Shown here: one piece after another, positions 1-49,559 of the stretch | Numbering within the stretch: position 1 is the stretch's first letter | How the letters are laid out: every line of letters begins with the position of its first letter | Notes under the pieces: model-generated | What the model was told of the DNA's origin: nothing | What the model saw: only the letters and a program-made list of their open reading frames with translations | Databases searched by the model: none | NCBI GenBank assembly: GCA_003252535.1 | Contig: QKDN01000014.1 | Location: 1 to 49,559 of the forward strand | Source of the DNA: Campylobacterota bacterium | Lineage (GTDB): Bacteria > Campylobacterota > Campylobacteria > Campylobacterales > Sulfurovaceae | Reading direction: 5' to 3' | Length of the DNA stretch: 49,559 bases | Position numbers and translations under genes: made by a program

Positions 1-1
1 C

Positions 2-100
2 GTAGATACAGTAGGGCTTGATAGTGAGATGATACGCAAGTATGTACAATATCAAGAGAAACAAGAACGAGTAGCCGAACAACAAAATAGATTGTTCTAA
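2..100 (+). CDS. C-terminal fragment, probable IS200/IS605-family transposase (TnpA)
   Basis: Only the last 32 codons are inside the window, in frame from base 2 to a TAA at 98-100. The visible tail contains DSEMIRKYVQYQEKQE and ends QQNRLF; the pattern TVG..., MIRKYV, YQEKQE is what I associate with the C-terminal helix of Y1 HUH transposases (TnpA) of the IS200/IS605 family. The sequence just downstream (hairpins at 121-143 and 153-165, then TCAA at 171-174) fits the subterminal palindrome of such an element. The catalytic HUH and Tyr residues lie outside the window, so the family call is inference from a short tail. Alternative: tail of another small gene of the neighbouring toxin locus. 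Confidence 0.5.
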   Translation, partial: VDTVGLDSEMIRKYVQYQEKQERVAEQQNRLF

Positions 101-120
101 CTAAGAAAATATGCAACTAC

Positions 121-174
121 CCTGACACCTTGAAGGTGTCAGGCAATCTTATCCCCTTCAAGGGGTTTTATCAA
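121..174. mobile_element. Probable right end of an IS200/IS605-type element (two hairpins)
   Basis: CCTGACACC (121-129) pairs perfectly with GGTGTCAGG (135-143). A second hairpin, CCCC-TTCAA-GGGG (153-165), is followed by TTTTA and TCAA (171-174). IS200/IS605 elements carry subterminal hairpins at their ends and, for example in IS608, are cleaved after TCAA at the right end. The exact boundary is inferred, not demonstrated. Confidence 0.4.
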
Positions 175-175
175 T

Positions 176-201
176 ACCTGCCTCTTTGGGGCAGGTTTTT
201 T
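176..201 (+). terminator. Rho-independent terminator
   Basis: ACCTGCC (176-182) pairs with GGCAGGT (190-196) around a 7-base loop and is followed directly by a T run to 201. It lies between the transposase tail and the toxin fragment, so the fragment is probably not read from the transposase promoter. Confidence 0.7.
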
Positions 202-202
202 A

Positions 203-589
203 TTGAATCTGAATGATGGAAATAGTACAATAGTAAGCCTTAGGAATTATACTCAGGATGCTACTGTTTATAATTTGACTGTAAACAATGACCATACTTA
301 CTTTGTGGGTGTTGGTGGGGTTTTGGGGCATAATGCCTGTTCACTTGAAGAAACTGATATCATAAAGAAAAAATTGAAAAAAAATAAAGGCTGGAAACAA
401 CATTACGAGAAGGCAAAAGAATTATTACTAGAAGGAAAACTAGGAGGGAATCAACACCCATTAACTAAAGATCGTAAAGGAGAATGGGGAATGGATATAG
501 GTGGTAGTAGTGGTCGAGGAAGAATGAGAATTATTTATACCAAAGATGATGACAAGATAACTATAAAAGACATAACGGATTATCATTAA
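203..589 (+). CDS. Truncated HINT/polymorphic toxin C-terminus with BECR (RelE-like) RNase-type toxin domain
   Basis: The frame has no ATG near its start; the first possible start is TTG 203, with no ribosome site. Residues 1-45 read as the end of a pretoxin-HINT domain, with VYNLTV, DHTYFVG and GVLGHN, the self-cleavage end found in RHS and other polymorphic toxins. Residues 46-128 are the released toxin: GNQHPL, SGRGRMRIIY, then a short strand and a terminal DYH. The GRGRMRIIY-x-IKDI pattern is like RelE/ParE/BECR-fold ribonucleases. The rest of the HINT domain and all upstream toxin regions are missing, replaced by the IS end and terminator at 121-201. It is therefore an orphan or disrupted cassette; whether it is expressed is unknown. 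The small downstream gene is its likely immunity partner. Confidence 0.65.
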   Translation: MNLNDGNSTIVSLRNYTQDATVYNLTVNNDHTYFVGVGGVLGHNACSLEETDIIKKKLKKNKGWKQHYEKAKELLLEGKLGGNQHPLTKDRKGEWGMDIGGSSGRGRMRIIYTKDDDKITIKDITDYH

Positions 590-609
590 AATCATACGAG
601 GAGATACAG

Positions 610-843
610 ATGAGTTGGAACTACAGAGTAATAGATAGATATGATGGAGAATTAGCAATATTTTCAGTATATTATTATGAAGATGGTCGAATAAGAGGGG
701 TTAGTGCTGATCCTTCTGCACCAAGAGGTTATGAGGGCAATATCGAAGATTTAAAAGCAGACCTCAAGAGATATTCAGAGGCTCTTTTGAAGCCTATTTT
801 AGTTGATAAAGGAAATGATGTATATGAGGAGAAGAAAGTCTAA
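610..843 (+). CDS. Small putative immunity protein for the preceding toxin
   Basis: 77 residues, ATG at 610 preceded by GAGGAG (599-604), 20 bases after the toxin stop. It starts MSWNYRVIDRYDGELAIF and contains a VYYYEDGRI strand pair followed by an LEDLKADLKRYSEALLKPIL-type helix. Short acidic proteins of this pattern (NYRVI..., VYY..DG.I..., ELK.DL..M..A..KPIL) commonly follow toxin cassettes in polymorphic-toxin loci. No catalytic motif, no signal peptide. The immunity role is inferred from position and size only. The gene is AT-rich like the toxin fragment, unlike the Sel1 gene downstream. Confidence 0.6.
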   Translation: MSWNYRVIDRYDGELAIFSVYYYEDGRIRGVSADPSAPRGYEGNIEDLKADLKRYSEALLKPILVDKGNDVYEEKKV

Positions 844-947
844 CTCGATGGCTTCTCTACCTCCCACCACCTCTACATTAACCCCATCCCAGGATAAAGG
901 GGTCAGGTGATAACGATAACTCAATCGTCTCGTCACCCTTTGGCTCG

Positions 948-1092
948 CTCCCAAGTTGCACTTGGGAGTGTATATGAGAATTTGCAAGCAGAAAATGACA
1001 TAATCATGCTGTAAGTTGCGTAACTTAGTTACGCAATACATACGAGCTTGACTGTGTAGTTCTCATATACACTCCACAACTCAGTTATGGAG
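948..1092. repeat. Nested palindromic element (MITE- or REP-like)
   Basis: The ~300-base gene-free stretch 844-1143 holds three hairpins and a long inverted repeat. Hairpin 1: CTCCCAAGT (948-956) / ACTTGGGAG (960-968). Hairpin 2: TTGCGTAAC (1016-1024) / GTTACGCAA (1028-1036). Hairpin 3: CTCCACAACT (1072-1081) / AGTTATGGAG (1083-1092), one mismatch. In addition a perfect 16-bp inverted repeat, GGAGTGTATATGAGAA (965-980) and its complement (1060-1075), encloses hairpin 2 and overlaps hairpins 1 and 3. No gene is visible in it. Confidence 0.75.
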
Positions 1093-1143
1093 CAAGGGAT
1101 CATTTCCGTCTAAAAAAAGTGATGAAGAGATAGGAGACAGCGT

Positions 1144-1719
1144 TTAAAACGCCGTCACCCCATCCAGCTGCAGCCTGAACATCAACTCTTTCGCCTTTTG
1201 GTGTCCGTTGTGCGCCGCCATGCGACAGAACTCTATCGCCTTCTCCTGGCTCGCTTCGCAGCCAAGTCCCTGGTCGTACATCGCGCCGAGATTGAACTGC
1301 GCCTGCGGGTTGCCTGCAAGCGCAGCCTTTTTGAAGAGGATGAAGGCTTTGGAGTAATCCTGCTCTACCCCTCTCCCCTCCTTGTAGAGGATCGCGAGGT
1401 TGTTGAAGGCGTCGATATTGCCCCGCTTGGCCGCCTCCTCGTACCAGAAAGCTGCCTCGGAGTAGTTCTGCGCGCACCCGTCGCCGTTCTCGAGCATCAT
1501 CGCCGCCTCGAACTGCGCCATCGGCACCTCTCTCGTCGCCGCCTCGAGGTAGAGCCCGTTCGCTCTCGCCGTATCGCGCTCCACACCGAAACCGTTGAAG
1601 TAGAGGAACCCCAGGTAGTAGAGCGCCACGGCGTCCTTCCGCTCCGCCATCGCCGAGGCCAGCTCACAGGCTCTGCGGTAGTCTCCGGCGACGATCGCCT
1701 GGTAAATTTCGTTGTGCAT
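1144..1719 (-). CDS. Sel1-repeat (SLR) protein
   Basis: 191 residues, ATG at 1719 preceded by AAAGGGG. Four Sel1-like TPR repeats cover nearly the whole protein, roughly residues 30-65, 66-102, 103-138 and 139-175, each with the A-x-x-x-L-x-x-Y-x-x-G-x-G-V pattern (ALYYLGFLYFNGFGV, AFNNLAILYKEGRGV, AQFNLGAMYDQGLG). SLR proteins are helical adaptors in protein-protein contacts. There is no signal peptide, so the protein is probably cytoplasmic, unlike the secreted cysteine-rich SLR proteins of Helicobacter. It is divergently oriented to the neighbouring outer-membrane protein gene. A TATAAT is present on the minus strand at 1745-1750, about 26 bases ahead of the start. No specific partner can be named. 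Confidence 0.85.
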   Translation of the reverse strand: MHNEIYQAIVAGDYRRACELASAMAERKDAVALYYLGFLYFNGFGVERDTARANGLYLEAATREVPMAQFEAAMMLENGDGCAQNYSEAAFWYEEAAKRGNIDAFNNLAILYKEGRGVEQDYSKAFILFKKAALAGNPQAQFNLGAMYDQGLGCEASQEKAIEFCRMAAHNGHQKAKELMFRLQLDGVTAF

Positions 1720-1744
1720 CGTATCCCCTTTGTTTGGTCGGGAT

Positions 1745-1750
1745 ATTATA
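1745..1750 (-). promoter_or_regulatory. -10 box for the Sel1-repeat gene
   Basis: TATAAT read on the minus strand, placing the transcription start about 18-20 bases ahead of the ATG at 1719. No clear -35. Confidence 0.45.
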
Positions 1751-1843
1751 CTTCATTTCGTTGAGTATATCGAAACCATTCCGCTTTTTAAGAGAAAAAA
1801 GGTTATTCTAATATGAATAAATATTAAATCAAAAGGCCGTTCT

Positions 1844-2533
1844 TTGAACAAAATAGCTCTATCACTCATTCTGGCAGCCTCCATGACCACATTTGCGGTC
1901 GCAGAGGGGCTCGACGATATCGTCACTATCAATGAAGAACCCGTGGTAGAAGAAGCTTCCCCCACAGCTCCCGCGGCAAACACAGCATTCTATTTCGGCG
2001 GTGCATACGGCATGGCGACCAACGCTGTCGACGGGCTCCAGCTCCCCGGCAGCACCGTGAACTATGAGCTCACCACCGACCACAGCGCGCTGCTGCTCCT
2101 GAGCGGTGTCAGGATCGACGATATCTTCTCGGTCGAGCTCAGATACTGGAAAGGGGTCGGCGATGCCACTGTCGATATCGACAGCTCCACGACGACAGCG
2201 CTGGAGAATGAAGAGCTGAACGCATGGGGTATCTATATGAAACCCGGCTACCAGGTCGTCCCGGAGGTCAATGTCTACGCCCTCCTTGGTTTCGCCGCCA
2301 CTACCGTCGACAAGACGGACTTCGCATCGGTAGACCTGGACAAGGACGGCATATCGCTCGGTGTCGGTGCATCGTTCAGCTTCACCCCCGGTTTTGCCGT
2401 CTTCGTAGACTATACCAGCCTCTACAATGACGAGTTCGCATACCCGTCAGACACTTACAGCGACAAGAGCGTCGGCTGGACACAGGATCACAGTGTCGAT
2501 GTGTTCAACTTCGGGGTGACCTACCAGTTTTGA
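1844..2533 (+). CDS. Outer-membrane beta-barrel (porin-like) protein
   Basis: 229 residues. The start is TTG 1844, chosen because the signal peptide begins there (NKIALSLILAASMTTFAVA, cleavage after AVA about residue 20) and AAAAGG (1831-1836) lies upstream. After a short linker rich in E, P and A, the protein consists of alternating strands such as TAFYFGGAYGMA, FSVELRYWKGVG, AWGIYMKPGYQV, GISLGVGASFSF, FAVFVDYTSL and ends FNFGVTYQF, with the C-terminal Phe typical of BAM substrates. It fits the small OmpA-like/OMP_b-brl barrel class of 8-10 strands. Ligand or function unknown. Confidence 0.8.
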   Translation: MNKIALSLILAASMTTFAVAEGLDDIVTINEEPVVEEASPTAPAANTAFYFGGAYGMATNAVDGLQLPGSTVNYELTTDHSALLLLSGVRIDDIFSVELRYWKGVGDATVDIDSSTTTALENEELNAWGIYMKPGYQVVPEVNVYALLGFAATTVDKTDFASVDLDKDGISLGVGASFSFTPGFAVFVDYTSLYNDEFAYPSDTYSDKSVGWTQDHSVDVFNFGVTYQF

Positions 2534-2611
2534 TCCCCCATGCGGGGCTGATCGGCAGAGTCAGCTATCCCTGAGACCAAATAAATTTTCCCCCCATTTT
2601 TCCAAAACCCC

Positions 2612-2639
2612 TTGCGCTGTGACAAAATTTGGTTACAAT
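2612..2639 (+). promoter_or_regulatory. Promoter of the DUF2339 gene
   Basis: TTGCGC (2612-2617), 16-base spacer, TACAAT (2634-2639). The -10 is preceded by TTTGG, the extended form seen several times in this window. Confidence 0.55.
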
Positions 2640-2666
2640 CTTTGAAATCTCCCCAAAGGTTTTGAG

Positions 2667-5600
2667 ATGGAACCGTTATTTATTCTTCTATTGATCATCG
2701 TTATCACTATACTGTTCAGACGGATCGGTCAGCTCGAATCGAAGCTCGAAGAGCTCGAAGATCGATTTGAACGCTACACCTATGAAACACGGCAACAAAG
2801 TAAGGGAGACTTGCGCTCTCCGCTCGATATGCGGCAGCAGCACACCGAGAAACCGCCGACGAAAGCAGCATCGCAGCCTCCCGCCTCACAGACCCCGGCA
2901 GCCGCGGGCAGCAGGGAGCCGAGCACCCCGTCGCCCAAACCCGGCAGGACGATCCAGTTCACCAGACCCAATACCATGATCAAAGCGGACACCCCCGAGA
3001 CCAAGGTCGCCCCGGAAGCCGCCCAGCCCAAACCTGAAGTGAATGCGATCAAAGAGACACCAAAAGTTCCAGAGCCGACCCCTCCGAAACCGGAAACCAA
3101 ACCTCTCCAGACAGACAACACCGCCCATAGGATCAATGCCCCTCATATCAACGACAAAGCGGAGACGGTCAAAGAATCGAAACCTGTTGCAGAAACGACA
3201 CCGCAGCCTGTAGAGAAAAGCGTCGAAAAGAGCGAAGAAAAAGCCGCTCCGGTGAAACTGGCAGCAACAGAAACGGTTGCCAAAAAGATCAACGCTCCCC
3301 ATATCAGTGATGATAAAAAGATCGTCAAAGAGCTCGAAGCGGCTCCGCAAAATGCCGAAATGAAGCCGATCCCGGTAGTCGCCAAAGAGAAGCCGACAGT
3401 AGTGGAAGAGCGTGTCCGAAAGGTAGACGCTCCGTATATCGGTCAAGACAAAACAGAAGCCGTCAAAGAGATCAAAGAGCCTGTAACAGAGAAAGTAGCA
3501 GCTCCGGCAGCGATCGCGGTAAAAGTGCCGGAGAGTGTAGAGGAGAGCAGACCTGGGATCGTAGGGGTACTCTTCTCCAAACTCTTCGAGCTGATCCGCA
3601 GGTACTTCACCGAGGGGAATATCCTGGTGCGTATCGGCGGGATCGTCCTCTTCATCGGTCTGGCATTTCTGGTCAAGTATGCCGCCGAGAACAGCATGAT
3701 CAGCATGGAGTTCAGGCTCATCTCGATCGCCCTTTTCGCGCTGGCACTGCTCTATACAGGATGGAGGCTGCGTGAACGGGAGGGGCACTACGGGACGATC
3801 CTCCAGGGGCTCGGGGTGGCGATCTTCTACCTCGTGGTCTACGCTGCGGCGAAGCTTTATGTGATGCTCCCGCTTAAGGCCGCCTTCTTCCTGATGCTGA
3901 TGATCGTCATCGTCGGCTCGCTGCTGGCGGTGATGCAAAACGCCCTGCCGCTGGCACTTTTCGCGATCAGCGGCGGCTTCCTCGCGCCGATCCTCACATC
4001 CGAGGGCGGGGGCTCCCATGTGATCCTCTTCAGCTACTACGCGCTGCTCGATGCGGGTATCGTCGGTATCGCATGGTACAGGTCATGGCGTGTCCTCAAC
4101 TTCACCGGGTTCACCTTCACCTTCGTCATCGCCACATGGTGGGGCGTCCTCAAGTATGAGCCCGCGCTGCTGCTGAGCACCGAGCCGTTCCTGATCCTCT
4201 TCTTCCTCTTCTACCTGGCGATCTCGATACTCTTCACCCTCAAGCAGCCATTCAAACCGAGAGCCTTTATCGACGCCACGCTGGTGTTCGAGCTCCCGGT
4301 CGTCGCTTTCGCGCTCCAGGTATCGCTCGTAGGTGAGATAGAGAATGCCGTCCTCTACTCCGCCCTCGGCGTGGGGACGATCTACCTCGTCCTCTCGAAG
4401 ATACTCTTCGGCTACCGGCAGATGGAGCTCCTCGCAGAGGCGTTCCTGGCGCTGGGCGTGGTCTTCTATACGATCGCCGTCCCCTACGCCCTCGATGACC
4501 ATCTCACCTCCGCGCTGTGGGTACTCGAAGCAGCCGCCGTGATCTGGGTATCGCTGCGGCAGGAGCGGGGGTATGCGAGAGTCTTCGGTTACTTCTTCCA
4601 GACCCTCGCTGTCGGACTCTTCATAGCCTCCACGATCTTCAGGTATTCCCCCAACGCTTTCGTCAATGTGATCTTCATGGAGTATGCGCTGGTGATTGCC
4701 GCCACCCTCTTCACCTCCTATATGCTCTATGCCTACTCGAGGTCGCATCACTACAGTTTCAGCGGCAGGACGGCATCCCGCTTCTTCCTAGTCGTCGGGC
4801 TGGGGGTATGGCTCCTCGCCGGGGTATTCGAAGCGCAGAAGTTCTCGGAGCCGTTCGGCAATGTGATGCTCCTCTATGTCACCCTCGGGACGGTGCTCTT
4901 CGCGCTGATCGCTTCGAGGCTCAGGTGGGAGGAGATGACCGATCACCTCCAGTACTACCTTTTCGCAGGGGTGATACTCTTCGCCATACTTGGAGAACGC
5001 TATTTCGCTTCCCACCCCTTTGAGGGTGCCGGGTTCACCGCGGTCACGCTCTTCTTCTTCATCCATTTCAAGCTCCTCTCCACCGTAGGGCGTGAATGGA
5101 AGCTCCAGCCCATCCTCCACCCGCTGGGGCTCTGGCTGCTGGTCGGGATCATGATGCGCGAGATGCACTACAAGATGACGCTGGCAAGCGACATCGCCGC
5201 CCTCCAGATGCTCGGCATGGCGGCTCTCCCCCTTCTCCTCTCGTGGTGGTTCACATCCAGAAGCTTCTCCCTCATGCGCTGTGAAGAGAGCTACAGGGGT
5301 ATCGGTACGAGCGGTCTTCTCACGATGCTCTTCATCGCCAGCATCCCGTACGCCTTCGCCGACGCTCTCAGCGCTGCTCTTTTCGTCCTCGAAACTACCG
5401 CCATCGCCGGGATACTCGCCAGACAGGGGAGAGTACAGCGCGTCACCTTCGTCTACTTCCTCCAGATGATCACGATCGCACTTTTCCTCGGTATCTCGGT
5501 CACCATGACCGCTGAACGAGCCTTTGTCAATCCGACCTTCCTCGGGTACATCATCGTCATCGCCGCCGTGCTCCTCTCTTCCTACAGGCTAGGTTACGGC

Positions 5601-8519
5601 GCGGGAGAACGGCACCACAGGGCATCGCTCTTCTTCCTTGTGCTCGCATTTGCCGTATGGATGTTCGGCGGACTCCTCGAAGCGCACAGGCTCGCCTATC
5701 CGCCGGGCAATGTGATGCTGGTCTATATTGCATTTGGCGCAGTTATCTTCAGCGCTATCGCCCGGAGATACGGATGGAGCGAGCTTGTCGCTGCCCTCCA
5801 GTACTACCTCTTCGCAGGCCTTTTGGCCTCGCTGACACTGGTGGAGCACGCCATCACTTCCCACCCCTTCGGTGAGCTGGGTATGCTCGGCGTTGTCTCG
5901 TTCTTCGCCGTCCACTATGCCCTGCTGGTACGCTTCGAGAGCAAGTGGAGTATCCAGTCCATCCTCCACCCGCTCGGGCTTTGGACACTCGTCGCGGTAC
6001 TGATGCGGGAGATAGGATACCAGGCGGGGCTTGTCAGTGATGCCCCCGTATGGCAGGCGGTCGCCGTGGCTGCCCTCCCCATCGCCCTCGCTCTGCGGAT
6101 GAGCCTCAGGGTGCGCTTCCTCCCCGCGGTCTTCGAACGATACCATGAGAACTACCGGACCATAGGGGTCAACGGTCTCTTTGTGATGCTCACGGCGATG
6201 ACCCTCTCCTATGCGCTGCACGACTATCTGAGCAGTGTTCTTCTCATCATCGAGAGCTCGCTGATCATCTGGGTATCCCTCAGACTGGGCAATACGAAAA
6301 ATCTCATCCTCGCAGAGCTCCTGCAGGCATTTTCGATCCTGCTGCTCCTCTATTCGGCTCTCCAGCAGTCTGTCGCCGTCCCCTTTCTCAACGAAGTATT
6401 CGCCGGGTTCACGATCGCCGTAGCCGCTCTCCTCTTCTCGGCATACCGTATCCATCTCTACAGCAGGGCAGATCAGCCCTTCCAGAAAAAAGCCTCATGG
6501 CTCTTCATGGCCGCCGCCCTGCTCGTCTGGCTCTTTGCCGGGATACTGGAGGCGGGGAGAGTCGCAGAGCCGTTCGGCAATGTGATGCTCCTCTATATCG
6601 CGGCGGGCGCTGCGCTCTATGCGACGCTCGCCCTCCGGCTGCGCTGGCGTATGCTGATGCGCGCCCTCGAGCTCTACCTCTTTGCCGGGATGATCTTCTT
6701 CGTGAACCTTGTCGGGCACTATACCGTCTCTCATCCATTCGAGGGGCTGGGAATGGCCGCCGTGGTGTCGTTCTTCGCGGTGCATTTCATGCTCCTTGCC
6801 CGGATGGACAGGGCGTGGAAGATACAATCATCTCTCCATCCTCTCGGGCTCTGGCTGCTCGTCGCGGTCATGATGCGAGAGATCGCGTACCAGGTGGGGA
6901 TCGTCACCGATGCGCTTGTGTGGCATACGCTCAGTGTAGCCGCGCTCCCCCTCTCGCTGGCGCTCTGGATGAGCTTCAGGGAGAGCTTCCTCCCTCTCCG
7001 CTTCGAGCGATACCATGAGAGCTACAGGAACCTCGGTGTGAACGGTCTCTGGATGCTGCTGGTCGCGGCGACCCTCTTCTATGCATTCGACGACTATCTC
7101 AGCAGCGTCCTCCTGATCGTCGAGACTGCGATCATCATCTGGGTAGCCCTCAAACGAGGCAAAGCGAACACTCTGTCCCTCTCGGAGTTCGCGCAGAAGT
7201 TCGCTATCGTCCTCCTGGTCATCTCCTCCCTGCGCCAGAGCGCCGAGAGACCGTTTATCAACGAAGTCTTCTTCGGTCTGGCGGTCGCTATAGCCGCGCT
7301 CCTCTTCTCGGCATACAGAATCGGCCGCGATACCGGAAGTGGGCAACAGCAAAAGAACTCATGGATCACGCTGGGGGCAGCCCTCGCCCTCTGGCTCTTT
7401 GCCGGAATATTGGAGGCCGGAAGGGTCACAGGGTCTCTGGCTCATGTGATGCTCCTCTATATCGCAGCGGGTGCGGCGCTCTATACGGTTCTCTCACTGA
7501 AACTCCAATGGCGGGAGATGATGCGCGCGCTGGAGTTCTACTTCTTTGTCGGCCTGTTCTTCCTCATGACCCTCGCCGGACGCGGTATCGCACCGCACCC
7601 ATTCGATGTGCTGGAGACTGTCGCCGCAGGATCGTTCTTCGTGATGCATTTCGTGCTGCTGGCCCACGTATCAGAGGAGTGGAAGCTACGCTCCTGGCTT
7701 CATCCTCTCGGGCTCTGGATCATCGTCGGGTTCCTCACCTCAAAGCTCTATTTCCAAGTCTCTCTCCTGAGCGACGATCTGGCAATCCACTCCGTCTCAT
7801 TGGTGCTGATACCGATGGTGGTCTCGTGGTGGATCATGGTACACAGGCACTTCCTCCCCCTCTCGCTGCGGGCGTATGAGGAGAACTACAGGAGTGTCGG
7901 CGTCGGCGGCATGATGGCGTTCGTGATGCTCTGGGAGCTTTACAGTTTCACCCTCGTCGGCGAGTCGTTCTCGATCCGCTCGGTGGAGATATTCAACCCG
8001 CTCAATATCGTCGATATCCTGGTGCTAGTGATCTTCTCGTACTGGTTCTATATCAATAAAGACCGCTTCGAGCATCGGGTCAGGATGGGGGCGTTCGTCT
8101 CCATCGCCCTGCTGAGTATGCTGCTGATCTCGGTGATACTGGCGCGGTTCGTCCACCACTTCGCGGCGGTGCCGTATACCCTCTCCGGGCTCTTCGGCAA
8201 TATGCTCTTCCAGATGGGGCTCTCGATCCTCTGGAGCATACTGGCGATCGTCGCGATGCTCTTTGCCAAATCTCTCTCCCACAGGCTCCTCTGGATCGCA
8301 GGGTTTTCGGTACTCCTCCTCGTCGTCCTGAAGCTCTTCGTCATAGAGCTCGCGGGGAGCGGTACGATCGAGAGGATCGTCTCCTTCATAGCGGTGGGAG
8401 GGCTCATGCTGATCATCGGCTACTACGCCCCGCTGCCGCCCCGCAGAGAGGTGACGGAGAGTGCGGAAGAGAATTCTGTGGTAATGGAAGCAGAAGGGGA
8501 AGAAGAGAAGCAGAGGTAA
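2667..8519 (+). CDS. Giant DUF2339 polytopic membrane protein with four internal tandem repeats
   Basis: 1950 residues; ATG 2667 with AAAGG eight bases upstream. Residues 1-13 are one hydrophobic helix followed by a short coiled coil (IGQLESKLEELEDRFERY). Residues 45-290 are a Pro/Ala/Lys-rich linker with three related motifs (RINAPHINDK, KINAPHISDD, KVDAPYIGQD). From about residue 300 the DUF2339 core starts (GNILVRIGGIVLFIGLAFLVKYAAE) and continues as dozens of membrane helices to the end. Between about 600 and 1760 a ~285-residue module occurs four times, marked by Y-A-x-x-D-x-L-S-S-x-L, W-L-F-A-G-I-L-E-A, G-N-V-M-L-L-Y and HPLGLW (residues ~817, 1100, 1390, 1678). DUF2339 proteins are usually much shorter (commonly under ~1100 residues in my recollection). 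Function unknown; inner membrane. The last ~25 residues are acidic. Confidence 0.9.
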   Translation: MEPLFILLLIIVITILFRRIGQLESKLEELEDRFERYTYETRQQSKGDLRSPLDMRQQHTEKPPTKAASQPPASQTPAAAGSREPSTPSPKPGRTIQFTRPNTMIKADTPETKVAPEAAQPKPEVNAIKETPKVPEPTPPKPETKPLQTDNTAHRINAPHINDKAETVKESKPVAETTPQPVEKSVEKSEEKAAPVKLAATETVAKKINAPHISDDKKIVKELEAAPQNAEMKPIPVVAKEKPTVVEERVRKVDAPYIGQDKTEAVKEIKEPVTEKVAAPAAIAVKVPESVEESRPGIVGVLFSKLFELIRRYFTEGNILVRIGGIVLFIGLAFLVKYAAENSMISMEFRLISIALFALALLYTGWRLREREGHYGTILQGLGVAIFYLVVYAAAKLYVMLPLKAAFFLMLMIVIVGSLLAVMQNALPLALFAISGGFLAPILTSEGGGSHVILFSYYALLDAGIVGIAWYRSWRVLNFTGFTFTFVIATWWGVLKYEPALLLSTEPFLILFFLFYLAISILFTLKQPFKPRAFIDATLVFELPVVAFALQVSLVGEIENAVLYSALGVGTIYLVLSKILFGYRQMELLAEAFLALGVVFYTIAVPYALDDHLTSALWVLEAAAVIWVSLRQERGYARVFGYFFQTLAVGLFIASTIFRYSPNAFVNVIFMEYALVIAATLFTSYMLYAYSRSHHYSFSGRTASRFFLVVGLGVWLLAGVFEAQKFSEPFGNVMLLYVTLGTVLFALIASRLRWEEMTDHLQYYLFAGVILFAILGERYFASHPFEGAGFTAVTLFFFIHFKLLSTVGREWKLQPILHPLGLWLLVGIMMREMHYKMTLASDIAALQMLGMAALPLLLSWWFTSRSFSLMRCEESYRGIGTSGLLTMLFIASIPYAFADALSAALFVLETTAIAGILARQGRVQRVTFVYFLQMITIALFLGISVTMTAERAFVNPTFLGYIIVIAAVLLSSYRLGYGAGERHHRASLFFLVLAFAVWMFGGLLEAHRLAYPPGNVMLVYIAFGAVIFSAIARRYGWSELVAALQYYLFAGLLASLTLVEHAITSHPFGELGMLGVVSFFAVHYALLVRFESKWSIQSILHPLGLWTLVAVLMREIGYQAGLVSDAPVWQAVAVAALPIALALRMSLRVRFLPAVFERYHENYRTIGVNGLFVMLTAMTLSYALHDYLSSVLLIIESSLIIWVSLRLGNTKNLILAELLQAFSILLLLYSALQQSVAVPFLNEVFAGFTIAVAALLFSAYRIHLYSRADQPFQKKASWLFMAAALLVWLFAGILEAGRVAEPFGNVMLLYIAAGAALYATLALRLRWRMLMRALELYLFAGMIFFVNLVGHYTVSHPFEGLGMAAVVSFFAVHFMLLARMDRAWKIQSSLHPLGLWLLVAVMMREIAYQVGIVTDALVWHTLSVAALPLSLALWMSFRESFLPLRFERYHESYRNLGVNGLWMLLVAATLFYAFDDYLSSVLLIVETAIIIWVALKRGKANTLSLSEFAQKFAIVLLVISSLRQSAERPFINEVFFGLAVAIAALLFSAYRIGRDTGSGQQQKNSWITLGAALALWLFAGILEAGRVTGSLAHVMLLYIAAGAALYTVLSLKLQWREMMRALEFYFFVGLFFLMTLAGRGIAPHPFDVLETVAAGSFFVMHFVLLAHVSEEWKLRSWLHPLGLWIIVGFLTSKLYFQVSLLSDDLAIHSVSLVLIPMVVSWWIMVHRHFLPLSLRAYEENYRSVGVGGMMAFVMLWELYSFTLVGESFSIRSVEIFNPLNIVDILVLVIFSYWFYINKDRFEHRVRMGAFVSIALLSMLLISVILARFVHHFAAVPYTLSGLFGNMLFQMGLSILWSILAIVAMLFAKSLSHRLLWIAGFSVLLLVVLKLFVIELAGSGTIERIVSFIAVGGLMLIIGYYAPLPPRREVTESAEENSVVMEAEGEEEKQR

Positions 8520-8609
8520 ACCTGGTCGCGTGCGAGAGACTAGCATCTAGCTCTTGGGTGTGCGCCGATACAGTTGTTTGTGCCTGATTTCTCGACCCGT
8601 CCGAAACCT

Positions 8610-8626
8610 AAAAAAAAAGGGGGGGG
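8610..8626. repeat. Homopolymer tract A9G8
   Basis: Nine A followed by eight G in the gene-free stretch after the DUF2339 gene (8520-8692). The stretch also holds a weak hairpin (AGAG-a-CTAG / CTAGCTCT, about 8533-8554) with no T run; otherwise nothing is seen there. Confidence 0.6.
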
Positions 8627-8692
8627 TGCGCTATAGAAAAGATTTATAAAGAGGGTAGAGCTGGCTAAAACGGGGTTGGAGAGGGAGCTAAA

Positions 8693-8884
8693 TTATGCGC
8701 GGAGTCTTTCTGCGTTTGCTGCAAAGCTAGTGGCGGGGAAGAGCGCTTTATTTTCCAGTATTTTTTTGGCTTGATCGACCTCTAAACCGGATTTTGAACA
8801 GGCGACATCGAACAGTTCGTTGTTTTTCAAAAGTCTTATAAGTACTTTTACTCTTGTTTGTTGTGTTATATTGTGTATAAAAAT
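8693..8884 (-). other. Coding-looking 63-codon frame behind tRNA-fMet, without a standard start codon
   Basis: On the minus strand the frame ending at TAA 8693-8695 is open through the tRNA. Its last 63 codons read as a soluble helical protein: TRVKVLIRLLKNNELFDVA, then SGLEVDQAKKILENKALF and PATSFAANAERLRA. A good Shine-Dalgarno AAGGA (8891-8895) sits six bases before codon ATT at 8884-8882, exactly where an ATG would be expected. There is no in-frame ATG or GTG; the only TTG is mid-frame. Either initiation is at ATT, or a start codon has been lost and this is a pseudogene or remnant. It would be co-transcribed with the tRNA. Family not recognised. Confidence 0.4.
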
Positions 8885-8925
8885 GGTGTTTCCTTGAATT
8901 ACTTTTTTGGATTGTTTTTCGTGAT

Positions 8926-9002
<77 letters not shown>

Positions 9003-9027
9003 ACAGATATAAGTAAATTGGATATAA

Positions 9028-9033
9028 ATTATA
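9028..9033 (-). promoter_or_regulatory. -10 box of tRNA-fMet
   Basis: TATAAT on the minus strand, 26 bases ahead of the mature 5' end. The rest of 9003-9305 is AT-rich, with a degenerate piece of the GTTCCATCCACTCCCGTGG repeat (around 9155-9172) and no gene. Confidence 0.5.
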
Positions 9034-9305
9034 GATAAGAAAGCTACAAGTTAGAATGCCAGTATAGCCACATAAACTTAACGGGACATTAAGATTTGTA
9101 TAATTTTGTGTTTTTATAGTGGGAATGTGCTATTTCGGTGTTTTTCTTCTTGTTCTATCCACTCCCGTGGAAAAATAAGAGCTCAAGAGTGTTTGCTGTA
9201 TTTTTGGAGTGGATGGTGGATTCCATCTTCACCCTTGTTTCCGATAGACTGTAGGGCGCTGTCCCCTGACAGCACTGCATACTACGCATAGAGGGATTGT
9301 GATTA

Positions 9306-10427
9306 TCATATTGAGAGACTCTTCTCAGGGAGGATCTTCAAAATATATATCTCCCCTTTCTGCTCGATCTGGTTCTCCTCTCTGAGTATGATCTCCTCTT
9401 TTTCTATGACCTCAAATCCGTTCTCAAGACATAGAGATTCTACATACTCCATAGTATGGGAGTACCTTCCGCTTTTGCCCAGCTGAGAACTTGCCGGATC
9501 GATTTCAGTAGAGAGTTCGATAGAGAATATAAAGTAAGCATTCCTGTTGAGATGCTCTTTCACACGGGAAAAAACAGTTTGCAGGTCTTGAATATATATA
9601 AAAACATCTGCTGCTATGATAAGATCGAACTCCTGTACATTGACCAGAAGAAAGTTATGGATATCATCGACATAGAGGTCGGTGTAGATATCTTTTTTTC
9701 TTGTCTCTTCTATCATATTGGACGATATATCCACACCTACCAGATCAGGGAACTGATCCACTATAGTCTTTCCCAGTAGTCCCGTACCGCACCCGAGGTC
9801 CAATACCCTGGAGTTTTTGGGATGATCCAGAGTTTTGAGTTTCTCTTTGATGATAAAGGGGACTTGATATTTGAGTGAACTGACGAGATGATCTTCGAAA
9901 TGATCGGCATACCTGTCGAAAAGGTCTCTTGCATACTCTCCTATAGAGTATTCGTTGTCTGTTTTTTTGTCCAGAGATGCCAGGAGATGGTTCGCACCCG
10001 GATGTCCCGGTAACTTTTCCAGAGTTTTGTAGAGATATTCGATCATCCTTTTTTCATTTCTTCTTTTTCTATAGTACTGTGCTATCGAGAAAAGAGCACT
10101 GTGGAAGTCAGGATTGATCCTGATCACTTTTTCGAGATAAAAGAAGCTCAGCTCATGCTTATTGAGCTTGTCGTAGGTTTTTGCCATATCATAGAGACAG
10201 AGATAAAACTCTCTATTAAGTCTGATCGCTTTTTTGAAAAAGAGTAAAGCCTGTTCATACTCCTTGTTCTCTCTATACAATAGTCCGAGAGCATGATAGG
10301 CGCTGAAGTTTGCAGCATCCTCTCGTAAGATGTCTTCGTATAGAGCTTTTGCTTCTGTTATCGATCCTGATTTCTGAAGTTCCACGGCTTTTGCAAAAGC
10401 CTGTTTGATTGTAGGTTGTGTTTTCAT
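9306..10427 (-). CDS. TPR-repeat class I SAM-dependent methyltransferase
   Basis: 373 residues. Residues ~8-165 are four or five TPRs (SAYHALGLLYRENKEYEQAL, CLYDMAKTYDKLNKHELSFF, ALFSIAQYYRKRRNEKRMIE). A linker with YARDLFDRYADHFEDHL, typical of the predicted TPR-methyltransferases of COG4976, leads into a Rossmann methyltransferase with motif I VLDLGCGTGLLG (~residues 208-219), motif II VGVDIS and DLIIAADVFIYI. Substrate unknown. The ATG at 10427 has GGAG inside the 3' arm of a hairpin at 10432-10454. It is alone in its transcription unit, downstream of MqsRA on the same strand but 181 bases away. Confidence 0.85.
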   Translation of the reverse strand: MKTQPTIKQAFAKAVELQKSGSITEAKALYEDILREDAANFSAYHALGLLYRENKEYEQALLFFKKAIRLNREFYLCLYDMAKTYDKLNKHELSFFYLEKVIRINPDFHSALFSIAQYYRKRRNEKRMIEYLYKTLEKLPGHPGANHLLASLDKKTDNEYSIGEYARDLFDRYADHFEDHLVSSLKYQVPFIIKEKLKTLDHPKNSRVLDLGCGTGLLGKTIVDQFPDLVGVDISSNMIEETRKKDIYTDLYVDDIHNFLLVNVQEFDLIIAADVFIYIQDLQTVFSRVKEHLNRNAYFIFSIELSTEIDPASSQLGKSGRYSHTMEYVESLCLENGFEVIEKEEIILREENQIEQKGEIYILKILPEKSLSI

Positions 10428-10431
10428 ATTA

Positions 10432-10454
10432 GCAGCTCCAAAGGACTGAGCTGC
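10432..10454 (-). promoter_or_regulatory. Hairpin covering the ribosome-binding site of the TPR-methyltransferase
   Basis: On the minus strand GCAGCTC and GAGCTGC pair around a 9-base loop; the GGAG that would serve as Shine-Dalgarno overlaps the start of the 3' arm, four bases before ATATG. This could limit translation; no known RNA regulator is recognised. Confidence 0.35.
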
Positions 10455-10608
10455 AGAAAATATTAGTCAAGGGATTAGGTCAAAAAAGATAAAAATAGGC
10501 TCTGACCGAGTATACCATTAAATATTTAACAGTAGAGTAGTTTAGATAATTTTATCTTTTCTTGATGATTGGATATTGTGGTGTTTTTTGTGGGGAAGTG
10601 ATGAACTT

Positions 10609-11052
10609 TCATCCCACAGACAAACCCACATCGCTGTTTTGATCCTCGTGAGGTGCATAGAGTCTCCTGATATCCTCTATCGTGATCTTGTTGCTGTCGA
10701 TCAGCCGGAGCAGGATATCAAGCGGTTTGCTTTGCGTGTTCTCACCTACTTCATATTTGTGAAATGCTCTCACACCGCCGCCGAAGAGTTCCGAAGCCTC
10801 TTTTTGCGAGAGGTGGTTGTTTTTTCTGATCCTTGCGAGATCTTTACCGGTGAGCAGGTCATCGACTTCGCGTTTGAAATCGGCTAACTCTTTTTTGGAC
10901 TGCCTGAGGTCGGCGGGAGAGAGGAACCCTTCGCCGCACACTTCGCAGTAGTCGCCGCTCTGTTCGATCTCCCTGGTATGATCCTTATACTTATACTCGA
11001 TCATTTTCGTGTCACGGGCAATCTTGCCGCTGCATAGTGGACAGTTTGTCAT
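10609..11052 (-). CDS. mqsA: MqsA-type antitoxin (zinc ribbon + HTH)
   Basis: 147 residues. The N-terminal half has two CxxC pairs (CPLC near residue 4, CEVC near residue 37) forming the zinc site of MqsA. The C-terminal half is an HTH-XRE fold (DLARIRKNNHLSQKEASELF, then VRAFHKYEVGENTQSKPLD), matching the YgiT/MqsA family. In E. coli MqsA neutralises MqsR and represses its own operon. Here it follows the toxin gene with a one-base overlap (ATG at 11052 shares the last base of the toxin stop), the normal mqsR-mqsA order. A palindrome upstream of mqsR is its likely operator. Confidence 0.9.
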   Translation of the reverse strand: MTNCPLCSGKIARDTKMIEYKYKDHTREIEQSGDYCEVCGEGFLSPADLRQSKKELADFKREVDDLLTGKDLARIRKNNHLSQKEASELFGGGVRAFHKYEVGENTQSKPLDILLRLIDSNKITIEDIRRLYAPHEDQNSDVGLSVG

Positions 11053-11354
11053 TATTTCTCCTTGAATGAGATCACGATAGCCTTCTCTACGATCTGAAGC
11101 TTGATATAGAGATCGATCCCTTTGGCATGTTTGTGGTACACATCCTGCCAGCTCTCCGGGTTCTTTTCAGAAGGCATGCTTTTGTAAATATCTTTCGGAT
11201 CAAGCGCCAAAATAGTTTCCAGTGTCTCTTCATCGCTGAACCCGAGCGCGGTATAGCTTACTCTCGAGCTGTTGGTGATGCAATAATCCCCGCTCTTTAT
11301 CAATCTCTTGATAGCTTTGAGATCATAACGGGGGATGACCAGAGTGTTTCTCAT
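11052..11354 (-). CDS. mqsR: MqsR-type mRNA interferase toxin
   Basis: 100 residues, close to the 98 of E. coli MqsR. The diagnostic C-terminal half is present: DIYKSMPSEKNPESWQDVYH, then IDLYIKLQI and the terminal IVISFKEK, which in MqsR form the RelE-like sheet that cleaves mRNA, mainly at GCU. AAGGAT precedes the ATG at 11354. It forms an operon with mqsA and has a strong promoter overlapped by the operator at 11381-11399. Toxin and antitoxin both look intact. Confidence 0.92.
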   Translation of the reverse strand: MRNTLVIPRYDLKAIKRLIKSGDYCITNSSRVSYTALGFSDEETLETILALDPKDIYKSMPSEKNPESWQDVYHKHAKGIDLYIKLQIVEKAIVISFKEK

Positions 11355-11378
11355 GATCTATCCTTGATATTCAGAGAC

Positions 11379-11408
11379 ATAATAACCAAATAGGTTATTT
11401 TTTGTCAA
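11379..11408 (-). promoter_or_regulatory. mqsRA promoter with MqsA-type operator
   Basis: Read on the minus strand: TTGACA (11403-11408), 18-base spacer, TATTAT (11379-11384). The palindrome AATAACC-aaata-GGTTATT (11381-11399) covers the spacer and part of the -10. Its core AACCAAATAGGTT has the length and ends of the E. coli MqsA site AACCT-n3-AGGTT, so autorepression by MqsA is expected. Confidence 0.75.
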
Positions 11409-11474
11409 GAAATGCGGGTGTATCGGTTCATATATTCTGTATCTGCTTCTTCTCATAGATGGAGTTTAGCATCA

Positions 11475-11925
11475 GAATTTATGTTTAGTTGGATTATCTG
11501 TCATATTGTCATATTTGCTACTCGTTCCATCCACTCCCGTGGTGGAACAGCTGATTCCCAGATACGGTCTTGCCACTGTAGCTCATTTGATCGTTGGGCA
11601 TCTCATCTGCATTCCGCCAGGGGACTGGCGGAACGAGTGAACTTCTGTGGTGGAACAGCTGATTTCCAGATACGGTTATTTGCCACTGTAAATCATTTGA
11701 TCGTTGGGCATCTCATCTGCATTCCGCCAGAGGACTGGCGGAACGAGTGAAGCATCTTGATTTATGTTTTGTTGGTTTATCTGTCATATTGTCATATTTA
11801 TTACTCGTTCCATCCACTCCTGTGGTGGAACAGCTGATCTCCGGATACGGTTATTTGCCGCTGTAGCCCATTTGATAGTTGGGCATTTCATCTGCATTCC
11901 GCCAGAGGACTGGCGGAACGAGTGA
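11475..11925. repeat. Three-copy REP-doublet repeat array
   Basis: A unit with two palindromes occurs three times. Palindrome a is GTTCCA-t-CCAC-tccc-GTGG-TGGAAC (11524-11548); palindrome b is TTCCGCCAG-GGGA-CTGGCGGAA (11612-11633). Copy 1 spans ~11475-11640 and copy 3 ~11756-11925, both with the AT-rich lead TCTGTCATATTGTCATATTT, offset 283 bases. Copy 2 (11641-11752) lacks the lead and the left half of palindrome a. Between the palindromes lies the conserved stretch CAGCTGAT...GATACGGT...TTTGATCGTTGGGCATC. The array contains no credible gene and runs straight into the truncated gene at 11926. Confidence 0.85.
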
Positions 11926-12349
11926 AGAACTAGCTATAAATATTGCATTACCTAAATATCTTATTAAAAGATTAAGTAGAGATAAGAGTAAGGCAGTACA
12001 GTCATCTATTGGACTTAATCCTAATACACCAACGGATATTCTCGTTGAGTTTAGTAAGAAACCCTGTGTTTTTTATAGACTTTATGTTGCGGAAAATATT
12101 AATACTCCACCTGAAGTTCTTGAAGTATTAGCACAAGACAATGGAGATTCCCTTTCTGCAATTGACTGTGATGAAGAACCATTTTTTATTAGACCAACTA
12201 CAAGTAAAGATATTCGTTTAAATATTGCAGAAAATTCTAGTACGCCCAAGCATGTAATAAAAGAGTTGTGTAAGGATGAGGATATTGATGTTGCGAATAT
12301 GGCAAAAAATAAACTTGTTCGTTACGACGATATTCGTCGTAATGCATAG
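11926..12349 (+). pseudogene. 5'-truncated leucine-rich-repeat-variant (LRV) protein
   Basis: The frame is open to the left only because repeat copy 3 happens to be open; real protein similarity starts around 11926 and no start codon or ribosome site exists there. What remains has at least three LRV-type repeats: SIGLNPNTPTDILVEFSK, YVAENINTPPEVLEVLAQD and NIAENSSTPKHVIKELCKD, each of the A-x-N-x-x-T-P-x-x-V/I-L-x-x-L pattern. The gene ends at TAG 12347-12349. It is AT-rich. I read it as a gene whose 5' part was removed when the REP array expanded or inserted; an alternative is a start upstream of the array with a lost middle. Confidence 0.65.
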
Positions 12350-12420
12350 TGGTCGTTGGATGGAAGTGAGGTATGGATTACCACAGGAGCGTGGGAACTA
12401 AGAAAAACAAGAAAAAATTT

Positions 12421-13056
12421 CTATTGACTAAGACTTAAAATTTTTTCTATCCAATTATCAAATCGCTTTGCATTTGAACGAATAGCATGAAGTCCTATAT
12501 CAAAAGCAAACCCTTCACCATGAAAGACCTTATCATATTTATTAGATTCAAGTTCAAACAATTCTTCTAATCTTTTATGTGGAGCTGTTTGTGGAGAATC
12601 ATTGATGAGTTCTATGTCCTGATATTGACTTACAATTTTAACCATTTCTTTTTCTATTAAATCATTTCCAAAATAATCTGTAAAAACTTGTGGTTTACTA
12701 AAGAGTAGTGTTTCAAACTCATATTTTTGGACATATGGTATAAATTTACCACTATTGAAAAGCTTATACATATTTTGTTCGAGTTCATCGACATCATTTG
12801 TTGGTCTATTACTAAATCCATAAAAGTCATAAAATGTAGTAACGAAATCAAAAGAGTGAAGAAGTTTTTGTACTTCACTTTTTATTCTGTCGATATTAAT
12901 ACATCCACCTTTATGTTTTCTACCACATTTATCTTTACTCGTTGACACAATAATTGGTGTCATTTCAATTTCATAGTTTCTGAAGAATGGTGTTAGGACT
13001 TTTTGAGAAAAAGCATATTCAGTTTGTCCTTCGACAGATAGCCCAATCCTAATCAT
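12421..13056 (-). CDS. DUF4276 (TOPRIM-like) protein, partner of the upstream AAA ATPase
   Basis: 211 residues. The start is ATG 13056, which overlaps the last 8 bases of the ATPase gene (ATGATTAG) and gives MIRIGLSVEGQTEYAFSQ. VEGQTE is the TOPRIM/DUF4276 motif I glutamate; DFVTTFYDFYGF carries the acidic motif II; YVQKYEFETLLFSKP is the conserved DUF4276 block. Proteins of this type are paired with SMC/OLD-like ATPases in defence loci, where the TOPRIM part acts as nuclease. Strongly AT-rich. The nuclease role is inferred from family and pairing. Confidence 0.8.
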   Translation of the reverse strand: MIRIGLSVEGQTEYAFSQKVLTPFFRNYEIEMTPIIVSTSKDKCGRKHKGGCINIDRIKSEVQKLLHSFDFVTTFYDFYGFSNRPTNDVDELEQNMYKLFNSGKFIPYVQKYEFETLLFSKPQVFTDYFGNDLIEKEMVKIVSQYQDIELINDSPQTAPHKRLEELFELESNKYDKVFHGEGFAFDIGLHAIRSNAKRFDNWIEKILSLSQ

Positions 13057-14161
13057 AACTTGGAACTCCACCGATGAGATTTTTTTGCCACATTTCACCT
13101 ACACTATATTCTTCAAACCAATCTTTATATTCTTCACTATTCAATCTTGTAAATGTTGTAGCATTATCTTTTGTATCTGCTATGATAATATCATTGATAT
13201 CAAAAAAGTCTGCAAAGGTCGCTGACTGTGTAGAAGCAATTATTTGTGTGTTGTTTGACGCTACTCTAAAAAGTGAAGCCAAAATTTGCAGTGCAAAAGG
13301 ATGTAGGCCCAATTCCGGTTCATCAAGAAGTATCATTGTAGGTAATTTAGGTTGCAATAATAGGGTTGCCAAACATATGAAACGAATAGTTCCATCTGAG
13401 AGGTCATTGGCATCAAAATAAAGATCACTCCCTTTGTGTTTCCATCGAAGTCGTATCATATCACAATTGGCAACATCAGATTCCAGTATAAAATCATGAA
13501 AGAATGGAGCTACTCTTTGTATAGTTTTCACTATTTTTCTATACTCATATTCATGATTTTTTTTAATGTAATAGAGAAATGCAGGTAAGTTTCCACCGTC
13601 AACTGCCAATGAATAGTAATCATTTATATTGCATGGTTGCTTCATTGGGGAAGCTTTACTGGTATCATGAAAATGATAAACTTTCCAATCTTGTAAATAT
13701 CGAACTATATGCCCTAATGGATCTTTTGAGTGTGGTTGAGATGGTAATTTAGATTCTTTACTACCTTGGCTATTAAGAGGATGTTTTTTAGTACCACCAA
13801 AATAACCAATTTTATCTCCAAAAAAATATCCTGTTTCACTTTTAAATATAAGTCCATCATTAGCGGTAGGTAATAAGGTGGCCTGATAACCATTAGGTGT
13901 AAAAAGCATTGAAAAGTTCAAGATATTCGTAGTTTTAGTTCCAAAATGAAGAATTTTATTTGCACCTCCACATTGTGCAACATATAATTCTAACTCCTTT
14001 TCTAGAATCTTTCTAACAAAGTTAAAGAAACCAATAAAGTTACTTTTTCCAACACCATTTGCACCAATTAGAATATTAATAGAAGAAAATTCAATTTCAA
14101 GCGATTTGATAGATTTATAGCCGTTTATTTTTAGCTGATCTAATTTTCCAAGCTTTTCCAC
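13049..14161 (-). CDS. AAA (AAA_21/AAA_15, OLD-like) ATPase
   Basis: 370 residues. Residues ~8-50 hold the RecF/SMC-like start (INGYKSIKSLEIEFSSINIL) and Walker A GANGVGKSN. The middle ~60-240 is a family-specific insert. The ABC-type signature LSDGTIRF, Walker B MILLDEPELGLHP and switch STQS follow at ~265-325. This is the organisation of the OLD/RloA/AriA-type ATPases. The DUF4276 gene overlaps its 3' end, so the two are translationally coupled. It lies next to valS, convergent with nothing, and is much more AT-rich than valS, which suggests transfer. Likely role: sensor/effector ATPase of an anti-phage module; this is inference. Confidence 0.85.
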   Translation of the reverse strand: MEKLGKLDQLKINGYKSIKSLEIEFSSINILIGANGVGKSNFIGFFNFVRKILEKELELYVAQCGGANKILHFGTKTTNILNFSMLFTPNGYQATLLPTANDGLIFKSETGYFFGDKIGYFGGTKKHPLNSQGSKESKLPSQPHSKDPLGHIVRYLQDWKVYHFHDTSKASPMKQPCNINDYYSLAVDGGNLPAFLYYIKKNHEYEYRKIVKTIQRVAPFFHDFILESDVANCDMIRLRWKHKGSDLYFDANDLSDGTIRFICLATLLLQPKLPTMILLDEPELGLHPFALQILASLFRVASNNTQIIASTQSATFADFFDINDIIIADTKDNATTFTRLNSEEYKDWFEEYSVGEMWQKNLIGGVPSYD

Positions 14162-14185
14162 GATTTTCCCTTCATCAATTAATAC

Positions 14186-16810
<2,625 letters not shown>

Positions 16811-16857
16811 TTTGTATCCCGTATTTGACTTGGTTTGCGTCTTGTAAAGTTGTTGCG

Positions 16858-16902
16858 ATTATAGCGAAAGGGTGCTTTATAACAATATTTTTTGGATACA
16901 AT
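16858..16902. promoter_or_regulatory. Divergent promoters, valS (-) and the SH3-like protein gene (+)
   Basis: Minus strand: TTGTTA (16880-16885), 16-base spacer, TATAAT (16858-16863), leading to valS. Plus strand: TTTGGA then TACAAT (16897-16902), leading to the gene at 16928, which has AAGGAG before its ATG. The two overlap in the -35 region. Confidence 0.55.
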
Positions 16903-16927
16903 AACCCAAATCACATAAGGAGAAGTA

Positions 16928-17293
16928 ATGAAAAAAGTTCTTGCTACAGCAGCATTCCTCTCTGTGGGGATACTCCAGGCCGATATCCCCGTCATGATCG
17001 ATAGCGGCGGCGAAGACCTCGACCCCTGTTCGCTCGCCGAAGTGAGAGGGCTTGACCCCAGGGGCGACGGCTTCCTCGCCGTGCGCGGCGAGCCCAACGG
17101 CAACGGTGCCATCCGTGACAAGCTCCACAACGGCGACAAAGTATGGTACTGTGACGAGGCCGGCAAATGGGTCGGTATCGTCTACGGCAAAAACTGCGGC
17201 GTGAGCTCCCCCGTCAACCCGCCGAAACCCTACAGCGGCAGTTGCAAGAGCGGATGGGTCTTCGGGAAATGGGTCACGGTGATAGCGGGGTGA
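16928..17293 (+). CDS. Small exported SH3-like domain protein
   Basis: 121 residues; ATG 16928 with AAGGAG 8 bases upstream. Signal peptide MKKVLATAAFLSVGILQA (cleavage near residue 18-19). The mature part reads like a bacterial SH3 (SH3_3) domain: FLAVRGEPNGNG, then IRDKLHNGDKVWYCDEAGKW and VGIVYG, with four cysteines (DPC, WYC, NCG, SCK) that could form disulfides, and ending GKWVTVIAG. Such domains bind peptidoglycan or other proteins in the periplasm; the ligand is unknown. Monocistronic, followed by palindromic repeats. Confidence 0.75.
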   Translation: MKKVLATAAFLSVGILQADIPVMIDSGGEDLDPCSLAEVRGLDPRGDGFLAVRGEPNGNGAIRDKLHNGDKVWYCDEAGKWVGIVYGKNCGVSSPVNPPKPYSGSCKSGWVFGKWVTVIAG

Positions 17294-17306
17294 CAGGGAA
17301 ATAGAA

Positions 17307-17366
17307 GTGAGACTTCAGTCTCACCCTCTCTTCCGTTCGAAATACCCGGTGAGGTTAGAACCTCAC
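17307..17366. repeat. Pair of GTGAG...CTCAC palindromes
   Basis: GTGAGACT-tc-AGTCTCAC (17307-17324) and GTGAGGTT-ag-AACCTCAC (17349-17366): two 18-base hairpins with different inner pairs but the same outer five pairs. Directly followed by the REPIN-like element. Confidence 0.7.
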
Positions 17367-17376
17367 TTTCTTGGTG

Positions 17377-17474
17377 GTAGGGTGGGCTTGCCAGCCCACC
17401 AAGTGTTTCAATAACAACAATCGTGCAGCTATTTATGTATGCGCAATATTCGGTGGGCTAGCAAGCCCACCCTA
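17377..17474. repeat. REPIN-like element, copy 1 (GTAGGGTGG ends)
   Basis: Two REP hairpins in opposite orientation: GTA-GGGTGGGCT-tgcc-AGCCCACC (17377-17400) and GGTGGGCT-agca-AGCCCACCCTAC (17452-17474). The 98-base element has inverted ends GTAGGGTGGGCT. It ends three bases before the stop of the minus-strand gene at 17478. A second element with the same ends and size lies at 44769-44869. Confidence 0.8.
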
Positions 17475-17477
17475 CAC

Positions 17478-18140
17478 TCAATCGGCAAAAACGCAGTGCT
17501 TCGACTCTTTGGTCTTGACTGCTTTCTTCGCGCTCACTTTCCCTTTCCTGCTCACCGTTATCTCCTGCGTGAAGACTCCGCACTCACCCATATTGGCAAG
17601 GGTGTTCTCGTAGGTGTAGATCACCTTGTAGCCGTTCCCGGTGACAGCGTACCGATCGGACATCTGGTTGTCTTCCTTGTCCCTCATATTGTCATTGAGC
17701 CAGAGGACGAGCTTGAGCTCGGCAGGGGTGTCGATATCCCCGAGATAGTCGACCACATCCCTGGTCTCGTTCATCCTTACCTGCTTCCCGTCACTGTGGA
17801 TTGCGAATCCATTGCTGACCCGGCTGACACACCCCATCATCAGGCACATCATACTCTTGCGGATATCCGCCCCGTTGATCATTGGCTTGATGGCTTTGAA
17901 CCGTTTGACAAGCTGAGGATCAAAAGAGCTCAGCACCCTGGAGCCTGCCTGTACCTCGAGATATGCTTTTTTCGTGTCGACAGTATCGCCATCGCCGCTA
18001 TACATCCGAATCTCCATGTAGTCCACCCCCTCTTTGAGGTGGAAATCCTTCGCCGAGAATTTCCCCAACGCTTTGAGAGGCTTGTACCCTCCGCCGAACG
18101 CCACAACGCTCACTAGAACAGCCAATAGTACTTTACGCAT
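17478..18140 (-). CDS. Exported protein of unknown function
   Basis: 220 residues. The start is ATG 18140, chosen because AAAGGAG precedes it and a signal peptide follows (RKVLLAVLVSVVAFGGG). The mature part is soluble, with CLMMGCVSR and two later cysteines (GECGVF, KHCVFAD), a FDPQLVKRFKAIKP helix and strands DRYAVTGNGYKVIYTYENT. I do not recognise the family. Its 3' end abuts the REPIN-like element, which may serve as a transcript-end hairpin. Confidence 0.7.
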   Translation of the reverse strand: MRKVLLAVLVSVVAFGGGYKPLKALGKFSAKDFHLKEGVDYMEIRMYSGDGDTVDTKKAYLEVQAGSRVLSSFDPQLVKRFKAIKPMINGADIRKSMMCLMMGCVSRVSNGFAIHSDGKQVRMNETRDVVDYLGDIDTPAELKLVLWLNDNMRDKEDNQMSDRYAVTGNGYKVIYTYENTLANMGECGVFTQEITVSRKGKVSAKKAVKTKESKHCVFAD

Positions 18141-18196
18141 TTTATACTCCTTTGTCTCTATATTCACTATTGTAACAAAAAAGAGACTAAATATAT

Positions 18197-18207
18197 TTGG
18201 ATACAAT
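18197..18207 (+). promoter_or_regulatory. Promoter upstream of the ABC-F gene
   Basis: TTTGGA followed by TACAAT (18202-18207), the same 11-mer arrangement as before the gene at 16928. It lies upstream of the hairpin element at 18255-18332, which would be part of the 5' leader. Confidence 0.45.
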
Positions 18208-18254
18208 ACGGCTAATAATATAAAAAGCTTCTCTGGTAACTATAAAAGTGTTTC

Positions 18255-18332
18255 AAAAGCGAGTGCGACAAGCCATGCGCCAAACCCTGACAAGGGCGCT
18301 TGCGTTCGCATGGCGCAGGAGTATTCGCTTTT
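18255..18332. repeat. Hairpin element, copy 1
   Basis: 78-base imperfect palindrome with ends AAAAGCGA and TCGCTTTT; inside it CATGCGCC pairs with GGCGCATG-like sequence and ACCCT-gac-AAGGG forms the tip. A 73-base relative is at 42698-42770; differences between the two change both sides of the stems together. This copy lies in the leader of the ABC-F gene. Confidence 0.75.
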
Positions 18333-18366
18333 GGAACGGGTTTCAGAGATGCCCCAAAGGGAAAAT

Positions 18367-20307
18367 TTGGCTCTCATCGACCTCTTCAATATCAAAAAAC
18401 AGTACGATATCAAGCTCCTCCTCGACGATGTCGATTTCCACCTCGCCGAAGGGGAGAGGATAGCCGTCGTGGGACAGAACGGCTGCGGCAAATCGACGCT
18501 AATGCAGATCGTCATCGGCAGCGAGCAGCCCACCGAGGGGCGGAGGATCACCGACCAGTCGGTACAGATAGAGATGCTCGCCCAACAGCCCCGTTTCGAG
18601 CCGAGTCTCAGCGTACGCGAAGCGATCGTGAACGAGCTGACCGAGCTCCAGGCGGCAAAGAAAAGATTTGAAGAGCTCTCCGTAGAGATAGCGACGCGCC
18701 ACGACGATCCCGCCCTCCAGCGTGAACTCTCCGCCGTCACCGCCTACCTCGACCACCACAACGCATGGAGCCTCGATGACAAGGTCGAGAGGGTCTTGCA
18801 GGAGTTCAAGCTCAAGGAGTACGAGAACCGCCTCGTCGTGACCCTCTCGGGGGGAGAGCAGCGCCGCGTCGCCCTTGCCTCACTCATCCTCAAGAAGCCC
18901 GATGTACTCCTCCTCGACGAGCCCACCAACCACCTCGATGTCTATATGGTGAAGTTCCTCGAAGATATATTGCTCAAGGAGAAGTTCACCCTCCTCTTCA
19001 TCTCCCACGACAGGCACTTCATCGACACCATCGCCACCAGGGTACTCGAGGTGGACAACCGCAAGCTCATCAGCTACAACGGAGGCTACCGTGACTACCT
19101 CGAACAAAAAGAGCTGCGGATGCAAAACCTCCAGAAGGAGCATGAGAACCTCCTGCGGATGCTCAAACAGGAAGAGGCGTGGCTCGCCCAGGGGGTGCGC
19201 GCAAGAGCCAAGAGGAACCAGGGGCGCAAAGCGCGCGTCTATGAGCTCCGCGACCAGGCGAAGTCCAACCCTACCCTGATCCACAAGCTCAGGATCGAGC
19301 TTGAAAGGGAGAAAAAGCACTTCAACCGTGAAGAGGGGGTCGCCAGAAAGAAGATGCTCTTCGATATCGAGAACCTCTACTACAAGATCGGTGACAAGAA
19401 ACTCATCGAGGGATTTACGACGCGCATCCTCCAGAAGGACAAGATCGCTATCGTCGGCTACAACGGCTCGGGCAAATCGACCCTCCTCAAACTGATGCTC
19501 GGTCGTCTCAAGCCCACGAGCGGTGTGATCAAGCAGGGGGAGTTCGAGATAGGCTACTTCGACCAGCACCGTGAGATGCTCGACGACTCGAAGAGCCTCC
19601 TTGAGACCTTCTGCCCCAACGGCGGCGATATCATCGAGGTGCAGGGGCGCAATATGCATGTCTTCGGCTACCTCAAGAGCTTCCTCTTCCCGCAGGAGTT
19701 CCTCGACAAGAAGGTGGGGATGCTCAGCGGCGGAGAGAAGAACCGCGTAGCCCTCGCGCTGCTCCTCTCCAAGAAGGTCGACTGTCTCATCCTCGACGAA
19801 CCTACCAACGACCTCGATATCCAGACGATCAATATCCTCGAGGAGAATCTCATCAACTTCCCCGGAGCGATCCTCTTCGTCTCGCACGACCGCTACTTCA
19901 TCGACAAGATCGCCTCGAAGCTCTTTATATTCAAAGGGAACGGAATGGTGGAGGAGTCGTACCAGTCCTACACCGAGTACTTGGAGATAGAGGAGGAGAT
20001 CAAAGAGCTCGAAGCCCTGGAGAGCGAGATCAAGGCGCAAAAACCCGCAGCGGAGAAAAGGGTCAAGAAACAGACCAAGCTCAGCTACAAGGACCAGAGA
20101 GACCTCGAGCTGCTACCGCCGCGCATCGACGAGCTCGAAGCGAAGATCGACGAGCTCAATGCCTGTCTGGCGAACCCGAAATGCTACCAGGAGCGGGGAC
20201 TCACCCCCATCACCGAGGAGCTGGCAAAAGTACAGGAGGAGTACGAGAGTATCAGTGAACGATACCTCGAGATACTCGAGCTCCAGGAAGAGCTCGAAGG
20301 GGAGTAG
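18367..20307 (+). CDS. ABC-F family ATPase, Uup-like
   Basis: 646 residues from TTG 18367 (AAAGGGA five bases upstream, protein starting ALIDLFNIKKQYD); ATG 18349 is an alternative start. Two ABC domains without membrane helices: Walker A GQNGCGKS and GYNGSGKS, signatures LSGGEQRRVALA and LSGGEKNRVALA, Walker B VLLLDEPTNHLD and CLILDEPTNDLD, and an interdomain arm/linker of charged helices (~residues 240-310). The C-terminus (~560-646) is a coiled coil (RIDELEAKIDELNACLANPK, then EELAKVQEEYESISERYLEI), as in Uup. ABC-F proteins act on ribosomes; Uup also affects branched-DNA intermediates. Housekeeping role likely. Confidence 0.9.
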   Translation: MALIDLFNIKKQYDIKLLLDDVDFHLAEGERIAVVGQNGCGKSTLMQIVIGSEQPTEGRRITDQSVQIEMLAQQPRFEPSLSVREAIVNELTELQAAKKRFEELSVEIATRHDDPALQRELSAVTAYLDHHNAWSLDDKVERVLQEFKLKEYENRLVVTLSGGEQRRVALASLILKKPDVLLLDEPTNHLDVYMVKFLEDILLKEKFTLLFISHDRHFIDTIATRVLEVDNRKLISYNGGYRDYLEQKELRMQNLQKEHENLLRMLKQEEAWLAQGVRARAKRNQGRKARVYELRDQAKSNPTLIHKLRIELEREKKHFNREEGVARKKMLFDIENLYYKIGDKKLIEGFTTRILQKDKIAIVGYNGSGKSTLLKLMLGRLKPTSGVIKQGEFEIGYFDQHREMLDDSKSLLETFCPNGGDIIEVQGRNMHVFGYLKSFLFPQEFLDKKVGMLSGGEKNRVALALLLSKKVDCLILDEPTNDLDIQTINILEENLINFPGAILFVSHDRYFIDKIASKLFIFKGNGMVEESYQSYTEYLEIEEEIKELEALESEIKAQKPAAEKRVKKQTKLSYKDQRDLELLPPRIDELEAKIDELNACLANPKCYQERGLTPITEELAKVQEEYESISERYLEILELQEELEGE

Positions 20308-20339
20308 TAGCGTGCACCACCCGGTGCAGCAGGCTGAGC

Positions 20340-22241
20340 CTACTTGAACTCATAATAGAACGATTCTTCCTCGTCGTCATAATTGAACGCTTCTTCGTGG
20401 GGATTTCTGTAGACATCGTAAGTATCTTCCTTGAACATACTTCGCTGCTGGTAGATATCTATCCCGTTGTCCTTCCGTCCCACTACGATCTTTTTGGGTT
20501 TTGATTTATCCATCGGTGATTCTGGTTCCGGTATCTGCTTGTATGTTCGCAGAAGGTCCTGGAACTCGTATACCGGTACCGGTTTGGAGAAATGGTACCC
20601 CTGTGCGATATCGCAGCCGTAGTGCTTGACGATGCTGTAGATGCTCTGGTTCTCGATACCCGAGACGATCACCTTGAGATCGAAGTTCTTGCCGAGTGTG
20701 ATCATCGCTTTGGCGAGACGCTGGTTGTTCTTGTTGTGGACGAGGTCGGACATGAAGGAGAGATCGACCTTGAGCGCGTCGAGCGGGAGTTCTTTGAGGT
20801 GGACGAGGGAGGATTGTCCCAGACCGAAGTTGTCCAGTGCGAGGGATACGCCGAGGCGCTTGAGTGCAAGGAAGTTCTTCTTGGCCAGTTCGGTATTGGC
20901 CATGGCGATGTCCTCTGGGATCTCGAAGCGGATAAGCTCCGGGCGGATATCGAACTTGAGCAGCTGGCTGTGGACGAACTCTGCGAATCCCCCTATCTCG
21001 ATCTCGCGCAATGAGAGGTTGATGGCGATGATGATCTCGGAGCCCGGATAGAAATCCTGCCAGAACTTCTGCTGCTTGATCGCCTGGGTGATGATGAACT
21101 TGCCGAGCTCGATGATAAAGCCGCTCTTCTTGGCGAGGGGGATGAAGGAGTTGGGGGAGATGAGGCCGTTCTTGGGGTGTTTCCACCGTACGAGGGCTTC
21201 GGCACCTTCGATCTTGCCGCTCTCTATATCGATCAGCGGCTGGTAGTGGAGCTCGAAGTTGTTGTTGGCAAGCGCCTGTTTCATCTCTTCGAGCATATGC
21301 TCTTCGTCCTGATCCCTGTCGTCAAGCCCGAGATTGTCGTCGAACTCCAGTTTCCCCTCGCCCTCTTCCTTGGCTCTGCCGAGAGCCTTGTAGGCGTTGT
21401 CGATAAGCATGTCGAGGGAGCGCCCGCTGTGCGGGTAGAAGGATACGCCTGTCGAGAATGTCAGGCCTATATGGTGGAACTCCTCCTTGAGACCGTGGTC
21501 GAAGTCTGTCTGTATCCTCTTGTGGAACGCTTCGATCTCCTTGTGGCTGTACATCTGCGGGGCGATGATCATGAAGTGGTTGTAGGATATGTGGAAAAGC
21601 CTCGCTTTCATCTCTTTGCAGAGTGCGTTGAGTATCTCCCCGATCTTTGCGATGAGATTGTCGCTTCTGGTGAGTCCAAGGGCCGCTTTGATCTTGACGA
21701 TATTGTCTATATCGAGCAGTATGAGGGCAAAACCGTACTCAGAAGAAGAGAGGCTCGAGATGAGTCTCCCGATATGGCTGTAGGCACCGAGCTGGTTGGG
21801 GAGGTTCGTGATCCTGTGGTGGTGTTCCGATTCTGTCAGTGCCTGCTCGAGACTGAGGTCATTGACGACGATATGAAGGAGTTCCTCTTTTTTTTGTTCA
21901 TCGGTATAGAAGGTCTTGAAAGTGAGAGTCATGGGAATCTCATGGTTGTCCCGTATCGCCCTGGTCTTGACCACGAGATTTTTGAAGTTCTCTTTGCGTT
22001 TGTGAAAGATATCGATCATCTCGGAGATACTGATGATCTCTTTGTTGTGTACTTTGAAAATATTCTCCGAGATCGCCCCGTCATCCCTGAGATCGGTAAG
22101 CTTGACAAATGCGTTGTTGGCAAAGAGAACATGCTTGTGACTGTCGACGATAAGAACGCCCTCTTTTGAACTCTCAAAAAGCATTTTGAGCGTATCCAAC
22201 ATTTTGTCTGAATTATGATCTTTTTTGAAATACTCGAACAT
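20340..22241 (-). CDS. PAS-GGDEF-EAL protein with degenerate catalytic motifs
   Basis: 633 residues. The start ATG 22241 has AAAGGG upstream. Residues ~15-130 are a PAS domain (SKEGVLIVDSHKHVLFANNAFVKL). The GGDEF-type domain (~145-310) starts HRITNLPNQLGAYSHI, but the signature is SYNHF instead of GGDEF, so cyclase activity is not expected. The EAL-type domain (~325-570) keeps EALVRW and INLS, but the DDFGTG loop is DNFGLG and the E-G-V-E loop reads SGIE, so phosphodiesterase activity is doubtful. Most likely a c-di-GMP-binding or purely structural signalling protein. No transmembrane segment. Ends with an acidic tail (YDDEEESFYYEFK). Confidence 0.88.
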   Translation of the reverse strand: MFEYFKKDHNSDKMLDTLKMLFESSKEGVLIVDSHKHVLFANNAFVKLTDLRDDGAISENIFKVHNKEIISISEMIDIFHKRKENFKNLVVKTRAIRDNHEIPMTLTFKTFYTDEQKKEELLHIVVNDLSLEQALTESEHHHRITNLPNQLGAYSHIGRLISSLSSSEYGFALILLDIDNIVKIKAALGLTRSDNLIAKIGEILNALCKEMKARLFHISYNHFMIIAPQMYSHKEIEAFHKRIQTDFDHGLKEEFHHIGLTFSTGVSFYPHSGRSLDMLIDNAYKALGRAKEEGEGKLEFDDNLGLDDRDQDEEHMLEEMKQALANNNFELHYQPLIDIESGKIEGAEALVRWKHPKNGLISPNSFIPLAKKSGFIIELGKFIITQAIKQQKFWQDFYPGSEIIIAINLSLREIEIGGFAEFVHSQLLKFDIRPELIRFEIPEDIAMANTELAKKNFLALKRLGVSLALDNFGLGQSSLVHLKELPLDALKVDLSFMSDLVHNKNNQRLAKAMITLGKNFDLKVIVSGIENQSIYSIVKHYGCDIAQGYHFSKPVPVYEFQDLLRTYKQIPEPESPMDKSKPKKIVVGRKDNGIDIYQQRSMFKEDTYDVYRNPHEEAFNYDDEEESFYYEFK

Positions 22242-22433
22242 ACTAACCCTTTTAACTATGGTACTGAATTGATTGTCTTGAATTTTGTAACTATTATACA
22301 ATGAAAGTTGTTAAATCGATCATCAATCGTAACATATCCATCCTTTGAGCACTCTACCTGCTGCGAGTTTTCTTCCCATCCGTTCCCATACCTGCCAAAA
22401 TCCGTATGATCGAGGATATATCAATATCAAATA

Positions 22434-22446
22434 GTTTTGTTATAAT
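22434..22446 (+). promoter_or_regulatory. Promoter of argD
   Basis: TTTTG-T-TATAAT, with the TATAAT at 22441-22446, 30 bases ahead of the ATG at 22476. No good -35, as usual in this phylum. Confidence 0.55.
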
Positions 22447-22475
22447 TGCATCTATTATCACTATTAGGAAATAGC

Positions 22476-23663
22476 ATGACATTAGAAGAGATAGACAAGA
22501 GTTTCGTACTCCATACCTACGGGAGAAACTATACCAACTTCGTACGCGGCGTAGGCTCTACCCTCTACGATGAGAAGGGTGACGACTACATCGATTTCGC
22601 CAGCGGTATCGCGGTCAATGCGGTGGGCCACGGCAACCCGAGACTCACCGACGCCATCTGCGAGCAGGTGCGCAATATCATCCATATCTCCAACCTCCAG
22701 GTGATCGAACCGCAGGCGAAGCTCGCACAGAAGATGGTCGAGCTCAGCGGCTACGATATGGCGGTGTTCTTCGGCAACTCGGGCGCAGAAGCGAACGAAG
22801 GGGCGATCAAGATCGCGAGGAAGTACGGCGAGACGAAGTTCGAGAACAAACGCTACAAGGTGATCACCCTCGAGCACTCTTTCCACGGGCGTACCATCAC
22901 CACGGTCAAGGCGACGGGGCAGGAGAGCTTCCACACGCCGCACTTCTCACCCTACCCGGACGGCTTCAGCTATGAGAAGAGCATCGAGGATGTCTACAGC
23001 GCAATCGACGACGAGACCGTAGCGGTGCTCATCGAGCTCGTCCAGGGCGAGGGTGGTGTCGAGCCCTTCCCCAAGGCGGATATCCAGGCGCTCGCCAAAC
23101 ACCTCCAGGAGAAAGGCATCCTCCTCATCGTCGACGAGGTACAGACGGGCGTTTACCGCACGGGCGAGTTCCTCGCATGCAACCTTTACGAAATAGAGCC
23201 CGATATCGTGACCCTCGCCAAGGGTCTCGGCGGCGGCGTCCCAATCGGCGCGGTGATGACGAAGCACAAGGATATCTTCGTCCCAGGCGACCACGGCAGC
23301 ACCTTCGGGGGCAACTACCTGAGCACGACGGCGGGACTCGCGGTGCTCGATATCCTCAGCGAGCTCTACGAGAGCGGCGCGCTCCATGAGAATATGCTCT
23401 ACTTCGAGGGCAAGCTCCACGAACTCTACGAGAAGTACCCCAATCTCTTCACCAAAGATGTGGGTCTAGGGCTCATGAGAGGGATCCGCGCCAAGGACGG
23501 CGAGACCCTCGGCAAGATACTCAAGGCCGCCATGGAGCACCGCGTTATCATCCTCAAGGCGGGGCGCAATACCGTCCGTCTCCTCCCGAGCCTCACGATC
23601 ACCAAAGAGGAGATCGACGAGGGGTTCGTAAGATTCGACGCCGCCCTCGCTACGATAGCCTGA
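22476..23663 (+). CDS. argD: Acetylornithine aminotransferase
   Basis: 395 residues; ATG 22476 with AGGAA upstream. Class III PLP aminotransferase: NSGAEANEGAIKIARKYGE (phosphate loop), FHGRT, VQGEGGVEP, IVDEVQTGVYRTG and the PLP lysine in TLAKGLGGGVPIGAV. Length and block order fit ArgD (acetylornithine/succinyldiaminopimelate aminotransferase), which makes N-acetylornithine for arginine synthesis and can serve lysine synthesis. The TIGR02757 gene follows after two bases and is probably co-transcribed. An ornithine- or GABA-type aminotransferase is less likely. Confidence 0.92.
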   Translation: MTLEEIDKSFVLHTYGRNYTNFVRGVGSTLYDEKGDDYIDFASGIAVNAVGHGNPRLTDAICEQVRNIIHISNLQVIEPQAKLAQKMVELSGYDMAVFFGNSGAEANEGAIKIARKYGETKFENKRYKVITLEHSFHGRTITTVKATGQESFHTPHFSPYPDGFSYEKSIEDVYSAIDDETVAVLIELVQGEGGVEPFPKADIQALAKHLQEKGILLIVDEVQTGVYRTGEFLACNLYEIEPDIVTLAKGLGGGVPIGAVMTKHKDIFVPGDHGSTFGGNYLSTTAGLAVLDILSELYESGALHENMLYFEGKLHELYEKYPNLFTKDVGLGLMRGIRAKDGETLGKILKAAMEHRVIILKAGRNTVRLLPSLTITKEEIDEGFVRFDAALATIA

Positions 23664-23665
23664 GC

Positions 23666-24424
23666 GTGAACGCCAGGGAACAAAAGCTCAAAGCACTGCT
23701 CGACAGCGAAGCAGCCGCGCGTGACAGCTGCGGCGAGCTCTGCTACGAGCGCCCCGACCCTCTGCTGGTCGCCTCACGCCACCGCGACGAGAGCGTCGCC
23801 CTCATCTGCGCCCTCTTCGGCTACGGCAACGCCGCTCTTATCGTCAAATTCCTCGATTCTCTCGACTTCTCATTGCTGGGTGCCAGCGAAGAGCAGATCA
23901 CTGCCGCCCTCTCCTCCCGCTACTACAGGTTCCAGAAAGCCCCCGATGTCATCGCCCTCTTCATCGCCCTGCGACGATTGAAAAACGAATCGAGCATCGA
24001 AGAGATATTCGTCGGCGGCTACCGGAGGGAGGGCTCCATACTCGATGGTCTCTGGGACTTCATCACCAGGCTCCGCTCGCTCTATCCCCACGAGAGCTAC
24101 GGCTACGACTTCCTCACGGGCAGAGTTCCCGACAAACCCGCAGCGGCAGGAACCTACAAACGCTACATGATGTACCTGCGCTGGATGGTGCGCAAGGATA
24201 CCCTCGATATGGGGCTCTGGAGCGGCATCGACAGGAGCGATCTCATCATGCCGCTCGATACCCATACCTTCCATGTATCCCGCAGACTCGGACTGCTGGA
24301 GCGCAAAAGCTGCGATATGAAAGCAGCGATCGAGCTGACGGAGAAGCTGAGGAAGTTCGACCCTCTTGACCCGGTCAAGTATGATTTCGCACTGTATCGG
24401 CTGGGGCAGGAGGAGTTGGTGTGA
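23666..24424 (+). CDS. TIGR02757 (DUF2400) family protein
   Basis: 252 residues from GTG 23666, two bases after the argD stop. It carries the family's blocks: DPLLVASRHRDESVALICAL near residue 30, FGYGNAALIVKFL, YYRFQKAPDV, then RWMVRKDTLDMGLWSGI and MPLDTHTFHVSRRLGLL, and ends FDPLDPVKYDFALYRLGQ. The family is related to HhH DNA-glycosylase folds, but no activity has been established to my knowledge. Full length. Position behind argD suggests only shared transcription. Confidence 0.85.
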   Translation: MNAREQKLKALLDSEAAARDSCGELCYERPDPLLVASRHRDESVALICALFGYGNAALIVKFLDSLDFSLLGASEEQITAALSSRYYRFQKAPDVIALFIALRRLKNESSIEEIFVGGYRREGSILDGLWDFITRLRSLYPHESYGYDFLTGRVPDKPAAAGTYKRYMMYLRWMVRKDTLDMGLWSGIDRSDLIMPLDTHTFHVSRRLGLLERKSCDMKAAIELTEKLRKFDPLDPVKYDFALYRLGQEELV

Positions 24425-24567
24425 TGGTGAATGTGGAGATTGTAAATCATAGGTTTGGCACTGTACTTAATTGTATTATTGAATACTATTACTGTACTTA
24501 TTCTTCCATACGTCTCTCCTGGAATTTACATTTATGTTTGAATTGGCATTAATAATACAAATGGCGA

Positions 24568-24573
24568 TATAAT
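24568..24573 (+). promoter_or_regulatory. -10 box at the head of the radical-SAM/GH3 cluster
   Basis: TATAAT ends five bases before the desaturase ATG (24579), so transcription would begin at or next to the A of ATG, and no Shine-Dalgarno is visible. Either the first mRNA is leaderless or this box is not used. The preceding stretch 24425-24567 is AT-rich with nothing else seen. Confidence 0.45.
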
Positions 24574-24578
24574 TACAC

Positions 24579-25532
24579 ATGATAGGAAAAGCAGAAACTC
24601 TTCATTACCATATATCGGAGACGCTCAACATCCTCATCTTCGTCACAGTACTTCCCGTCACATGGTGGTTGCTGTGGCTGGTCTCCCACAGTGAAAGTAT
24701 ACTTACTATGCTGCTTGCCGCATGGGGCTATGCACATCTGCACAATACGATCTTTTCGCTCCTCCATGAAGCGGTACACGGGGTCTTTTCACGCAGCAGA
24801 TTCCGCAATGACCTCTTCGGTATCCTGAGCGCGGCTGCTTTCCCCACATCGTTCACCTTGCAGAAGATCGCCCATCTCGGGCACCACAGACGCAACAGGA
24901 CCGACAAGGAGCTCTACGACTACTACCTCCCCACCGAATCAAAAGCGCTGCGCAATGTCTGGATGTACGGCGGCAATCTCCTGGGTCTCTACTGGTTCAT
25001 TATACCCTTCAGTAACCTCCTTATCCTCGTTGCTCCGAAGCTCTTCACCTCGCAGTGGTTCGTCCACGGCCCGGGGAGAGTTCTCGGGTTCGAGTCGTAC
25101 CTCGAGGAGATAGCCGAACACTCGATATGGCGTATCTGGTCGGAGGCACTGCTGGCGCTGATCTACCAGGTGGTGCTCTTCGAGCTCTTCGATCTCACCT
25201 GGCAGGGGTGGCTGCTCGCCCACTGGTTCTTTGCCCTCCACTGGTCCGCTCTCCAATATGTCGATCATGCCTGGAGCTCCCGCGATATCATCAACGGTGC
25301 ATGGAACCTCAAGGTGTTACCGATATCCCGCTGGCTCGCTCTCAACTACCATCTCCACCTCGCGCACCACCGTCACCCGGAGGTTCCCTGGGTCTACCTG
25401 CCGCAGCTCGTCGATCCCAAAGAGCCCTACCCATCCTTTTGGTCGATATACCGCACACTGTGGGGAGGGGTGAGACCCGCACCGCCGATGCATTCACCGG
25501 CACAGTACCCCTTTGCAGAGGAGCAGCGGTAA
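24579..25532 (+). CDS. Membrane fatty-acid desaturase
   Basis: 317 residues, first gene of the cluster. The three di-iron histidine boxes are present: LLHEAVHG (HxxxH, residues ~65-70), HLGHHRRNR (HxxHH) and, near the C-terminus, HLHLAHHRHPEVPW (HxxHH). Four to six hydrophobic helices (ILIFVTVLPVTWWLLWLV, LGLYWFIIPFSNLLILVA, LLALIYQVVLFELF) fit the integral-membrane DesA/beta-carotene hydroxylase class, which inserts double bonds or hydroxyls into acyl chains using O2. Exact substrate unknown. Stop overlaps the next ATG (TAATG). Because it leads the operon, an acyl chain or lipid is the likely substrate of the pathway. Confidence 0.88.
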   Translation: MIGKAETLHYHISETLNILIFVTVLPVTWWLLWLVSHSESILTMLLAAWGYAHLHNTIFSLLHEAVHGVFSRSRFRNDLFGILSAAAFPTSFTLQKIAHLGHHRRNRTDKELYDYYLPTESKALRNVWMYGGNLLGLYWFIIPFSNLLILVAPKLFTSQWFVHGPGRVLGFESYLEEIAEHSIWRIWSEALLALIYQVVLFELFDLTWQGWLLAHWFFALHWSALQYVDHAWSSRDIINGAWNLKVLPISRWLALNYHLHLAHHRHPEVPWVYLPQLVDPKEPYPSFWSIYRTLWGGVRPAPPMHSPAQYPFAEEQR

Positions 25533-26182
25533 TGTGGTTCGGCACCAGGTCGGCAACACTCGATCCCGCTGAGTACAGGCTCCTCTCTATATGGAAGACC
25601 TACGGCTACTGGGCATTCTGGGTGGGAGTGGCATTCTTCTCGGTCTACCCATCATGCAACTGGATATCGGCGCAGCGCAGTGAACCCTATCTCGCCTATT
25701 TCGACCAGGAGCTGGCGGTACCCTTCGTCCCGGAGTTCTTCTGGGTCTATATGTCGATGTACCTGCTCTTTTTTATGCCGCCTCTCTTTCTCAATGTCAC
25801 GCAGCTGCGGCAGCTGGGCAAAGGGCTCATTATCGGGACATTGATAAGCGGTATCATATTCCTTCTCTTCCCCTCGCAGCTGGGGTTCGAGCGGGTCGTC
25901 CCCGAGGGGTTCTACGGCGGGCTCTATGAGCAGATATTCTCACTCGACCGGCCGCACAATATGATCCCCTCGCTCCATGTGGTCTACAGCGGCTTCATAC
26001 TGCTCGCTGTTTACCGTGCTTCTGATGACAAATATGTCAAAGTTTTCGCTATACTGTGGCTGTTATCGATATCACTGTCGACGCTGCTCGTGCATCAGCA
26101 CCATATCGCCGATATCGTCCTGGCACTGGTGATCATTTGCTTTGTGAACAGAAAAATACTCAAAGGGAGAGAAGATGTATAA
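25532..26182 (+). CDS. PAP2-superfamily membrane phosphatase or phosphotransferase
   Basis: 216 residues, ATG 25532 overlapping the desaturase stop. Five or six TM helices. The active-site parts of the PAP2 family are seen: LDRPHNMIPSLHVVYSG (P-S-x-H) and LLVHQHHIADIVLA (H-x-x-x-D). The pattern resembles the inositol-phosphorylceramide synthase/AUR1-like branch of PAP2 more than soluble acid phosphatases. It would remove or transfer a phosphate-linked head group of a lipid at the membrane. Overlaps the next gene by 8 bases. Confidence 0.82.
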   Translation: MWFGTRSATLDPAEYRLLSIWKTYGYWAFWVGVAFFSVYPSCNWISAQRSEPYLAYFDQELAVPFVPEFFWVYMSMYLLFFMPPLFLNVTQLRQLGKGLIIGTLISGIIFLLFPSQLGFERVVPEGFYGGLYEQIFSLDRPHNMIPSLHVVYSGFILLAVYRASDDKYVKVFAILWLLSISLSTLLVHQHHIADIVLALVIICFVNRKILKGREDV

Positions 26183-26777
26183 ATGGCTGGTTGTATTATT
26201 CCTGGTACTGGGCAGCGGGCAGCTCTGGGCTGATGTGCAGGATAGCGACGAGGCGATCCACAATGAACTCCGCTCGATCCTTACGGGTCTCGAAAATGCG
26301 GTCAACAGCGGGAAGTACGACCAGCTGCCGCAGTATTTTCACAAAGATATGACGGTCACGATGAGCAACCAGGAGGCGCTCCGTTCGCCTGAGGATATAG
26401 CGAAGTTCTTTGCGTTCTGGTTCGGCGAGGGCGGCAAGCTCGATCATGTCGAGATGAAGCTCGATGCGGATGCCCTCACGAAGCTCTATGCAGACAAAAC
26501 GATCGGCGTGGTACACGGAAACGGCGTGGAGAACACCTACCTCTCCGACAAACGATTCTTCCCCATGAAGACCCGCTGGAGCGCAACACTTATCAAGGAC
26601 AGCGACGGGAAATGGCGTATCCTCTCCCTCCATATGGGGGTGAACTTCCTCGACAACCCGGTCATCAGCATGGTGGAGGATAATACGAAGAACCTCATGC
26701 TCATCGGCGGTGGCGCCGGAGCGCTGATCGGGCTCCTGATCGGCTTTTTGCTTTGGCGGAAAAGAAAGCCTGAGTGA
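26175..26777 (+). CDS. NTF2/SnoaL-like protein with signal peptide and C-terminal TM anchor
   Basis: 200 residues. Signal sequence MYKWLVVLFLVLGSGQLWA, a ~130-residue cone-shaped NTF2-like domain (AVNSGKYDQLPQYFHKDM, FFAFWFGEGGKLDHVEMKL, RWSATLIKDSDGKWRILSLH) and a C-terminal helix GAGALIGLLIGFLLWRKRKPE with positive stop-transfer. The domain would sit in the periplasm, anchored in the inner membrane. NTF2-like folds serve as ketosteroid-isomerase-type enzymes or small-molecule binders; no catalytic pair can be assigned. Overlaps both neighbours. Confidence 0.75.
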   Translation: MYKWLVVLFLVLGSGQLWADVQDSDEAIHNELRSILTGLENAVNSGKYDQLPQYFHKDMTVTMSNQEALRSPEDIAKFFAFWFGEGGKLDHVEMKLDADALTKLYADKTIGVVHGNGVENTYLSDKRFFPMKTRWSATLIKDSDGKWRILSLHMGVNFLDNPVISMVEDNTKNLMLIGGGAGALIGLLIGFLLWRKRKPE

Positions 26778-27520
26778 GCAGTCCCGGACAAGCGTCGATG
26801 CAGGGAGCATACCATACCGTTATCACTGCCGTGGAGCATCTGAGCCCCGTGCAGACAGGGAGAATGGCAGAGCTCTATCTCTCCTATTATAACGCTGCCG
26901 ATGAGAGGATGTTCCTCTCCGACCTGCGCAATAAGACAAAAGCGTTGCTCCTCTACCATGTGGATACGCTTGTAGGGTTTACGACCTTCGAGGTGTACGA
27001 GAGGGTCTGGAGGGATGAGAGGATAGCCGTCGTCTACTCGGGCGATACGATAGTGGAGCAGGCACACTGGGGACAGCAGGCGCTGGCACACGGATGGATC
27101 GGGTATATCGCCGGGCTCAGGAAAGAAAAGGGCGCTATGCCCATCTACTGGTTCCTGATCGTCAAGGGGCATCGCACCTTCAAGTACCTCCCGGCGTTCA
27201 CCCATCTCTTCTATCCCCACTGGTCGGGAGCGTGCGACCACCTCAAACCGCTCCTCGATACCCTTGCCGAAGAGAAGTTCGGCAGTGACTACGACAAGGA
27301 GCGCGGGATCATCTCCTTCCCCAGATCGAAAGGGCACCTCAAAGAGGCGTACGCCTATCCGCGGGAGAACGAACTCTCCAATGCTTCGGTACAATTCTTC
27401 CTCGAAAAAAATCCCGGCTATCTCGTGGGCGATGAACTGGCCTGCCTCTGCTCCTTCGACGATGCCAACCTCCGTCCCCTGACAAAGAGGATACTTTATG
27501 CCAATATGGAGAAGAGCTGA
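26774..27520 (+). CDS. GNAT-like protein of the cluster
   Basis: 248 residues from GTG 26774, which overlaps the previous stop (GTGA); ATG 26798 is an alternative. It reads like an atypical acyltransferase of the GNAT fold: KALLLYHVDTLVGFTTFEVY (strand pair), AVVYSGDTIVEQAHWGQQAL, PIYWFLIVKGHRTFKYLPAF and HLFYPHWSG. I recall similar proteins beside GH3-type genes, but cannot name a function. No signal peptide. One base separates it from the GH3 gene, so the two are probably co-translated and may act on the same acyl compound. Confidence 0.6.
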   Translation: MSSPGQASMQGAYHTVITAVEHLSPVQTGRMAELYLSYYNAADERMFLSDLRNKTKALLLYHVDTLVGFTTFEVYERVWRDERIAVVYSGDTIVEQAHWGQQALAHGWIGYIAGLRKEKGAMPIYWFLIVKGHRTFKYLPAFTHLFYPHWSGACDHLKPLLDTLAEEKFGSDYDKERGIISFPRSKGHLKEAYAYPRENELSNASVQFFLEKNPGYLVGDELACLCSFDDANLRPLTKRILYANMEKS

Positions 27521-27521
27521 T

Positions 27522-29000
27522 ATGCAGAGCGTACGGGTGGTACAGGAGAGATGGCTGATGGAGTGTCTCGGGCGCAATGCCGGCTGTGAATACGGAAGAA
27601 CCTACGGTTTCGAGCACATCGCAAATGCGGCTGACTACCGGAGAGCCGTTCCCCTTGTCAACTATGAGGATATTTCTCCTCTCATCGAGCAGATAGCAGG
27701 CGGTAGTAACGATATTCTTTGTATGGGAGAACCCGTCGCATTCGAGGTGACCGGAGGCAGTACCGGCGGCGGGAAACTGATCCCCTATACCCCTGAGAGC
27801 TTCGCCGATTTTCAGAAAGCACTGCTGCCGTGGTTCACACACACGCTGCATCATTACGGGATAGGAAGCGGCAGCTCGTACTGGTCGATCAGCCCCGCCA
27901 TGCGTACGGTCGATACGACACCCAGGGGGATCGATATAGGGGTGAGCGACGCGGCATACCTCGGCGAAGCGGCTCTCGGGAGTGTCGCCGAGGGGATGGC
28001 AGTACCTCTGTGGGTCGTCGAGCTGCATGAGCTTGACGAGTGGCAGATCGCGACACTCTACCACCTGATCCGTGCGGACGATCTGGAGCTGCTGTCGGTA
28101 TGGAGCCCCACCTTCCTGCTGATGCTGCTCGATGCATTGGAAGAACAGAGCGGAGCATTGCGGGGACTGTTGTCGGACGGGGGAACGGTCGGCGGTCACT
28201 CACTGGCAGCCGATCCCGAAGCGCTCACCCGGCTTCAGAAGTATTTGAAAAATACCGATACCGCACAGCTGTGGCCGAACCTCAAGCTGATCAGCTGCTG
28301 GGAGGATGCCATGTCACGCCCCTATGCGAAGCGGCTCAAAGAGAGGTTCAGAGGCGTCCCTCTCCAGCCCAAGGGTCTGATCAGCACCGAAGGGGTCGTG
28401 ACAGTGCCCGATATCGACGGCATACCGCTTTTGAGTATTGAAAGCGGCTTCTATGAGTTCATCGACAGTACGGGAACTCTCTTTCTCGCCGATGAACTGC
28501 AACCCAACGAAATATACGAGGTCGTCATGACGACAAACGGCGGCCTCTACCGGTACCGCTGCGGCGATACTGTCCGGTATGAAGGATCACGGGACGGTGT
28601 GCCGATCCTCCGCTTCATGGGGAGAAGCGGCAATACCTCGGATATGGTCGGGGAGAAGCTGACCGAAGCCTTTGTGCTGCAGGCGCTGCGGGGCATGGCG
28701 GGCTCTGCCATGCTCGTCGCACAGCCGGGTGAGAGACCGAACTACCTGCTGCTCGGAGAGTCGGAGAGTATCGGGAGTATGCTCGAAGAGGTCGAACAGG
28801 AACTGATGCGAAATCCCCAATACGCCTATGCCCGGAAGATGGGGCAACTGGAGAAAGTGGAAACTATTATCGTCCCCGGGCTTATGAGACTCTATATCGG
28901 GTATAAGAATGAAACAGGCAACCGCGTCGGGGATATCAAGGTTCCTGCGCTCTCGACGGACGGCGAGTGGCTGAAGCGGATCAAAAGGGAGACGCCATGA
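27522..29000 (+). CDS. GH3-family acyl-adenylate/acid-amido synthetase
   Basis: 492 residues; ATG 27522 one base after the preceding stop. ANL-type adenylating fold of the GH3 class: motif I FEVTGGSTGGGKLIPYT (~residues 76-92, ATP loop), motif II around KGLISTEGVVTVP (~287), and motif III LYRYRCGDTVRYE (~347), the Y-R-x-G-D of GH3. Plant GH3 enzymes join amino acids to auxin or jasmonate through acyl-AMP; bacterial members are poorly studied. In this operon it probably activates a carboxylic or fatty acid and passes it to an amine. Stop overlaps the next ATG (ATGA). Confidence 0.88.
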   Translation: MQSVRVVQERWLMECLGRNAGCEYGRTYGFEHIANAADYRRAVPLVNYEDISPLIEQIAGGSNDILCMGEPVAFEVTGGSTGGGKLIPYTPESFADFQKALLPWFTHTLHHYGIGSGSSYWSISPAMRTVDTTPRGIDIGVSDAAYLGEAALGSVAEGMAVPLWVVELHELDEWQIATLYHLIRADDLELLSVWSPTFLLMLLDALEEQSGALRGLLSDGGTVGGHSLAADPEALTRLQKYLKNTDTAQLWPNLKLISCWEDAMSRPYAKRLKERFRGVPLQPKGLISTEGVVTVPDIDGIPLLSIESGFYEFIDSTGTLFLADELQPNEIYEVVMTTNGGLYRYRCGDTVRYEGSRDGVPILRFMGRSGNTSDMVGEKLTEAFVLQALRGMAGSAMLVAQPGERPNYLLLGESESIGSMLEEVEQELMRNPQYAYARKMGQLEKVETIIVPGLMRLYIGYKNETGNRVGDIKVPALSTDGEWLKRIKRETP

Positions 29001-30364
29001 AGATAGTACTGATCTCACCCAAAGGGCCGCTCTACCGCTACAAAGGGGGGATATTCAAAAAGTCCCTGCGCTATCAGCCCCTGACCCTCACCACCCTCGC
29101 TGCCCTTATCCCGGGGGATATCGAACACGAGATCGTCCTCATAGATGAGAGCATCCAGAGCGTAGGCGACGATCTCGATGCCGATATCATTGGCATGACT
29201 GTGATCAGCGGCACGGCGAGACGGAGCTATGAGCTGGCTGATCGTTTCAGGTCGCAGGGAAAATATGTCATCCTCGGCGGCCCCCATATCACCCTCGTCC
29301 CGGAGGAGGCACAGGAGCATGCCGACACCATCTTCGTGGGGTATGCCGAGGAGACCTGGCCGCAGTTCCTGTACGATTTCCGGGATGGGAGGGCGAAGCG
29401 GCGGTATGATCAGGGGGCTGGATTTACTTTGCAGGGGGATGCCCCGTTCGCGAAACGCGAGCTCTTCCCCGCGAGCGCCTTCCTGACCCAGGCGGTCTTC
29501 GAGGCGACCCGTTCGTGCGTCCACAAGTGCGATTTCTGCGTAGCCCCGAGCGCATGGGGGAGCAGGCAGTACCAGCACCCCGTCGACTGGGTCATCGAGG
29601 ATATCCGAAGGGTCGGTCAGAAGAAGATCATCTTCGTCGATCTGAACCTCGTCTCCGACAAACAATACGCCATAGAGCTCTTCACCCGGCTGATACCGCT
29701 CCGTGTCCAGTGGTTCGGCCTCTCGACGGTACTGATCGCCCATGACGAGGAGCTGATGGAGCTGATGGCAAAGAGCGGCTGCAAGGGTCTGCTGCTGGGG
29801 CTCGAGAGCATCTCGAACACCAATCTCAAAACGACCCACAAGCAGTTCAACAGCTCCGTCGACTACGCCGCGCTCATAGCGAAACTCCACAGGCTCGGTA
29901 TCTCGATACAGGGGTGCTTCGTCTTCGGGCTGGACGAGGATACGACCGATGTCTTCGACGAGACGGTCGATTTCGTACTGAGCACAGGGATCGACCTCCC
30001 GCGCTTCGCCATCGTCACCCCGTTCCCTGGGACTCCCCTCTACCGCAACCTCGATTCGGAGGGCCGTATCCTGACGAAGGACTGGGAGCTCTACGACGGG
30101 CAGCATGTGGTCTTCGAGCCCAGACAGATGAGCGTCGGGGAACTTTTGAACGGGCATGAACATGCTTGGAAAAAAGCCTACTCCTACAGCGGGATAGCAA
30201 AACGACTATGGCAGGCGAAGAACTTCCAGCCGCTGGCGATCACGACCAACCTCGGCTACCGCTTCTATGCCAATCACCTCGACAGGTTCTACAACTGCGA
30301 CTGGCAGGTCGAGAGCCACCTCCCCAATCCCTGGGCAAGCGCCGATATCAAGGGCGGCAACTGA
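28997..30364 (+). CDS. B12-binding-type radical SAM enzyme 1
   Basis: 455 residues; ATG 28997 overlaps the GH3 stop. Residues 1-150 are a cobalamin-binding-type Rossmann domain (IVLIDESIQS, DADIIGMTVISGTARRSYEL, YVILGGPHITLVPEEA) without a clear DxHxxG. The radical SAM cluster is C174-x3-C178-x2-C181 (CVHKCDFC), followed by IIFVDLNLVSD, GCKGLLLGLESIS and FVFGLDEDT. The C-terminal part (FEPRQMSVGELLNG) is the extension seen in hopanoid- and chlorophyll-type enzymes of this class. Of the four in the operon it is the most divergent. Methyl transfer or ring/C-C chemistry on an unactivated carbon is possible; substrate unknown. Confidence 0.88.
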   Translation: MKIVLISPKGPLYRYKGGIFKKSLRYQPLTLTTLAALIPGDIEHEIVLIDESIQSVGDDLDADIIGMTVISGTARRSYELADRFRSQGKYVILGGPHITLVPEEAQEHADTIFVGYAEETWPQFLYDFRDGRAKRRYDQGAGFTLQGDAPFAKRELFPASAFLTQAVFEATRSCVHKCDFCVAPSAWGSRQYQHPVDWVIEDIRRVGQKKIIFVDLNLVSDKQYAIELFTRLIPLRVQWFGLSTVLIAHDEELMELMAKSGCKGLLLGLESISNTNLKTTHKQFNSSVDYAALIAKLHRLGISIQGCFVFGLDEDTTDVFDETVDFVLSTGIDLPRFAIVTPFPGTPLYRNLDSEGRILTKDWELYDGQHVVFEPRQMSVGELLNGHEHAWKKAYSYSGIAKRLWQAKNFQPLAITTNLGYRFYANHLDRFYNCDWQVESHLPNPWASADIKGGN

Positions 30365-31725
30365 TGCATCTGACGATCATCCACCCCGCTATCGGCCATA
30401 TCAGGGGAGAACGCTATATCCGTTCATGGCAGATGGAGCCCCTCCCCGCCGCCGCGATAGCGGGACTCACCCCGGATGATGTCACCATCTCGTTCTATGA
30501 CGACCGTATGGAGAAGATCCCCTTTGACACGCCCACCGACGCCGTGGCGATATCGGTGGAGACCTACACCGCCAGGCGCGCCTACCAGATAGCGAGCGAG
30601 TACCGCAGACGGGGCGTCCCCGTTATCATGGGAGGATTCCATGCGACCCTGATGAGCGAAGAGGTCGAGGAGTATGCCGAGGCTGTCGTGGTCGGCGAAG
30701 CCGAAACCCTCTGGCACGAGGTGATAGATGACCTGAGAAAAGGAACATTGAAACGGCGCTATCAGAGCGTAGAGCGTCCACCCCTCGATGCCATCCGTAT
30801 CGACCGCTCCATCTTTCATGGGAAACGCTACCTCCCCATCGGTTTGGTCGAGACCGGGAGGGGCTGCAGGTTCTCGTGCAATTTCTGCGCGATACAGGCG
30901 TTCTTCGAGAACACCCACCGCAACCGCCCCGTTGCGGACATTGTCAACGAAATCGAGTCGCTGAAAAAGGAGAAGAACATCTTCTTCTTCGTCGATGACA
31001 ACTTCATCGGCAATATCAAAAGAGCCAAAGAGCTCTTGCTTGCCCTGATCCCCCTCAGGATACGATGGATCACACAGATGAGCATTGATGGCGCCTACGA
31101 CGAAGAGCTGCTGGAGCTGCTGGAGAGGAGCGGGTGTAAGGGGGTGCTGATCGGCTTCGAGAGCCTCGATGAGAAGAACCTCAAGCTGATGAACAAGAGC
31201 TTCAATACCATGCACGGCGGTTACCAAAATGCCCTCGACAACCTCAGACGGTACAATATCCGCATCTATGCCACCTTCGTCTTCGGGTATGACCACGATA
31301 CCGAAGCCTCGTTCGATGCGGCGGTGGCGTTCGCGAAGGAACAGCGCTTCTATATCGCCGCGTTCAACCACCTCACCCCCTTCCCCGGCACACCGCTCTA
31401 CAAACAGCTTCAGGATGAAGGGCGTCTGCGGTTCGAACGGTGGTGGCTTGATGAGAACTACAGATACAACGACCTCCCGTTCACCCCGAGGCAGCTGGAG
31501 CCAGAAGAGGTCACGAGGCTCTGCGTCGAGTCGCGCAGGAAGTTCTACAGCCTCGGCAGCATACTTTCAAGGGTTCTCTCACCTGCCAACTACAGCGACG
31601 GCTTTATGCTCAGGAACTACTTCCCGATCAACTGGATGCACCGCCGCGATGTCAGTAGCCGCAACGGCTACCCCCTCGGCGACGAGACATGGCAGGGAAC
31701 GCTGCTGAAGGTGAAGCGATCATGA
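30364..31725 (+). CDS. B12-binding-type radical SAM enzyme 2
   Basis: 453 residues; ATG 30364 shares the last base of the previous stop (TGATG). N-terminal Rossmann-like domain with VAISVETYTARRAYQIASEY and VPVIMGGFHATLM; radical SAM motif C168-x3-C172-x2-C175 (CRFSCNFC); then IFFFVDDNFIGN, GCKGVLIGFESLDEKN, TFVFGYDHDT and NHLTPFPGTP, ending in a WWLDENYRYNDLPF block. Closely related to enzymes 3 and 4, so probably a product of duplication within the cluster. Confidence 0.88.
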   Translation: MHLTIIHPAIGHIRGERYIRSWQMEPLPAAAIAGLTPDDVTISFYDDRMEKIPFDTPTDAVAISVETYTARRAYQIASEYRRRGVPVIMGGFHATLMSEEVEEYAEAVVVGEAETLWHEVIDDLRKGTLKRRYQSVERPPLDAIRIDRSIFHGKRYLPIGLVETGRGCRFSCNFCAIQAFFENTHRNRPVADIVNEIESLKKEKNIFFFVDDNFIGNIKRAKELLLALIPLRIRWITQMSIDGAYDEELLELLERSGCKGVLIGFESLDEKNLKLMNKSFNTMHGGYQNALDNLRRYNIRIYATFVFGYDHDTEASFDAAVAFAKEQRFYIAAFNHLTPFPGTPLYKQLQDEGRLRFERWWLDENYRYNDLPFTPRQLEPEEVTRLCVESRRKFYSLGSILSRVLSPANYSDGFMLRNYFPINWMHRRDVSSRNGYPLGDETWQGTLLKVKRS

Positions 31726-32807
31726 GAGGGGTGCGTTTCGCCACACCGGAGGATGAGGGACAGCTCAGAGCGCTCCTCAGGGAGAACCCGATGGACTCCT
31801 GGGTATCGATCACCCTCGAGCGCGAACCCTCCTACTTCAGGGGCGCCTCACTGATGGGTGCGAGCCGCACTTTCCTCTCGGAGGAGGATGGAGAGACCGT
31901 AGGGATGTTCTCCTGCTCCCGGCTCCCGGTGCATATCAACGGGGAGAAAGCTGCCGTGGGGTATCTCGGCGGGCTGCGGGTCGGCAGCAGGTTCAGACAC
32001 AGGATACGCTATATCAGGGAGGGATTTCGTGCGCTCGGTACGATGATGCCGAAAGATGATGCCGTACCGTTCTATATCACCAGCATCGCGACGGAGAACA
32101 CCCATGCCCGAAAGCTCCTCGAAGCCAACCTCGAAGGGATGCCGACCTATACCCCTGCGGGGCAGCTGACCACATTGATCTTTTCGACCGCAAAAGGGAA
32201 GAAGAGTGGAATCCTGCAACAGGCAACACCTGAAGATATTCCACTTATAGCCGACTTTTACAACAGGCACGCCGCCGCCTGGCAGTTCTCAGCCCACCTC
32301 GACAGTTCGTGGCTCGAGGGTCTCGATGGTACACTCGGGCTTAGAATAGATGACTTCTGGCTGATGCGGGATAAGGACGGTGGAATAAAAGGGTGTCTGG
32401 CACTCTGGGATCAGCGAGGGTTCAAGCAGAGCGTCGTGCGCGGCTACCGGGCTCCGCTGGGGCAGCTGCGCACAATCTACAATCTCTATGCACTCCTGAC
32501 AGACAGGGTCACCCTCCCCGCACCCGGCGAGAGACTGGAGCATCTCTATATCGCATTCTTCGCCTGTGAGAATAGTGGGGATGCACTGACGATGATCCGG
32601 AAGGCTGCCTCTCTGGCGCAGGGTGTCAAAGGGGCAAACAGCTGTGTTATGGGGCTCTCTTCACGTCACACCTTACTGCCGCTGCTGAAAAAAGAGCTGC
32701 GCCCCTCCCTCTACCTGACCGAGATCGAAACGGTGGTACTCGACGGAGAGGAGAACGGGATGTCGCTCGACGGCCGTCCCGTACAGCCAGAGGCGGCGCT
32801 GCTATGA
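31722..32807 (+). CDS. Double-GNAT-like acyltransferase
   Basis: 361 residues; ATG 31722 overlaps the previous stop (ATGA). Residues 1-150 look like one GNAT domain (VRFATPEDEGQLRALL, MFSCSRLPVHINGEKAAVGY, LGGLRVGSRFRHR with an acyl-CoA-loop-like R-x-x-x-R); residues ~165-330 like a second, more divergent one (QATPEDIPLIADFYNRH, LYIAFFACENSGDALTMIRK). GNAT proteins transfer acyl groups from CoA, or with tandem domains act as acyltransferases on amines. It separates enzymes 2 and 3 and is probably needed for the same pathway. Function otherwise unknown. Confidence 0.7.
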   Translation: MRGVRFATPEDEGQLRALLRENPMDSWVSITLEREPSYFRGASLMGASRTFLSEEDGETVGMFSCSRLPVHINGEKAAVGYLGGLRVGSRFRHRIRYIREGFRALGTMMPKDDAVPFYITSIATENTHARKLLEANLEGMPTYTPAGQLTTLIFSTAKGKKSGILQQATPEDIPLIADFYNRHAAAWQFSAHLDSSWLEGLDGTLGLRIDDFWLMRDKDGGIKGCLALWDQRGFKQSVVRGYRAPLGQLRTIYNLYALLTDRVTLPAPGERLEHLYIAFFACENSGDALTMIRKAASLAQGVKGANSCVMGLSSRHTLLPLLKKELRPSLYLTEIETVVLDGEENGMSLDGRPVQPEAALL

Positions 32808-34117
32808 AGCTCGAACGCATCACCCTGATCCGTCCCAATATGGGGAACTACCGCTCCAACGACGCCCTTCTCCCACTGGCGATGGCGATACTCGCGGCCC
32901 GCACCCCTGACGATGTCCGGGTCTCGTTCTACGACGACAGGGTGGAGAGCTTGCCTGATGGGGACACCCCCGATCTCGTGGCACTCAGCGTGGAGACCTT
33001 CACCGCCGGGCGAGCCTACGAGATAGCGCAGGGGTACCGCGACCGCGGGGTGACGGTCGTGATGGGCGGCTACCACCCCACGCTGATGGGCGAGGAGGCG
33101 CTCGAATATGCCGACGCGATCATCATCGGCGATGCCGAGGGGAGCTGGGAGAGGCTGCTGGAGGATTTCCGCGCTGACAGGCTGGAGAGACGATACAGCG
33201 GCGGGAACGACAACCCCCTCGACGACTACAGGATGGATCGCAGCATCTTCGCTGGGAAGAAGTATGCCCCCGTGGAGCTGGTTCAGTACAGCCGCGGATG
33301 CCGTTTCACCTGCGAGTTCTGCTCCATCGATGCGTTCTACAGCCACAAGGTGCGGGTGCGCCCGGTGCAGAGCGTGATCGACGAGATCATGACGCTGGAT
33401 CGGAGAAAGCTCCTCTTCTTCGTCGACGACAACCTCTTCAGCTCCAGGAGAGAGCTCGACACCCTGCTGGACGCGCTGTCACCCCTGAAGATGCGATGGT
33501 CGTGCCAGATCAGTATCGATGTGGCGAAGGACGACGCGCTGCTGGAGAGGCTCAGGAGATCGGGGTGCATCTTCGTCCTCATAGGGTTCGAATCGCTGAG
33601 CGAAGCGAATCTCCGGCAGATGGGCAAGAGCTGGAACAAGGTGAGCGGCGAATACCGCGAGATCGTCGAAAAGTTCCACCGTCTCGGCATGGCGGTCTAC
33701 GGCACCTTTGTCTTCGGGTATGATCACGATACGCCTGAGCTGATCGAGCAGAGCATCCGTTTCGCGCAGGAAGCGAAGCTAGAGATCACCAACTTCAACC
33801 CCCTCACCCCGACGCCCGGCTCGGGTCTCTACGACAGATTGCTCGGCGAGGGGCGTATGATCAGCGAACGGTGGTGGCTTGATGGGGAGTTCCGCTACGG
33901 CGACCCGATATTCCGGCCGAAACTGATGGAGCCCGAGGAGTTCGCCCAGAAGTGTTTCGAGGCAAAACAGCGTTTCTACTCATGGCGTTCGATCATCAGC
34001 CGGGTGATCTTCTCCCGGACGAAGTTCGACCTCTTCAGGTTCGCGATGGTGCTGCTCGCCAATATCGTATCGCGCAGGGAGATATACCGCAAGCAGAGCA
34101 GGAGGCTGGGGGAATGA
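32804..34117 (+). CDS. B12-binding-type radical SAM enzyme 3
   Basis: 437 residues; ATG overlaps the previous stop. LSVETFTAGRAYEIAQGY and VTVVMGGYHPTLMGEEA in the N-terminal domain; C166-x3-C170-x2-C173 (CRFTCEFC); LLFFVDDNLFSS, GCIFVLIGFESLSEAN, TFVFGYDHDT, NFNPLTPTPGSG; C-terminal RWWLDGEFRYGDPIFRPKLM. All landmarks coincide with enzyme 2, so same reaction class but presumably a different position or substrate. Cytoplasmic, oxygen-sensitive 4Fe-4S enzyme. Confidence 0.88.
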   Translation: MKLERITLIRPNMGNYRSNDALLPLAMAILAARTPDDVRVSFYDDRVESLPDGDTPDLVALSVETFTAGRAYEIAQGYRDRGVTVVMGGYHPTLMGEEALEYADAIIIGDAEGSWERLLEDFRADRLERRYSGGNDNPLDDYRMDRSIFAGKKYAPVELVQYSRGCRFTCEFCSIDAFYSHKVRVRPVQSVIDEIMTLDRRKLLFFVDDNLFSSRRELDTLLDALSPLKMRWSCQISIDVAKDDALLERLRRSGCIFVLIGFESLSEANLRQMGKSWNKVSGEYREIVEKFHRLGMAVYGTFVFGYDHDTPELIEQSIRFAQEAKLEITNFNPLTPTPGSGLYDRLLGEGRMISERWWLDGEFRYGDPIFRPKLMEPEEFAQKCFEAKQRFYSWRSIISRVIFSRTKFDLFRFAMVLLANIVSRREIYRKQSRRLGE

Positions 34118-35454
34118 ACCTGAAGATAACGCTGATCAAACCGACCATCGGGACGAAGGAACACAGCCTCTATATCGACGAGGGACGGATGGAACCGCTG
34201 ATGCTCGGCGTACTGGCGGGGCTGACCCCCGATGAGCACGAGGTGGTGCTCCATGACGACAGGATGGAGACGATCCCCTACGACGATCCCACCGATCTCG
34301 TGGCTATCACCGTGGAGACCTACACCGCGAGGAGAGCCTACGAGATCGCAGAGGAGTACAGGAGGCGGGGTGTCCCCGTCATCATGGGCGGGATGCATGT
34401 GATGCTCGTACCCGACGAGACAGCGCAACATGCCGACAGCATCCTGATCGGTGACGCCGAGACGGTGTGGTGCCAGGTACTCGATGACATCACACACAAC
34501 AAACTCCAAAAGGTCTACAGGGCTCCCGCAGGGATCGCCCAGGGGGGCGGGGTGCGGCCGAGGAGGGAGATATACCGGGGCAAGGACTACCTCCCCGTCA
34601 CGCTGATGCAGTTTTCTCGCGGATGCCGCTTCGACTGCCACTTCTGCGCGGTGAGCAGGTACTTCGACAAAAAGCACTATATCAGGCGGATCGACGAGGT
34701 GCTGGAGGAGATAGAGTCGCAGGAGAGGAAGTTCATCTTCTTCGTCGATGACAATATCGCTTCGCACCGCCAAGCGTTCAAGGAGCTCTGCCGGGAGCTC
34801 GCCCCCATGAAGATCAACTGGGTAAGCCAGGCGAGCCTCGATGTGACCCATGACCTCGAAGCAATGGAACTGATGGCAAAGAGCGGCTGCATCGGCAATG
34901 TGATGGGGTTCGAGTCGATCTCCCCAGAAAGCCTCAGAGATGCCAAAAAGGTCTCCAACCTCGCCTCGTTCTCCGACTACAGCTACGAGATCGGCGTGCT
35001 CCGCGACCATGCGATGCAGACCTGGGCGGCGTTTACCCTAGGGTACGACCACGATACCTACGATTCGATCATGGCGACGATGGAGTTCGCGCGGAAGAAC
35101 CGTTTCACCTTCGCCGCGTTCAATATCCTCACCCCATACCCCAATACGCCGTTCTATGAGAGTCTCGCGGAGCAGCAGAGGCTCCTCTATGAGGGCAGGT
35201 GGTGGCTCCACCCCGAGTACAGGTTCAACCACACGGCATTCGTCCCGCGCAATATGACCCCTGATGAACTGACTACAGTATGCCACGAAGCCCGCACACA
35301 GTTCAACTCCATCCCCTCGCTCCTCTACCGCTTTTCCGATCTCAAGACCAACCTGCGATCGGTCTGGAGGGCAAAGGCCTACCTCCGCTACGCGCTGCTC
35401 TTCCGCAAGGAGGTACACAAAAAACACTCTATGAGGTTCGGTTTGAAATGGTAA
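34114..35454 (+). CDS. B12-binding-type radical SAM enzyme 4
   Basis: 446 residues; ATG 34114 overlaps the previous stop (ATGA). VAITVETYTARRAYEIAEEY and VPVIMGGMHVMLVPDETAQH; C171-x3-C175-x2-C178 (CRFDCHFC); KFIFFVDDNIASHR, GCIGNVMGFESISPES, AAFTLGYDHDT, FNILTPYPNTPF; C-terminal RWWLHPEYRFNHTAFVPRNM. Paralogue of enzymes 2 and 3. Its N-terminal block is nearer to enzyme 2 (TYTARRAY) than to 3. The 3' end overlaps the membrane-protein gene by 7 bases. Confidence 0.88.
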   Translation: MNLKITLIKPTIGTKEHSLYIDEGRMEPLMLGVLAGLTPDEHEVVLHDDRMETIPYDDPTDLVAITVETYTARRAYEIAEEYRRRGVPVIMGGMHVMLVPDETAQHADSILIGDAETVWCQVLDDITHNKLQKVYRAPAGIAQGGGVRPRREIYRGKDYLPVTLMQFSRGCRFDCHFCAVSRYFDKKHYIRRIDEVLEEIESQERKFIFFVDDNIASHRQAFKELCRELAPMKINWVSQASLDVTHDLEAMELMAKSGCIGNVMGFESISPESLRDAKKVSNLASFSDYSYEIGVLRDHAMQTWAAFTLGYDHDTYDSIMATMEFARKNRFTFAAFNILTPYPNTPFYESLAEQQRLLYEGRWWLHPEYRFNHTAFVPRNMTPDELTTVCHEARTQFNSIPSLLYRFSDLKTNLRSVWRAKAYLRYALLFRKEVHKKHSMRFGLKW

Positions 35455-36125
35455 ACAGACGATTCTTCACTCTCTATCAGTATATCAGCCCCCTGGTGCT
35501 GACCCCGCTCTCGTTCTGGCTCTGGTGGCACACTTATCATGAAGAGCTCTCGTTGACCCTGGTCGCGTGGCTCCTGCCGATACTCTTCGCCTATATCGTC
35601 CCGGGGGTGGGGACGAACATACTGAAAGTCTGGGAGTTCGACACCCGCTACCGCCTCGGCCGCTTCCGTCCCCACCACGGCTTCGTCTTCGGAAGCGCGA
35701 CCTCGATGCTGCTGTGGCTGGTGCATACGGGTATAGCCACGAGTATGGCCGACCTGCTACGGATGGCGTTCGTCTCCGCGTCGGTGCTGGGATTCTGGAA
35801 CCTGATCTACGATATCAAGGCGCTCAAAGCAGGCATCCTCATCGTCTACAACCAGCCCTGGGCGGACGGCAAAGGGGAAGAGGCCGTAGCGATGGACTAC
35901 GCCCCGGTATTCTTCGCCGGGTTCGGCATGGTCTACGGAGCAGCCATCAGCGGCGCGGAGATACTGCACACTCTGAAATATCTTGACGGGATAATGGCCG
36001 TTCTCTATTTCATCTCCGTCTTTGTCGTCTCCATCCTTGTCCCGGTAATACTCTACCGCCGTGCTTCGATCAGGAATCATGGACATGATGGGTGCAGGCC
36101 TGTGGGGAAAGACAGTGTGGAATGA
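35448..36125 (+). CDS. Integral membrane protein, last gene of the cluster
   Basis: 225 residues; ATG 35448 inside the last codons of radical SAM enzyme 4. Five or six TM helices: LVLTPLSFWLWWHTYH, LTLVAWLLPILFAYIVPGVG, FVFGSATSMLLWLVHTG, then FFAGFGMVYGAAISGAEI and VLYFISVFVVSILVPVILYR. A conserved-looking cytoplasmic loop has FDTRYRLGRFRPHHGFVF. No family recognised; it could be a lipid-modifying or transport component of the pathway. C-terminal tail is soluble. Confidence 0.65.
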   Translation: MVNRRFFTLYQYISPLVLTPLSFWLWWHTYHEELSLTLVAWLLPILFAYIVPGVGTNILKVWEFDTRYRLGRFRPHHGFVFGSATSMLLWLVHTGIATSMADLLRMAFVSASVLGFWNLIYDIKALKAGILIVYNQPWADGKGEEAVAMDYAPVFFAGFGMVYGAAISGAEILHTLKYLDGIMAVLYFISVFVVSILVPVILYRRASIRNHGHDGCRPVGKDSVE

Positions 36126-36140
36126 ATTGGCGTACCTTCT

Positions 36141-36278
36141 TTAGTTGCCAATCAACAATACGATCACTATGAATGCGATTATTATTGCAGGAATAGAAAA
36201 TATCACGACTCCGATTCCGCCACCGCTATGAGCGAATAAAACCGTAGATAAAATAACAAGAAATATAAAAATCTTCAT
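36141..36278 (-). CDS. Small two-helix membrane protein (45 residues)
   Basis: ATG 36278 with AAAGG seven bases upstream, TAA at 36143-36141. The sequence is almost entirely hydrophobic: MKIFIFLVILSTVLFAHSGG, then a second helix IFSIPAIIIAFIVIVLLIGN; the first part could be a signal peptide cleaved after FAHS. It lies opposite to its neighbours in the gap between the biosynthetic cluster and rlmH. Good ribosome site and clean codon structure argue that it is real. Function unknown. The rest of 36279-36430 is AT-rich with nothing seen. Confidence 0.6.
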   Translation of the reverse strand: MKIFIFLVILSTVLFAHSGGGIGVVIFSIPAIIIAFIVIVLLIGN

Positions 36279-36460
36279 ACCTATGCCTTTGAAAGTGTTA
36301 GAAAAGTATTATAGAAAAGAAGTCAAATGACAAAATTGAGAGTTCATAGAAAAAAGACATAACACCTTTAAACTTCCCTGTTCTATCAGTCCCTCAAACC
36401 AGAACAATGAGACGGGTTTAATAATATTTGGGTACCATTTCGCAAATATCGGAGTATTTG

Positions 36461-36922
36461 ATGAAAATAACCATATATATAGTAGATAAAAAATCCAACG
36501 ACAACCTCTATACACCCCTGATCGAACACTACAGGAAGATCGCAAAACCTTTCGCCAAGGTCGAAGTGGTCGAACTCTTCACCAAAGACATAGCCAAAGC
36601 CCACGACATCTCACCCGCAGAAGCGCAAAAAAGCTACACTAAAGCATTTGAGCGGTACATAGGTGGCGGATACGACATCGCACTTGACCCCGGTTCCAGA
36701 GAGGTTGACAGCTTCGAATTCGCAAAACTGCTTAAGGATAGGAACGACGTAAGGTTCTACATAGGCGGTGCATACGGGCTTGAAGGGGATTTTTTGAAGC
36801 AATGCAATAACTCAATTTCATTTGGTAAAATTACGCTTTCACATAAATTGGTAAAGGCTGTACTTATGGAACAGATTTTCAGAGGCTTATCCATAAACAA
36901 CAACCACCCTTATCATAAATAA
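36461..36922 (+). CDS. rlmH: 23S rRNA (pseudouridine1915-N3)-methyltransferase
   Basis: 153 residues; ATG 36461 with GGAG upstream. SPOUT-class knot: IALDPGSREVDSFEFA, FYIGGAYGLEGD (SAM loop, GG-x-x-G) and the C-terminal HKLVKAVLMEQIFRGLSIN followed by NNHPYHK, ending in the YHK that binds substrate. Methylates pseudouridine 1915 in helix 69 on assembled ribosomes. Preceded by TTTGGGTACCAT (36430-36441), a weak version of the recurrent -10. The dksA-like gene follows after 20 bases. Confidence 0.95.
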   Translation: MKITIYIVDKKSNDNLYTPLIEHYRKIAKPFAKVEVVELFTKDIAKAHDISPAEAQKSYTKAFERYIGGGYDIALDPGSREVDSFEFAKLLKDRNDVRFYIGGAYGLEGDFLKQCNNSISFGKITLSHKLVKAVLMEQIFRGLSINNNHPYHK

Positions 36923-36942
36923 AAAAATAAAGAGAGAAGACA

Positions 36943-37299
36943 ATGTTAAACGCAACACAACTGGCAAATTTTAAAGAGCAGCTTTTGGCAAGAAAACTGA
37001 AGATCATCAAGAACCTCGACGGCACCAACCTGGAACTCAACGCGATGAGAGAACTCGAACTCAATGACGAAGCCGATCATGCTTCTATCTCTTCCGATAC
37101 TATCGTCGACAGCGCGATTATGGAGCAGCAATACAAAGAATTAGCAGAAATTGAACTAGCTTTGGATAAAATAAAGCACAACACTTACGGTATCTGCGAA
37201 ATGTGCGAAGAGCCTATCGGCATTGAAAGGCTCAAGGTCAAGAACTTTGCCCGTTTCTGTATCACATGCCGCGAGATCACCGAAAAAGAACAACATTAA
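36943..37299 (+). CDS. dksA: DksA/TraR-family zinc-finger protein
   Basis: 118 residues. N-terminal two helices form the coiled-coil (FKEQLLARKLKIIKNLDG, then ELAEIELALDKIKH) and the C-terminal C4 zinc finger is CEMC...CITC (x17 between pairs). In DksA the coiled-coil tip enters the RNA polymerase secondary channel with ppGpp; here the tip region has LNDEADHASI, with acidic residues in place of the classical DxxDxA. It is slightly shorter than E. coli DksA (151), as usual in Campylobacterota. Confidence 0.88.
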   Translation: MLNATQLANFKEQLLARKLKIIKNLDGTNLELNAMRELELNDEADHASISSDTIVDSAIMEQQYKELAEIELALDKIKHNTYGICEMCEEPIGIERLKVKNFARFCITCREITEKEQH

Positions 37300-37314
37300 T
37301 CCAAAGGTATAACC

Positions 37315-38352
37315 ATGCGAATCGGTCTCTACTTCCTCTCGTCCCTGCTGCTGATGATCATCATCGGCGTATATGCAAATACGCTTAACCCGGACACCCA
37401 TACACTTGATATCTTCGGCACCCATTTCACGCTGCCTGTCTATATCTGGGTCCTGGTACCAATGGCGATACTCTTTTTCTTTACACTTTTGCATATGCTC
37501 TTCTATGGTATGAAGAACTATCTCTTCCTCCAGAAGTGGAAGAACGACGCGAAGAAGCTCGAAGAGGCGCTCTACTGGTCACTGCTCAAGGAACCCAAAG
37601 ACACCAGATACCTGATCAAGGAGATCGGTTCGTTCGCGAAGATACTCAAGAAGTCTACGATCGACTTCAACGGTTCTGTCGAAGGACTCTCCGAGAAGTT
37701 CACCGATGCCATCGCACTGGTCAAGGATATCAACAGGGGTGAATACGTCGATCTCCGCGAGAGAGGCCTCGACTCACGCCTCTCCAAGGAGAACCCGATC
37801 TATATCAAGAACTCTCTCAACAGACTTGACGTAGACCACAAGTTCGCCGAAGAGGTACTCCAGAACCAGGACAAGCACACTCCCGAAGTGATCAAAAAAG
37901 CGCTTATGTCGTTCGCGGGGTTCGAAAACTTCTCCAAAGCCAAAAAATATATCGCAAACTTCGATATCGACAGCTTCTTCGTCATGGCGGAGAGATGCGT
38001 AACGGGTGAGGACCTCGGTATGGACGAGGAGACGATCGAAACATTTGCAAAAGAGCTGAAGTTCGGATGCAAAGAGTTCATGAGACTGGCACGTATCACT
38101 TCCAAACTCTTCACTCCTGATCAGAACCTCAATATGTTCAGAAGATTCCAGTCGAGATACGAGAGTGCAGGAAGCGCGTATATTTCGATCCTCTTCGAAT
38201 ATGAAATGCTCGATGCGATCCAGGAGTACCTCGATGAACATCCGGATAATGAATTCATGAGATACAGAGCCCTCTATTCTCTCAAGAAAACCAACTCAAG
38301 ATACAAGATTGACAACCTCGTCAACTCGTATGCGATCTGCTATGACGATTGA
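37315..38352 (+). CDS. Two-TM protein of unknown function
   Basis: 345 residues. Two N-terminal TM helices (LYFLSSLLLMIIIGVYAN and IWVLVPMAILFFFTLLHMLF) enclose a short periplasmic loop; the remaining ~270 residues are cytoplasmic and helical (NDAKKLEEALYWSLLKE, FTPDQNLNMFRRFQSRYESA, IQEYLDEHPDNEFMRYRALY), reminiscent of TPR-like solenoids. I know no function; it looks like a conserved Campylobacterota protein. Its end overlaps the dus gene by 11 bases, and it follows the dksA-like gene by 15 bases, so the group 36461-39301 is probably one operon. Confidence 0.75.
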   Translation: MRIGLYFLSSLLLMIIIGVYANTLNPDTHTLDIFGTHFTLPVYIWVLVPMAILFFFTLLHMLFYGMKNYLFLQKWKNDAKKLEEALYWSLLKEPKDTRYLIKEIGSFAKILKKSTIDFNGSVEGLSEKFTDAIALVKDINRGEYVDLRERGLDSRLSKENPIYIKNSLNRLDVDHKFAEEVLQNQDKHTPEVIKKALMSFAGFENFSKAKKYIANFDIDSFFVMAERCVTGEDLGMDEETIETFAKELKFGCKEFMRLARITSKLFTPDQNLNMFRRFQSRYESAGSAYISILFEYEMLDAIQEYLDEHPDNEFMRYRALYSLKKTNSRYKIDNLVNSYAICYDD

Positions 38353-39301
38353 TTTCTCCACTCCCCTCTATGTATTAGCCCCTCTGGCGGGCTTTACAGA
38401 TCTTCCTTTCCGCAGCGTAGTCAAAAAGTTCGGTGTCGATCTGACCGTCAGCGAGATGCTCAGCTCCAATGCACTGGCCTACCAGAGTGAAAAGACCCTC
38501 AAGATGGCGACCAAAAGCCCCCTCGAGACCCCCTACTCCGTACAGATCGCCGGCTCAGACCCGGAAGTGATCCGCCGTGCCGTCGAAAGGCTCAACGAGC
38601 AGGAGGGGATTGACGCGATCGATCTCAACTGCGGCTGTCCTGTCCCCAAAGTGGTCAACAATCTCGCAGGAAGTGCGCTGCTCACCGACCTATCCCGGAT
38701 GGGCAAAGCACTCGAGACAATCAAGAAGTACTCCAACAAGCAGTATACTACTGCCAAGATCAGACTCGGATACGAGAGCAAGAATCACCTCGAGATCGCC
38801 AAAGTGTGCGAGGAGAGCGGCATAGACTTCCTTGCTGTCCACGGCCGTACGCGTGCGGGCAAGTTCAAGGCCCCGGTCGACTACGATGCGATCGCCGAGA
38901 TCAAAGCTGCGCTCAGGATACCGGTCATCGCCAACGGCGATATAGATTCGGTAGCCAAAGCCCGATGGGTACAGGAGTATACAGGGTGCGACGGTATCAT
39001 GATAGGACGGGCCGCGGTCGGCAAACCGTGGATATTCCACCAGATCAAGACGGGCAACGAAGCCTATGATCCTCAGCTTGCCCACGAGATCATCCTCGAG
39101 CACTATGAGCAGATGCTCAACTTCTACGGTGATTACGGTGTAGTGCTCTTCCGCAAGCACCTCCATACATACTCCAAGGCAGGATACCAGGGAGCCTCCG
39201 CCTTCCGCAACGAGGTCAACTACATCACCGACAGCTCCCAGATGAGAGACACCATCAACAGGTTCTTCTCACAGACTCCGCTGGAAGAAAGTCTGAAATA
39301 G
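38342..39301 (+). CDS. tRNA-dihydrouridine synthase
   Basis: 319 residues from ATG 38342, overlapping the preceding gene. FMN TIM-barrel of the Dus family: LAPLAGFTDLPFRS, DLNCGCPVPKVVNNLAGSAL with the catalytic Cys, AVHGRTRAGKF, VIANGDIDS and GIMIGRAAVGKPWIF, then the helical RNA-binding end. NADPH-dependent reduction of U to D in tRNA. It is closest to the DusB group by GRTR and GNGDI patterns, but a subfamily call is not firm. Downstream 39302-39381 holds two weak hairpins (GCGGTT/AGCCGC and CGGGAC/GTCCCG) between convergent genes. Confidence 0.93.
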   Translation: MTIDFSTPLYVLAPLAGFTDLPFRSVVKKFGVDLTVSEMLSSNALAYQSEKTLKMATKSPLETPYSVQIAGSDPEVIRRAVERLNEQEGIDAIDLNCGCPVPKVVNNLAGSALLTDLSRMGKALETIKKYSNKQYTTAKIRLGYESKNHLEIAKVCEESGIDFLAVHGRTRAGKFKAPVDYDAIAEIKAALRIPVIANGDIDSVAKARWVQEYTGCDGIMIGRAAVGKPWIFHQIKTGNEAYDPQLAHEIILEHYEQMLNFYGDYGVVLFRKHLHTYSKAGYQGASAFRNEVNYITDSSQMRDTINRFFSQTPLEESLK

Positions 39302-39381
39302 TCCAGGCCTTTGCGGTTGGCTTCAGCCGCGCCGGATTTGCAACATTCTTTTTTCGGGACTGAAATCTCCGGTCCCGATAC

Positions 39382-39909
39382 TTACCCTTTTATCCTTTCA
39401 GCATACTTCATCTTTGCCTTGAGTACCTTCGGTGCTATGACCGCCATGCAGTATCCCTGCATAGGGTTGATACGGTAGTAGTCCTGATGGTACCCTTCCG
39501 CCTCGTAGAACCTCTCCAGCGGCTCTATGACGGTCACTATCGGATCACTGTAATGCTTCTGCGCTTCATCTCTTGCCGCGATCGCAGCCTCTCTCTCCTC
39601 TTCGCTCCCGTAGAGGATCGTCGAGCGGTACTGGGTCCCCCTGTCTGCCCCCTGCCGATTGAGCGTCGTAGGATCGTGTATCTCGAAGAAGATATCGAGC
39701 AGCTCGCGTGTGGAGATGGTATCGCTCTCGTAGTCTATCCTTACCACCTCCGCGTGGCCTGTATTGCCGTTGCATACCGAACGGTAGTCCGGGTCGGGCA
39801 TCGTACCATTGGCATAACCGCTCACTACATCCTCCACCCCCTCCAGCATCTCATAGACCGCCTCTACACACCAGAAGCACCCTCCACCTACAACAAGACT
39901 CTTTTTCAT
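39382..39909 (-). CDS. msrA: Peptide-methionine (S)-S-oxide reductase
   Basis: 175 residues, ordinary MsrA length. Catalytic GCFWCVEAVYEML near the N-terminus (residues ~10-22), then HAEVVRIDYES, FFEIHDPTTLNRQGADRGTQ and QDYYRINPMQGYC. Repairs methionine-S-sulfoxide using thioredoxin. Full motif set. TATAAT on the minus strand at 39940-39945 is the likely -10. Stands alone, convergent with dus. Confidence 0.96.
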   Translation of the reverse strand: MKKSLVVGGGCFWCVEAVYEMLEGVEDVVSGYANGTMPDPDYRSVCNGNTGHAEVVRIDYESDTISTRELLDIFFEIHDPTTLNRQGADRGTQYRSTILYGSEEEREAAIAARDEAQKHYSDPIVTVIEPLERFYEAEGYHQDYYRINPMQGYCMAVIAPKVLKAKMKYAERIKG

Positions 39910-40017
39910 ACTGACTCCTTACTGGATCGAAATTGTGCGATTATACTCTAGTTTGTATCAATCGTTCCAAAGAGATTTTTTTGTAAACTTTTTCTAAGTA
40001 CCGTCCAAGGAGGCAGG

Positions 40018-40932
40018 ATGAAAAAAGTAGCCTATATAACTGACCCGATATTTCTCCGACATGATACCGGTCCGGACCATCCGGAATCGGCCGAGAGACT
40101 GATCGCGATCGACCGGGCTGTCACCACGATCAAGAGTGATTGTATCACCCTCTGCTCTTTTCGCGTCAGCGAAAAAATTTTGGAGCTTATCCATACACCT
40201 GCACAGATAGAAGAGGTACGGGAAGCGAGCTTCTACCAAAAGGCTATCGACAGCGATACGATCTGCAGTGTAGATTCCTACGATGCTGCGTTAGCAGCCG
40301 TCGGTACCGGGATCATCGCTGTAGACGGGATAGCCGAAGGCAGATTCGAGAGGGCATTCTGTGCGGTACGCCCTCCCGGTCACCATGCCACTACGGCACA
40401 GTCGATGGGATTCTGCCTTTTCAACAATATAGCCGTATGTGCCCGCTATGCACAGGAGAAAGGATACCGGAAGGTCATGATAGTAGATTTCGATGTCCAT
40501 CACGGTAACGGTACGCAGGATGCTTTCTGGGAGGACAGCAGTGTATTCTACTTCGGCACCCATCAGGCGTTTGCCTATCCCGGTACTGGTGATCCGGGAC
40601 ATATCGGCAGTAGCGAAGGGAAAGGATATACTTCCAACCACCCGCTGATGCCGGGAAGCGGTGATGAAGAGATACTCGATATCTATCGCAATGAATACCG
40701 CGAAGCGGTCGATTTTTTCGTACCAGATATCCTGCTGGTATCTGCCGGGTACGATCTGCATGAGAGCGATCCGCTGGCATCTCTCAATGTCACTACCGAA
40801 GGGATACGGATGATCGTCCGTGAGCTGTTCGACTCTACTGATGTACCTGTGATATTCTTCCTAGAAGGTGGCTATGATACCGAAGCACTTGGCCAAAATG
40901 TCCTGGTCACTCTCGAAGAGATGCTCAGGTAA
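40018..40932 (+). CDS. Histone-deacetylase/acetoin-utilisation (AcuC-like) family deacetylase
   Basis: 304 residues; ATG 40018 with AAGGAGG. Zn-dependent arginase/HDAC fold: RPPGHHATTAQSMGFCLFNN (HH charge relay), VDFDVHHGNGTQDAF (metal Asp and His), FYFGTHQ, LLVSAGYDLHESDP (second metal Asp) and the active-site tyrosine in FFLEGGYD. In bacteria these act on acetyl-lysine, acetyl-polyamines or acetyl-CoA synthetase; which one cannot be told. A terminator follows at 40963. Confidence 0.92.
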   Translation: MKKVAYITDPIFLRHDTGPDHPESAERLIAIDRAVTTIKSDCITLCSFRVSEKILELIHTPAQIEEVREASFYQKAIDSDTICSVDSYDAALAAVGTGIIAVDGIAEGRFERAFCAVRPPGHHATTAQSMGFCLFNNIAVCARYAQEKGYRKVMIVDFDVHHGNGTQDAFWEDSSVFYFGTHQAFAYPGTGDPGHIGSSEGKGYTSNHPLMPGSGDEEILDIYRNEYREAVDFFVPDILLVSAGYDLHESDPLASLNVTTEGIRMIVRELFDSTDVPVIFFLEGGYDTEALGQNVLVTLEEMLR

Positions 40933-40962
40933 AAGTTAGAAAATCTTTCCGATCTATGTGTA

Positions 40963-40988
40963 TCAGGTCGAAGACCTGAAATTTTTTT
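40963..40988 (+). terminator. Rho-independent terminator after the HDAC-family gene
   Basis: TCAGGTC-gaa-GACCTGA (40963-40979) followed by AA and T7. The remaining gap to 41207 is very AT-rich with no gene seen. Confidence 0.75.
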
Positions 40989-41207
40989 ATCACATTTCAG
41001 GTATCGAAACTGCCTCTATTTTAGCTCAAAAAATCCCCCAAAGCCCCTGTTCTCCTTGTATATTTACAAATATTAAAATGTTAATTATTATTATTTAATA
41101 TTAATAAATTGTTAGAAAAGTATTTAAGAATACTTTATTGACATTTATTAATATCCATCAGCAGAATATCCCTCAAAATACCATAAAAACAGGAGTTTAC
41201 ACAAAAA

Positions 41208-41305
41208 TGAACTTTTGTTCACTTTTTAATTTTCCAAATTGTTTTAAAATGAACACTTGTTCATTAACAATACAATCGCCCCCTTGACTTATGAACGTTT
41301 GTTCA
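41208..41305 (+). promoter_or_regulatory. Three TetR-family operators at exact 42-bp spacing
   Basis: TGAAC-tttt-GTTCA (41208-41221), TGAAC-actt-GTTCA (41250-41263) and TGAAC-gttt-GTTCA (41292-41305). The start-to-start distance is 42 bases twice, four helical turns, so all lie on the same DNA face. The third fills the promoter spacer. A half site GTTCA overlaps the start codon (41327-41331). Confidence 0.8.
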
Positions 41306-41312
41306 TTATAAT
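41284..41312 (+). promoter_or_regulatory. Promoter of the TetR-family gene
   Basis: TTGACT (41284-41289), 17-base spacer, TATAAT (41307-41312). The third operator occupies the spacer, so binding should block RNA polymerase and give autorepression. AAAGGAG (41319-41325) precedes ATG 41331. Confidence 0.8.
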
Positions 41313-41330
41313 TTCATCAAAGGAGTGTTC

Positions 41331-42005
41331 ATGTCAAATACTTATGAAGCATCATCCCCTACTCCCAAGGGGCAGCGCACGAAAGAAAAGATACTCGAAG
41401 CCTCGCTGCATCTTTTCTCTCAGAACGGGTTCAAAGAGACAACCGTGAGGGATATCGCCAACCATATCGGCATCAAGCAGGGAGCCCTCTATAACCATTT
41501 TAAAAACAAGGATGATATACTTCGTGACCTGATCTCGTCACTGACATCCTCAGCGATCGTCACCCTCTTCGATGAGGAGAAACAGAAGGGTAAGGACCCG
41601 AAGTATCTCTACCGTGAAGGGAAGAAACTCCTGAACTCGATAGCGAATACATTCAGGCTGCTCAGTTTCGACAAGAAGAACGAAGCGCTTTTCAAGCTCC
41701 TCATGCAGGAGCTCTACAAAAGCGCTGAGGTCAGGGAGACCTATAACGAATACTTTTACCAGGAGAATGTCAAGAAGCTCTCTACGCTCTTTTTCATGAT
41801 GATGCAGGATGAGATGATCATCTCGGGCGACCCGCTGCTGCTGGCCAACGAGTTCCTCTCTCCCCTCTTCTTCTACCAGATGCAGATATCGCTGCTCAAA
41901 ATAGACAGGAAGTCGACCTCCTCCATCGTGACGATGTTCGACAAACATGTTGATTTTTTCTGGGACAAGATCAAGATCGAAGAGCCGCAGGAGACACTCT
42001 TCTGA
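41331..42005 (+). CDS. TetR/AcrR-family transcriptional repressor
   Basis: 224 residues from ATG 41331. N-terminal HTH: KEKILEASLHLFSQNGFKET, then TVRDIANHIGIKQGALYNHF and KNKDDILRDLI, the standard TetR_N. The C-terminal ligand domain is helical with an aromatic FFYQMQISLLKIDRKS region. The ligand is unknown. Three palindromes at 41208-41305 are its probable operators. A SAM methyltransferase gene follows 29 bases later and is likely in the same transcript; no efflux pump is adjacent. Confidence 0.92.
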   Translation: MSNTYEASSPTPKGQRTKEKILEASLHLFSQNGFKETTVRDIANHIGIKQGALYNHFKNKDDILRDLISSLTSSAIVTLFDEEKQKGKDPKYLYREGKKLLNSIANTFRLLSFDKKNEALFKLLMQELYKSAEVRETYNEYFYQENVKKLSTLFFMMMQDEMIISGDPLLLANEFLSPLFFYQMQISLLKIDRKSTSSIVTMFDKHVDFFWDKIKIEEPQETLF

Positions 42006-42034
42006 TTGATACTAATAAATATAAAGGAAACAAA

Positions 42035-42643
42035 ATGGATAAAAAAGACCTCTTTGCCCACAAGTCAAAATCGTGGGATATGAACAGTATGCGCGTACAG
42101 AACGCCCGATCGATAGCCGAAAAGATATTAGATAATATTAAAATAACCCCGGAGATGGAGATCATGGATCTAGGTGCGGGGACTGGACTGCTGAGCTACT
42201 TTATCGCTCCTCACGCCGCCTCCATCACTGCCGTGGACAACTCCCCTTCCATGCTCGAGGAGTTCAAAAGCAAGAGCCCGGAGTTCGGGTGTGAGACCAG
42301 GGTGATGGAGATAGATTTTGCCCATGACCCGATCGAAGCGACTTTCGACGGTATCATCTCATCGATGACCATCCACCACATCGAAGATATCGAACAGCTT
42401 TTTGCGAGGCTCCACTCTGCCCTCAACCCCGGAGGTTTCATCGCACTTGCCGATCTCGACAGCGAGGATGGATCGTTCCACTCTGACAACACCGGTGTCT
42501 TTCACCATGGGTTCGACAGAAACGTACTTGAGTCGGCTGCTCTCAAGGCAGGATTCGGGGATATCGCATTCGAGACAGCCCACACGATCAACAAACCCCA
42601 CAGGGATTTCAGTATATTCCTGATGATGGCAAAGAGAGGATAA
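42035..42643 (+). CDS. Class I SAM-dependent methyltransferase
   Basis: 202 residues; ATG 42035 with AAAGGA. Motif I IMDLGAGTGLLSYFIA (residues ~42-57), motif II ITAVDNSPSMLEEF, motif post-I FDGIISSMTIHHIED and LNPGGFIALADLDSEDGSFH. It matches the Methyltransf_11/25 small-molecule class (UbiE-like), substrate unknown. Co-regulation with the TetR repressor suggests a detoxification or stress role; that is inference. Confidence 0.85.
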   Translation: MDKKDLFAHKSKSWDMNSMRVQNARSIAEKILDNIKITPEMEIMDLGAGTGLLSYFIAPHAASITAVDNSPSMLEEFKSKSPEFGCETRVMEIDFAHDPIEATFDGIISSMTIHHIEDIEQLFARLHSALNPGGFIALADLDSEDGSFHSDNTGVFHHGFDRNVLESAALKAGFGDIAFETAHTINKPHRDFSIFLMMAKRG

Positions 42644-42697
42644 CACCTCTCTTTAAGCAGAATACTTACATTATTAATATTGCTTGTCATATCCAAC

Positions 42698-42770
42698 AGA
42701 GAGTGCGAGAAGCCATGCGCTCAACCCATGCAATGGGCGCTTGCGTTCACATGGCGCAGGAGCGCTCTCT
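42698..42770. repeat. Hairpin element, copy 2
   Basis: 73-base imperfect palindrome AGAGAGTGCGAG...AGCGCTCTCT with inner AGCCATGCGC / CATGGCGCAG stems and tip CCCAT-gca-ATGGG. Aligns along its full length with 18255-18332; both are followed by TTTTGGAA. Lies between the methyltransferase gene and truD. Confidence 0.75.
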
Positions 42771-42828
42771 TTTGGAAAACTGTTTTTGATATTTACGCTT
42801 TGATCATCTCGACACTCCATAACCAACA

Positions 42829-42840
42829 TTAGTGTATAAT
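42829..42840 (+). promoter_or_regulatory. -10 box of truD
   Basis: TTAGTG followed by TATAAT (42835-42840), 23 bases ahead of the ATG at 42863; no Shine-Dalgarno is obvious before that ATG. Confidence 0.5.
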
Positions 42841-42862
42841 CACGTCAAAAAAGTACAACCAA

Positions 42863-43933
42863 ATGAAACTACTCTATCCCCTCAACATCACCAACGACTT
42901 CCATTTCAACTCCTCCCCGAGAGACTTCATCGTAGAGGAGATACCACTCTATGAGTTCAGCGGCGACGGGGAGCATCTGGTAGTGAAGATACGTAAAAAG
43001 GAGCTTACCACCTGGGAGATGCTCGATATCCTCAGCTCCCATCTCGGGATCAAACGCCGCGATATCGGCTACGCAGGTCTCAAGGACAAGAACGCCCTGA
43101 CCATCCAGTACGTCTCCATGCTGGCAAAGGATGCGGAAAAACTCGAGAGCTTTGCCCATGAGAAGATCAAGATACTCGAAACCTACAGGCACAACAACAA
43201 GATACGTGTCGGCCACCTCAAAGGGAACCGTTTCCATATCAGGCTCAAAAAGGTGCTCGGTATTCAGAAGGACAAGCTCGATTCGGTACTGGAGTGGATC
43301 AAGACCAACGGCGTCCCCAACTACTTCGGCCACCAGAGATTCGGTACGGACGGCAACAACTGGGAGGATGGGAAGAAGCTCATTGACGGGAAACTGCGTA
43401 TCCGTGACAAAAAAACACGTGAATTCCTCATCGCTTCCTATCAGAGCTATCTCTTCAACGGCTGGCTCTCGAAGCGTATCGAACTATCGCTCCTGCTCGA
43501 AAAGTTCTCCGAATCAGAAACGGAAGGGGTCATGCAACTCCCCGCAGGTACGCTCGAAGGGACGGCAAAACAGCCTATATTTTTCAAACTCCTCAAGGGT
43601 GATCTAATGATGCATTACCCCTACGGCAGAGTGTTCGAGATCGAGGAGCTGGAGAGCGAGGCGCAGAGATTTGCCGCCAAAGATATCGCCCCCACGGGAC
43701 TCATCGCGGGCAAGAGGGTCAAAAGAGCCGCCGCAAGCGCCGGGTTGATCGAAGCGCAATACGACGAACAGATCGGCGAGGACGGCTCGCGCCGCTACGC
43801 ATGGATCTTCCCGAGCCACATAGAGAAGAAGTATGTGGAGGAGAAAGCACACTACGAGCTCAGCTTCGTCCTCCCCAAGGGAAGCTACGCCACCAATGTC
43901 CTCGATGTGCTCAGAGGAACGAATATTTCGTAG
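42863..43933 (+). CDS. truD: tRNA pseudouridine(13) synthase
   Basis: 356 residues. TruD hallmarks: FIVEEIPLYEFSGDGEH near the N-terminus, GYAGLKDKNALTIQYVS with the catalytic Asp in K-D-K, NYFGHQRFGTDGNN, and YQSYLFNGWLS. The TRUD insertion domain holds AGTLEGTAKQPIFF. Isomerises U13 in tRNA-Glu. Full length for the family. It is the last GC-rich gene before the AT-rich DUF2314 gene. Confidence 0.95.
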   Translation: MKLLYPLNITNDFHFNSSPRDFIVEEIPLYEFSGDGEHLVVKIRKKELTTWEMLDILSSHLGIKRRDIGYAGLKDKNALTIQYVSMLAKDAEKLESFAHEKIKILETYRHNNKIRVGHLKGNRFHIRLKKVLGIQKDKLDSVLEWIKTNGVPNYFGHQRFGTDGNNWEDGKKLIDGKLRIRDKKTREFLIASYQSYLFNGWLSKRIELSLLLEKFSESETEGVMQLPAGTLEGTAKQPIFFKLLKGDLMMHYPYGRVFEIEELESEAQRFAAKDIAPTGLIAGKRVKRAAASAGLIEAQYDEQIGEDGSRRYAWIFPSHIEKKYVEEKAHYELSFVLPKGSYATNVLDVLRGTNIS

Positions 43934-43984
43934 GTTTGCATCATTATCGTTATTTTGCTTCATCTTACTATTCGTGGGCATGCA

Positions 43985-44037
43985 TACGACGCTTGCAATC
44001 GTAGCTCAAATATGGATTCCCACGAAAATCGTGGGAA
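43985..44037. repeat. REP-type palindromes upstream of the DUF2314 gene
   Basis: TACGA...TCGTA (43985-44003, 9-base loop) followed by TTCCCACGA-aaa-TCGTGGGAA (44017-44037), a perfect 9-bp stem. The second is of the ATTCCCA...TGGGAAC type widespread as REP sequences next to RAYT transposases in other bacteria. No RAYT gene is in the window. Confidence 0.65.
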
Positions 44038-44059
44038 CCAACAAAAAAGGAAATGTATC

Positions 44060-44731
44060 ATGGACAAACAATTAAGACCCGTATTTGTACCTTCTTTATC
44101 AGCAGTTTTAATATTTGCTGAAGATCAAAAAGGTTCACCTCTCGATTTAGATGAAGTGATCGATATACGGGATAATGCCACTGTCATAATGATGTCTGCT
44201 GAGGATGCAGAACAAATGGAAAAATCCAGAGGATATCATGATATTGATCCTGAAAACTGTTGGTATGATTGGCAGATATTGAGAAAAGAATTGGGTCGTA
44301 AACCTGATTTGGAACCCGGAGTAAAAATCAAACAAATAGATAGCCAAAACCAAAAAGTTCAGGAATCCATACAAAAAGCTCGATCAAGTGTAAAAACTTT
44401 TCGAGAACTGATTAAGGAATTTGGATTTATATTTACCCCAATGATCAAATTTACTTTAGAAGACAATGGACATAAAACACATATGTGGTTGCTTGTAGGG
44501 AATGTGAAAGAGACAAGTTTTGAAGCAAGTTTATTTGAAGTTCCATCAAATTTTACATCTTATCATGTTGGTGACAAATTTGAAATAGAAGAGTCTCAAA
44601 TACTCGATTGGATGATAAATAAAGATGGTGATGTATATGGAGGTTTTTCTTTGCGTTACCATCGTGAACTACTTAATGAGATAGAAAAAGAAGAGTTTGA
44701 TAGACATGTTGGCATTGTAAGATTTTGCTGA
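44060..44731 (+). CDS. DUF2314-domain protein
   Basis: 223 residues; ATG 44060 with AAGGAAA upstream. The N-terminal ~75 residues (VFVPSLSAVLIFAEDQKGSP, ATVIMMSAEDAEQMEKSRGY) are of unknown type. Residues ~120-215 match DUF2314: FIFTPMIKFTLEDNGHKTHM, WLLVGNVKETSF, VGDKFEIEESQILDWMIN, YGGFSLRYHREL. DUF2314 proteins (YegJ-like) have no known reaction. The gene is markedly AT-rich and flanked on both sides by palindromic repeats, which suggests acquisition. Confidence 0.75.
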   Translation: MDKQLRPVFVPSLSAVLIFAEDQKGSPLDLDEVIDIRDNATVIMMSAEDAEQMEKSRGYHDIDPENCWYDWQILRKELGRKPDLEPGVKIKQIDSQNQKVQESIQKARSSVKTFRELIKEFGFIFTPMIKFTLEDNGHKTHMWLLVGNVKETSFEASLFEVPSNFTSYHVGDKFEIEESQILDWMINKDGDVYGGFSLRYHRELLNEIEKEEFDRHVGIVRFC

Positions 44732-44768
44732 TAACACAATAGAGTAAAAGCGATTTACAAACCCTCTC

Positions 44769-44869
44769 GTAGGGTGGAAGAATTCCACCGATCATTCCAT
44801 AGAAAGATAATCCTGCGATATATTATGTTCACGATATCTGTAGCAGATGGTGGATTTCATCCACCCTAC
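44769..44869. repeat. REPIN-like element, copy 2 (GTAGGGTGG ends)
   Basis: GTAG-GGTGGAA-gaa-TTCCACC (44769-44789) and GGTGGAT-ttc-ATCCACC-CTAC (44849-44869), two REP hairpins in opposite orientation, total 101 bases. Shares ends and size with 17377-17474 but has different inner pairs. Confidence 0.8.
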
Positions 44870-44914
44870 CCAATATCTATTTTCCAGTGAACTACATTAC
44901 CAACCGCGCGGAGC

Positions 44915-47002
44915 CTACTCCCCGCTGCCGTAGATATACTCCAGCACATTCCCCTTGAAGATCAGGTCGCCGTCCAACCCGTTGTCGATCCCGTCGACGA
45001 CATTGGAAGCTACAAGTCCGAGGTGGTATTCGTTGTTGAGGAAGAACTGGTATCCGCCGAAGTCGTGCATCGGGTTGTCAAAGAGCGCCATCGGAATGTA
45101 GCCGAAGAGCCCGGCTGCCTGAAGTGTATCTTTGGCCTGTGCGAGAGAAGAGTAGAAGTGATCCGCCGCATACTCCCAACCCTGGTAATCGAGCTCGAAC
45201 GCATCGATGATCCCGTCATCGTTGGCATCGTCCCATGTGGCCGTAGCTACGGTCACGAACGGCATGAAGACCGGCTTGTGATACTTCTCACTAAGGAACC
45301 TTGTGAAGTTGATGATCCTCTGCGCGATGTTCTCTATCCCCAGGTCGCTGTCCGTATAGGAGATAGGAACGAGCGGATTGTGCGGATTGCGGCTGAACTG
45401 TGCCAGGTTCTGCTGGAACGAGATGAAGTCGAGCTTCTCAAGGAGGGCATTGTAGACGATCTCCGGTCTCGACCACTCATCCTTGTCCCCGAGCGAACAG
45501 TTCTCGTAACCGCACTTCCCGAAGGTGAAGTAGCTCGCCCTGTTGCCGGTATCCATCATAGAGAGTGTGAAGAGGGCATTGGGGTTCGAAGCCTTGATCG
45601 TATCGATGGCATCTGAGAGTATCGAAGCCATCATCAGCTGATTGGCCTCCTCAGAGACAACGACCTCTTTATTGAACTCCGGCTCCATCACCACGATCAT
45701 GCGCCCTTTGAGCGCACCGAGGAACTCTGCGAACCTGAGGTTGTCCTGTCTGTACTCGAGTATCTGCGTATCGTTGGGCATACTTGAGACAAGGTCATCA
45801 CCGAAATACCAGTAGCTGAACACCGGGATGAAGCCCGCATCCATAGCCTTTTGTATCTTGACCCTGTCGAACCAGCTCACCTGCCACCCCTTGGTGACCC
45901 AGTAGACGATGAACTTGCCATTTTGGAGCTTTGAACTGAGATAAGTGAAATCATCCGGCTGGAAATTGCGGATATCCCGGTAGTAGCTATTGGCAGTAAT
46001 ATTCCCATCCATGACCAGATCGACAGAGCTGAGCCAGATACGCTCATCTGTCTCTGAAAGGAACGGGAATGAATACGAACCGCCGAATCCTACATTGAAA
46101 TCGTTCATCAGTGTATCGGCGGGGACGGTGAGATCGAACGTTTTGCTCCTGCTCTCTACCCCTTTGGATATCATTGCGCTGAGTGTAACGCTCTTCGCTC
46201 CCCCCTGCGGCTGTATCACGATCCCCTCATGACTGATGACCGATGGATCGCTGGAACTCCATGTGATATTGGTATCGTTCTCACCGGAAACAGGCAACGC
46301 AAGATTGGTTTTGATCTCTGAAGCAGCACTGTTGTAGTTCCTGATACTCTCGAATGTAAGCGCATCGCTGTCCGCCACTACGCTTTGCCTATCGCCCATA
46401 GTAGCTGCTACAGGTTTGATGCTCCTGTCGGCACAGAAACCGAACTTCGCACGTGTGCCGGGAAGGACGATCTCGTTGTAGTCCTTCCCTCTGGCATTGA
46501 GCGTGAGATTGCCATCCTGTGTATACTGTGCATCCCAGAGATTGGTGATACCCCCTTCTATGGGGAGAGAGATGCTCCATTTCACCCGCAGGTCGGTGTA
46601 GTTGAACACCCTGATATCGGCACAGTAGCCGCTCCCCCAGTCGCTCGTCACTGTCGTCGTGACCGTCAGATCGCTGCTCTCCTCGGTGATGGCCCGCGTA
46701 GCGCAGTAGCCGAACGTCGTACTCTCATTGATCCCCAGTTTTGTGTTGTAGTCAGCACCATGAACCGTAACGAGATTCCCCACCTGTGTATAGCCGGCAC
46801 TCCAGAGATAGTCTACCGTACCGTTGACATTGAGCACTGCTTCCCAGATATTGGGATTGGACGTGATATTCCTGACTGTCACATCTTCGCAATAGCCGCT
46901 CCCCCAGTCAGCTGTCCTCACCGAGCTCACCGCTACATTCATTGCGTTGACGCACGAAGCTGAAACGAGACTTCCAAATACTACTTTCTTCAGCATATTC
47001 AA
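44915..47002 (-). CDS. Secreted CBM2-CBM2-Ig-like-TIM-barrel protein, putative glycoside hydrolase
   Basis: 695 residues. Signal peptide LKKVVFGSLVSASCVNA. Two ~95-residue carbohydrate-binding modules of the CBM2 type follow, each with W-G-S-G-Y-C at the start and F-G-[YF]-C-A-x-R at the end (disulfide), residues ~30-110 and ~120-205. Then an Ig-like domain of the atrophied bacterial Ig kind (LALPVSGENDTNITWSSSDP). Residues ~305-690 look like a glycosidase TIM barrel: FIVYWVTKGWQ, FIPVFSYWYFGDD, RMIVVMEPEFNKEV (candidate acid/base Glu), DFISFQQNL, PVFMPFVTVATATW. GH family not assigned. CBM2 binds cellulose, chitin or xylan. Its only nearby neighbour on the same strand is a lipoprotein. Confidence 0.75.
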   Translation of the reverse strand: MNMLKKVVFGSLVSASCVNAMNVAVSSVRTADWGSGYCEDVTVRNITSNPNIWEAVLNVNGTVDYLWSAGYTQVGNLVTVHGADYNTKLGINESTTFGYCATRAITEESSDLTVTTTVTSDWGSGYCADIRVFNYTDLRVKWSISLPIEGGITNLWDAQYTQDGNLTLNARGKDYNEIVLPGTRAKFGFCADRSIKPVAATMGDRQSVVADSDALTFESIRNYNSAASEIKTNLALPVSGENDTNITWSSSDPSVISHEGIVIQPQGGAKSVTLSAMISKGVESRSKTFDLTVPADTLMNDFNVGFGGSYSFPFLSETDERIWLSSVDLVMDGNITANSYYRDIRNFQPDDFTYLSSKLQNGKFIVYWVTKGWQVSWFDRVKIQKAMDAGFIPVFSYWYFGDDLVSSMPNDTQILEYRQDNLRFAEFLGALKGRMIVVMEPEFNKEVVVSEEANQLMMASILSDAIDTIKASNPNALFTLSMMDTGNRASYFTFGKCGYENCSLGDKDEWSRPEIVYNALLEKLDFISFQQNLAQFSRNPHNPLVPISYTDSDLGIENIAQRIINFTRFLSEKYHKPVFMPFVTVATATWDDANDDGIIDAFELDYQGWEYAADHFYSSLAQAKDTLQAAGLFGYIPMALFDNPMHDFGGYQFFLNNEYHLGLVASNVVDGIDNGLDGDLIFKGNVLEYIYGSGE

Positions 47003-47178
47003 ACCACCTTTTCAAAGATTTTTAAGAAATCTTTCCGAAAAGATTCCCCTTCAGATCAGTATATATGCCATAAAATAAATTGATGATAAATAGAAGAATA
47101 ATTTAATTAAAATTCTAATATTTATGTGACATTTGTATTATTTTTAAAAAACAATTATCAATTATTTTGATCGAATTT

Positions 47179-47727
47179 TCAATATACCCTTTCGAATATA
47201 CCTTCGTCTCCGAAAAGTTCATCATGGTGATCGAGGATGAACCGGCGCAGCTTTGCCCCCTTTTCGGTGATCAATGTATCGGAGAGGAACTTCTCTTTGT
47301 CATATCTGCCACGAAGATTGCCCGAATCGATGGCATGCTGTACAGGTTTGGGATTGAGGAGCATGAGCGTGAGTCTCTCCTTCTCGACCCTGTAGCTTAC
47401 GAAAAGATATCCTTCGGGGAACTCGTTTTTGTTGGTAGTGGGTTTGAGATTGAGGTATTTTTTCCCTTCCAGCACAGATACATGACCGTCGAACTCCATG
47501 ATCTTATCTTTTTCGGATGATTTTGCTTCTTCGTAGCGGAAGTGGAGGATATTTTTCTTTTTGGTCTTCGTGATGGTGAGGTATTCCGTTTCATTGGTAT
47601 CGGAATGCAGCGCCCACTTGCCTGTGAGGGTATTGTCGCCAGTATCAGGTTTGGTGAGTGGATGGGTGGATGAGACGACACACCCGCTGAGCAATGCGAG
47701 TGTAAAAAGCAGTATGAATGTACGCAT
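47179..47727 (-). CDS. Lipoprotein of unknown function
   Basis: 182 residues; signal peptide with lipobox LLSGC (Cys at residue 16). The mature part is a small strand-rich domain: TGKWALHSDTNETEYLTITK, KKNILHFRYEEAK, DGHVSVLEGKKYLNLKPT, YLFVSYRVEKERLTLMLL, as in calycin/lipocalin-like protection proteins, but I would not assign a family. Monocistronic; it follows the DEAD-box helicase gene on the same strand after 57 bases. Confidence 0.75.
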   Translation of the reverse strand: MRTFILLFTLALLSGCVVSSTHPLTKPDTGDNTLTGKWALHSDTNETEYLTITKTKKKNILHFRYEEAKSSEKDKIMEFDGHVSVLEGKKYLNLKPTTNKNEFPEGYLFVSYRVEKERLTLMLLNPKPVQHAIDSGNLRGRYDKEKFLSDTLITEKGAKLRRFILDHHDELFGDEGIFERVY

Positions 47728-47784
47728 GGATAACTCCTGTGAAAAGTTCTACAGGGTTATCATAGCATAAGGAGGTGGAAAAAA

Positions 47785-49287
47785 CTATTCGCTTCTGTTG
47801 CCGGACTTGTTGCGTGACTTCGGTTTGAAGCTGCTTTTGCCGCCGTCGTTTCTCTCTCTTCTCGGTTTGTTGTTGCGGTAGCTGCCACGGTCGCCACCTT
47901 CCTGCGGTCTGCGTGTACGGTTACGGTTTCTGCTGCGCCCCTGCCCGTCTTTGCTTCTGCTGCTGTCTCTCTGGATGAGTCTTTCGATCTCGTCGAGCCC
48001 GAGTCCGATCGCTTCTTTCCCCTCGACCGTGTGCTCTTTGGCTATCATCGATGCGAGCATGTGGGCGATCGTGACGATGTCAAGATCGTGCTGGAGCGTT
48101 TTGACGAGGTTGATACCGCTGAGCGTCACATCTATCTGTGCCACTTCCGCTACAAGCTGGTCTTTTTTGGTGTTAAGCACCTCTTCTTTGGTCGGGATCA
48201 CCTGGGTGATCATCTTGGTGCCGACATCCTTCTCTATCCTTTTGATAGTGCGCAGTTCGCCCGGGCTGACGAGAGTGATCGCCTCGCCCTTGCGCCCTGC
48301 CCTGCCTGTACGTCCGATACGGTGAACATAGCTCTCGGAGTCGAACGGCAGATGGTAGTTGAATACATGGGTGACATCGTTGACATCGAGTCCACGGGCA
48401 GCGACATCGGTCGCGACGAATATCTCTACCGTACCGTTACGGAAAGCCCTGATGGCGATCTCACGCTGCTTCTGCTCCATATCGCCGTGCAGTCCGCCCA
48501 CTTTGAATCCCTGTGAAGAGAGGTGCGATACGAGTCTGTCGACCTCTTTTTTCATACGGCAGAAAATGATACACTTGCCCGGGTTCTTGAAGTCGATGAG
48601 CCTGACCAACGCATCGTCCCTTTCATAATCCTGTACAACATAGTAGTTCTGTGTGATATCGGTATTGGTACGCTCGGTCTTGGTCACTGTGACCGTTTTT
48701 GGCTCATGGAGGATCTCCTCGGCCAATGCCCGGATAGCCTTCGGCATCGTAGCCGAGAACATCAGTGTCTGTCTCTCGTCCGGCAGATGGGTGAAGATCG
48801 TCTTGATCTCGTCGAGGAAGCCCATATCGAGCATCTCGTCCGCCTCGTCAAGGACGACAAATCTGGGCTCGATATTGATCTTGCCGCTCTCGAGAAGATC
48901 CTGGAGACGGCCCGGAGTGGCGATGATGATCGAGGCCTGGTTGATACGGTCGATCTGTCTGCTGTACGACGCGCCGCCGTAGACAGTAGCGGTCTTGAGA
49001 CCGGAATATTTGCCGAACCTGTAAAGTTCATCGCTCACCTGCATCGCAAGCTCTCTGGTAGGGACGATCACTAGCCCCTCGACGCTGCCGTCGCCTTTCA
49101 TACGGCTCATGATGGGGAGGCCGAACGCTGCGGTCTTACCTGTACCTGTCTGCGCCTGGGCGATGATGTCGTGTCCTTCGAGGACGAGGGGGATGGCTTC
49201 TCTCTGGATAGGGCTCGGTTCGACGAAACCAGCCTCCTGAACAGCCTGCAATATAGTACTGTTGAGTCCTAATTCTGTAAATTTCAT
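47785..49287 (-). CDS. DEAD-box RNA helicase (DeaD/RhlE-like)
   Basis: 500 residues. Q motif, I AQTGTGKTAAF, Ia PTRELAMQV, Ib TPGRLQ, II VLDEADEML, III SAT, IV IIFCRMKKEV, V ATDVAARGLDV, VI HRIGRTGRAGR. After the RecA domains comes a ~80-residue helical extension (LVKTLQHDLDIVTIAHMLAS) and a basic Arg/Gly/Ser/Asn-rich tail (RSRNRNRTRRPQEGGDRGS), as in cold-shock helicases such as CsdA/DeaD. Acts on ribosome assembly or mRNA. Beyond its start, 49288-49559 holds no gene I can support; an ATG at 49543 near the edge might open one. Confidence 0.93.
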   Translation of the reverse strand: MKFTELGLNSTILQAVQEAGFVEPSPIQREAIPLVLEGHDIIAQAQTGTGKTAAFGLPIMSRMKGDGSVEGLVIVPTRELAMQVSDELYRFGKYSGLKTATVYGGASYSRQIDRINQASIIIATPGRLQDLLESGKINIEPRFVVLDEADEMLDMGFLDEIKTIFTHLPDERQTLMFSATMPKAIRALAEEILHEPKTVTVTKTERTNTDITQNYYVVQDYERDDALVRLIDFKNPGKCIIFCRMKKEVDRLVSHLSSQGFKVGGLHGDMEQKQREIAIRAFRNGTVEIFVATDVAARGLDVNDVTHVFNYHLPFDSESYVHRIGRTGRAGRKGEAITLVSPGELRTIKRIEKDVGTKMITQVIPTKEEVLNTKKDQLVAEVAQIDVTLSGINLVKTLQHDLDIVTIAHMLASMIAKEHTVEGKEAIGLGLDEIERLIQRDSSRSKDGQGRSRNRNRTRRPQEGGDRGSYRNNKPRRERNDGGKSSFKPKSRNKSGNRSE

Positions 49288-49559
49288 GTTTAATCTTTCG
49301 TAAATTGGTATTGGTGATTGTGGGTCAATGATCTTGGGAGCACTGGAATATGCAGAAAATCTGTGATATTATAGCTTGTTTTACTAAATAATGATAGGGT
49401 AAATGGGGTAAATAGTGAAGATATTGCCCAAACCCCCAAAAAAACACCACTATATCTGAAGTATGATGATATATCTCAGGAGTTTTTTAGTAAGAGATGT
49501 TCAATCACGAAGAGATGCATATAAAAGATTTTTTTTGTTAAAATGGCGAAAAGTTTGTT

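Follow-up and report, generated by a model that had tools for sequence, protein, structure and literature searches.

We assign a probability of roughly one-half to the reading that the eleven genes at positions 24579–36125 of the window (the 49,559-bp stretch of DNA analysed here) form a biosynthetic operon, spread horizontally, whose product is an amide-linked acyl compound, an aminolipid-like amphiphile. This reading is based on the gene set, its conservation, co-inheritance and exchangeability, all of which were observed, and on predicted protein folds. The genes encode, in order, a desaturase (DES), a PAP2 protein, an NTF2-like protein, a single-GNAT protein (GNATa), a GH3 enzyme, two radical SAM proteins (RS1 and RS2), a double-GNAT protein (GNAT2), two further radical SAM proteins (RS3 and RS4) and a membrane protein (MEM). 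All lie on the plus strand, and their ten tight junctions comprise nine overlaps and one 1-bp gap: TAATG (−1), an 8-bp overlap (ATGTATAA), GTGA, the 1-bp gap, ATGA, TGATG (−1), three successive ATGA overlaps and a 7-bp overlap (ATGGTAA). The original prediction had located every ORF and strand correctly and had described tight overlaps with a single 1-bp gap, but the 8-bp and 7-bp overlaps exceed those in its junction list. The gene classes it had named were borne out by Pfam for the desaturase, PAP2, NTF2-like, GH3 and four Radical_SAM proteins, and by confident AlphaFold models for the two GNAT-like proteins, although the latter fall below the Pfam cut-offs. Promoter and terminator scans of the block gave no more than expected by chance, and no Rfam element was found in it. 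A chance origin of the eleven-gene block is excluded, because the same genes recur in the same order in other phyla.

Blocks in other genomes were located with an RS1 alignment as the query; a contig scan of genomes using the single GH3 protein as the query found nothing. A Sulfuricurvum MAG contains all 11 genes in identical order (54–79% identity), and the gene set is also present in Chromatiales MAGs, Budvicia, Limnobaculum and Citrobacter, in the last on the chromosome and on a mobilizable plasmid. The order GNATa-GH3-RS1-RS2-GNAT2-RS3-RS4 is fixed in these four groups. A Bacteroidales MAG has a rearranged core, and genome G736 carries every gene but MEM, divided between two loci. The homologues are not scattered and unlinked; a linked set recurs across phyla, and this conservation far outside the source genome supports the view that the block is one functional unit. 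Conservation of the whole block in order was confirmed by Sulfuricurvum and, for the core order, elsewhere; a screen of 298 genomes of the Campylobacterota found the block in the source genome only. No close copy was found in the E. coli genomes. As the block is uncommon within its home phylum and is spread mainly through Gammaproteobacteria, plasmid included, the cluster is a mobile accessory pathway and not a Campylobacterota trait.

Comparison of 29 distinct loci reduces the cluster to the single-GNAT, GH3 and double-GNAT genes, and it is these, not the radical SAM genes, that form its invariant heart. The radical SAM quartet can be exchanged, as a whole or two genes at a time, for a set comprising a Rieske oxygenase, a P450, an AurF-like protein, an extra desaturase and UnbU-UnbV. 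In genome G589, RS1 and RS2 are kept, and a Rieske protein and F10 stand where RS3 and RS4 would be, with neither RS3 nor RS4 found elsewhere in that genome; seven further loci are wholly of the oxygenase type. Oxygenases oxidise and do not methylate, and their substitution for radical SAM genes therefore favours oxidation over methylation. The replacement may lead to a different end product rather than repeat the same reaction. A single step is known to be catalysed either by BchE, an anaerobic cobalamin radical SAM enzyme, or by AcsF, an aerobic di-iron enzyme. The present loci resemble this pair in that O2-dependent enzymes replace radical SAM genes on an otherwise shared gene set and in that BchE gives the highest scores for RS2 and RS3; however, these scores are far under the BchE cut-off, the substrate class is different, up to four genes are exchanged, and sameness of reaction is here an analogy.

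Within the invariant heart, GNATa (26774–27520, plus strand; 248 aa, GTG start) is found in nearly every locus of the cluster family. Its AlphaFold2 model (pLDDT 90) matched GNAT folds in the PDB (E about 1e-5), all of them generic and giving no hint of the substrate. The GH3 protein (27522–29000, plus strand; 492 aa) matches the Pfam N-terminal (PF03321) and middle (GH3_M) domains with 139.1 and 53.9 bits against a cut-off of 23.6, and the C-terminal domain, at 20.5 bits, is slightly under the cut-off. A profile search matched JAR1, GH3.6 and GH3.15, and the nucleotide-binding motifs GSTGGGK, STEG and YRxGD are retained; judged by its sequence, the protein is a member of the JAR1/GH3.6 amido synthetase family. 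It shares family and nucleotide motifs with these plant enzymes, but belongs to a bacterial clade and is embedded in an operon.

GNAT2 (31722–32807, plus strand; 361 aa) is predicted to have an NMT-type fold. To our knowledge, enzymes of this type were long reported as restricted to eukaryotes; NMT-type double-GNATs have been noted in bacteria and archaea (PMC12219266). The best PDB matches of its AlphaFold2 model (pLDDT 83, pTM 0.85) in Foldseek are NMTs, aligned over the full length with two tandem GNAT domains (E 6e-15, TM 0.63). The position of its C-terminus (PEAALL-COOH in the window) is fixed, with a Glu fifth from the end (Glu-xxxx ending), in 29/29 distinct loci. Such conservation would be required if the C-terminal carboxylate were the catalytic base, as it is in NMT (PMC7048800). 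GNAT2 differs from NMT in its 12% identity, in having no match to the NMT Pfam families at E 0.01 and in lying within a biosynthetic operon; a profile match to NMT2 is weak but collinear (E 0.3–1, not significant). The fold and the strictly conserved C-terminus point to long-chain N-acylation, which would, given an NMT-type enzyme, be the likely second amide step. The lack of significant sequence similarity to NMT counts against the operon reading, as does an Eis-like double-GNAT acetyltransferase that ranks not far behind the NMTs in the fold search.

RS1 (28997–30364; 455 aa, CVHKCDFC; PF04055 and PF02310), RS2 (30364–31725; 453 aa, CRFSCNFC; PF04055, 69.5 bits), RS3 (32804–34117; 437 aa, CRFTCEFC) and RS4 (34114–35454; 446 aa, CRFDCHFC), the last two assigned by Pfam/NCBIfam and clade, are all on the plus strand and are predicted to be cobalamin-type enzymes. 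Each has a CxxxCxxC cluster, a Radical_SAM domain and an N-terminal B12-binding-like domain, which scores over the cut-off of 32.1 bits in RS1 (36.7) and RS3 (35.8) and under it in RS2 (31.4) and RS4 (26.9); the DxHxxG motif is present in none of the four. In a tree of 66 proteins from all block lineages, each forms one strongly supported clade; that of RS1 has 20 members across phyla, and RS4 is 64% identical to the copy on the Citrobacter plasmid. The best NCBIfam matches are BchE for RS2 and RS3 (101 and 99.6 bits; cut-off 481) and HpnJ for RS1 (82.6 bits; cut-off 577.6), the best HpnJ score among the radical SAM proteins being 91 against 578. A PhpK-family P-methyltransferase model (71–99 bits; cut-off 600) is also among the best matches, and TIGR04072 gave 54–82 bits (cut-off 360). 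With every score far under its cut-off, membership in these equivalog families was rejected, as was membership in ladderane and hopanoid pathways. Ladderane-type lipid clusters carry TIGR04072 B12/radical SAM proteins; the present block likewise has several radical SAM proteins with B12-binding-like domains beside lipid genes, but it has no fatty-acid synthase genes and contains GH3 and GNATs instead.

The remaining proteins, all encoded on the plus strand, are membrane-associated or of the NTF2 type. DES (24579–25532; 317 aa; PF00487, 76.9 bits), a predicted membrane fatty-acyl desaturase, has no sequence relatives in the PDB and carries the three histidine boxes by which acyl-lipid desaturases are recognised (H63xxxH, H99xxHH and H260xxHH), invariant in aligned relatives. 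The PAP2-type membrane phosphatase/phosphotransferase (25532–26182; 216 aa) barely exceeds the PF01569 cut-off (27.3 against 27.2 bits) and is counted as a member of the superfamily; it has a PSLH motif at 146 and, read by eye, HHIAD (an HxxxD motif), the classical KxxxxxxRP motif was not found in it, and its orthologues in other blocks are 41–65% identical. The NTF2/SnoaL-like protein (26175–26777; 200 aa; DUF4440/SnoaL_3 match), also with orthologues in other blocks, has an N-terminal signal-like and a C-terminal hydrophobic segment by visual inspection. MEM (35448–36125; 225 aa), an integral membrane protein with no Pfam, NCBIfam or PDB sequence match, is 52–66% identical in the Sulfuricurvum, Chromatiales and Budvicia blocks and was not found in Citrobacter or Limnobaculum.

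For the proposed pathway, we infer the order of steps, the substrates, the reaction that each radical enzyme catalyses and the lipid nature of the product. GNAT2 would take a long-chain acyl group off an acyl thioester and attach it to a free amine, using its own C-terminal carboxylate as the base, as in N-myristoyltransferase. GH3 would then adenylate a carboxylate with ATP and join an amine to give an amide without NRPS or PKS, while GNATa would acylate a further position or provide the amine partner. RS1–RS4 would act as cobalamin radical SAM enzymes on unactivated carbons of the scaffold, the likeliest outcome being their oxidation or a BchE-like oxidative ring closure, and the desaturase, PAP2, NTF2-like and MEM proteins would finish the product in the membrane. 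The earlier proposal of an acyl-amide product made without PKS, NRPS or RiPP machinery is supported as a predicted reading, whereas its suggestion that unactivated carbons are methylated or cyclised is retained for oxidative ring closure and disfavoured for methylation. The placement of a desaturase, which needs O2, beside radical SAM enzymes, which are O2-labile, counts against this predicted pathway.

MMPL or RND-type transporters adjoin loci in relatives, which fits an amphiphilic product. The same neighbours, including MMPL beside three radical SAM-type blocks, could also serve a secreted small molecule (a signal, antibiotic or metallophore) rather than a structural lipid, and this is a serious possibility, albeit with the odds against it. 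Minimal GNATa-GH3-GNAT2 loci adjoin EmrAB-like and TolC-like genes with a LuxR-type regulator in Acinetobacter, and HlyD with an AcrB-type RND protein in Enterobacterales; such forms resemble secreted-metabolite rather than membrane-lipid loci, and the set is rare and plasmid-borne, as secondary metabolite genes often are. However, the window block contains no exporter, its double-GNAT is of the long-chain acyl type, and it encodes a membrane desaturase, a PAP2 protein and two more membrane-associated proteins. It is rather doubtful that the acyl-amide pathway holds but RS1–RS4 are C-methyltransferases adding methyl branches (or rings) to the acyl chain. Methylases are numerous among cobalamin radical SAM enzymes, and the PhpK match and the presence of tryptophan C2-methyltransferase and CysS among the PDB matches of RS2 agree with this; against it are the BchE matches of RS2 and RS3, the Rieske protein replacing RS3 and RS4 in G589 and the oxygenases replacing whole quartets elsewhere, and the distance of all family matches from their cut-offs.

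A GH3-dependent ornithine-lipid pathway with extra tailoring is improbable. OlsH, the sole NCBIfam match of the GH3 protein, makes lyso-ornithine lipid by joining ornithine to fatty acids (PMC12493201), and OlsH/OlsI of Singulisphaera acidiphila offers a precedent for a bacterial GH3 enzyme starting an aminolipid by ATP-dependent acyl-amide ligation (PMC12493201). The match has only partial coverage, though, and at 48.7 bits misses the equivalog cut-off of 620 (NF052613), by which OlsH membership was rejected; the block has no recognised O-acyltransferase of the OlsI type and adds two GNATs, a desaturase, a PAP2 protein and four radical SAM proteins. We consider it very unlikely that a desaturase/phosphatase lipid operon and a separate GH3/radical SAM operon adjoin by chance. 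DES, PAP2 and NTF2 do vary in position and strand between loci and are absent as a group in some relatives, and four genomes with radical SAM cores have no DES orthologue, but in many lineages the same three families adjoin loci of the radical SAM type as well as the oxygenase type, and one such locus is a hybrid. The idea we hold least credible is that the block tailors a hopanoid- or carotenoid-like polycyclic terpenoid instead of a fatty chain: HpnJ is the best match of RS1, and CrtI-like and squalene/phytoene synthase genes come after the block in Bacteroidales L044, but the HpnJ cut-off lies far above the score, and terpenoid genes were recognised beside the block neither in the window nor in any other locus examined.

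The original view that this is not a known pathway is consistent with the literature searched (GH3 with radical SAM, Rieske, UnbU/V, bacterial NMT-like enzymes and Budvicia), in which neither a paper on the cluster nor a described pathway having these genes came to light. It is conceivable, at somewhat less than even odds, that the cluster represents a categorically new class of BGC, in which an NMT-type acyltransferase, GH3 and GNAT amide-lipid scaffold is combined with a plug-in anaerobic cobalamin radical SAM or aerobic oxygenase set, plasmids and chromosomes carrying the whole from phylum to phylum. If the operon reading is true, the GNATa, GH3 and GNAT2 combination would provide a handle by which to recognise acyl-amide pathways of a bacterial family expected to escape searches keyed to PKS, NRPS or RiPP enzymes, and would give bacterial NMT-type enzymes a biological context. 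It would also constitute a natural experiment on one scaffold, with radical SAM enzymes and O2-dependent enzymes substituting for each other. The carriers include the named strains Budvicia aquatica DSM 5075 and Citrobacter youngae ATCC 29220, in which the product should be findable.

The eleven ORFs at 24579-36125 (+) are joined by nine overlaps and one 1-bp gap, in line with the original observation of eleven same-strand genes with almost all junctions overlapping. Pfam assigned a fatty-acid desaturase (DES) whose His boxes are intact, a PAP2 protein, an NTF2/SnoaL-like protein (NTF2), a GH3 protein and four radical SAM proteins (RS1-RS4), all with B12-binding-like N-termini; no Pfam family exceeded its cut-off for the single-GNAT (GNATa), double-GNAT (GNAT2) or integral membrane (MEM) proteins. 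The block is bounded at both ends by neighbouring genes, which, from reading of their sequences, we take to be TIGR02757-like (upstream) and rlmH-like (~300 bp downstream).

The gene set recurs in distant bacteria. A tblastn search with GH3 identified GNATa-GH3-RS1-RS2-GNAT2-RS3-RS4-PAP2-NTF2 on a mobilizable Citrobacter portucalensis plasmid, which also carries an additional radical SAM gene as well as DES. When genome contigs of bacteria and archaea were scanned with RS1, further blocks were found in Sulfuricurvum UBA12443, three Chromatiales MAGs (one truncated by the contig end), Citrobacter youngae, Limnobaculum allomyrinae and Budvicia aquatica. Conservation of gene order outside the window, the check proposed originally, was thus observed: all 11 genes are collinear in Sulfuricurvum, and the GNATa-GH3-RS1-RS2-GNAT2-RS3-RS4 run is invariant in the Citrobacter, Sulfuricurvum, Chromatiales, Limnobaculum and Budvicia blocks. 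DES, PAP2, NTF2 and MEM are kept but reshuffled among these blocks, and MEM was not found in those of Citrobacter and Limnobaculum. The core is rearranged in a Bacteroidales MAG, with no DES, PAP2 or NTF2 nearby; this block is followed by phytoene-desaturase-like (Amino_oxidase) and squalene/phytoene synthase genes (L044, 14426-16950). The fifth radical SAM gene of the Citrobacter blocks (L005, 21088-22401; L012, 17576-18925) is RS1-like (361-362 bits to RS1), lies beside the desaturase gene and is absent from the window. A tree built from 66 radical SAM proteins places RS1, RS2, RS3 and RS4 in one clade each (bootstrap 98-100), and RS2-RS4 group together; the single clade per gene indicates joint inheritance of the quartet across phyla. 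One genome, G736, carries the set in two places (GNATa-RS3-RS4-AurF-F15-DES and GH3-RS1-RS2-GNAT2-NTF2-PAP2; MEM was not seen in this genome), which demonstrates co-retention without full linkage.

Among the GNATa neighbourhoods collected, 29 distinct loci also contain GNAT2. RS3/RS4 occur in 16 genomes, none of which has the Rieske family beside the block, and a Rieske protein is encoded at eight loci, none with linked RS3/RS4 (0/16 vs 8/15; Fisher test, p = 8e-4, uncorrected for relatedness). At one of the eight (G589), RS1 and RS2 are kept and Rieske and F10 family genes occupy the place of RS3 and RS4, neither of which was detected anywhere in the genome at E 1e-60. RS4 was also absent genome-wide from the six further Rieske-locus genomes covered by this check, the Burkholderia locus lying outside it. 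The exclusion is not absolute, because AurF coexists with RS3/RS4 in G736. In varying combinations, oxygenase-type loci also encode a cytochrome P450, a di-iron protein resembling AurF, another desaturase, a fused UnbU-UnbV protein, PF10118 and a radical SAM protein of a distinct type. The fusion-type proteins occur at L038 (5180-8071; NQR2/RnfD-like, FG-GAP and UnbV_ASPIC), L039, L042 and L069. UnbU and UnbV are families known from enediyne clusters; no polyketide synthase was noticed beside these four. In minimal loci, GNATa, GH3 and GNAT2 are retained, and several of these loci also contain export genes. In one Acinetobacter baumannii record (L007, 5299-15906), genes for an amidase, a LuxR-type regulator and export proteins resembling EmrAB and TolC accompany the trio.

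The AlphaFold2 model of GNATa, which is confident (pLDDT 90), has a GNAT core, and a structure search found no close solved relative. The top PDB fold matches of the GNAT2 model (pLDDT 83, pTM 0.85) are N-myristoyltransferases (NMTs), which match along its whole length (E 6e-15, TM 0.63), followed by a Bacillus anthracis double-GNAT acetyltransferase (TM 0.50). Sequence profiles of GNAT2 and NMT2 align collinearly but not significantly. In 29/29 distinct GNAT2 proteins, the stop position is the same and Glu is fifth from the end, and the last residue is nearly always hydrophobic (PEIALL, LEPARL, VEIGSI, FESYLV), whereas the tails of GNATa and GH3 are variable. The catalytic base of NMT is the C-terminal carboxylate (PMC7048800), and bacterial and archaeal double-GNATs with the C-terminus in the active site have been noted (PMC12219266). 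Judging from the modelled fold and the conserved C-terminus, GNAT2 may catalyse NMT-like long-chain N-acylation.

Two kinds of acyl bonds would be formed, thioester-driven by the GNATs and ATP-driven by GH3, with no carrier-protein assembly lines. The nearest known families of the radical SAM proteins are BchE (RS2, RS3), HpnJ (RS1) and PhpK (RS4), all far under cut-offs. Methylation or cyclisation of unactivated carbons had been suggested originally; methylation now appears less likely than oxidation, given that O2-dependent oxidases take the place of radical SAM genes in relatives, a replacement analogous to that between BchE and AcsF. DES, PAP2, NTF2 and MEM point to the membrane as the probable site of late steps, and an amphiphilic product would be consistent with the MMPL transporters that adjoin related blocks. 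DES is missing from four genomes that carry the radical SAM core (draft assemblies may be incomplete), so desaturation appears to be an optional tailoring step. Within the window, an O2-requiring membrane desaturase and four O2-labile radical SAM proteins are encoded in a single operon (24579-35454), which suggests microoxic production.

GH3-started aminolipid synthesis is already known from OlsH (PMC12493201), but the block GH3 is far under the OlsH cut-off (48.7 vs 620 bits) and was rejected as OlsH. The literature searched, which covered only a minority of subscription journals, yielded no published pathway that combines these genes. We therefore regard the block as a novel form of GH3-dependent acyl-amide synthesis, and there is a fair chance that it represents a separate class.

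GNATa is present in 1/298 genomes of the window's phylum (the window's own genome only), 9/369 Gammaproteobacteria genomes, 9/296 and 10/196 genomes of two orders, and 1/296 genomes of the phylum of the Bacteroidales MAG (that MAG itself). This rarity, together with plasmid carriage and the broad taxonomic range, points to spread by horizontal transfer. The GC content of the block is 0.577, compared with 0.498 in the remainder of the window; because adjoining genes reach 0.59, this difference does little by itself to support transfer. Elsewhere in the window, overlapping frames at 12421-14161 (-), in a low-GC (0.33) patch, encode a DUF4276 protein and an AAA_21 ATPase, which strongly match the PADLOC HEC-01 defence pair (HEC-01A, 470 bits; HEC-01B, 209 bits), and a DUF2339 membrane protein of 1950 aa (553 bits, five stretches) is encoded at 2667-8519 (+).
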